NCBI RefSeq assembly: GCF_000003815.2
Contig: NC_049982.1
Span: 33,013,746-33,077,745 of the forward strand
DNA from: Branchiostoma floridae
Lineage: Eukaryota > Chordata > Leptocardii > Amphioxiformes > Branchiostomatidae
Length of the DNA stretch: 64,000 bases
Reading direction: 5' to 3'
Position 1 is the stretch's first letter, and every line of letters begins with the position of its first letter. Made by a program: the position numbers and the translations under genes. The notes under the pieces are model-generated. The model was not told where the DNA came from, made no database searches, and saw only the letters and a list, made by a program, of their open reading frames with translations. Of the stretch, positions 1-64,000 are shown one piece after another.

Positions 1-2
1 TT

Positions 3-207
3 TTATTGGAGAGCGTGATTCAGGATTTTCAACATATCGGGACGTGATCTGTTGTTGGCCGTATTGCCACCTAGAATATCTCCAGCATTAAAAGTTGGCT
101 CTGATATATTTGAAAATTGCGAATCAGCACTTACTCCAAAAATAGATGCTGGTGCTCCTAGAGAATGACAAAGGAGGTTGATGCAATCAATGGTTTCCTT
201 GTTTTAG
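3..207 (-). pseudogene. hAT transposase C-terminal fragment
   Basis: Read on the minus strand, this stretch is open to a TAA at 5-3. It encodes a peptide with the look of the hAT C-terminal dimerisation region: a Ser-rich segment followed by FSNISEPTFNAGDIL and then NNRSRPDML, compared with the family's S-x-x-x-R-x-F-S, G-D-I and N-R-x-R-L pattern. An in-frame stop ends the readable part near 207. It lies in the ARID5 intron upstream of the first visible exon. It is a decayed transposon remnant and not a host gene. Confidence 0.55.
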
Positions 208-236
208 GCCCTTTGTTGACCTGCTTCAGTTGTTAT

Positions 237-280
237 GCAACTGATTGCCAGAAGGTTGCAACTGATTGCCAGAAGGTTGC
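237..280. repeat. 21-bp tandem duplication
   Basis: Two back-to-back copies of a 21-bp unit containing CTGATTGCCAGAAGGTTG, in intronic sequence. Confidence 0.7.
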
Positions 281-508
281 ACAGTTAAGAATCACATATT
301 TATTGAAAATTGGACGGGCTTAGTGGCCAGGAAGATTGGCCAGTATCTGGAGAGAACAACAGTGGTTTTACTGCAGAAAATGTTATGTAGAGCTTGCAGT
401 CTCGCCGACGTCTCGATTTTCCCGTGGTGTGACAGGCATTGGCCGCATTTCTGACTGATCTCTAAACTCCTGGACTTTACTGAAATGTTCTTGCTTCTGT
501 CTCCCCAG

Positions 509-1080
509 TTGACCTGTACTTGTTCTTCTCCCTGGCCCAGAAGATTGGAGGATATGAAAAGGTGAGTACCTACTAGACATTTATGCCAGGGACATCAGCA
601 GCCCTGTCAGAAATATCGAAGATCCAGCAAGTTTCAGACATCGAAGATCCAGCAAGTTTCAGACATCGAAGATCCAGCAAGCATGCATGTTAATTTCAAA
701 CCATTCTGCTACTGTAGGGAAATATATGTTACAGGCATGATGGAAGGCCCAGTTGTCAAGTAGATGTTAGTTGTATTTCCTGAGGTTGGTGCCTAAACGA
801 GAATTTTATTTTTTTCAATACTCTCATAATTTCTGATAGCAAAATACCTCTGTTTCTAATTGAAGATCACAGAGAAGCGGATGTGGAAGCACATCTATGA
901 CAAGTTGGGAGGGAATCCAGGGAGTACAAGTGCTGCCACGTGTACAAGGAGACACTATGAAAAGTAAGTCGTACCACTAATGCTTTGACATACATGTACA
1001 TATAGTGATGGAACATACTGGAAAAAAATTGATGTGGATTTGAAGTGCTCCCTAGTACTAGACAGTAGCATTACAGTGTG

Positions 1081-1135
<55 letters not shown>

Positions 1136-4100
1136 CTGTTACATTTCAAAGTATACAATACGTTTATATATGTCTGGTTTACCAGCACATGCACTTATAT
1201 TCTTGCCAACAATATCAGACTTTGTACAATTCTTGACTTTCATGTGAAAAGGTAAGTTTGATGTGAAACTCTTCATCTGTGTCAGAATGCTCAATTCCCC
1301 CAGCTGCTGCCCTCTGATGGAAGTTCCTTAATAAAAATGATTGGTTTATTCAGAAACGCATACACTACGTACAAGGCCTTGCAGGCAAGCTCAGTTACCT
1401 GAATTATGCTTGTGCATACAAAATGACATACATGTAATCACATTTACAATTTATAGAAAAAACATTATGGTTTAAAAGCCATTCGTGATTACAGAATTAG
1501 TTTAAAACTAAAGAGTGGCACACAATAAAGTAGTGTAGTTGTTCGACTGTCCAAGTGGTACAAGTACATAGTCCATAACGTATGTGCTTTCCTTCTTGTC
1601 TACAGGTTGTTGATGCCATTTGAGCGTTACCTGCGAGGTGAGAAGGACGTGCCCCCCCCTCCCATCAAACACCGCGCCCGCAAACAGAAGGATGCAGAGG
1701 ACAAGGCAGTCAGGGCAAAGATCAAGGACCTCATCAAGAAAAATGAGGTTTGTTCCGCACTTTGATGTATTGTTAAATAAATTATCTAACTATAGAACAC
1801 GAAAACAACTTTTTTCCTTCTAAGAATGGGTGGCTAAAAGGTTTTTAAAAACTAAGGTAAAAAATTAGATGAAACATGTCCATGTAGCATGTATATTGGT
1901 GAAAATTCTTGCTATGCTTTAAATAACTAGCCTGGGTACCATCCGGATAGTAGTTCGCTAGTTTGTTCGCTTCTGCTATCCGTCTGGAGACCTGCACATT
2001 CAAACCGTTCGGTGCTAACGTCAGTTAATGAGTGAATCAAGGAATAGGTTCTAGAGCACTCACTCAATGACAACAGGTCCTCCCACAAGCAGACGGAGGG
2101 CTTGTATGGTGTTGGAACGCCTGTTCGAACGATTGCTTGTACCTATTCCATAATTCGCTCATATGTGGGGACCAATCAGCGCCTGCGTCCAAAATTTGGA
2201 CGATTCCAGACGTTGAGATGGTCCGCGTTCCCAGACGGAAACACAGAGAAGCGACTGTATATAGTGAATGTCAGAGCTAGAAGCGACTGTATATAGTATA
2301 TAATGAACGCCAGAGCGAACTTCTTTCTGGATGGTACCCAGGTTATCAAATAACAGGATGTTGTAATCTTTATTGTACATTGTATAACTGTTATACCAAT
2401 AGTATAACATTCCCTGGTATTACTTTCTTAATCCTTTCCTTAAGGAAGTTTGTGCAATGCGACTTATGATGATGTTTATTCACATTTGTGCTTCATGTGT
2501 CTAAAGCAAATTCTTTCTATTCCAGGACCAGCAACCAGGCAAGTCTTTGGATGGCACTGTTTCTGCACTGGCCAGTACCACAGAAAGCAGCCAGCCTGGC
2601 TCAACAGCCACGGTTGCCACAACTAATACCGTATCAGTGTCTGGTGCTCATGGGAAGGAGTCGTTAGTCAAACTTTCCATACCCAGTGTAAAACCAAGTA
2701 TCAACCCAGGTCCACCATCTGCACACAAAAGGAAACCTATGCAACAGGTGCCAGCCTCTGGGTCTCCACATGTTGTGGCCATTGAAATTCAGAGACCGGG
2801 TGTGGCTCCTCCCCCTCTTACAAGTGCTACAAGAAAGGCACAGCCACTGCCTGCCAACCGAGACGTTATCCGGGGACGCAGCACTGCCCCGCTGCAGCCA
2901 TCTCAGGCTGTTGCACCGTTACAGAAGAGTATTCGGCCTTCAGCTAACGTCTCTGTCAACAACAGTGAGAAGGCTGCTTCGGCATACGTCTCCTCCAGGG
3001 AGAACGTGCCAGTTTCAACTACCTCAAAGTCAGTTCCTTTGTTAAGTGACAGCGAATTGGTGCTAGAACTAACTACCAAGAAGGACAGTCAGGGATCCCT
3101 GGTGGAAGGGAAGGTGGTTACCACACCGAACTCACGCCTGCAAGGGGAGCGGAGGCTGACCATACCTGGCAAACCTCTGTATCCTCCACCTCCCCTAATT
3201 AAGGATGGCAACCACAGGTCAGCAGTGCACGCAGAGGTCAAACCTGAGCCTACTGCACACATTCATGTGAAGAGCAGTCCAGCCGTTACCAACCCGGCTC
3301 CTGGCTCTGTTGTGAAGGTATTTGTTCCAGAGAGAAGACAGGCAAATGCCCCAGAAGTCAAGGTGAACCCTACGAGGTCAACAAGATCACCTCCTGTGTC
3401 CAGGTCAGAACCTGCAAACAGTAGACCATCAGTGATCCAACACACTCAGAAAGTCAAGCCAACTAGTGCCATCCACCCTGATGATCTCATCCTGAGGCAG
3501 ATGTCACAGCAGCGGGATCACGGTCAGCATCAGAAGTTGATGCGGCCGTCCAACAGCATGACTGGCCACAAGCGGACATTGCCACCCACGGAGCAGCTAG
3601 AGCGGCACTACATGTCCCAACTTCTAGCTGCCCAAGCCATGGCTGGTCAGTTAGAATTGGAAGCATACTACCCTCTAGCAAAACGACCACGGGTAGACTC
3701 ACCATCGTTTGGTAAGGAAAACGCTGATGCCAAATACTACAGCAACAAGTTCCAGACCTTCTTCCCAGAAGATAAAGGTGCTCAGAGTGAGTGTCTACAG
3801 CCCGGCAGGTCGGCCGATGATTCTGACCAACCAACTGATCTCAGTCTTCCAAAATCCAAGGTGTCAGAAGAGGAAGGTTCCTCAAGACCAGTGGTAAATG
3901 ACAACAGACAAGCAGACCAGTTGGGCAGTAACTTGAGAGATCTCTCTGCCTTACAGGAAGGTCTTCCAGCAAACCTGTCTCACAAACTCAAATCTGAAAC
4001 AGAACGATCTGGAGGCGAAGCTAAGCCGGGGCTCTCAAAGATCACAGTATCCATACCAGGGGGTAAGCATGACGACAAGCGGCCTGCACATACAAAAACA

Positions 4101-4577
4101 GTTGTCTCCGTGCCTCCATCTGTCATTCTCACAACATCACCATCCAAAACAACCTCGTCCATGTCACGGTCCCACACAGAAAGCACTCCTTCCCACCAGC
4201 AGATTGTCATCCCCGACTACAACCCCAACCTACCACGGAGGATGGATGTCCGAGACGGGGTGCCCCATGTCATGATCACAGACTACAACCCCAACCTGCC
4301 CAAAGCTCCCCTCCTCATGCCGGAGTACAGTCCCCACCTACACTCTCCTCCCTATGCCCACCCTCACCTGTTAATGCACTCTCCCCAGGGACAGGTCCAA
4401 CTGTCGTCCCACCCTGCCGGCGTGTATGCGGGACACTTCCACTCGGCCATGTACGAGGAGATGCTCAGGCAGCACCTGATAGGCACACATGCCTATCCCA
4501 TGCAGCTGCCGCACCCGTCCATGTTCCCACACCTGCCAGAGGGATCCTTCCCCCCGCATATGTACCACAGTAACTAG
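509..4577 (+). CDS. ARID5: ARID5A/ARID5B-like AT-rich interaction domain protein, 3' part (partial)
   Basis: Exons visible are 509-561, 866-963, 1606-1747 and 2526-4577. All junctions are GT-AG and the frame is kept throughout. The first three exons encode the second half of an ARID DNA-binding domain. It includes LYLFFSLAQKIGGYEK, a W-K-H-I-Y-D segment, the hallmark GGNPGSTSAATCTRRHYEK and then LMPFERYLRGE, which is specific to the ARID5 subfamily. The last exon encodes a 683-aa Ser/Pro-rich, low-complexity tail. It carries PTDLSLP at 3831-3851, a fit to the CtBP-binding motif PxDLS. Three related Y-N-P-N-L-P-like repeats follow at about 4204-4360, and a His/Pro/Tyr-rich C-terminus ends in PHMYHSN. 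ARID5 proteins bind AT-rich DNA in the nucleus; vertebrate ARID5B works with the PHF2 demethylase. Upstream exons lie outside the window. A possible AATAAA lies at about 4640. Confidence 0.9.
613..681. repeat. 25-bp tandem repeat, about 2.7 copies
   Basis: The unit ATCGAAGATCCAGCAAG plus spacer recurs at 615, 640 and 665. It lies between the first and second ARID5 exons. Confidence 0.75.
1083..1133. repeat. (GT)n microsatellite
   Basis: About 25 GT units inside an ARID5 intron. They produce spurious poly-Cys/Val and His/Thr reading frames on the two strands. Confidence 0.95.
1928..2345. mobile_element. Mutator-like non-autonomous element, 418 bp, 9-bp TSD
   Basis: Inverted ends TAGCCTGGGTACCATCC and GGATGGTACCCAGGTTA. 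The flanks are TTAAATAAC (1919-1927) and TCAAATAAC (2346-2354), a 9-bp target-site duplication with one mismatch. No coding capacity. It sits in the ARID5 intron before the last exon. A 9-bp duplication is typical of the Mutator superfamily; that assignment is inference. Confidence 0.75.
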
Positions 4578-7500
4578 GAGAAAATCTTATGTTTCTTGTT
4601 CAGGCGTCAAATTTTAAAAGAAATGTTATTCATGTAAGTAATAAAGTGATTCTAACTTTTAAACTAAGGATAGGTTGCATGTTGAAAGATGACAATTTTC
4701 ATAATTTCAGGACCAAGTATTAGAGGTATTGTAGTGTGAAAATGTTACTCATAACTTCGTTATAAAGACACAGTGAGGGGCATTCAATCTATAACTAAAA
4801 GATATGAAAAGAGGCAGACCTACTATATTAACTCCCACAGTATTATGTGCTTCCTTCGTATCCAATGTCTGTGAAAGTTGTAAATACTAAGAAGTCTAAT
4901 ATTAATTCTTTTTTTGTGTGTTGTTGTAGATTTTTTTCGTAATTGTTGTATATGCACCAATTTTGAACATATGTCCACATTGAGACAACATTTTATGTCT
5001 ACAACTTCTAACGGCTTCACTATTGCATAAGATAACATCTGATTTCCTTGTCCATACATTGCACAGCATTGGCAATCAGTTATATACATGCATTGCAAAG
5101 TATTCTACCTTTAATCAAATCAATTTTACTATTGTTTTTGCAAACCCTGCCAGATCTATCCCAAGTTATGTAAGACAAACTCATGGCACGGTAACTTGAC
5201 TAGATGTAAGATGATTTTACATTTTTATGCAGTTACAATCTACTAATAACAATCAACAAATCATCGGTCTTAGCATGCTGTTAATGCTGTTGTATGCTGC
5301 TGCTAGAGGCGGTTTCGATGTGTTCTCTTTCCATGAAGCTGGTCTTCACTATGATAGCTCTGTGAATACCATGAGTGAAGATTTTGGCACACTTTCTGTA
5401 TTAGTTGTTATGTGAGAACAATCATGGACTTACAAAGATACAAATATGAAGAAAATGCACCCATTTGTGCAAAAGTCAAGTAGACTGCATGCTTACAGCA
5501 GGTTTATATAGGTCCATTGCATTGAGCCATCCAAATAGGACAAACCGAGTTCTCACTTACACCATCAGATGAGCATTTGACAAACATCAAGGATTTTAGA
5601 GTATTATAGAGACAAAAACCCGATACATGTATGAAATTCTGTAAACTCAGGCCTCCCCTCCCTTTCTGCTTCTATACAAGCTTTTGTTGTATAGAAGCTT
5701 TTTACCAACTAAAAAACTGAACTTTTTAACAAAAGTATCTTCTTAAATGAAACAAAGGTTGACATCATTGTACATTTTTATTGCAGATATGTATCTTGGG
5801 TAGATGTTTTCACGTGTTTGTATCATGCCTAAGTGATAGTAGCACATTCCTATATTTATTCTGCCCCTGTAATCTAAGCACAATTTGTTCTTAGTATATT
5901 ACTATTTAACATTCCTGCTAGGATTTTATGGGACCACGATTCAGAACTGTTGCCTTTTATCTGTTTTGACAATGAAAACATTGTACTTGAATTTGTATAT
6001 ACGTATTATTGAAATCATTCTTACCTATATAGTAATGGCATATGCTGAGATTTGGGACTTGTACATGCAGATATGTACTTAATGTTAAAAATCTTTTACA
6101 TCATTTGGTAACTCTTATACTTGGACCACACCAGTTTAATCAGTTGTCTAGGATGCACATGTAGTTGTGGGTGTAGGGTAAAATTTAACAAAAAAGGCTG
6201 TAACTTAAGACTTTATGGACAGAAAATGGGCTTTGGGTGCATAAAAAGCAGAATTACCAATGGCAAAACCCAGTGTACATATTTGTAATGCCCGGCATTC
6301 ACTTCCCTTTTCAGATAAATATTTTCAACAAGTTTGGTCCCTATTGCTGACCAGAGTTGAACTTGAAGGAGTGAATGAAAAGTGTTAACAGAACAGTATT
6401 GAATTTGGGAGCAACTTAAGATCCCTTTCAGTATATTAGATACTAATAGCTAATTGAATTGATGTGGTTACTACCTATTTGCTTTTGTTACTTGAACCTT
6501 ATGGACAATGGTAACCATTGAGTAAATGTACTGTAATTGAATACTCGAAAGTTGCACAATACATTTATTCCATTGAAGCAACTCTTCAGTAGTTATAAAA
6601 TAAATGGTTTGTGTTGGCACATTTGAGCAATAGCTGTCAACATCCCAATGCATTGCTCTATGTTGCATCAAGGTTTTATTATGTTAAAACCTTTGCACAC
6701 AGAATGTCATGTAGCTCCACTGGTGGCTGACAACAGTGAAAGATTAATAGGTGCAGATTTGTGGTTAATCATATTTGTACCACTTCACATTTTTTCCTAT
6801 GAAAAATTGCATTTTGTAGCCCTACTAACTCTTCTCAGGTAAGATTGAATGCATTGTATTTAACTTTTTCATACTTGTACATACTGATAACAACCTTTCA
6901 ACAATACACCTTTTTGCTGCAAGCCTGGATATCGATTGTACTTAACTTTCATATCCAATGCAATGCAGCATGCACAAAATTGAGCTTAAGTTATAATTAT
7001 GGACTTCATAAATGGTTGAGTTGCCTCAAGCTTAACTTACATGTACAAGTACTGTTGACTTCAGTTGATTCAATATGTCCTTTGTGTGTGTTAGGAGTAC
7101 AATGAGTTTATAGTCAGCTAGGTAAACTATGATGAAGTGAGCGTGATGTCACTGAAGAATTGGAGGAAGGTATTATCACTACACAATGTATCATTTTCCC
7201 CAAATGTTAATTATCATATGGAAGAATTTTTCAATATTATCACTCAATTAAAGAAAGATGTTAATTTGACAGCTGGGTGTTATTTTTGAAGTGTTTTAGT
7301 GTAATTTCAGGGGCCCACAGTTTTGGATTTGCAGAACATTAGTACAGTCACACAACAACATATATCTCAGCCATACAGTACAGTATGCAGTGTATAAAGA
7401 ATTTGACTTTTTTAACGATTATTTTGAACACAGTCAACCCTGTCTATAGCGGCCACTCAAGGGACTGGAGAAATGTGGCCACTATAGAGAAAATGCTGAT

Positions 7501-9078
7501 CAATTGACCACAAGCAATAAGTTACACATGATTTCAGTACCCACTTATCTTTCTCATCAAGTAACATTGTCTCGATCGTCACAAAATTCAACTGACCCTG
7601 GCAAAGTCAAATCTACCGAAACTGATTGATATTCTCATGCGCAATATAAAACTTTCTGGTATCCACGGGACCGCAAATCGTGTATCCGTGACCGTGTTGG
7701 CCGACAAAAAGTGACCGCAAAGGCCAGGTGGTCGCTATGCAAAGGTGTCCACTAATAGTAATACAGGTTTGACTGTACATGTACTTCAGACCCACACTAC
7801 ATTTTGTATTATCAACTCTACAGGGAGGCACAGATAGATTTAGTGACCTTGATTCTAACCACATCATGGTCGGCACATAGTAAGCAACACATATACCAGA
7901 CATGATTCACGATACATACATTTAATTCAATGCATTTTTGGTAAGTGTGAAATAGTCCTATCATCAGTCTACAGCTCAACATCAAATTATTATTAAACAA
8001 TATAAGATGAAGGATACTACTACATGTAAGCCCAGAATTCACTCTTTTGTGTTGCCAATTAAACTTACCTCTATGAGAAATCACTGGCCTGATATCAAAT
8101 ATTCAAAAATAAACAAATATGGGAATGTAGATACTAAACAATGTACCATACTGAGACTGCATTGACAAAATATCATTTCTTTGCAGAAATGATCATTTTG
8201 AACTGTTACCAACATAACTGTAATTTCTGATTTTTTCAATATACGGTTCAAGGTTTTCACTGTGACGACTGTAACTGTAACTTATCATTACCGATAACAA
8301 ATAATTCGTCTTGGTGATGATAACAAATAATTAATTCACCGTGAACATTTAGTTCCTTCGAGAACAAGTTAAATTTTCTCAGATCGTAAAAGTTTGGTAC
8401 CGAGAAGCAGGTTCTTAGCCAGGCATGCGTCAACGTGTCATCTGGACCGACTGGACGCACTTTTCTTAGAATAACAAGAAATTTGATGCCCCTGGACGCC
8501 CTATACTGGGGAGAAAATCCTCTGACAAGCATGAAATACTGATTGACCAGGGATGCAACCAGGTCATCTGTGGTCACAGTCTTCTAATGTGACATCTGTA
8601 ACAGTATTTTTGCCTCTTGGGATACCTTAGAATGCACTGTTTCAACTTAAAATCATGAAAAACTCTGCACCGTGGAAGGTGGATGCCCCCAGACCCCCCT
8701 ACCGAGAAGACAATGTGAATTACAGTAGTGGCATAAAGGATTATTGACTCAGCACACCACACAATGTACTTAAATACTGAAGTCATTGTGAGCAGCTGAG
8801 ATAAGCTGATTATTTTCGAATGCTGGTGATATCGTCTCCCTCATGGTCCAACATGGGATACAACTGCGGGGCTCAGCAGCCCCATCACAGATGACCTAGT
8901 GCGAATGAGCAACATGAGACAAGGGATAAGGAAGAATGGCACACAGGACCGAGAAGTGGTTCCAATCACTGAACCTAATGAGTAATGTAATGATCAGTGC
9001 AGGAGAGACCATTGTGATCTTCAATGTAACACTCGCTTCAATATTATAAGCGGTTTGCTCTGTTGAACTTCTGACATG
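4578..9078. other. ARID5 3' flank / intergenic DNA
   Basis: AT-rich sequence with no convincing gene. The reading frames are short and lack family signatures. It must hold the ARID5 3'UTR and the KRR1 3'UTR. The only structured element I see is the inverted-repeat element at 7431-7775. Confidence 0.6.
7431..7775. mobile_element. MITE with CAGTCAAxCCTGT ends
   Basis: The left end CAGTCAACCCTGTCTATAGC is matched in inverse by the right end ATACAGGTTTGACTG. Inside, AGCGGCCAC and a GTGGTCGCT counterpart continue the inverted repeat. Non-coding, 345 bp. No clear target duplication. Confidence 0.65.
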
Positions 9079-27849
<18,771 letters not shown>

Positions 27850-29284
27850 TTGGTGCAATTTTAGTCTCGCTGCTTGATAACAGAACACTTTGAATGATAA
27901 GAGACAACATGGTTTAGGTCATAGAAAATTGCTGTGCAGCCCAGTTACTCCAAATTGCATATACTTAAATGGCTGAATATCCTACTCAAAGATCATTGAA
28001 GACTACTCAAAGTAGCAGAGTGTATGGTATGGAATGTGTTAACTGCAGAATTATATAAAGGATGTTGATACATGTAATGATCAGAATACTGCAAGGTCCT
28101 TTGAGTAGGATTGAAGTGGAACTTTTATTGTTTACTATTATGCTTGATAAAAAGTGGCAATACCAAACAATTCTGCATAAGTACGAATCAAACAGACATG
28201 TTTAACATAGTTTAATACTGCACCATATTCTAGCACCAAGAAAGTAGAAAGGGTATACATTGCACCAAAGTCATAATATTGAATTTGTTACAAGCAGGCT
28301 TGTACATGTAGCTGAAACTATTGAAACAGTACAGAATAAAGCAAGGATACAACAGATTCAATTGTTGGGTTTGGTTTGGAGTGGGCATTTGAAAAGGACA
28401 GCTAATGTAAGGCCCCGTTCATGATGCTTGCAGATAATTAGAAATCGTATCACATCCACCTTGCAAAGGTTTGGAAACATTCATTTGGAATCAGAAATGG
28501 AGCATTCTTGATGATAAATTTATCCATTTCAACTTATCAAAATGGATAGTACCATTTGCATCTACGCATCATAATCGGGCTAAGACACATCTTTGACAAT
28601 CACTCATTCAAGCTCCCAAAGAACATTTGAAAACCAGCCTCCGTCATTCTTTCCTGCCCAATTAATATCGAATCTAATGTTTGATAACACCAATTTGTAC
28701 AGATGGGAAAGTTTAGCTCCTTTTTTTTGTGACAGGAAAGACAACGACTATGTACATCATGAACACGTCAGGTTCATCTTCCTAAGGCCAAAGCAAGTAA
28801 ATTTTATGGATGCCATCCTGCAGACTGCAAAAATAGTGCGATAGGGCAAAAAAAAAACAAGATGGGTGAAAAAAAGATGGCTACATTCTCAAAAATACGC
28901 ACCATAAAGTTGTGATGACTGTTTCATTTCTACAACTACAGTCCTGGGTACCTCGCAAGTGTCACTTCTACAAGTACAATTATTAGGCTACAACACAATA
29001 TATTTGCTCATTTTGGCACGTTAGCGTCATGTTGACCATCCCTGCAGAAGAAAAAAATCTTGTTTTTTTTCTGAAATCATGCAAAAATGAATGTGCGGGC
29101 TGATGTTATCCATGAAATTTACTTGCTGTGGCCTAAGTTCCCTTAGCTGTTTTCAATAAGTTTACTTAACTATGAACGACTGCTCAGCATCTTAAAAACA
29201 AAAACCCTTTCCAGAAGTGCAAAATCCAGGATTTAAACTTTTGAGACCAACCGCTGGCCTATGCATGCTACCATGGATTTGAAA
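27850..29284. other. Intergenic DNA between two convergent genes
   Basis: WDR91 and the aldolase-like gene end tail to tail here. A possible AATAAA for WDR91 lies near 28335. The MITE at 28779-29140 fills the right part. No other gene is supported. Confidence 0.55.
28779..29140. mobile_element. MITE with GGCC-x-x-AGCAAGTAAATTT ends
   Basis: The left end AAGGCCAAAGCAAGTAAATT (then TTATGGATGCCATC) mirrors the right GATGTTATCC...TTACTTGCTGTGGCCT. Same family as 48225-49205 and the half copy at about 59394-59660. Confidence 0.75.
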
Positions 29285-32200
29285 TCACGTGGATTGCTGC
29301 TCACTGGCTGTGGCATAGACTTCAGGTAGTTGGTAGGGATAGCCTGTCTGGTGACCCTGTTCAATGAAAAAAAATATTGAATGTATGTTAATGTAACTGT
29401 TAACAACAAGAAGAATATGTTAAAAAAAAGAACATTTTTCTGATCTGACTTCAGAAGTATCAGTGATCACTTCATCTCCTGCAACTTATGTAACATGCAT
29501 TGGCATAATAACGGCCGTAAGACTTATACCGGCCGATCAAAAATAATGGAATTTAAAGAGATCTACACATGCAACAATAGTTATTTCTGAGGTGTGCACA
29601 CTTCAGACATCTAGGTGTCCAATACACCATTTACAAAGCATCGATAACAATGCATTCGAAGACAACAAGGCGAAAAGTTTTCAGTATCTTTTTCGGGACA
29701 GGCAGCTCGTCGTGGGACGAACACACCGTCACATTCATTGCCAGATTTGTAGATCATAATTACACATGCTCACGGCACAAGACGAACATGATTCAACAGC
29801 AATCTTGAATTTCTGTTAGTGACCTACAACTCATGTAAAAGTGTGAAGAACCGTTGCATTATCGCCCGAATCTACGGCTGAATGGGCAAAATTGAACGTA
29901 CGCAGCCATTTTCCCGCCATTTTTATATCTACGCTAGCAGTAAAGTGTTACGTCACAGCGGTTGTGAGGGACAAAAGTTAAATGAAAATTCTTGACAGTA
30001 TACGTCCGTTTTCTCATGACTTTTTGTATTCTCATGCAGGTTTATGTTTTATGCATTTACTAACAGAAAAGGAAGGAACAACAGAGGATGTATAAAGGTA
30101 CATAGCGACAGTTAATTGTGCCATGTTTCTTCCGGCCGGTATTTTGTACCCCCTCCCAACCACGCGTCTGTTCGCCGTGTAATTCCGCGGCGTGTTACAA
30201 TTACGATATTATGTTTTTAGCAGGACAAGAGAGACAAAATGATATACACAGAAGAAGTGGCAAAGGTAAGCTGTAACAGCAACATGTAACTGGAGAAAAT
30301 GATGCGTTGATCATTTGCCAAATTAGCATTGCTTGAGAAATTGCAGTAAACCGGCCAGTATTATGTCAATGGATGTTAACAGTCGTATAAGTTTGCATTT
30401 AATTTTTTTTTTCAAATATTGATCCAAAGATGTTCCTGTGCTTTCAATAAGACTTAACATTTTTTTCACTATTAAGGGTGTTCCTGTCAACAAGCCTTCT
30501 TAAGAGGTCTCTTAATTATCAGCAAAAGTCAAATTCAGTAACAGCCCATGAAGACATTCCTAGCTAGCCTCCATTGCAGTCTTCGAACAGGGCTGTTTTT
30601 TTTGTTGGGGGGGGGGGGGGTGTTCGTTCGCAATTTTCAATGTTGGCTTGGTTCTCTTGTGCCGGGAGTTTGCCGAGGAAGGGAGTTTGCTGTGGAAGGT
30701 AGTTTGCCGTGTAAGCGAGTCTTGCCCCGTTCCAAGACTGCAATGGAGGCTAATTCCTAGCCAGGCCCTGACATGCCATCCTTACCTGTCGGTCCAGTTT
30801 TCTCATCATCGCCTCAAACTCCAGCTGGCCAGGTGCCCACTTCACCTGTGTACGTGCCTGGTGAGCGACATCCTCAGATGCAGCTATAGCAGCTGTTCTC
30901 TCCCACAGACTCTTCCCATCTAGTACGAGGAGGTTATCCACGCCAGCACCCATGGCCTGCACCTTCAACATTGAAAAGAAAGGTGGGGTCCTTGAAATAA
31001 AAAAGCATCCAAACAAGAAATGCTTTTCAAAAAGGCTGGCCAGGCAAACATTAGATAATGGTGTGGTTGAAATGGTGGCAGAAGCTAACTGTTATACATG
31101 TTACTTGTATAGACCTCGTCACGTCACACCCTACTCATTTGCCTCAACATGTCCTGTCCAATTATAGCAGTACCTGGATTTCACAGGCATGGATGGTACC
31201 ATAGGTGTTCACCCATGCCTCTTCTATGGACTCCCCACAGGCAACCATTCCATGGTTCTGTAACATCATCACCTGAAAGAATGGAAACACAAGACATTAC
31301 TTTATGAGCTCCAAGAAAAGTGCTAGATCCTTGTCTACATTTTTATCCAGGGAAAAAGCAACTTAAAAAACAAAAAAGGCATTGATTGGCTGTCAAATCA
31401 TCTACAAACAGCATAATACAAAATACCACACCTTGTTTTTTGGTCCCAGATTCTTTGCTATGGCCTCCCTCTCTGTTTGGTCCACTAGAATGCCACTGTA
31501 AGGATGGTATGAGATCTCCCCCAACAGGAGGGCTTCCTGACTCATGGGTAACAAGCCACACTTCATTGTGGAGACCTGGAGAACACAGGAAGGACATTTC
31601 ATCTCCAGATCCTTCAGTTCCAATCTGTCAACCAAGATCTGAAGGTCTCCGACTGGAGTTTCTTTTACAATTTCGGAGGCAGGCGGACAGCCTCAGGCCG
31701 AACGGCTACAGTTCCGCTATGAAACGTAGGACACAAAACTTAATCAATATGGTGGAATGCCGTTTCCTGCTTCTTTCCAAGAAACTTTTAATTTGGTATC
31801 ATCTGTTGCCTCTTTACTTTGGGTAGAAAATGTAGTGAAATTTTGATTTTGGACCTGAAAAGTATCATTTTTTAACACTTTTTTATGGGAGCTGCTTGGA
31901 AAAAAAAGATAACGGCCTAAGTGGTAGAGAATCTAAATTCTTCATGTTTGTGAAAATGAAAATAAAAAAAGTGCATGAAAATGCTGCTATTTGCGTCATC
32001 AGACAAAAAAAATTGCATTACCGTTCCAGCGATCTAATACAAATATGGCTTTGCTGGCCAATCAACTACTCCTCGCACAAAAATAATATAACAAATCTAT
32101 GCTCAGCTATAATGATCACCAAGCAATAGGGAACAAAAGTTAGGGAGACAACCGTGCACTTCGGGCCTATTACACCACCCTTCTGCCAACTCCGGTCAGA

Positions 32201-35200
32201 TTTGAACTTCGACCCAGAACCTTAACTGTCATGTTCAGCTTTAGACAGGTCCATTGCCTTTAGCAAGTTAGTGCCAAACAGGCAAGCACATGTCCTACAG
32301 TACTTACTCAATCAGGCCAGTACATTTTTCCATGCATAGATCTAGATATGGGTAGTTATCTGCTATAAAGTGCCTTTTTTTTCTAAAACTTGTTCAACCC
32401 TGATGTCTCCAACACATGACTGGCACAGGATGGCTGCTGCAGAAACTTGCCTGGCAACATTTTAGACCTTTTGCAATTTAATACAATCATTAACTTGCAG
32501 GGAAGGGCACTCACGTGCATAGAACAGACATGGTCACTATGTTGATTACAAATGGCTACTAGACAGTAGGACCTGATGCTACTCACAGCAGCAGCGTATG
32601 GTGAGTGGATGTGCACCACACACTTCACATCAGGCCGTGCAGCGTGGATGGCGGAGTGTAACAGGTACCCAGCCAAATTCACACCTAACAGGGTCGTGCC
32701 AGGGTCAATGACATCTCCCTCCAGGTTGACCTTGAGAAGATTTGAAGCTGTGACCTCTTCATAGAGAAGACCAAAGGGGTTAAGTAGAAAGTGATGGCCC
32801 TCACCAACTTGAGCCTACAAAGAAAAATAAGGTGGTCAAAGACAGCAGACTTCAATCCCTATCTATGGCAGAATATACCATATGCAGAAACTGTTTCGCT
32901 CCCTCTGCCAGAACATGCAGAATTTGCAGTGCAATGCAATTTTTGTGGTCTTGGCAGTACGAAAACAAAAAAGATACATAAGGGCTTTCTTCTGGTGGGG
33001 TTTGAGAATGACTATATAATAGTACTGGTCTGAAGGGCATTTAGGAGGTTTGTTCACACAATTTAAGAGCAGGATCTGCACAAATTGCATTCATATGTAG
33101 TTAATAGCTTAACCTAAGGGCACAACCCGCCGTACGTGTAATTTGTCTGCCACGTATTCCTGAAAACATTCAGGTTGTACAGGGCAGGTGCGTCGCCCTT
33201 ACTGGCACGTATGGGGGCAAATCCGCAGCCCGATGGCACACAAAGTTTTGCCTGCACGTAAAGTTCTACGGCATGTCTGCCTGCTCCAAAATCCGTCGAA
33301 TTCCCTACGAGTTCGTATGCTGGCACTTACCACTTACGGATCCCAAAAGATTGCCCACATTTTGGCACCTATACAGCACGTATTTACATGTACGGCAGAC
33401 TGTGCCCTTCAAGCTTTAGTGTTGACATGAAGGCTACTCAATGCTTACAGTGATGTGGTTATATATGTACTGTGTCCACCCCTCCTGGTGCACAAGTCTG
33501 TACAGGGCAGCAAGTTTGCAGCGCTCGTCCCTCTCCTTCTGTGTGTACCTGTCAGGACTGACTCTGTGCAGGTCGTTGATGGGGATGGGACAACCCTGGG
33601 CAGCTGGGAGAAAACTGGATGAAGCATCATCAACAACCAAGCAGAGGTATACAGGCTTTTCATTGACGTCATACTAATTATAATTTGAATCCTCTAACCA
33701 CCATGTTGGCGGGTAATTGAATTAAGCAGTACCATCTTCGCGTGGTTAAAAGACGTACGCTGTAATCCAACATGGCGCAGATGACGTCAAATGAAAAGCC
33801 TGTATTGTTGCACTGGTATTGTGCAAAGATTTGAATCTATCTGTGTTCTGTCACATCAACTCTCATAATTCCACCCGGTATCATTATACCACCACATCAA
33901 AAACATCTCTTTAAATCTCTTGAAATTCGTGCCCTTTTCTCAGCTGGCAGTATTATGACAACTGTTGTGTTTCTTGGTACATTTTGTATTTTCGGCTTCA
34001 TTTACATGCTCGGACATAGAAGCAAAATGTACACTTAACATGTTCACTGCCATTTACAGTGTGTTCAATACATGGAATTCTGTTTTAAATCTGATATTAG
34101 ATAAAAAAAATTCATGATCCTTGCCAGCTGCTGACCCAAAAAATACCAGCTATTAGTACCTGCTAGGGTCGGTCGGAAAACCGGAAAGACAACTAAAAAT
34201 CCTTGGGTTTACGGAAAAGGCTGGGCTGTCTACCTGGGCTGTCTACCTGGGCTGTCTACCTGGGCTGGCTATCACGTCAGGCTACTTGGACCTACGAAAG
34301 CCCATTGGGACAAAAGCTGTTTTAGCAGTAGGGGCTGTTTGTGCTCAGCGAAGGATCTGTGTGTTATTATGTGAAAGAGTTGTGTGAAGTGGCAGTGTGT
34401 GAAGGAGCTGTTTGAATCAGTTTGGGTTTGAATCAGTTGATATGCCACCAATCTTGTGCACTTGGGAAGGGCTCTTAACACGACTTTCCTCCCTTCACTA
34501 GGGTAGAGAAAAGAGTACCTAGCTTCGGTAAGGGCCCTCCCTCAGATAGGGCAAAGAACCCACCACACTTACGGAAAAGACTAGGGGTCCTTCCTTCCCA
34601 GTGTAAGTGGTTCAAACCCTTAAGTCCTATGGCCGCACCTGGGGTAATTGCTGTCGTATTGAGGTCACCTGAGTTAGCACCAAATGGCAGCAGTTCCAGA
34701 CCCTTGCACTTTTAGCAACGCTTATTTTAAGCTCCTCACAATTCAATTGTTGATCCTAATGTATGGCGCAGAAGCCTGGACCCTGACAGCTCCTAAAGAA
34801 CGGCTCCTGGCCGCCTTTGACCAACTAGCCACCAGTCTTAAGACTAATCCAATCAGCCCGATAAGTCGTGTTAATAGCCCTTCCCAAGGGTACAAGATCG
34901 GTGGCATATCAACTGATTTGAACCCAGAACCTCTTGGTTATGTAACACACACAATAGCTTCACACATAGCTTCTTCATTGAGCACAAACTGCTACCCCTA
35001 CTGCTAAAACAGCTCTACTGCTAAAACAGCTTTTGTCCCAATGGGCTTTCGTAGGTTCAAGTAGCCTGACGTGATAGCCAGCCCAGGTAGACAGCCCAGG
35101 TAGACAGCCCAGGTAGACAGCCCAGCCTTTTCCGTAAACCCAAAATCCTTTGTCTATATGAAAAAGAAGTTGTCTTAGCTTGATATATAACCTGTTACTA

Positions 35201-35457
35201 GTGTTAGTTGTGTTTGAAGAATGAGTTTTTCGTCACAAAATAGATACTAGTAATACACGAGTTAGTTATCTGACTCTAGCCATCCCTTTTGTATGAAGAA
35301 AAGAAGTTTTCTTTGCCTAATAGGATAACGCACTTATTTCTTACATATTTAGAAAAGCGGGTGACCTACCTGAGGTGTGAAAATCATTAGTTCTTGACAC
35401 CAGAGACAACGTGCCTTTGTTGTAGACATGCCGTATTGCATTCCACACTTGCAACAT
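29285..35457 (-). CDS. Class II aldolase / adducin-head domain protein, possibly mitochondrial
   Basis: Seven exons, minus strand: 35457-35370, 33603-33449, 32814-32587, 31575-31432, 31272-31174, 30962-30786, 29356-29285. They join in frame to 963 nt, 320 aa. The whole chain is one class II aldolase fold. It has YNHIT (77-81), [15 protein letters not shown], the zinc-ligand pair HIH in HIHSPYAAA (149-157) and the third His in QNHGMVACG (H212). Adducin-like [28 protein letters not shown] and CEIQV blocks are present, and it ends near TGYPYQ. The neck and MARCKS-like tail of adducin are absent. The metal-binding His are kept, so enzymatic activity on a small hydroxy-carbonyl substrate is possible; the substrate is unknown. 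The first ~24 residues carry Arg/Lys/His and no acid, like a mitochondrial presequence. An in-frame stop precedes the ATG. Confidence 0.85.
30565..30752. mobile_element. Mutator-like MITE, 9-bp TSD
   Basis: Ends are TAGCCTCCATTGCAGTCTT and AAGACTGCAATGGAGGCTA, with ATTCCTAGC on both sides (30556-30564, 30753-30761). A G-run lies inside. It sits 33 bp past the donor of an aldolase-gene exon. Its ends relate to the 19891 element. Confidence 0.88.
34195..35150. mobile_element. Large composite inverted repeat with captured SINE and LINE pieces
   Basis: Arms of about 300 bp (about 34201-34500 and 34850-35145) are nearly identical in inverse. They start TTGGGTTTACGGAAAAGGCT and carry 3-4 direct copies of GGGCTGTCTACCT. 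Each arm reaches into a SINE head (GGTTCAAATC-like B box on the right arm, CACCAATCTTGTGC on the left). The loop holds SINE body (34500-34680) and a short LINE tail fragment at 34757-34786 ([10 protein letters not shown]). It lies in intron 1 of the aldolase-like gene. Confidence 0.75.
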
Positions 35458-35841
35458 GATGATGTTACTACAGTTCACCTTCGCTACAGGATCAATCCCT
35501 TTAGGGGAGCAGCTTTAGGAGAGAGATTGGACGCGTGATGAGCTCTGCCGGCAACCAGAAAACCCAGAATCTCCTTGCCAAAACGTACTTCCGGGTTCAC
35601 AGGTCATAACCATCGGAATAGTGCATTTGGCAATAGGGATTTGTAACTGTTAACGTTATAACGACAAGTGATCTCTTGAAAATAGAAAATAGATTTCGAA
35701 GGCTTTGTATTTAACGTAATATCAATAAAAATTACTTAACTATATTGATATATCTTGCCTCTTATCTGTGTGATATTATTATATTGAAAGTAGACCACCC
35801 CTTCCTAGTGAGTGTACTGTCCCACGGTGTTCAGCAACACC
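35458..35841. promoter_or_regulatory. Bidirectional promoter between the aldolase-like gene and ANKRD16
   Basis: 384 bp separate the two divergent start codons. An ETS/GABP-type ACTTCCGGG lies at 35587-35595 and an ATTGG (inverse CCAAT) near 35527. GABP sites are common in promoters of mitochondrial and translation genes. No TATA box is obvious. Confidence 0.5.
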
Positions 35842-38800
35842 ATGGCCATGGCCATGCCTGAGCTGTGTCAGCTGGCCCAGCAGGGAGATCTCCCGAAGAT
35901 CCGGGCTCTCCTCGCCTCCTCACCGTGCCCGGACAGGCTGCTGGACACCCGCCACAGGAAGTCCGGCGACTCGGTGTTGCACTACGCGGCGCGACACGGC
36001 CACCTGTCCGTACTGCGGTACCTGTGTGAGGAGTGCGGGCTGAGTCCGGAGACTGGGAATGTGGATGGGAAGAGACCTCTGCACGAGGCGGCACAGGCGG
36101 GACAGACTGAGTGTGTCAGGTATCTGATCAGCAGGTAAGTCTGGCCAACACCTGTACCTACATCTGCAGCAAAATGAAGACCGATGACACTGTAGGTGTT
36201 AGCCTGGATACCATACCCCAGCCCAATCTCAAAGTATTTATCGTGCACGATAGATACTATACTTTGACGTTTGAGATCGGGCTGGGGTAAATTGGTATCC
36301 AGGCTATGTAGGTGTAGGCCCTACTAGTTGAATCCCTAGTACATAATGTATTCGTAACTTCATTCGTACCTGGGAGACCCCGTTTCGATTCCGAGGAAGG
36401 TATCATCTGGTTGTACGGCTGTACTACAAGGTCAAGGGTGAATTATATGGCCCCTGCCAGTTTGGTTGGTACTACAGCAGACGTCCATGTTTTGTCTTGC
36501 CTTTTATTATGCTTCATAATTCATAATTTATCATATAGCTAGGCGCCGCGGACCAAGCAGAAGGCCCCGTTCCACGCTGGTTTATATATATATATATATA
36601 TATATGACGCAGTAACATAGATATTCAGGAGACTAAATGGAAACATGGAAAAGACAGGAGGAACGAAATAAACAGCTGCTCAGCACCATTCGGATACACT
36701 TTGTATACCGCATCAGCCTGGGAAAACGAATCAAAGGCAGCAACGGGAGGAGTGGGTATAATACTTGGCAGGACTGCTCAAGATCTCCTCATAAGTGTCG
36801 AGCGACTGTCAGACCGCATCATCAAAGTCCAACTAAGAGGAAACCCAGCTATGACAATAATTGTCACCTATGCTCCGACAGAAGCAGCTGAAGATGACAG
36901 CAAGGACGCTTACTATAACCAACTGCGTGTAGCAATAGAAGGTGTGGCCCATCATGATTTTCTAGCTTTGCTCACAGACTCGAATGCACGGCTAAGCATG
37001 GACGATGTACCACACACATACAACAGAGTGACGAATAACAACGGTCAACGCTTATTAGAGATTCTAGAAGACTACCAACTGATTGCAGCCAATACTGTAT
37101 TTGAAAAGCGAAGAGGTAAACTGTGGACATGGAGGTCACCACAGGATACCTACCACCAGCTTGACTACATCATTGTTAGAGCGAAATGGAGAAACAGTGT
37201 GACCAACTGTGAGGCTTATAGCTCCTTCAGCTCACTCTACTCTGACCACAGGGTAGTCACAGCAAATGTGTCACTACGACTGCGTAAGAGCAAGCCCAAC
37301 ACAAACAAACAGGTGCCCAAGTACAAGTGGAGTGACCTAGCAGTAGACGAGGACCTCCAAGAGCGTTATGCTGTGGAGGTGAGGAACTACTATCAAGCAC
37401 TCCAGCAAGAAGATGAAAGGGGACAGACATCAGACTATGATAAGTTCATCTCAGCTAACGCCACAGCAACTGAAGAGTGCTTGAGGAAAGTGCCAAGACA
37501 GAAGAAAAGGTGGAAGTGTCTAGACCCTAGAGTCTGTGCAGTGAGAGAAGAGGTTGAACAGGCGTACCAGGAGTACCTGTCTGCGAATAAATGCAAGTTG
37601 CTTCGTGAGAAGTACAAGGAGAAAAGACAGGAACTGTATGGCACCTACGCTATCATTGAGCAAGAAGACCTGACCAGCAGAATTGAAGAAGTGGAGAGAG
37701 CACACCAGGGTTCGAAACTTGGCACAGCTTGGAAGTTAATCAATGACATCACAGGCCGTAGTAGCTCACAGACATCCAAGCTGAAAGCAAGTAGTCCGGA
37801 AGAACGTGTATCTCTCTGGCATACACACTTCAGCAACCTGCTAGGTAGCCCTCCAGAGATAAGCGAAGAGGATACGCCGATCGACCCAGTCTATGAGACG
37901 CTTTGCATCTCTGAAGAAGCCTTCTCAGAAGCAGAGTATGCAGTAGCCAAGAAGTCAATCCAGTGTGGGAAAGCCTGTGGAGATGACGGCATAACTCCTG
38001 AGTTTCTTAAGTACGTTGGACTTGATGACATAGTTCTGAGCTTCATCAACAAGTCTTTCGCTACTGGGGAGATACCAGAGAGTTGGAGGACGCTCATCAT
38101 TGTCCCAGTCCCGAAATCAGGAGATCTGTCAAAACCAGACAACTACAGGGGTATCAGCCTGATATCCCTCGTGCTGAAACTCTACAACAGGATGTTGCTT
38201 AACAGACTGAGACCCGTACTGGACCCATTGCTGAGGAACACACAGAACGGTTTCAGACAAGGGAGATCGACGGTGGGTCAGATAGTGGCGATCAGACGTC
38301 TGCTTGAGGGGGTTACTTCCAACAACCTAAGCTGCATCATGACATTTATAGACTTTAAGAAAGCGTTCGACACAATCCACCGTGGAAAGCTCATGAACAT
38401 ACTGAGAGCCTATGGAGTACCTGAAAAGCTAGTGTCAGCGATAACAGCAACCTACTCACAGACATGGGCCAAAGTCAGAACCACAGATGGAGACACTGAG
38501 ACCTTCCAAATACTGGCAGGTGTGTTGCAAGGCGACACACTGGCACCCTTCCTCTTTATAGTCGCTCTTGACTACGCCCTCAGATGTGCCATTGATGGAA
38601 GAGAAGAGCAACTGGGTTTCACCCTCAAGAGAAGAGCTAGCCGGCGTGTCCCAGCACAGATGGTGACAGACTTTGACTTTGCGGATGATCTGGCGTTGAT
38701 CTCCGACACAGCAGAAAGGGCCCGTATTCTCCTCGCTGAAGTGGAGCGACACTGTAGGAGGATAGGTCTACAGCTGAACGCCAAAAAGACCAAAGTCATG

Positions 38801-41800
38801 GCTTACAACACGTCCGACGAGAAAGTATCTTCTCTTGCTGGCACGCAGCTTGAGGTTGTTAAGGACTTCAGATACTTAGGTGGATGGATTGCTACATCAG
38901 CGCATGACATCCAGGTAAGAAAAGCCCTTGCTTGGAGTGCCCTCCATGGCATGAGAAGAGTGTGGGAGTCCAACATGGACAACAAACTCAAGCGAAGACT
39001 CTTTGTCTCCACAGTTGAGTGCGTACTGATGTACGGCTCGGAGACTTGGACTCTGACGGTACAAGACGAGAAGTCGCTCGACGGGATGTTCACCAGGATG
39101 CTTAGAAGGGTGTTAAATGTCTCCTGGGAGGACCGAGTGAAGAACACCACACTGTACGGTGACCTCCCTAGACTCTCTTATAAGATCAGGAAACGGAGGA
39201 TGGCGCTGGCCGGACATTGTGTCAGACACAAAGAACTGGTCGCTAACCAGCTTATCCTCTGGGAACCAACAGAGGGAAAGAGAAGAAGGGGCAGAATGCG
39301 GACATCCCTCATTAACAACCTTAAAAGGGACACACAAATCAACAACATCTCCACAGCTGAGCTTCGCTCCCTCATGGAAGACAAGTCTGAGTGGAGAAGA
39401 AGGATCCATTGCGACCCGTGAAGGCATCCCAAAGATGTCCACGTTCAAGGTTCAAGGTTCAAGGTCAACATAGATTCCGGCCAGGCCGGTGTGTTCGCTC
39501 CTTCTGATTGGTCAGAATGAATCGTGCCGGTGTTGATTCATTCTGACCAATCAGAATGAGCAATACACACAATAAAGTAAAGGAAATGCAGGCATTGGCC
39601 AATCAAAAGGAGCGAAACATACCAGAGCAGAGGGAATAAGTACAGACTGCAAGGGGGGATGGCTCCTTCTGTTAACATTGATAATGAGTTTTGTTGTTCT
39701 AAAAAGGCAAAGACTGCAGTGTTTCGAATATTTTCTGTGGAAATTTTGGTTTCAAAATGCAATCTGTAATCTCCTTATAAATGTATGTACCAAAGCACAA
39801 ATGTGAATTTTCATAAATTCGACAACGGTATTCACACGTTTAGTACCAAGAGATCTATGCGTCATACAGGAGTTTGCAAGTTTATGTAGGCTATATGATA
39901 ATAACGTTAATGACCCGCCTGTTCCTCGGTGTACATGGTGTTATAACGCCTGGTCCTTTGCTGTAACCACCTCATAAAACCAGTTTTATTCAGTGGTTAT
40001 AGGAAAGGACCAGGCGTTATGACACCATATACACCTCGGGGCGGGTCATTAACCCTTAATTATCTTTTAGTGTTAAATGAAAGTATTACTGACCTTGGTT
40101 TTTAGGAAAGTGAAGCCTGATCTGATATTGATCAACGTCGTCTGACGTCTGGCTATTATGATAATAGTTGCTACACTACTACCAGTAATTTATCTAACAG
40201 TTATTTCCGATGCATTTTGTTAGATTTAATTGATATTAATCTGGTAAAAGAATTAACCATCATCTATTACATGCTAATATTATTGATTACCTTTGTCACT
40301 GATGCTATACATGTTAACTAATATATTCCTTCTCTAGTCCTGTTAATACATAGGATCACCAGTGGCTTTGAGACCAGTGGCATTTGTGTAACCATTTTCC
40401 ACGAGGAGTATACTCCTCAAAATTATCTGCTTTATCAGCTGTTGTTCCTCTGATGCTAAAGATGTAAACTTGTTTGAGCACAAAAAAATCATGACAAGAC
40501 GGCAATATGGCACATCACAAAAACGCTTTGTTCCAGTGAGCAAACACAGTGTTCTGAACACATTAGCCTGTCAAGTTTGCATTTCTGGTAACAGTTGGTA
40601 TTTCTGATGTTGCATTTACCGTAATGTTACATCCCTAAGTAAAGTTAGCAGTGCCAGAAGTCTGCTAGTAGTAATAATAGTAGTAGTGGTAGTAGTATCC
40701 ATTTTAGATTATACTGCTTCTGGGGTCCCTGACAGGGGTAGGCAGCAGTCAGCAAGTCTTCACACTATGCTTCCATGTGGCCCTGTCCAGTGGGTCCACC
40801 CTTGTTAGACCACACACCTTGATGTCCCTCCTTGATGATATTGATATTGATATGTACAGTACATGTTGTGTTTCATTTTTAATTCTTTTAAAATCAAACA
40901 GAAGCATTCAAATCAATGTACTGAAGAGAGCTGACTGGACTCCCATCATGCTTGCCTGCACAAAAACCAACCTGACTGTTGTACAGTTACTGAGGGATGC
41001 TGGGGCTGACTTGACCATACGGAACAAAGACGGCTGGAACTGCTTCCATGTCGCCTGTAGGGAGGGTGATGTGGACATCCTGAGTTACCTGCTGGACTGT
41101 GACGGTACCCTGTGGGAGTCAGTCAGCACCAATGGTAGAACTCCGCTGCACACAGCTTCTCTACATGGATGTGTGGGGGCCACACAGGTTTTGCTGCAGA
41201 GGTAGGGTGATTTTCGTTTTCAATCCGTGCTGGCAGTAACATCATTAGAACAACAAAAAGGCCCACTGCAGTCCCAACAAAGGCTGCTGGGATGCCTGAA
41301 CCTACACCAAAGCCAAGACCTATTGCTCAAAAATCATAACCACAGGATATCAAGAACACAAGATATTAATGTAACGGCAATGAACTTTAATCCAACGCAA
41401 CTTTAATCCAACACTTTTCAGAACCCATCTGTCAGTCAAAAACTAGCTCCGGTTTGCAAATTCTTTTGAGTGCTTTACAAGACAAGTAAGGTATACGACT
41501 TAAAACCTTGTAAGTTTGAGCTCACAAAGATCGCATGTTGTAGCGACAAGTTAATCAATCTTCTGGTATGTTTTCATGCTGTTAATCAAGCCGTGTGAGG
41601 AGGGCAGCGATTGTAATTTCAAGCAACCCTACTCTTCGTCCTCACTTTACACATTAATCATCACAGTAAATATAGCGAAATATTAATAAACTGTCCATCC
41701 AACACAACCAACATGCCTTGAAGTGTCCCTCTTTAAAGTACAGGGCCAGGCTTTGTTACACAAATTCAGTGGAAATCCGAACACGCGCCATTTTGAATCA

Positions 41801-44800
41801 TATTTCAGCACGCCGCTTCATCCCTATTTTTGAAAGTGATCACATCCAAAGGCCAGTAGGACGGATCTCACTGGCGATACCATTACAGCCCAACATGGGG
41901 GACGTGCTGTAGGGAGTTTGTACTGTGTTTTGCAGTTATATTTTTGGGGAACCATTCACAAACAACGTATTTTGCCACCATTTGCTAACCAAACAACGGA
42001 TGAAAAGTTTCAAAATACGTCATAACTGTGTAGTAGAACAGCAGAACGGATTTGCCACTGGTTGATGCATTTTGGGGCCGTGTTTTGATCGCGTCTATCA
42101 GCAGTTTACCGACATGCCGATTTGCCAATTTAACCTTGAGTAAGTGCCTGCCGATTGATACAAATTTGTCGTTGTAAATATGAAATCCATAGATAAACAG
42201 CCTTGTTATATTATTGTGTTGGATTAAAGTTCCACTGGGAATAGAATCCCAAAGGACTTGCTATCAGTTACACTGTCTTTGAAATGTTATTTTCTCGCGA
42301 CACAACAGAAAGTGGCAGACCGATGCATGTGTAGCATTGGCCGGGGAAACATAGTAAACAATGCACTAAACAGTTTCCAGAATGCGCTAAAGCCCGCTTG
42401 TTTATTCATGGTTCAGTTTGGAATTTGCTGGAATGTGTTGGATTAAAGTTCAGTGCCGTTAAGAAAGCCAGATGTTTCTCAGGCTCTCAGCAGTAATGTA
42501 GAAAGCTACAAGTGGGCCATAATCTAATACTTAGTAATAGTTTCTTCATTTTCTCAATACTTACCAACATACCAAATATTATAAAGATCCATCCAAATGT
42601 TCTTGTTATGTTGATCACAAACAGGCAAACACACACACACAGCTTCCTTTCTTAACACTAACTTTCAACCCAAATCCTGGTCACAGTCAAACACGACTTC
42701 TCTCTGAGCATGAGCAGTTCTTCTTCTTCTTCTTCTTAGGCCTACTGCCCATCCTTGGCCATAGGCCACGAACTAGCTGCTTCCATCTCCGGAACAGTTC
42801 TAGACAGCAAAAAGATTTATATCATTTGAATCATTGAGCTGTGTGAAAGACTAGTCCAATAATAGATTACAGTACAGGATAATCATGTCATTCTTATTCT
42901 GATGCGAGTCTTACCTGGGGAGTTTGAGAAAGTTAACACGTATGCTGTGATGATGGATAGTTATGATTATCATTATGATGTGTATATGATTGTACTTATG
43001 TTGTACCTGGTCCGGGATAACGTACGATAGGGATGTTCCGCACTGGTAGATGTAATCAATGCGGTATATATTGTATCAGCCCGACTGTGAAAAGGCTGGA
43101 GGGTGATCCGACCAGGCGATTGGCTGGGACAAAGGTGATCAATATAGAATACATGGTGTTGTATTTGAGTATGCTGTGATACATGGTGTTGTATTTGAGT
43201 ATGCTATGCTGCGGAGCCAAACCGATTACAATTGGTTCTTGTTACAGATCTCATACTTATGCAAAAGACATTGACTTTGTAGATAAACTGAGAGCCTCAT
43301 TAAACAAGATTAAACCACAAGGTGGCCAAGTATGGCTATGGGGGGATCTCAATTTCCCTGGTATAGACTGGAACAACTTAAGTGTGAGCCCAAGCGCTCC
43401 CTATAGTGCACTTTCTAAACATTTTTTAGAGTTAACACATGACTTTGGGCTCGAACAGGTTGTGGATCAACCAACCCGTCTCAATAACACCCTTGATCTT
43501 TTCTTAACTAATAATTCATCACTTGTTGAAACTTGTTCTCTGATCCCAGGTATAGGGGACCATGATGGCATCCCAGTTATTACTGTTAATGTTAAACCTA
43601 AGAAAATCAAACAAAGCCCCAGGCGTGTTTCACTTTGGAAAAAAGCTGATGAAACCGCCATAAGAACTGAGCTACAGGAATACAGTAATAATTTAGCTAA
43701 ACGGAACATTGACAACTGCACAACAGAAGAGCTTTATAATGAATTTGTGGACAAAATCAAGATAGTGATGGATAAATATGTCCCATCCAAAACTGTTAAC
43801 AATAATAATTTTTCACCTTGGATTAACAACAAGGTTAGGAAAATACATAAGAAAAAACAGCGAGCCTACAACTCTTATCGTAAAAACCCAACAACCGAGA
43901 ACTTGACTAAATTCCGCACTATTCGCAAACGAGCAAAAAAGACTACCAGACAAAACTACCGTAAATATGTAAATTCTATATGTTCTGATTCCCCCAAGAA
44001 GTTTTGGTCGCACATCAAACACTTAAAACAGGATACAACTGGGATCCCTAGTCTTAAGCAGAAAGGAAAGCTAGAAACAGATAACAGAAACAAAGCTAAC
44101 ATCCTTAACAACCAATTCAGCTCTGTCTTTACACGAGAGGATGAACACATGCCCCACCTCCCCCGTAGTTCTATCCCCACTATGCCTGACTTTTCCATCA
44201 ATGTAAACGGAGTTACCAAACTCCTGAAAGATCTGAATCCACACAAAGCAAGTGGACCAGACGGCCTACCAACAAGGATCCTCAAACTAGCAGCTGCTGA
44301 GTTAGCCCCTGCTCTGACTATTATTTGTCAGAAATCACTTGAAACTGGCCAAATCCCTTCCCCATGGCTACATGCCAATATCTCTCCCATCTTTAAAAAG
44401 GGGGACAGGACTGATCCTGCAAATTACCGTCCTGTTTCTCTCACATGTGTTTGTAGTAAGGTTATGGAGCACATAGTGCAATCACAGATGATGGATCATT
44501 TTGACACATACTCTATATTATCTAACAAGCAGCATGGGTTTAGGAAAAAGCGTTCATGTGAAACCCAACTTATTTTAACTACAACTGACTTAGCCCATTC
44601 TTTAGATACCAGGTCGCAAACAGATATGATTATAACCGACTTCGCAAAAGCTTTTGACAAAGTACCTCATGATCGCTTACTCCTAAAACTCCAAAATTAT
44701 GGTATTAGGGGTAAGGTACTCCACTGGATCTCTAATTTCCTCAAAAATCGTAAACAAAGAGTGGTAGTTGGGGGCGAGCACTCAGAGTGGGCAGAGGTAG

Positions 44801-47800
44801 TCTCTGGAGTGCCCCAGGGCACTGTGCTCGGACCACTACTGTTCTTAGTGTATATTAATGACTTAGCCGACAACCTCAACTCTAACATCCGTCTCTTTGC
44901 GGATGACTGCGTCATTTACAGGGAGATAAACAGTGACAGAGATCACACCCTCTTACAAGAGGACATCAATACATTAGATACATGGCAAAACACATGGCAG
45001 ATGAAATTACACCCGGACAAATGTTTTGTTATGCGTTATACCCACAAACGTAAACCTAAACTCTACGACTTCAAACTAGGAAGTCATGTTCTAGCCGAGA
45101 CTAACAACCACAAATACTTAGGAGTCACACTCAACAACCAGCTCTCTTGGTCACAACACATACAGTACAGTGCTTCCAAGGCTAACAAGACGTTAGGCTT
45201 TGTGAGACGCAATCTTTATAACTGCCCCAAATCAGTCAAAACAAATGCATATACATCCCTTGTTAGACCGCATTTAGAGTATTCCAGCGCTGCCTGGGAT
45301 CCATACCACAAAGAGCACATTGCTAAGTTAGAGTCCATTCAAAAAAGAGCGGCCAGATTTGTCACAAATTCGTATCATAGTTATGATAGTGTCACCAAAC
45401 TTGTCTCTGATTTGGGGTGGGACACTTTACGCAACAGAAGGATAGCAAATAGATTAACAATTCTACAGAAAGCAAGACACCATAAAGTAGCCCTGCCGGT
45501 CGAAACTCATCTAAAGCCTGTACCGCGCCAATCGCGACACTCAAACCCAAATTCTTACAAGGCTCTACCTTTTCACAAAGACTGCTACAAACATTCCTTC
45601 TTCCCACAAACCGTGAGAGATTGGAACTCTCTACCGTACGAGGTCACGGAGATCACAGACGCTCCAAAGTTCAAGGAGGCAGTTCTCCAACGCCTCAGGG
45701 AACATTAAGGCGCAGCACTCCCCCTGGACGCTTTGCCCCAACTGAGGGGCGTTGTCCAGTACCCAATCAAGATCAAGATCAAGAGATCAAGATTTTATCC
45801 ATATCATACCCTCCAAAGAAACACACATGTTTCAATGCAAAATTGAATAAAACAAAAATTGAAACAGCAGCAATTCCAACACGCGAATCCAGTATTCAAA
45901 TTATTTAAAAAATGCACACAAAAGTGTGGTAAGGTAATTTTATGGAAGCCTGTGTGATAACAGTAGTTGATAACCCAAGTTATTCTCACCTCACCTCACC
46001 TATCCCTTGGCCTACTAGTGGTCGTTATCACTTGCTCTATAAAATCTGGAATGTTATCACGGCCCAGGTATAACATATATTCACTGTATAACAGTATTGC
46101 ACAGGCTTCAACATATATATTACATGGACTTCCATTGATTGATTTTAACTCACTTTGTGTGTGCTGCATGTGCCACTGCCAAAAGTTCGATGTTGTTACA
46201 ATTTTTGTTGGAGGATGCTACATTTTCTCAACTTCTGGCACAGTTCATATTGAAATGTGTGTTTCCTCTGGTGGGTATGACATACGAGGGGCGGTCAATA
46301 AGTAATGCCCCTGACCCACTTCCAGTTGTCTGATCTAGATGAAATTTTGTATGTGTAATGAATCATATCTTTATAGGTTATGTTGCAAAAAACAGCTCTG
46401 AACTAATTGTGGTTTCTGATTTACTGGTGTTTGAACTGAGTCAGGTGTGAAATGGACCAGGTGTGAAATGGAACCAGTTGAGTGTCGCGCAGTGATCCGG
46501 TTTTTGTATTTGAAAGGACGCACACCAAAGAAGACTTTTGGTGAAATGAAAGAAACTTAATGGTGATGATGCCCCATCATATGACCTTGTAAAACGCTGG
46601 CATCCTGAATTCAAACATGGCCGGAAGTCTGTGGAAACAGCTCCAAGACCTGGTCGTCCCTCTTCTGCCATTGATGAGGCATCTGTTGGAGGACCAACCT
46701 GGGGTGTCCTACAAAAACGGTGTCCAGAGATGGATCAAACAATGGGAGAAATGCATAACTCTGGGTGTTTCCTATGAAGAGAAAGACTGAAAACTGTGCC
46801 AAGTTTCATTAATCTCCTGCTATGGAAAATGGGTCAGGGGCATTACTTATTGACCGCCCCTCGTAAATGAAATGCGACAAGGTGTATTCCTAGTCACCCT
46901 CGATCCCAGCCCTCCCATTGGTTGGATCACCCGTCTTCCAACCCATGGGAGGGCTGGGATACAGGGTGATAGTATATATAAACATATGTGAAAGCTGTTA
47001 CTGTTGATATAAAAACGTAATTAAGGAATTCCATTGCACAGATGTAACTATGCACCTGACACACCTGACAGCTGTGGAAGTACACCTCTCATGGATGCTG
47101 TTCGAGCCGACAACATTGACCTGGCACAGCTGCTGGTCAAACAACACGGAGCTGATGTCCAGAAACTGGACACTATGGGTCGGCAACCTCTGCACCTGGC
47201 TGCCCAGGCTGGCTGCATACAAGCTGTCAGGTATATGCATAGGTCCACTTTACACTAAGAACAGTATAGGTTTCACAGGGCATTTAATACCACTTACCGC
47301 ATAGGGAATTAATAACAAACAGTTAAAAAAAATGCCCTCTGCAGTTCAAAACAAGCTGCTAGGGGGTCCAAACTTACACTATTTATATACTCCAAGACCT
47401 ATCCATGGTCACTAAAACATGAACATGGTAGTTGCAGAGAATGTGACGTTAAATTTTGAAGCTCTGCAGTACCATAACTAGCCACTAGGAGGCTCAATTA
47501 TCGAACTTGACCTTCCTTTTTGTGACTCCTACATATCTACTAAATACCTTGCAGAACTGTTTACAGGTCCTCGAGTTTTATTGTTAACAAACAATGATAC
47601 AAACACACAAACATACACAGCCTGCAGAAGCTTAGGAAAATTCCTAGTGAATCATTTTCAAACTAGACCTTCCTTTCCACAACCGCTTTATCCATCCATC
47701 CATCCATCTATATCCATCCATCCATCCATCTATATCCATCCATCCATCCATCCATCTATATCTATCTATCTATCTATCTATCTCTTTATATTATATAATT

Positions 47801-48196
47801 AGAATGCAAACATGGATTGGATAGTTGGTTCATTCTATACTTTTTGCATTAGAATAAAGATGTCTCTATGTTCTATATTCCAGGTACCTATTGACTGAAC
47901 ATGGCATCCCTGTGGACACCCCTGCCCCAGGGAGTGGGTTGACCGCGCTGCATTTTGCAGCCAAAGAAGGACAAACAGATGCAGTAAAGCTTCTAGTGAG
48001 ATTTGGGTCAAATGTCAACATAAAGGACGACAAAGGTCGGACGGCCCTGCACATGGCGTCTGGCGGTCAGCACGCCGAGTGTGTCAGGGTGCTGCTGACC
48101 AGTGGGGCGGTGGATGGCACGGACCGGTCAGGGAACACAGCAGAACAACTTGCAAGAAAGAAAACTGTTAAAGACATCTTCAGGCAAATAAATTAG
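35842..48196 (+). CDS. ANKRD16: ANKRD16, ankyrin-repeat co-factor of alanyl-tRNA synthetase
   Basis: Four exons: 35842-36134, 40902-41201, 47042-47230, 47884-48196, joining in frame to 364 aa (vertebrate protein about 361). All three introns are phase 2 and split an Arg codon (AG|R), as if each exon were a repeat block. About nine ankyrin repeats run end to end: [130 protein letters not shown] and [25 protein letters not shown] and NKDGWN are ANKRD16 hallmarks. In mouse, ANKRD16 binds alanyl-tRNA synthetase and removes mis-activated serine. The first ATG of MAMAMPEL is used; the upstream frame opens only with GTG. An AATAAA overlaps the end of the frame (48187-48192), but may not be used. Confidence 0.93.
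36200..36306. mobile_element. Short Mutator-like hairpin MITE, 9-bp TSD
   Basis: 107 bp: TAGCCTGGATACC and GGTATCCAGGCTA ends, CAGCCCAATCTCAAA pairing inside, and TGTAGGTGT on both sides (36191-36199, 36307-36315). Ends resemble the 1928 element. Confidence 0.9.
36581..36604. repeat. (TA)n microsatellite
   Basis: About 12 TA units just upstream of the RTE-like LINE. Confidence 0.9.
36623..39466 (+). mobile_element. RTE-like LINE, 5'-truncated, open frame
   Basis: AACATAGAT flanks both ends (36614-36622, 39467-39475), a 9-bp duplication. One frame is open from the first base to the TGA at 39419-39421 (about 932 codons). An AP-type endonuclease comes first: [20 protein letters not shown] and SDHRVV, with the N-terminal ~40 residues lost to truncation. 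Reverse transcriptase follows with [39 protein letters not shown] and the catalytic FADD at 38678-38689. The C-terminus has [10 protein letters not shown] and a basic [10 protein letters not shown] very short 3'UTR and three TTCAAGG units close it, as in RTE elements. It is young-looking, with no stops. ANKRD16 intron 1. Confidence 0.9.
39478..39625. repeat. Nested palindrome / small MITE
   Basis: TCTGATTGGTCAGAATGAAT (39503-) pairs with ATTCATTCTGACCAATCAGA (-39555). An outer GTTCGCTCCTTCTGATTGG pairs loosely with CCAATCAAAAGGAGCGAAAC. It directly follows the LINE. Confidence 0.55.
39911..40048. mobile_element. piggyBac-like MITE (TTAA duplication)
   Basis: TTAA on both sides (39907-39910, 40049-40052). 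The arms TGACCCGCC and GGCGGGTCA are followed by ACGCCTGGTCCTTTGC/inverse pairing. 138 bp, non-coding. Confidence 0.65.
41374..42459. mobile_element. Non-autonomous TIR DNA element, about 1.1 kb
   Basis: Ends ACGGCAATGAACTTTAATCC and GGATTAAAGTTCAGTGCCGT, flanked by TA. GTTGGATTAAAGTTC motifs are repeated inside at both ends. No transposase frame. ANKRD16 intron 2. Confidence 0.7.
42460..43039. other. Intronic DNA without a gene
   Basis: ANKRD16 intron 2. Holds a short (AC)n near 42630 and a (TTC)n near 42718-42738. Nothing else recognised. Confidence 0.5.
43040..43204 (+). repeat. Repeat family A, left half (split by a LINE)
   Basis: Contains GCGGTATATATTGTATCAGC and GAATACATGGTGTTGTATTT. 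The last ~32 bp (ATACATGGTGTTGTATTTGA...) are tandemly duplicated. The right half resumes at about 45792 with TTTTATCCATATCATACCC. Confidence 0.6.
43205..45791 (+). mobile_element. CR1/jockey-like LINE, 5'-truncated, open frame to 45708
   Basis: The open frame spans 43183-45708 (841 aa); its first few residues come from flanking repeat. It starts within the endonuclease: [10 protein letters not shown], then [10 protein letters not shown] and IGDHDGIP. Reverse transcriptase has [59 protein letters not shown] and FADD at 44893-44904 (residue ~571). The C-terminus has [18 protein letters not shown] and [13 protein letters not shown], typical of CR1/L2/jockey-type LINEs. The 3' end is a short GC-rich UTR with a (GATCAA)n tail. 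No stops, so recent. The clade call is by motif only. Confidence 0.88.
45792..46075 (+). repeat. Repeat family A, right half
   Basis: Begins TTTTATCCATATCATACCC and continues through GAAACACACATGTTTCAATG to CACGGCCCAGGTATAACATA, matching the right part of the 27240 copy. Confidence 0.65.
46285..46863 (+). mobile_element. Internally deleted mariner element
   Basis: Ends CGAGGGGCGGTCAATAAG and CTTATTGACCGCCCCTCG, flanked by TA (46283-46284, 46864-46865). Inside, a broken frame from about 46469 reads like the mariner N-terminal helix-turn-helix ([15 protein letters not shown]). A frame change leads to [20 protein letters not shown] and APRPGRPS. After a large deletion comes a piece like the transposase C-terminus. 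The catalytic D,D,D core is missing. Confidence 0.9.
46872..46985. repeat. Repeat family A, 5'-end fragment
   Basis: GGTGTATTCCTAGTCACCC and GGCTGGGATACAGGGTGATA form the imperfect inverted pair seen at the start of other family A copies. Confidence 0.55.
47690..47790. repeat. CATC/CTAT tetranucleotide repeat
   Basis: Blocks of (CATC)n separated by TATAT and passing into (TATC)n. ANKRD16 intron 3. Confidence 0.92.
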
Positions 48197-48224
48197 ATGT
48201 TGATGTCTGTGCAATGTTTTGTGT

Positions 48225-49205
48225 TAGGCTACAGCAAGTAAATTTTATGGATGACATCAGCGCTTGCATTAATTTTCGCCTGATTTGAGAAAAAAAAAAA
48301 TTTTTTCTCTTCGGGGATGGTCAGATAGATCAATATAGGCAAACGTGTTCTAACATAATAATCATACTTGTAGAGATGACACTAGGGAGGTAGCCATGAC
48401 TATAGTTGCAGAAGTGAAACTTGTTGGATTGTTGTAAAAGTGCCCCCAATATGGAAGCCATGCATGTATACGTAGTTGCCAGCTTGGCAAGTGATACCAG
48501 TGCACCACACTAGTATCACTTTTAGTTTTACTACACTAGGCCACACCAATTTAATTTCTTGGTTCACGGATTTTTTCATAAAAAATATGGAGCGAAAGGG
48601 CGAAATAAAAATAAAAATAAAAATTGTAAAATGGTTGGGGTTAAGGTAAGGGCTAATCCAAAACAAAGACAATAAAAAGTTTTCAGCTTGAAAAAAGTAC
48701 AAAACCACTAATTACTGTACAGTAACAGCACCTGTTCATTGAAAATTACAAAAGTATTGTCAGTTTTTATGTTTGTCCCATTCTTCATGAATGAATAAAT
48801 GTAACTGCAATAATAATACCCACATTTTAAGGAGCTTATAATATAAAGGCTAATTTGCTACACCAGAAAGTTGGTAAATGGTTTCATTAATGGTGAAAAT
48901 AAATGAGTGGTAATTATTATTTTTATTTTTTTTTTCAAAAAATAGGAGCGAGCGAATCCGTGAACCAAGAAATTAAATTGGTGTGGCCCTAGTTTACTTC
49001 TTCGATACAGATATAAATGCCTTGTTAGTTGTGATGCCACGTTTTTTCCACTTCAAATCTTGTTACGACGTTTATGGTGTCTATTTTGAAAATTTAGCCA
49101 TCTTGTTTTTTTTACCCATCTTGTTTTTTTTTTTTCGCGCTATCTCATTATTCTTGCACTCTGCAGAGGATGTCATCCATAAAATTTACTTGCTATGGCC
49201 TTACT
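48225..49205. mobile_element. TIR element interrupted by a second one
   Basis: Outer ends CAGCAAGTAAATTTTATGGA (left) and TCCATAAAATTTACTTGCTA (right). The interior resembles 59394-59660, but that copy lacks the block at 48537-48993. This shows that block is an insertion. Confidence 0.75.
48537..48993. mobile_element. Inserted MITE with GGCCACACCAATTTAATTTC ends
   Basis: TAGGCCACACCAATTTAATT (left) and AATTAAATTGGTGTGGCCCT (right), followed inside by TCTTGGTTCACGGATT and inverse. About 457 bp. A diverged single end lies at about 15160-15196. Confidence 0.75.
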
Positions 49206-50786
49206 GGTTTTACCTCTTGGTGATTGACTGCAATGATCATAGCAAATGTTCTTGGCTGACACATTGACAGAAGATATTGTTTTTACATGACAATTGAACA
49301 TTACATGTAATTGGCAAAGAAGAATTTGACAAATGAAAAAAAGCTATCTTGTACCAAAATGAAATATGACTTGATTTGACTTACTTAAAATATAATGTAT
49401 ATATATCTATGAAAAATAATATGTATGAAAATGAAATATATATATCTAATAATATAAATTGCCTTAGGGAGGGACCACCAAATGAAGTTAGTATTGCAAC
49501 ACATGATGGAGCCATGCAAATACAATCACTTCAAACTCATTTACCTAAGTTTCAATCTTCAAGTCTTTACTCCCACTGCAAGGCTGAATTCTAATTCTAG
49601 TTTTACATCAGTCCAGCTAATGTAAAATCATTTTGGGGTCAGTTGCATGGCATTTTGGCCAGAGACCTGCTGTCCTCCCTAGGAGAAAATGACCTTTCTG
49701 CAAATACCTGTATTGCAAATACATGTATTTAATGGAAATACAGCTGCTCTCTCATTGGTCGAACAGCAAATTGCCATGTTATCATTGGTTGAACTGCTAA
49801 TTATGATGTACAGTCAGGATCAGTCTGCTGCAATAGGATGAATGAAGATGCGGTACCGTTGCAAATTTTAGAGAATAAACAACTTTATCAACTATTTGTT
49901 CGGCTGTTTAAGTTTCTGTCGCGCTGGATGTGGCATATGATACATTGTACTAGCTGCTTCTGTTTTATGAATAAACTGGCATTGCTGTTTATTGGTACAT
50001 ATCCTGCTGTGACAGTCGGAGTTGTTCTTTATAGAAGTTGTTTTTGTTTTCAAGTGACCTCAATAATATCCATAGAATCTTGTTAGACCAGTGGCAGGGC
50101 CTGACATGCATTAAGATGCATATTAGGTTCTAAAATTACAGAATAGCCAGTATGATCTAAGTATGAGTTGTGTTTCAAAAGGAACAGGAACAAAAGTAAG
50201 ACTCTGTGACCACGGTAAGGCAAATATTTACACTTTTTCAAATAAAATCACAATGCCCATCATAAAAAGCAACATTAGATATAAGACAATCAAACTCAAG
50301 TTTCCAGACTTTTTTGTTAGTTTTAGCCAATTTATGGCTAGTGGACAGATATTTTTTTCCCTTTAGTACATCAGTCTTAGAAATAAGAGCCTTTGTATCT
50401 TATATAGCTAGTGTTTTCCGTCCATGTTGAAAGCTTACAATGAACTACCATTATTTTGCAACATTCCAGATTTTGATTAATTACTGTTAGTGTTACATAG
50501 CATCAGTCAAACGGCCTTTTATTGACTAGAGAGCAGTATAGACAATAACAAGTGCACTTGGTCCTGATTATAAATACATGATGATAATGATAGACAATAT
50601 TATCATTAGTACAGCCTACAGCAGCCGATTTTTTCTCTCTGTTCTGGAGGCTGGTTGTGTATTGTGAGAAGCTCTGGATAGAACAAAGGTATAAAGGAGG
50701 AGGGACATGTATATTGGTTCATAAATCGAAGTAAACGACGATGCAATGCTATCAGTGATAAGTACAATAAGTAAAACTAATATGTC

Positions 50787-53700
50787 CTATAAGTAAAGAG
50801 ACAGCTGTCGTACTAAAACCGCCGCTGCAGTGGTGAGTATTGTACGTGCAGCACGTGTCCGGTCCAGGCCAGCGGCCCGGCTGTAGTAGTTACAGCCGTT
50901 CCCACTGCAACACCACGTGCAAATCTGCAAATAGAGATAGCAGTAAGCAATATTAGATCGTTGAAAGTGGAAATGATCTGGATAAGGTAATCTGTATAAT
51001 ATTGACATCTAATGTACTATTTTAGCACATTGACATCATTTTGTCATCAATTGAGTCGTTAAAGATGGCGCAGAAACAAGTGGCACGACGATTCCTGATC
51101 AAGGCCTAATTTTTTAGGGTTCCAATGATAAGGAATATCCTTGTGGACTTGTCTCTGGGCCGTTTTTAACTGCTCAAAGTATGAAAAAATAATGTAGATG
51201 TGGGAATATAGTGCATTAAATGTCAATGTTATACAGAAGAATACATTCACAAGTCCACGCACTGAAGCAGTAGTCTCTACCAGACTCCGGATCGCTGGAA
51301 AATCGTAGAAATGGAACAAATAGAGAGGAATATAACCGGCCAGGGAACAGCTTGCGATCGCGTTACTGTTGCGGTCTCGTTACTGTTGCCTAGCCGGATA
51401 TATTCCTCTGGCCGGCATACTCCTCTATTTGTACCATTTCTACGATTTTTTCCAGCGACTCCGAGGGAGTCTGATAGAGACTACTGAAGCAGGTCCAGGT
51501 TTAGGTACGGAACTGGACTGGACCTGAACCGGACCTGAACCGGACCTGAATTTTCTGTACCGGTACCCACCCCTAGCAGCTGCGTATCGCTACACCCCGG
51601 GAACACCTGACATGTATGTTCTGTGGTACCTCGGTGGTCATGCCGAGCCCGGAGGTTCTGCAGCCCCAGTAACACGTCTCCGAGCAGCCGCGGGAAAACG
51701 CTAACACCACACCGTTAGTCTTGGTCCGTTCGATCTGTGGAGAAACACAGAGATGGCATCATGTCAGAAGTTGTCATCATTATAGCAGCATCTGACATGT
51801 CATTTTAATGAATGAAGACATTCATTGCGCAATTTTGCCCCACTGGGCTAAGTGCAGGTCACAAGGTAACAATCATATATATGTAACAATGGAAACAATC
51901 ATACACATCTATATATGCATATGTGTGTCTAATCTATTCTAAGACATTCGACTTCCTCTCGCTTCTTGGTAATTGCATAAATGTAGCTAGCTGTATGGTT
52001 GGTTAGAGTTGGTTTATCAAAAGCTGTCAAGAATATAAAATAATTTCTCTTTACTATTCAAGTATCTGAAGTGGAGAACTTAACTTAACATATAGCCAAA
52101 TGCTGATGCTGTGCAGTCGAAAATTTTGAGTCCAATTTTTGTGTTGGAATTTACAGTTCAACTATTTCAAGAATGACTTCTACCAACACAGATGAACTTC
52201 AAAGTTAACATAGTCAAAAAGAATGCTCCTATCGCTATCATACAAAGGACAATCCACAGTAAAATGTACTATGATAGACAGCTCGCAGTCTTACTTATAA
52301 TATCAGCCTTCTAATTATTTTTGATATTGCCACGTCTGAATTCTATCGGTGACTGATGCGACACAACGTTATATATATTATAAGTTTTAAGATACATTTT
52401 CCCGCAGCGCAACTTTCCATATACTACGGGGGTTAGTCCAAATTTACGCATACTTTCTCTTCTATTGTAATAAAAAAAACTACCACAACGACTTATTGTA
52501 TTCCTTCTGAATTGCAGTAGTTTTATCTATCTTTATCACCGTCTTTGCTTGAAGTTCTATGAAAAATAAGCATTGTTTTTGGAGTGTCAAGGAGGAAAAC
52601 CAAACAAAGAACGACGAATTGCCATGATACTTAGTATGCAGGTAGTTCAGACAGAGATCTACACAATGACATATGCACATTATGCAAAATAGGAGTTGAT
52701 GTGCATAGTAAATGAGGAAAATTTGAAATTCGTGTGTTTTTTATCATTAAGATGTTCATACGTAATGTAAATGTATATAATTTATGGAAGGTTAAACATC
52801 AACAGATAATAAGTATGCAAATGGCCTCCATATTTGTGACATGATTAAGTTAGTTAAATGTGCACACCACTATGTATACATTGTGTAAGTGTTCAAGCTA
52901 TTTGCATAATTTATTACAACATATAAACATGAGATTCTACCAAATGAAGGGACTTCATCATGAGTGAAATAGACAGTGCTAATTACAGCTTTATCTGTGT
53001 AATCAATGAGGAAAGATGAAACAATATTTTAAAAAAGTTTTTAAAAATATTTTGAAATATGTCATGGAGATATGGTTGTAGTTGTCTATTTGTCTTTGGT
53101 ATTTTCATATAAACCTGGCAGCTATTTTCTCATATAATGTTACTTCTTATTCTATTGATACAGATTTATATGTATGTCTGGGGTTACCACCACCCCCACC
53201 CCACCCCCAGGGCACATTGAAAAGCGCCTAGAAAAGGCGATATGTTACCCCTGGTGAACTAAAATAAACAAACAAGCGGTACCATGCAATATCGTGAACT
53301 CGAGCCGCAGTCGGACAGGGTTGCGTTGTCTCTGGTCACCTCACTCATGCACATGGTGTCATAGAAGTAAAACCTGAACTCTTCAGCACACGAGTAGCAT
53401 GACAGGACGCATGTCCCTGGTGGTCAATACAGACAGAAGCGGGAAGGTAACTTCATTCTAAACGTCTGGCTAGGGGCAATGTTATTCCATTCCATATTTA
53501 TGTTGATCCACTGTATTGTTTGTGTTTACAACACACACAACACACCGCACAAAGCAAGACAATGCGTCAATAACTTATTGAATGTTGGTGATCAGTTATT
53601 TTAATTACCACTTTTAAGATACAAAAATGTAGATAAAACAACAGGAGTATTTATCAACCATTTACAAATGTATGAAGAGCTCTCAAAAAAGAAAGTACCA

Positions 53701-54154
53701 AACAGTCGCGAATGAATAGAAAAAAAATCCTCTAAAGGCACAAATAAAAATAACAGGGATCATTGAAAACAAGAGCAAATTCGTTTCAAATATCAACGAA
53801 ACAGAAGGCATCCCCGCGTCCGCATTCTAATTCCCCCATTTCTCATTATTTTCGAGCATCCATATGACCGCGAGTTAACGCTAGTTCACCTTTATCCGTG
53901 GTGTAACCTATATCCGTTGTTCTTAACAGGGTATTTAGGGATACCAAGTCGAAGGGCTGTGCTTTATTTTCAAGTATACAATAATATCGCAGTTTGAAAG
54001 CACCATCCGTCGACTTGATATCCTTTAATACCCTGTTTGTGAAAAAACAATGTATATAGGTTACCCCGCGGATAAAAGTAAACCGGCGTTACGTACCTTC
54101 CCGGAGCTGCACACAGAGAAGTAGAAGAAGCAGAAAAATCACGACGGTCCGCAT
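50787..54154 (-). CDS. Ly6/uPAR (three-finger) domain protein, secreted or GPI-anchored
   Basis: Four exons, minus strand: 54154-54097, 53416-53283, 51734-51630, 50924-50787, joining in frame to 144 aa. Exon 1 encodes a signal peptide (MRTVVIFLLLLLLCVQLRE). The LU domain opens with CYSC, then DTMC, SDC, RYC, a GCSETCYWGC loop and the closing CC...GNGCN. After GCN comes a linker and a hydrophobic C-terminus (ILTTAAAVLV...SLYL) that could serve as a GPI signal. It contains one Arg, so anchoring is uncertain. Thirteen Cys are present, ten canonical plus three extra. The signal/domain exon split is usual for this family. The partner is unknown; such proteins often bind receptors or channels at the cell surface. 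Confidence 0.85.
51271..51483. mobile_element. Mutator-like MITE, 9-bp TSD
   Basis: Ends TAGTCTCTACCAGACTCC and GGAGTCTGATAGAGACTA, with CTGAAGCAG on both sides (51262-51270, 51484-51492). Pairing continues through CGTAGAAATGG and TAGAGAGGA. In the last Ly6 intron. Confidence 0.88.
51735..53282. other. Ly6 intron 2, AT-rich
   Basis: No gene seen. A C-rich CCACCCCCACC run lies near 53190. AAAAGCGCCTAGAAAAGGCG with an A-rich end (about 53220-53275) may be the 3' end of another short interspersed element. Confidence 0.45.
53877..54091. mobile_element. Fold-back MITE ending 5 bp from the Ly6 exon 1 donor
   Basis: TAACGCTAGTTCACCTTTAT and the inverse ATAAAAGTAAACCGGCGTTA form the ends. AACCTATAT, ACAGGGTATT and AAGTCGA blocks pair inside. 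No clear target duplication. It sits in intron 1 and its end almost touches the splice donor at 54096-54095. Confidence 0.7.
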
Positions 54155-54354
54155 TCTTTAGATATAGTAGCTAGCACAAAACCTGGCAGTGTAGTGGCTG
54201 GATCATAAAGAATTCATGGATTCTGACAGCGTCATTTGTTGTTGTTGTTACCATAAAGGGCACGTACAAACAAGAAATATAGCCGTACGACGATTTATTA
54301 GGTTATTCCATTTCGAAGTTCAAAAGGGGTGTCGTCAAAGGATGCTTCAGTAAA

Positions 54355-54401
54355 AAATACTTGATACAGAAACTGAACTTCAGTTTCTGTATCAAGTATT
54401 T
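54355..54401. repeat. Perfect 22-bp inverted repeat
   Basis: Arms AATACTTGATACAGAAACTG and CAGTTTCTGTATCAAGTATT (plus one base each side) are separated by 3 nt. A hairpin upstream of the Ly6 start; function unknown. Confidence 0.8.
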
Positions 54402-54650
54402 AAGTAGTGCTAGATGGGAGGATGTGGCTGTATATCTGGAGTAAGATAACTCGAAATCAGTCTCACGTCTTACAGTCTTCACTCATAAAATGAACCAAAC
54501 CCTGTCAGCATTAGATGCATTATCATAGCTTGTGTTGTCATGCACGGTTGGTGTAACATACAGAAGACAGGGAACTAGGGCGGTGAAGTGATTGATGGGT
54601 CTTGTAATTATGTCCTACGGTAAATAGAATATAGGATAAGGGAGAAATTC

Positions 54651-54750
54651 NNNNNNNNNNNNNNNNNNNNNNNNNNNNNNNNNNNNNNNNNNNNNNNNNN
54701 NNNNNNNNNNNNNNNNNNNNNNNNNNNNNNNNNNNNNNNNNNNNNNNNNN
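54651..54750. other. Assembly gap (100 N)
   Basis: TAAATAGAAT occurs on both sides (54621-54630 and 54751-54760), so the gap may hide a local duplication. Confidence 0.99.
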
Positions 54751-55165
54751 TAAATAGAATGATTTAGCCCAAAGGAATCACATGAATAGGGCAATAGTAC
54801 AATGGCACAGGATCTGACACCTTTCACGCCGCGACAGGGGAGCTTTTTTTACAAAAACTAATCCCTAATCCTTCCTTGAAAAATACGACGAAGCTGAAAC
54901 TATATCCATGGCGCTGGTAAATGAAACCTGCTAAATAAACTTGCCATAACAACATTTGTTTCCGCACAATTAGCTTCTATTGTACCACACAAGAGTGCGT
55001 GGTTTGTCACACAATGAAAGCGAGCCTCCGTGATCATAGTTTTCATTATTAATTGATGAACAAATGTTGTGTGTTGTCAATTGGCATGTGTCTGTGAGAC
55101 CTGGCTAACCGTCATTAGGTCTTACTGGTACCGGTGTGTCTTTTAAGGCGGTCCCTATCCTGATA

Positions 55166-55215
55166 CTGTAAATGCAGAAACTTTAGCGGTGGTTTTATGT
55201 TCGCGATTTTAATGC
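55166..55215. mobile_element. CTGTAAATGC-family MITE fragment
   Basis: Only the left end is recognisable (TACTGTAAATGCAGAAAC, then GCGGTGGTTTTATGTTCGCG). The rest is lost. Confidence 0.6.
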
Positions 55216-56244
55216 CTTTTGTAGTATACATAAACCCCCACATGGAGCCCAAATTGATATTGTCATTCAATCAGGATATTTTCTACAGTTGTACATGGGC
55301 CACAAACAACTACACACGACATTTGCCATGACTTACTCCCGTAGTGCAATATAATCACCCGATTTACTATAACGTTAGCTCACGGCTCACGGCTCGCGTT
55401 ATTTATGGCCCAATTAGACGACGATTGTTTTTGAAGTAGATGTTTCTCTCTTCAGCAACAGTAAAACCAGTCGCCAGAGTAACCGCTCATATCAGATAGT
55501 GGGCCTTGAAAATGACTAAAATTTAGTGATAAAAATTAGTGGTTCAGGTAACCCCCTAGCACACCTTCTTAACTGTAATGCCACATCTTCAACTTTTGGT
55601 GTGTAAAACGTTAGGACCCATACTACATGGACATCAAAAAAGTTATGTTCATAACTTTATCAGATATATCAGGATGGGCATTGTAATTTCAGTAATTTTC
55701 CGCCATAAACTATTGGACTTTAGAGGGTCTCTGAGGAGGGGTCGCAGGAGCCGTAACGAAAAATAGCTGGAGGGTTTTAACTACATGGCTGTTCATAGTT
55801 CCACATACCTATCACACATACAAAGTATATGAGCCAATTTGGCCGACCCCCATCTTCCGGCCTCGGCTTGGTTTTCTCGTGCAATGACTTTTAAATGCAT
55901 TTATGGTAATTTGAGTAAAAAAAGACCTGGTTTTAGACTGACATTCTCACATGTTTCGTGAATTAAACTTAGTCCTGCAAAATTTCTTTGTGCTAAGGTT
56001 AACCAATCCGAACTCACGCCAGTACAAAAATGTCAGCAAATTCCTTAATGCAAAAAAAAAGAATGTTTATTAATGCCAATAGCCTGTCTCTCGCTGGCTG
56101 GGGTTAACCCCCCTCCCCTCCTTGGTACTGGCAACCGTTTGCAGGCCGGCCGCTAGTCCGTCCAATGATGGACAGTTACGAAGTCGCCCTTTGACTGATG
56201 CGTTATTGTATCCCCATACCAAAATACACTGTGGTGGAAATGGC

Positions 56245-56452
56245 TACTCTCCAAGCAGAGGTTAGGCTCCGGCTATGTTTTTTGCATTTTTTAGTCGTTT
56301 TTATCGGGCTTTCTATTTTGTTTTTTATCTTGCTGTGACAAAACCTAACTGGCTGGCGTACTTCAAGAAAAATGACAAAATATAAAGCCCGATAAAAACG
56401 ACTAAAAAAACGTTAATAAAACAGCCGGGGTCTAACCTCTGCTTGGACAGTA
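56245..56452. mobile_element. Mutator-like fold-back MITE, imperfect 9-bp TSD
   Basis: Ends TACTCTCCAAGCAGAGGTTA and TAACCTCTGCTTGGACAGTA. Flanks GGAAATGGC and GAAAATGGC (one mismatch). GTCGTTTTTATCGGGCTTT pairs with its inverse inside. Confidence 0.8.
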
Positions 56453-56613
56453 GAAAATGGCCAAATCCTTCTAAAGAGAATCCAAAAATACAAATGTGAA
56501 GATAGTCTATGCACTTGTTTAAATGTCATTTTAGGCCAAAACGTATCCTCCCGTTCCATTGTTGAAGTTCCATTGTGAGAATTACTTTGCAGCCCAATAA
56601 TTGAGCTGAGATA

Positions 56614-56803
56614 CTGTAAATGTATTTAAGTTCGCGGGGATTTAATTTCGCGGTAGCGGGAAAAGGACTTTCCGCGGAGGATTTAAGTTCGCGGTAATAC
56701 CATAGACTGCAATCTGATATCATAATAGAAAAATGTTCGCGGTGGTTTTAAATTCGCGGTGAAGTGGTCACAGCGAAAACCGCGAACATTTCTGCATTTA
56801 CAG
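56614..56803. mobile_element. CTGTAAATGC-family MITE
   Basis: 190 bp in opposite orientation to the 13955 copy. TA on both sides (56612-56613, 56804-56805). Confidence 0.85.
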
Positions 56804-57429
56804 TATGTGGTATGCGGGTCAACTTGATCTGCTGAAAGAATTGTCCAAGTCTACAATAGACACCACGCTTGTAACTCGGAGCTAACTGCCGTGATTTTTT
56901 TATGAGATATGTCACAAGTTGATGTCTCAAAACCTACCCAAATACCAAATATCATTCTATAATCCACCCATATCGTCTTGTGTGGTGCTAGCAAAGCAGT
57001 TCAGCAAAAGGACTAGGAGGAAGAGAAAGGAGCCGATGAAGAAACATTTAGTAAAGTACAAAAAGGGAGAAGGGAAACGATCTGCGTTTGTTGGCAAATG
57101 GTGGCTTCCTGGCCCAGTACATTTATGGCTACGTTTTTACTAAGTTCCTTTTTTTTCATTCTAGCGACATGTAGTATAGACTAGATCGCCAGCGGGTCGC
57201 TTCTTATATGTCAGCGCACAGTTTAGAGAAAGATGTGTTGCTATAAGTATAAGAAATATAGCTTAATGGTTCATAGAATTCCACATATACAGTTCTACCC
57301 GCTTCGCGTTCAAAATGGTTCCTCCCCGCCTGGCGAAATATATACATTCATTGAAGGAAGACCAGATACATCATTAGCAGACTCACGACTTTCAGCCATG
57401 GAAACGCCCCGTCCACAAATAGGTCCCTG

Positions 57430-57529
57430 NNNNNNNNNNNNNNNNNNNNNNNNNNNNNNNNNNNNNNNNNNNNNNNNNNNNNNNNNNNNNNNNNNNNNNN
57501 NNNNNNNNNNNNNNNNNNNNNNNNNNNNN
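57430..57529. other. Assembly gap (100 N)
   Basis: Lies 122 bp upstream of the first small membrane protein gene, so its 5'UTR or promoter may be incomplete. Confidence 0.99.
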
Positions 57530-57651
57530 ATCATCAGCAGGTGCTACGATTCGCTGTGCCTCAAACAAAGAAGCGCTTGGTTCACACAGCCCACGGTCGA
57601 GATTCATCCACGCACAAACATCTCCTCAGCTCTCTGCGGTACCTACGAACC

Positions 57652-57897
57652 ATGGAAGCCGTCAACGCCACTGCAGCACCGCTGGCGCCCGATCCTCCGT
57701 ACGGAGTGGCCGTGGTGTCCGTGGGATGTCTGCTACTCATCCTCGTCATCCTCATCACCATTTTTTGCCTGGTGGACAGCACGGAGGACAAGGACGACAA
57801 ACTCCTGGCTGACCTGGAGGCCATGGATCCAAAGGGGAAGGACCCCGAGGTGCAGATGCTCCGGCTGGAGTACAAACTGAAGGCTGTAGGTCTGTAG
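57652..57897 (+). CDS. Small single-pass membrane protein (81 aa), unrecognised family
   Basis: Single-exon frame from an ATG in good context (GAACCATGG) to TAG. Residues 1-17 are short and extracellular-like, with an N-glycosylation sequon (NAT at 5-7) and no signal peptide. One long hydrophobic segment follows at about 18-40 (VAVVSVGCLLLILVILITIF). The tail is Asp/Lys-rich (STEDKDDKLLADLEAMD) and ends LEYKLKAVGL. This predicts a type III protein, N-out/C-in. An AATAAA at 58740-58745 would close a 3'UTR of about 850 nt. It resembles the neighbour at 60876: N-x-T-A-A near the start, the F-C-L exit of the membrane segment, and the closing K-L-K-x-x-G-L. I do not recognise the family. Confidence 0.72.
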   Translation: MEAVNATAAPLAPDPPYGVAVVSVGCLLLILVILITIFCLVDSTEDKDDKLLADLEAMDPKGKDPEVQMLRLEYKLKAVGL

Positions 57898-60875
57898 GAA
57901 GGCAGGCGGCTGGAAGAAGAGCATCACTTGCGAGGAATTAAGAACATGAGCCAAAAGGAGATATCAACGGACAGTAGGCAAAAACGGTCAACACCACGGA
58001 CCCGTCCTTTCTTATATCAGTTTGCCAATATATTATATACTGTACATGAAGACTGAAGAAATCTAGCGGAAGCTTTATTGGATGGGTATGGGGAATAGTG
58101 CGTATGCAGCGAACCGGTCCGCCATTTTCTCAACTGGATACGTGCTCTGATTTTTCAAGAGCTAGTTGTATCGATGTTGTAAGTCTTTTTAAGCACTGTC
58201 GAGTACCGTTACGTGTCTTTATTTGCTCTACAGATCAAAAATGGCGTGTCCTTTTTTGCTTCCTATGAAAAGTGTTGCGTCTGAATGTATTTCCAAAAGT
58301 CTGCTTTTGGGATCAGTTTTTTGTATGGAAAAGGTACATTTGTAGTGTCGATAGAAGAGGTTTGCTGATTGAGTTGCGTATCAATATGGAGACATATATG
58401 GCTAATCTAAGCCACAAAAGATGGACAAAAATGAATGTTCTTGTGCTGAGCTACATTTACATATAGGTTGTGCAGAGTTTTAGACAGCAAATGCTGAATC
58501 GAATTTTGAATTTTGAAGAAGATGAGATCGAACCGCCAAGGGGATGGTACGTGAGGAACACAAACGTATGTGTGAATACGACTCTGTGAAATATATGTTC
58601 AGGCCCAGCCAGTCAATGTACATTTTCTTACAAGTTCAATATGTCTTAGAAATCGACCTCTGTCACTGTGTGTTGAGATACTTGAACTGACAGAAATTAT
58701 AAGCTCTCTCTATGTAAATCGATTGAGATTTATTTGTGAAATAAAACTGTGAATGGTAAAACTGTTATGTCATGGGTGTTCCGTAGAAAGAAGGGGTGGA
58801 TTAGTATTAAAGGCGACCCAAGCAATATTACAGCGTTAAAAGTAGAAATATTCTTGGTAAGGCAATCTGTATAATATTGACATCTACTGCACTGTATTCC
58901 CATATTTACATCATTATTATATCATCTGAACGGCCCAGAGACAAGTCGCAGGAGGATATTCGTTATTATTGAAACCCCCCCAAATTAGGTCTTGACCAGG
59001 AATCCTCGTGCGGCTTGTTTTTGTGCCGTTTTTAACGGCTCAATTTATGAAATGATGTAAATGTGCTAAAATAGTGCATTAGATATCATTATTGTACAGA
59101 TTAGTTGAATAGGTAGCGGAACGATGTATAACAGTAACATGTGCAAGAATAAGACCAAAACATATCAATAACATCATCTATATAACCCTGTATATCATAA
59201 TAACATAGCTGTATGAAATATCTGGGCATTATGGTGACATGTCAATATACGGCGACTGGACATTTTCCCCGTCAGACAGTTCGAAATGAAGGCAATGAAA
59301 TATAGTCAAGGATTCAGAACCCCCTCTATGCCTAAAGGGACGGGCCAAGATTTAGAAGTAAAGGGTTTTGTGCGAAAAATACTGATGCTGAAGTAAAATT
59401 GCCATCTTGGTAAGTGGTACCAATTTACCACACTAGTGTCAGTTTTACTACACCAGTGCATTTCTAGATCTTGACTACATGAATGAATGGCTGTGTTACC
59501 ATGTTTTGTCGCTTCGGTTCTTGTTACAATGTTAATGGCAGTCTATTTGCGCATGCAAAATTTAGCCATTTTCTTTTACCAATATTTTGTTCAGCCCTAT
59601 GTCATTATTTTTGCGGTCTGTAGCGGATGTCATCCATAAACTGTACCTGTTGTGGCGTAATTATAATGAAAGTTAGGCCCTCAGAAAGGAAAGGCCCCTG
59701 AGGCCAATCCTTAGACTGACGCATGAGAATCTTGTGTCCGGTACAAGGACGCTGGTTATGTGTTTTGCATACATGATGAAATCGCTGTGTCCATTTTTGT
59801 AGATTTCTGAGCTGAAGGCAACAAGGTATAATCACAATCGGTACATGAAATTATAGTAAACACGTGCAGCATTCACATCATTATCATCGGTCGGCTGCGG
59901 CGCAGACGACTGTAAGTTTCTTCACATCTAGCCAGATTCTGCCCAATATCGATAAATTCAGCACCCAGGACAGATAGAATTCTGGGGAGAGGCGTTTGCA
60001 GGCGTTTGCAGTACGGCGTACCGGTACAAAACCATTTTTCCTTGTGGGAGCGGTCCAGAAAAACCGGACCGGATGTTGGACCGATTCAAAAATGAACAGT
60101 TTATACCGGCAGGCGCGCGCACGTGTTTTGGAGCTTACAGGTCCAAGAAAAAGCGAAGTAGAGGATAGTTGATAGTCATTTTTACCAAGCTTCTACTGTC
60201 AGACTTGGTTAAGACAGAGTCAGTTGTTTACATGGCTCGGATAGGATTTTGGCCAATGGAAGTCGGATACTCCACAAAACAGAATCCTTTGTAGCAATAT
60301 GGACCATTGGTTTGAGTATCGCCCATTCACAAGTTTTCACAGATGATTAGGTCCAGCTTCAGGTCCGGACCTGGACCTGATCCTCTGGACCTGGATCGTA
60401 CCTATACCTGAATTTTCTTTACCGAAACCCAACCCTAGTCGCTATGCATCAGAAACTGATGGCTTATATATAACTATCTATATGTCTTTCTATCTACACA
60501 CACACGCTAATTGTGAACAAGTAATACAATTATTTTTTAGCATATGATGAGATCACGACAACATCCCCATAGATGTCTCAGATTTCTTCGTTTTATAACC
60601 TCCCCTTTGGGACGTTATCAACCTACAGTACGGCGGCGTCTATAACAGAAATAGACGGAAGCCCTGGTCACGATTCCCAGACGGTAACTCCTTCTGGACC
60701 ATTAACATACCACAGAAGCTGTCCTCAGGGACGGAAAGTAAGACACTGAAGGGAGGGATTCTCACCAGCCAGTGGTAAAAGTGAGTGTGATGGTAATTCT
60801 ACCGTTTTGCGCCTATTTTATAACGACATTGCGTACGGCGGACTGAGGGTCTAACTGAGGTGCGGTTTTTTCATC
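57898..60875. other. Region between the two small membrane-protein genes
   Basis: Holds the probable 3'UTR (to about 58760) and a half copy of the 48225-type TIR element (about 59394-59660). GGACCTGGACCT-rich sequence related to the 19012 element lies at about 59990-60437. The 5'UTR of the second gene follows. No further gene supported. Confidence 0.5.
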
Positions 60876-61127
60876 ATGGCATCGACGAACACAACAGCAG
60901 CAGCCTATATTGTTGAAACTTCCTCTCCTCCGCGCTTCATGCTTTACTTCGTCGGCGTCGTCGTGGGTATGCTCATCTTGGCAGCCATGCTGTTCTGTCT
61001 GTATCGCCGGATGACGGGAAGGGAGCAGCGCAACAATCCGGGTGTAGAAATGTTGGAGTCCGGGGATCTCACTCCTACAGAACGGTATGAACAACTGGAC
61101 AAGAAACTCAAGGAATGCGGGCTATAG
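60876..61127 (+). CDS. Small single-pass membrane protein (83 aa), paralogue of 57652
   Basis: Single-exon frame from ATCATGGCA to TAG. The N-terminus MASTNTTAAAYIV has an NTT sequon at 5-7, at the same residue position as NAT in the neighbour. A membrane segment spans about 20-43 (FMLYFVGVVVGMLILAAMLF), followed by CLYRRMTGREQRNN, so the positive side is cytoplasmic. An acidic stretch leads to the end LDKKLKECGL. Length, topology, sequon position and C-terminal motif match the 81-aa protein 3 kb upstream. KCNE-type channel subunits share the general plan of NTT plus one membrane pass, but I see no KCNE-specific motif. Function unknown. Confidence 0.72.
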   Translation: MASTNTTAAAYIVETSSPPRFMLYFVGVVVGMLILAAMLFCLYRRMTGREQRNNPGVEMLESGDLTPTERYEQLDKKLKECGL

Positions 61128-61940
61128 GGAGACGGCTGATGTTGAATGTACATTAACAAAAAAATCACAGAGCACAGAGAACGTAACATTTTCCCCTCTA
61201 CAGGGAAGGTGATAACGGCGTCAGGAAGGAAGCCTTTACAAATTGATCTGCTAGAAAAAGGATTGAAACCTTACCTGTCTTTTCCATAAGGGCCTTGCAT
61301 TGTGGTATCCAGACGAAAGTCGTTGGGCAAGGAGAGCTATGTACGTATACAAACGCATGGTGACAACTGGCTGTATATTCAACAGTTCACGAAAGGTCAG
61401 GAAGATGATGAGATTGAGATGTATTTAGCATGCAGAACGAATAGTAACGGTAGAGTTTTTGTAACGTCACATTCGGCATCTTACACCTTTTAAGATTCGA
61501 GTTGACCCGTTTGTGTGTGTGATGAAGTAATTATATTGTTAAAGAAGGAGACACGTCCACGGCACCCTCTTACAGATATAGGTGCATCCTTTTACATACA
61601 ACATTACTGCCGCAGCATTTCACGTCGCACTTTGTTGCTCATCAACTTTCGAACGAGTCATGTGTTTGCCAGTGAATTCCGTGCAATTATCCGGATGGTG
61701 CAATTATGCGAAGTTATCTAGCTGGACCGCACCGGTTTTTTGGATTTGAGGATTCCGTGCAGTTAACAGAGGTGTGTGTTAATCCGTTGTGCAATTAACT
61801 GGCTTCTACTGCATCACATTAGGTAGTTGACAAGCATTTGGATACATGACTACAGCAATGTAGTTCATGCTTGGTTCAACTGTGACGAACACTGCCTTGT
61901 GAATATCGTATACCCTTCAGTGTTATGGCTGTATTTCTTA

Positions 61941-62137
61941 TACCCCCCTCAGATTAGGCGCGATTCGATCGGACGACGAGTCTGCGAGCTCTATATTACG
62001 AGGAGGCATGACCCTGATGCCGACGAAAAAATGGCAGAATTTCCCCCAGTCCCGTCAGGGCTAGGGTCATGCCTCCTCGTAATTTATAGCTCGCAGACTC
62101 GTCGTCCCATCGAATCGCGCCTAATGTGAGGGAGGTA
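61941..62137. mobile_element. PIF/Harbinger-like hairpin MITE (TTA duplication)
   Basis: TACCCCCCTCAGATTAGGCG and the inverse CGCCTAATGTGAGGGAGGTA form arms of about 85-90 bp that also carry TCTGCGAGCT and GAGGAGGCATGACCC. TTA on both sides (61938-61940, 62138-62140). Confidence 0.82.
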
Positions 62138-62404
62138 TTACGACACATTCCGAAGTGACCGATCTCAAAAGTAAGGCCTAGAAAAAAGTTACCCGACCGA
62201 CGGCTGGATACCAGGCTACCGACCCTATCCCTTTTTGGGGTCGACCATCATCTTTTATATCTGACCCTCTGAGTTATAAGATTCAAAGGAGACTTCCTGT
62301 GATTCACAATCATTTTAACAGTTGGTGGAAGAATGCGTAGTTAGCATTGTTCTTCTTTGCATGGTTTATCAACGTATGTGTGCTTGTATAATGTAGAGTC
62401 TGTA

Positions 62405-62502
62405 TTATTACTATACTATACAATACTATACAATACTATACTATACTATACTATACTATACTATACTATACTACACTATACTATACTATACTATACTATA
62501 TG
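62405..62502. repeat. (ACTAT)n pentanucleotide repeat
   Basis: About 19 units of ACTAT/CTATA with a few changes. Confidence 0.92.
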
Positions 62503-64000
62503 ATATCAAAAATACCAGTACCTGATACATTTCAGTCTTACGTGTGTATTGTTCTACAGTATCTGTAGGATCACTTGGGCTGAAATCTTAAACAAAAACG
62601 TTCTGAGTCCTCATGCCTCCATGAAAAACTTGGACCATTAGTACATTTCTTCCGTCAATTGTTGTCGCATTTATCATGCAAGTCAAGATGTAATCAGCAT
62701 AATATATTCTACTTATGTCGGTCATCTCAAGCAAAAGTACATGTATTGTATATGGTGTTATATAGTCGTTTCGTTTGGCAAAATTCCATGTTAACATTTT
62801 ATCATAAATTATGGAAAATTGCACGTTTGTGTAGTCTGTACATAGTGGTGTAAACATTTAAATAGCGTACACATGTCACAAGTGGGTGATTTTCACGCTG
62901 TCGTGTTCAGAACTTCAAGAGAAGACGCCCCCTTACGCGTGGGTGGCAGGTCGGTCTGGATGGAAGGCAGAATGGACGGAAGGGAAACTAATTACTCGTG
63001 TCCTAACGAATTACACGTTATTTCTCCTCAAAATAAAAGATGACGTTGGGTCAAAATGACACAAAGCAAAAATATCAATCACAAAATAAGAGAAGGTAAG
63101 GGGAATGGGACAACGAGAATAAAAAGATTGAATATTGTCCATAAAATATGGTCCAGATGAAAATGAGAAGAATGATAAACCTAAAAATCCTTACCGTCAT
63201 TATTCAAAAGAGAGATGAGAACTTTCACAGTGTTGGAGTATTGAATTACTAGTCGATAAAGATTTGTGACTTTTCCAAGGTTTTTTAAAACCTCCTTGCA
63301 TTGGTTATCCTAAAAACATAATAATATGCTAACGACGCCAATAGTATCCACGGGGATGTAACTAGCATCCATTTGCTCCTTTATTAATGTTGTTGCTAAG
63401 CAACCGACCAAAACCACGGAGCATCTTGGCTCAGCACAAGGGGCGGTTCACTCGTACGGGGGTGGAGAAGCGAGCGCCATCTTCCTTCATGGTTCTTGTT
63501 TCTGGGATGCTGTACATGTTTTGAAGGGACTTCTCCGAAATACTTTATCGACACGGCAGCTTTTCAATCATCGCACCTCATTATTAATAAAAAAGTCAAA
63601 ATACCGGTAAAACTGAAGGGAGTGATAAGAATAGAAGTGCAAGCTTCATTGCGCCATCATACTTGCAGAGCGTATCCATTGCCCACCATCTTTACTACTA
63701 AGTATAAAGTCGAGATGATGAGATAGAAACCAATAAGAGATTTGATACCATAGTACTAAATGCTTCAACCATCTGCTATTACCAAGGACATTTGGAAGGA
63801 ACACTGTGTGCTACTTATTCCATGTAAACCGATTTCCCATTTCATGTGTGTCATGAATATAAGAATATAAGTGCTCTCATATTAAATGTAGATTTAGAGA
63901 ATGCCCAAGTCACGTCAATACCAGGCAAATTACAAAAAAAAATATTTATTCTTTTTTTGCGCTGTCAAACCCATGGCAGAAAACACCGGATACTTTATGA

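Follow-up and report, generated by a model that had tools for sequence, protein, structure and literature searches.

A candidate tandem pair of diverged genes for small single-pass membrane proteins in Branchiostoma floridae

Two short open reading frames near the end of the window (the whole stretch of 64,000 nucleotides of Branchiostoma floridae DNA analysed here) raise the question of whether they are genes, whether they descend from one ancestral gene and whether their products belong to a known family. The reading preferred here, to which we assign a probability of about one half, is that they are genuine genes, a tandem duplicate pair that diverged long ago, and that their products are small membrane proteins of a type absent from the libraries searched, perhaps serving as accessory subunits. 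The two frames are referred to as P1 and P2:

57652..57897 (stop codon included), plus strand: P1, open reading frame for an 81-residue single-pass small membrane protein (frame present, codon bias, full-length match to P2)
60876..61127 (stop codon included), plus strand: P2, open reading frame for an 83-residue single-pass small membrane protein (frame present, codon log-odds, full-length match to P1)

Two reading frames and their mutual likeness

Both frames were found where the earlier note had placed them, on the plus strand and separated by 2,978 bp, and both were uninterrupted over the part seen, in line with its description of an intronless coding part. The features that it had listed as common to the two proteins were likewise present: an N-glycosylation sequon at residues 5-7 with A-A directly after it (N5-A6-T7-A8-A9 in P1 and N5-T6-T7-A8-A9 in P2), an F-C-L near the end of the membrane segment (F38-C39-L40 and F40-C41-L42, respectively) and the ending K-L-K-x-x-G-L at the C-terminus (K75-L76-K77-A-V-G80-L81 and K77-L78-K79-E-C-G82-L83). 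Each protein displayed a single hydropathy peak, namely one strongly hydrophobic segment with a top 19-residue Kyte-Doolittle mean of 3.18 for P1 and 2.63 for P2.

When each protein was compared with the 64-kb window by tblastn at E-values up to 1, only the query itself and its partner were detected, without a third copy, and the match between the partners covered their full length (81 and 83 residues) with 24% identity and E-values of 7.5e-4 and 8.0e-4. A profile built from both proteins did not reveal a third member among 1,671 six-frame fragments of at least 25 amino acids either, the next best match having an E-value of 0.38. The pairwise Smith-Waterman score was 63, a value that full shuffles never attained in 5000 trials; when the N-terminal, membrane and tail segments were each shuffled separately, 6 of 5000 shuffles attained it, regardless of whether one protein or both had been randomized. 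For the tail alone the likeness was modest (score reached by 166 of 5000 shuffles) and for the N-terminal part alone it was not significant (1296 of 5000); thus, neither segment by itself carries the result. Anchoring the comparison at the C-terminus gave five identical residues among the final seven, equalled by 6 of 200,000 shuffles, and anchoring it at the start gave four matches in residues 2-10, equalled by 2284 of 200,000; both end likenesses together were found in none of 200,000 shuffles, these stretches having been picked after they were seen.

The reciprocal tblastn match and the segment-preserving shuffles support the earlier proposal that the two frames arose as tandem copies, now diverged, of a gene for a small single-pass protein, and the sequence comparisons make common descent of P1 and P2 likely, though not beyond doubt. 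It could be argued instead that P1 alone is a gene, P2 having arisen as an open frame by chance or being a copy in decay, and that the composition of the membrane segment inflates their likeness; in favour of this, the number of identities in the global alignment was unremarkable (reached by 885 of 3000 shuffles). By contrast, the score of the same alignment was exceptional (2 of 3000) and the match spans the proteins from the initial ATG to the final residue, the two ends being in register. Identities at the three codon positions (0.46/0.56/0.27) did not depart clearly from the shuffle mean (0.40/0.54/0.32), and a DNA-level repeat of at least 20 nt (seed 11) pairing the two frames was not detected, which fits an old duplication as well as the absence of one.

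Coding evidence and surroundings of the pair

Codon log-odds were derived from six training stretches in other genes of the window, the limits of which were set by eye, partly from presumed gene identities, and compared over 84 ATG-initiated reading frames of 60-130 amino acids free of N, 20 of which overlap training or reverse transcriptase regions. P1 ranked first of the 84 with 0.432 bit per codon and a GC3 of 0.75, and P2 ranked ninth with 0.055 bit per codon and a GC3 of 0.60. In both cases the own frame scored best, narrowly so for P2 (0.055 versus 0.028 for the best other frame). The candidate signals around the frames were as follows:

58740..58745, plus strand: AATAAA, candidate polyadenylation signal of P1, about 840 nt past the stop codon (motif match only)
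60816..60824 (listed at 60818), plus strand: TATA-like stretch, about 55 nt before the ATG of P2 (motif match only)

The TATA-like stretch was one of seven that a scan of the two upstream regions gave, and the nearest AATAAA or ATTAAA downstream of P2 lies at 63032, about 1.9 kb away. The weak codon bias of P2 counts against the preferred reading: its score is near the background, other short reading frames score equally high and, taken with the distance to the nearest polyadenylation motif, this would suit a chance or decaying frame. Nevertheless, P2 runs for 83 codons without a stop and its own frame is the best of six, if narrowly, and together with the in-register ends this leads us to regard the explanation by P1 alone as unlikely.

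A further alternative is that neither frame encodes a complete small protein, each being instead a visible coding exon of a longer, spliced one. In P1 the open frame reaches back to 57355 and runs through a 100-N assembly gap (57430-57529) located 122 bp upstream of its ATG, which therefore is the probable rather than the proven start; moreover, acceptor-like sites occur upstream of both P1 and P2, those of P1 ending for instance at 57164 and 57629. Against this, the ATG that opens each frame sits in a favourable Kozak context, with A at -3 and G at +4 as read by eye, the alignment between the proteins runs from this ATG onward, and a stop codon is located 21 nt upstream of the P2 ATG, so that longer spliced proteins seem highly unlikely to us. 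Other assembly gaps in the window were found at 20123-20222 and 54651-54750. Overall, we consider P1 and P2 to be probably real genes derived from an ancient duplication, with better support for P1 than for P2.

The window bears genes, as judged from the Pfam-supported ones nearby: a KRR1 gene, an adducin/class II aldolase stretch, three ankyrin-repeat stretches and two reverse transcriptase reading frames that lie between the ankyrin-repeat stretches and would be of the non-LTR type. Their positions are:

35812-36138: ankyrin-repeat stretch (Pfam)
36608-39421: long reverse transcriptase reading frame (Pfam)
40708-41205: ankyrin-repeat stretch (Pfam)
43180-45708: long reverse transcriptase reading frame (Pfam)
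47858-48196: ankyrin-repeat stretch (Pfam)

A WD40-like stretch remained below the Pfam cut-off (20.6 versus 27 bits). A unit of 94 bp is repeated about 8 times at 25213-25965. Its consensus includes an AG acceptor and roughly the first 50 bases of a WD40-like exon, together with a GT that precedes GTACT repeats, and the open frame continues beyond the last copy; this might be a minisatellite derived from an intron-exon junction, perhaps forming a row of decoy splice acceptors. At 16678-17140 a 52-bp unit occurs in about 9 repeats with 96% matches, and at 2505-4577 there is an open frame of 690 codons with a good coding look, for which no Pfam family was found up to an E-value of 0.01. Upstream of P1, at 56611-56806, 27-nt inverted repeats (81% complementary, arms 142 nt apart) with TACTGTAAAT ends and CGCGG motifs look like a MITE, and just downstream of P2, at 61940-62138, a 76-nt inverted repeat (93% complementary, arms 47 nt apart) looks like a small foldback transposon.

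Predicted structure and topology

Structures of both proteins were predicted with AlphaFold2 from two-sequence alignments, both models being built on the same P1 and P2 sequences. The segments concerned are:

57703..57774, plus strand: P1 membrane segment, residues 18-41 (hydropathy peak from residue 19, AlphaFold2 helix 17-56)
57844..57894, plus strand: P1 predicted C-terminal short helix with K-L-K-x-x-G-L, residues 65-81 (AlphaFold2 helix 65-78, pLDDT about 60-68, ending shared with P2)
60936..61004, plus strand: P2 membrane segment, residues 21-43 (hydropathy peak from residue 25, AlphaFold2 helix 20-53)
61074..61124, plus strand: P2 predicted C-terminal short helix with K-L-K-x-x-G-L, residues 67-83 (AlphaFold2 helix 67-80, pLDDT about 58-73)

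The mean pLDDT amounted to 67.0 for P1 and 64.7 for P2, good confidence being confined to the membrane part (87-88 for P1 and 82-90 for P2 across residues 21-40). The models agree in layout, with the membrane helix followed by a short helix that stops just before G-L. This tail helix is predicted with low confidence. It is preceded by D-P in P1 and by T-P in P2. Helices commonly begin at D-P or T-P and commonly end at G-L, and on these grounds the ending shared by the two proteins may be read as a capped helix. Amphipathicity of the last 18 residues was not significant: 12620 of 20000 shuffles attained the observed moment in P1, and 3774 of 20000 did so in P2.

The earlier note had assigned an N-out, type III topology to both proteins, which the charges flanking the membrane segment fit for one of them only. 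For P2, the net charge over 15 residues was 0 before the segment and +2 after it, which by the positive-inside rule suggests that the N-terminus lies outside with a usable sequon. For P1 the corresponding values were 0 and -5 (N-terminal amine counted), and the acidic flank after the segment disfavours this orientation; if P1 is not N-out, its sequon would be cytoplasmic and unused. The topology of P1 is the weakest point of the picture drawn in the earlier note.

Comparison with known families and possible role

In agreement with the earlier note, which knew of no named family with this ending, none of the matches of P1 or P2 in Pfam (24,736 families), NCBIfam or the PDB passed a cut-off. NCBIfam, the models of which serve bacteria and archaea, gave zero matches, and PDB searches by single sequence and by profile yielded nothing significant (best E-values 0.17, 0.23 and 0.53). 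Viral contigs scanned with P2 and with the pair returned 14 and 225 pattern matches, respectively, with 0 confirmed, and among the literature matches listed there was no paper on the pair. As a control, 8 shuffled copies of P2 were searched against Pfam and gave three stray matches at E-values of 0.083-0.21, which shows that matches near such values mean little.

Several sub-threshold candidates were rejected. The conotoxin family (PF02950) matched residues 25-62 of P1 only, with 19.2 bits compared to a gathering cut-off of 25.1 (E 0.0024), and its cysteine framework is lacking, as P1 contains just two cysteines, both within the membrane segment. DUF7942 matched P2 with 15.6 bits compared to a cut-off of 26.7 (E 0.016); Cadherin_C_2 and Anthrone_oxy for P1 and Chordopox_A13L, APD1-4_M and Adeno_E3_CR2 for P2 were below threshold as well. 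In a pairwise panel of ten proteins against the two queries with 1000 shuffles, the scores of glycophorin C with P2 and of SMIM24 with P1 were reached by 10 and 20 shuffles, respectively, which is not a finding given ten proteins and two queries, and SMAGP, stannin and PDZK1IP1 were at chance level with both.

EVA1/FAM176 (TMEM166) was the one lead worth keeping, a weak one concerning P2. Accordingly, P1 and P2 might be distant, shortened relatives of EVA1A and EVA1B that kept the N-terminus and the membrane segment and replaced the tail. Like these proteins they are single-pass, and the N-terminal and membrane segments of P2 align with small gaps. The Pfam profile FAM176 (PF14851) matched P2 with an E-value of 0.055 and 13.7 bits, placing residues 6-49 on profile positions 9-52 in equal spans, a score far below the gathering cut-off of 31.5 and in the neighbourhood of what 3 of the 8 shuffled copies of P2 produced. 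Pfam scored both human sequences used for the pairwise comparison, EVA1A and EVA1B, as FAM176 (E 1.3e-58 and 2e-58). The Smith-Waterman score of P2 was 70 with EVA1A, reached by 1 of 30000 shuffles, and 69 with EVA1B, reached by 14 of 30000, and hhalign aligned P2 with EVA1 over 23 columns with a P-value of 1.6e-4 and a probability of 50%; the value of 1 in 30000, however, is not significant once corrected, as FAM176 was chosen as a match among 24,736 families. P1 shares little with either protein (267 of 30000 shuffles for EVA1A and 7140 of 30000 for EVA1B), and FAM176 was not among the Pfam matches listed for it. Moreover, the tails of P1 and P2 are under half the length of the EVA1A tail, the conserved C-terminal motif of EVA1A and EVA1B is missing from both, and the tails scored at chance level against this motif (15097 and 19703 of 20000 shuffles for P1, and 5063 and 3667 for P2). 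Taken together, descent from EVA1/FAM176 appears quite unlikely. An expression study of Branchiostoma belcheri (PMC5752451) lists a gene labelled eva-1 homolog C, which nothing connects with the pair.

The layout of P1 and P2 resembles that of the KCNE (ISK) potassium-channel beta subunits, and the pair might therefore represent invertebrate members of this group: they are small, have one membrane segment and carry a sequon at residues 5-7, as do human KCNE1 and KCNE3 (N5 and T7 columns invariant in the alignment). The coding part of KCNE genes is also uninterrupted, as in P1 and P2. Furthermore, hhalign placed residues 42-56 of P2 on residues 64-78 of KCNE1, where P2 has N-N-P and KCNE1 N-D-P. 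Membership nevertheless fails on sequence. The hhalign probability was only 5.9% (P-value 0.0064), the KCNE1 score was reached by 434 of 1000 shuffles for P1 and 703 of 1000 for P2, i.e., at chance level, and the best of six KCNE pairs, KCNE3 with P2, was reached by 52 of 1000. The N-terminal part of P1 and P2 is under half the length of that of KCNE1, and the columns invariant in KCNE past the membrane segment (S68, D76, P77, Y81 and I82) are mostly absent. The Pfam family ISK_Channel was not among the matches listed for P1 or P2, with filters that drop most matches above an E-value of about 0.1. We thus give hardly any credence to KCNE membership. Glycosylation of KCNE1 peptides is, by its title, the subject of a paper by Bas et al. 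(2011) cited in a review (PMC6929149), and the passages of a paper that names both KCNE and amphioxus do not mention an amphioxus KCNE. The FXYD regulators of ion pumps are comparable in size class and single pass; they differ in that F-x-Y-D is absent from P1 and P2 (read directly) and no significant score was obtained, the FXYD chain in the PDB profile search at an E-value of 1 being a chance match.

Returning to the reading of P1 and P2 as real, diverged duplicates, we propose a common plan in which a short N-terminal part bearing the sequon at residues 5-7 precedes a membrane helix with F-C-L at its end, and a linker leads on to the short helix that terminates in G-L. Insertion of the protein would be brought about by this membrane helix itself and leave the N-terminus outside, where it might be glycosylated, at least in the case of P2. 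The membrane helix would then pair with a larger membrane protein, while the C-terminal helix, with G-L as its cap, could offer a surface on which that partner or cytoplasmic factors dock. The role would be that of an accessory or regulatory subunit, KCNE- or FXYD-like in manner without being a member of either family, and we infer that small partners of a larger membrane protein are what P1 and P2 most likely are.

Small single-pass proteins are easily overlooked in annotation, and several of those in vertebrates regulate channels and pumps. It is plausible that P1 and P2 constitute a new two-member set of such proteins, ordinary in kind, and the pair is a modest lead rather than a discovery. 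More tentatively, they may have founded a family of small membrane regulators, as yet undescribed and either confined to lancelets or spread more widely among deuterostomes, that is characterized by the sequon, the F-C-L helix and the capped K-L-K-x-x-G-L helix, with the tandem pair kept through long divergence because the two copies serve different partner complexes; we see this as possible but doubtful. Should P1 and P2 turn out not to be expressed or conserved, they would show how far in-register ends of short frames deserve trust. If they are expressed and conserved, an unnamed family would be added in the lancelet, a lineage that serves to infer the chordate ancestor.
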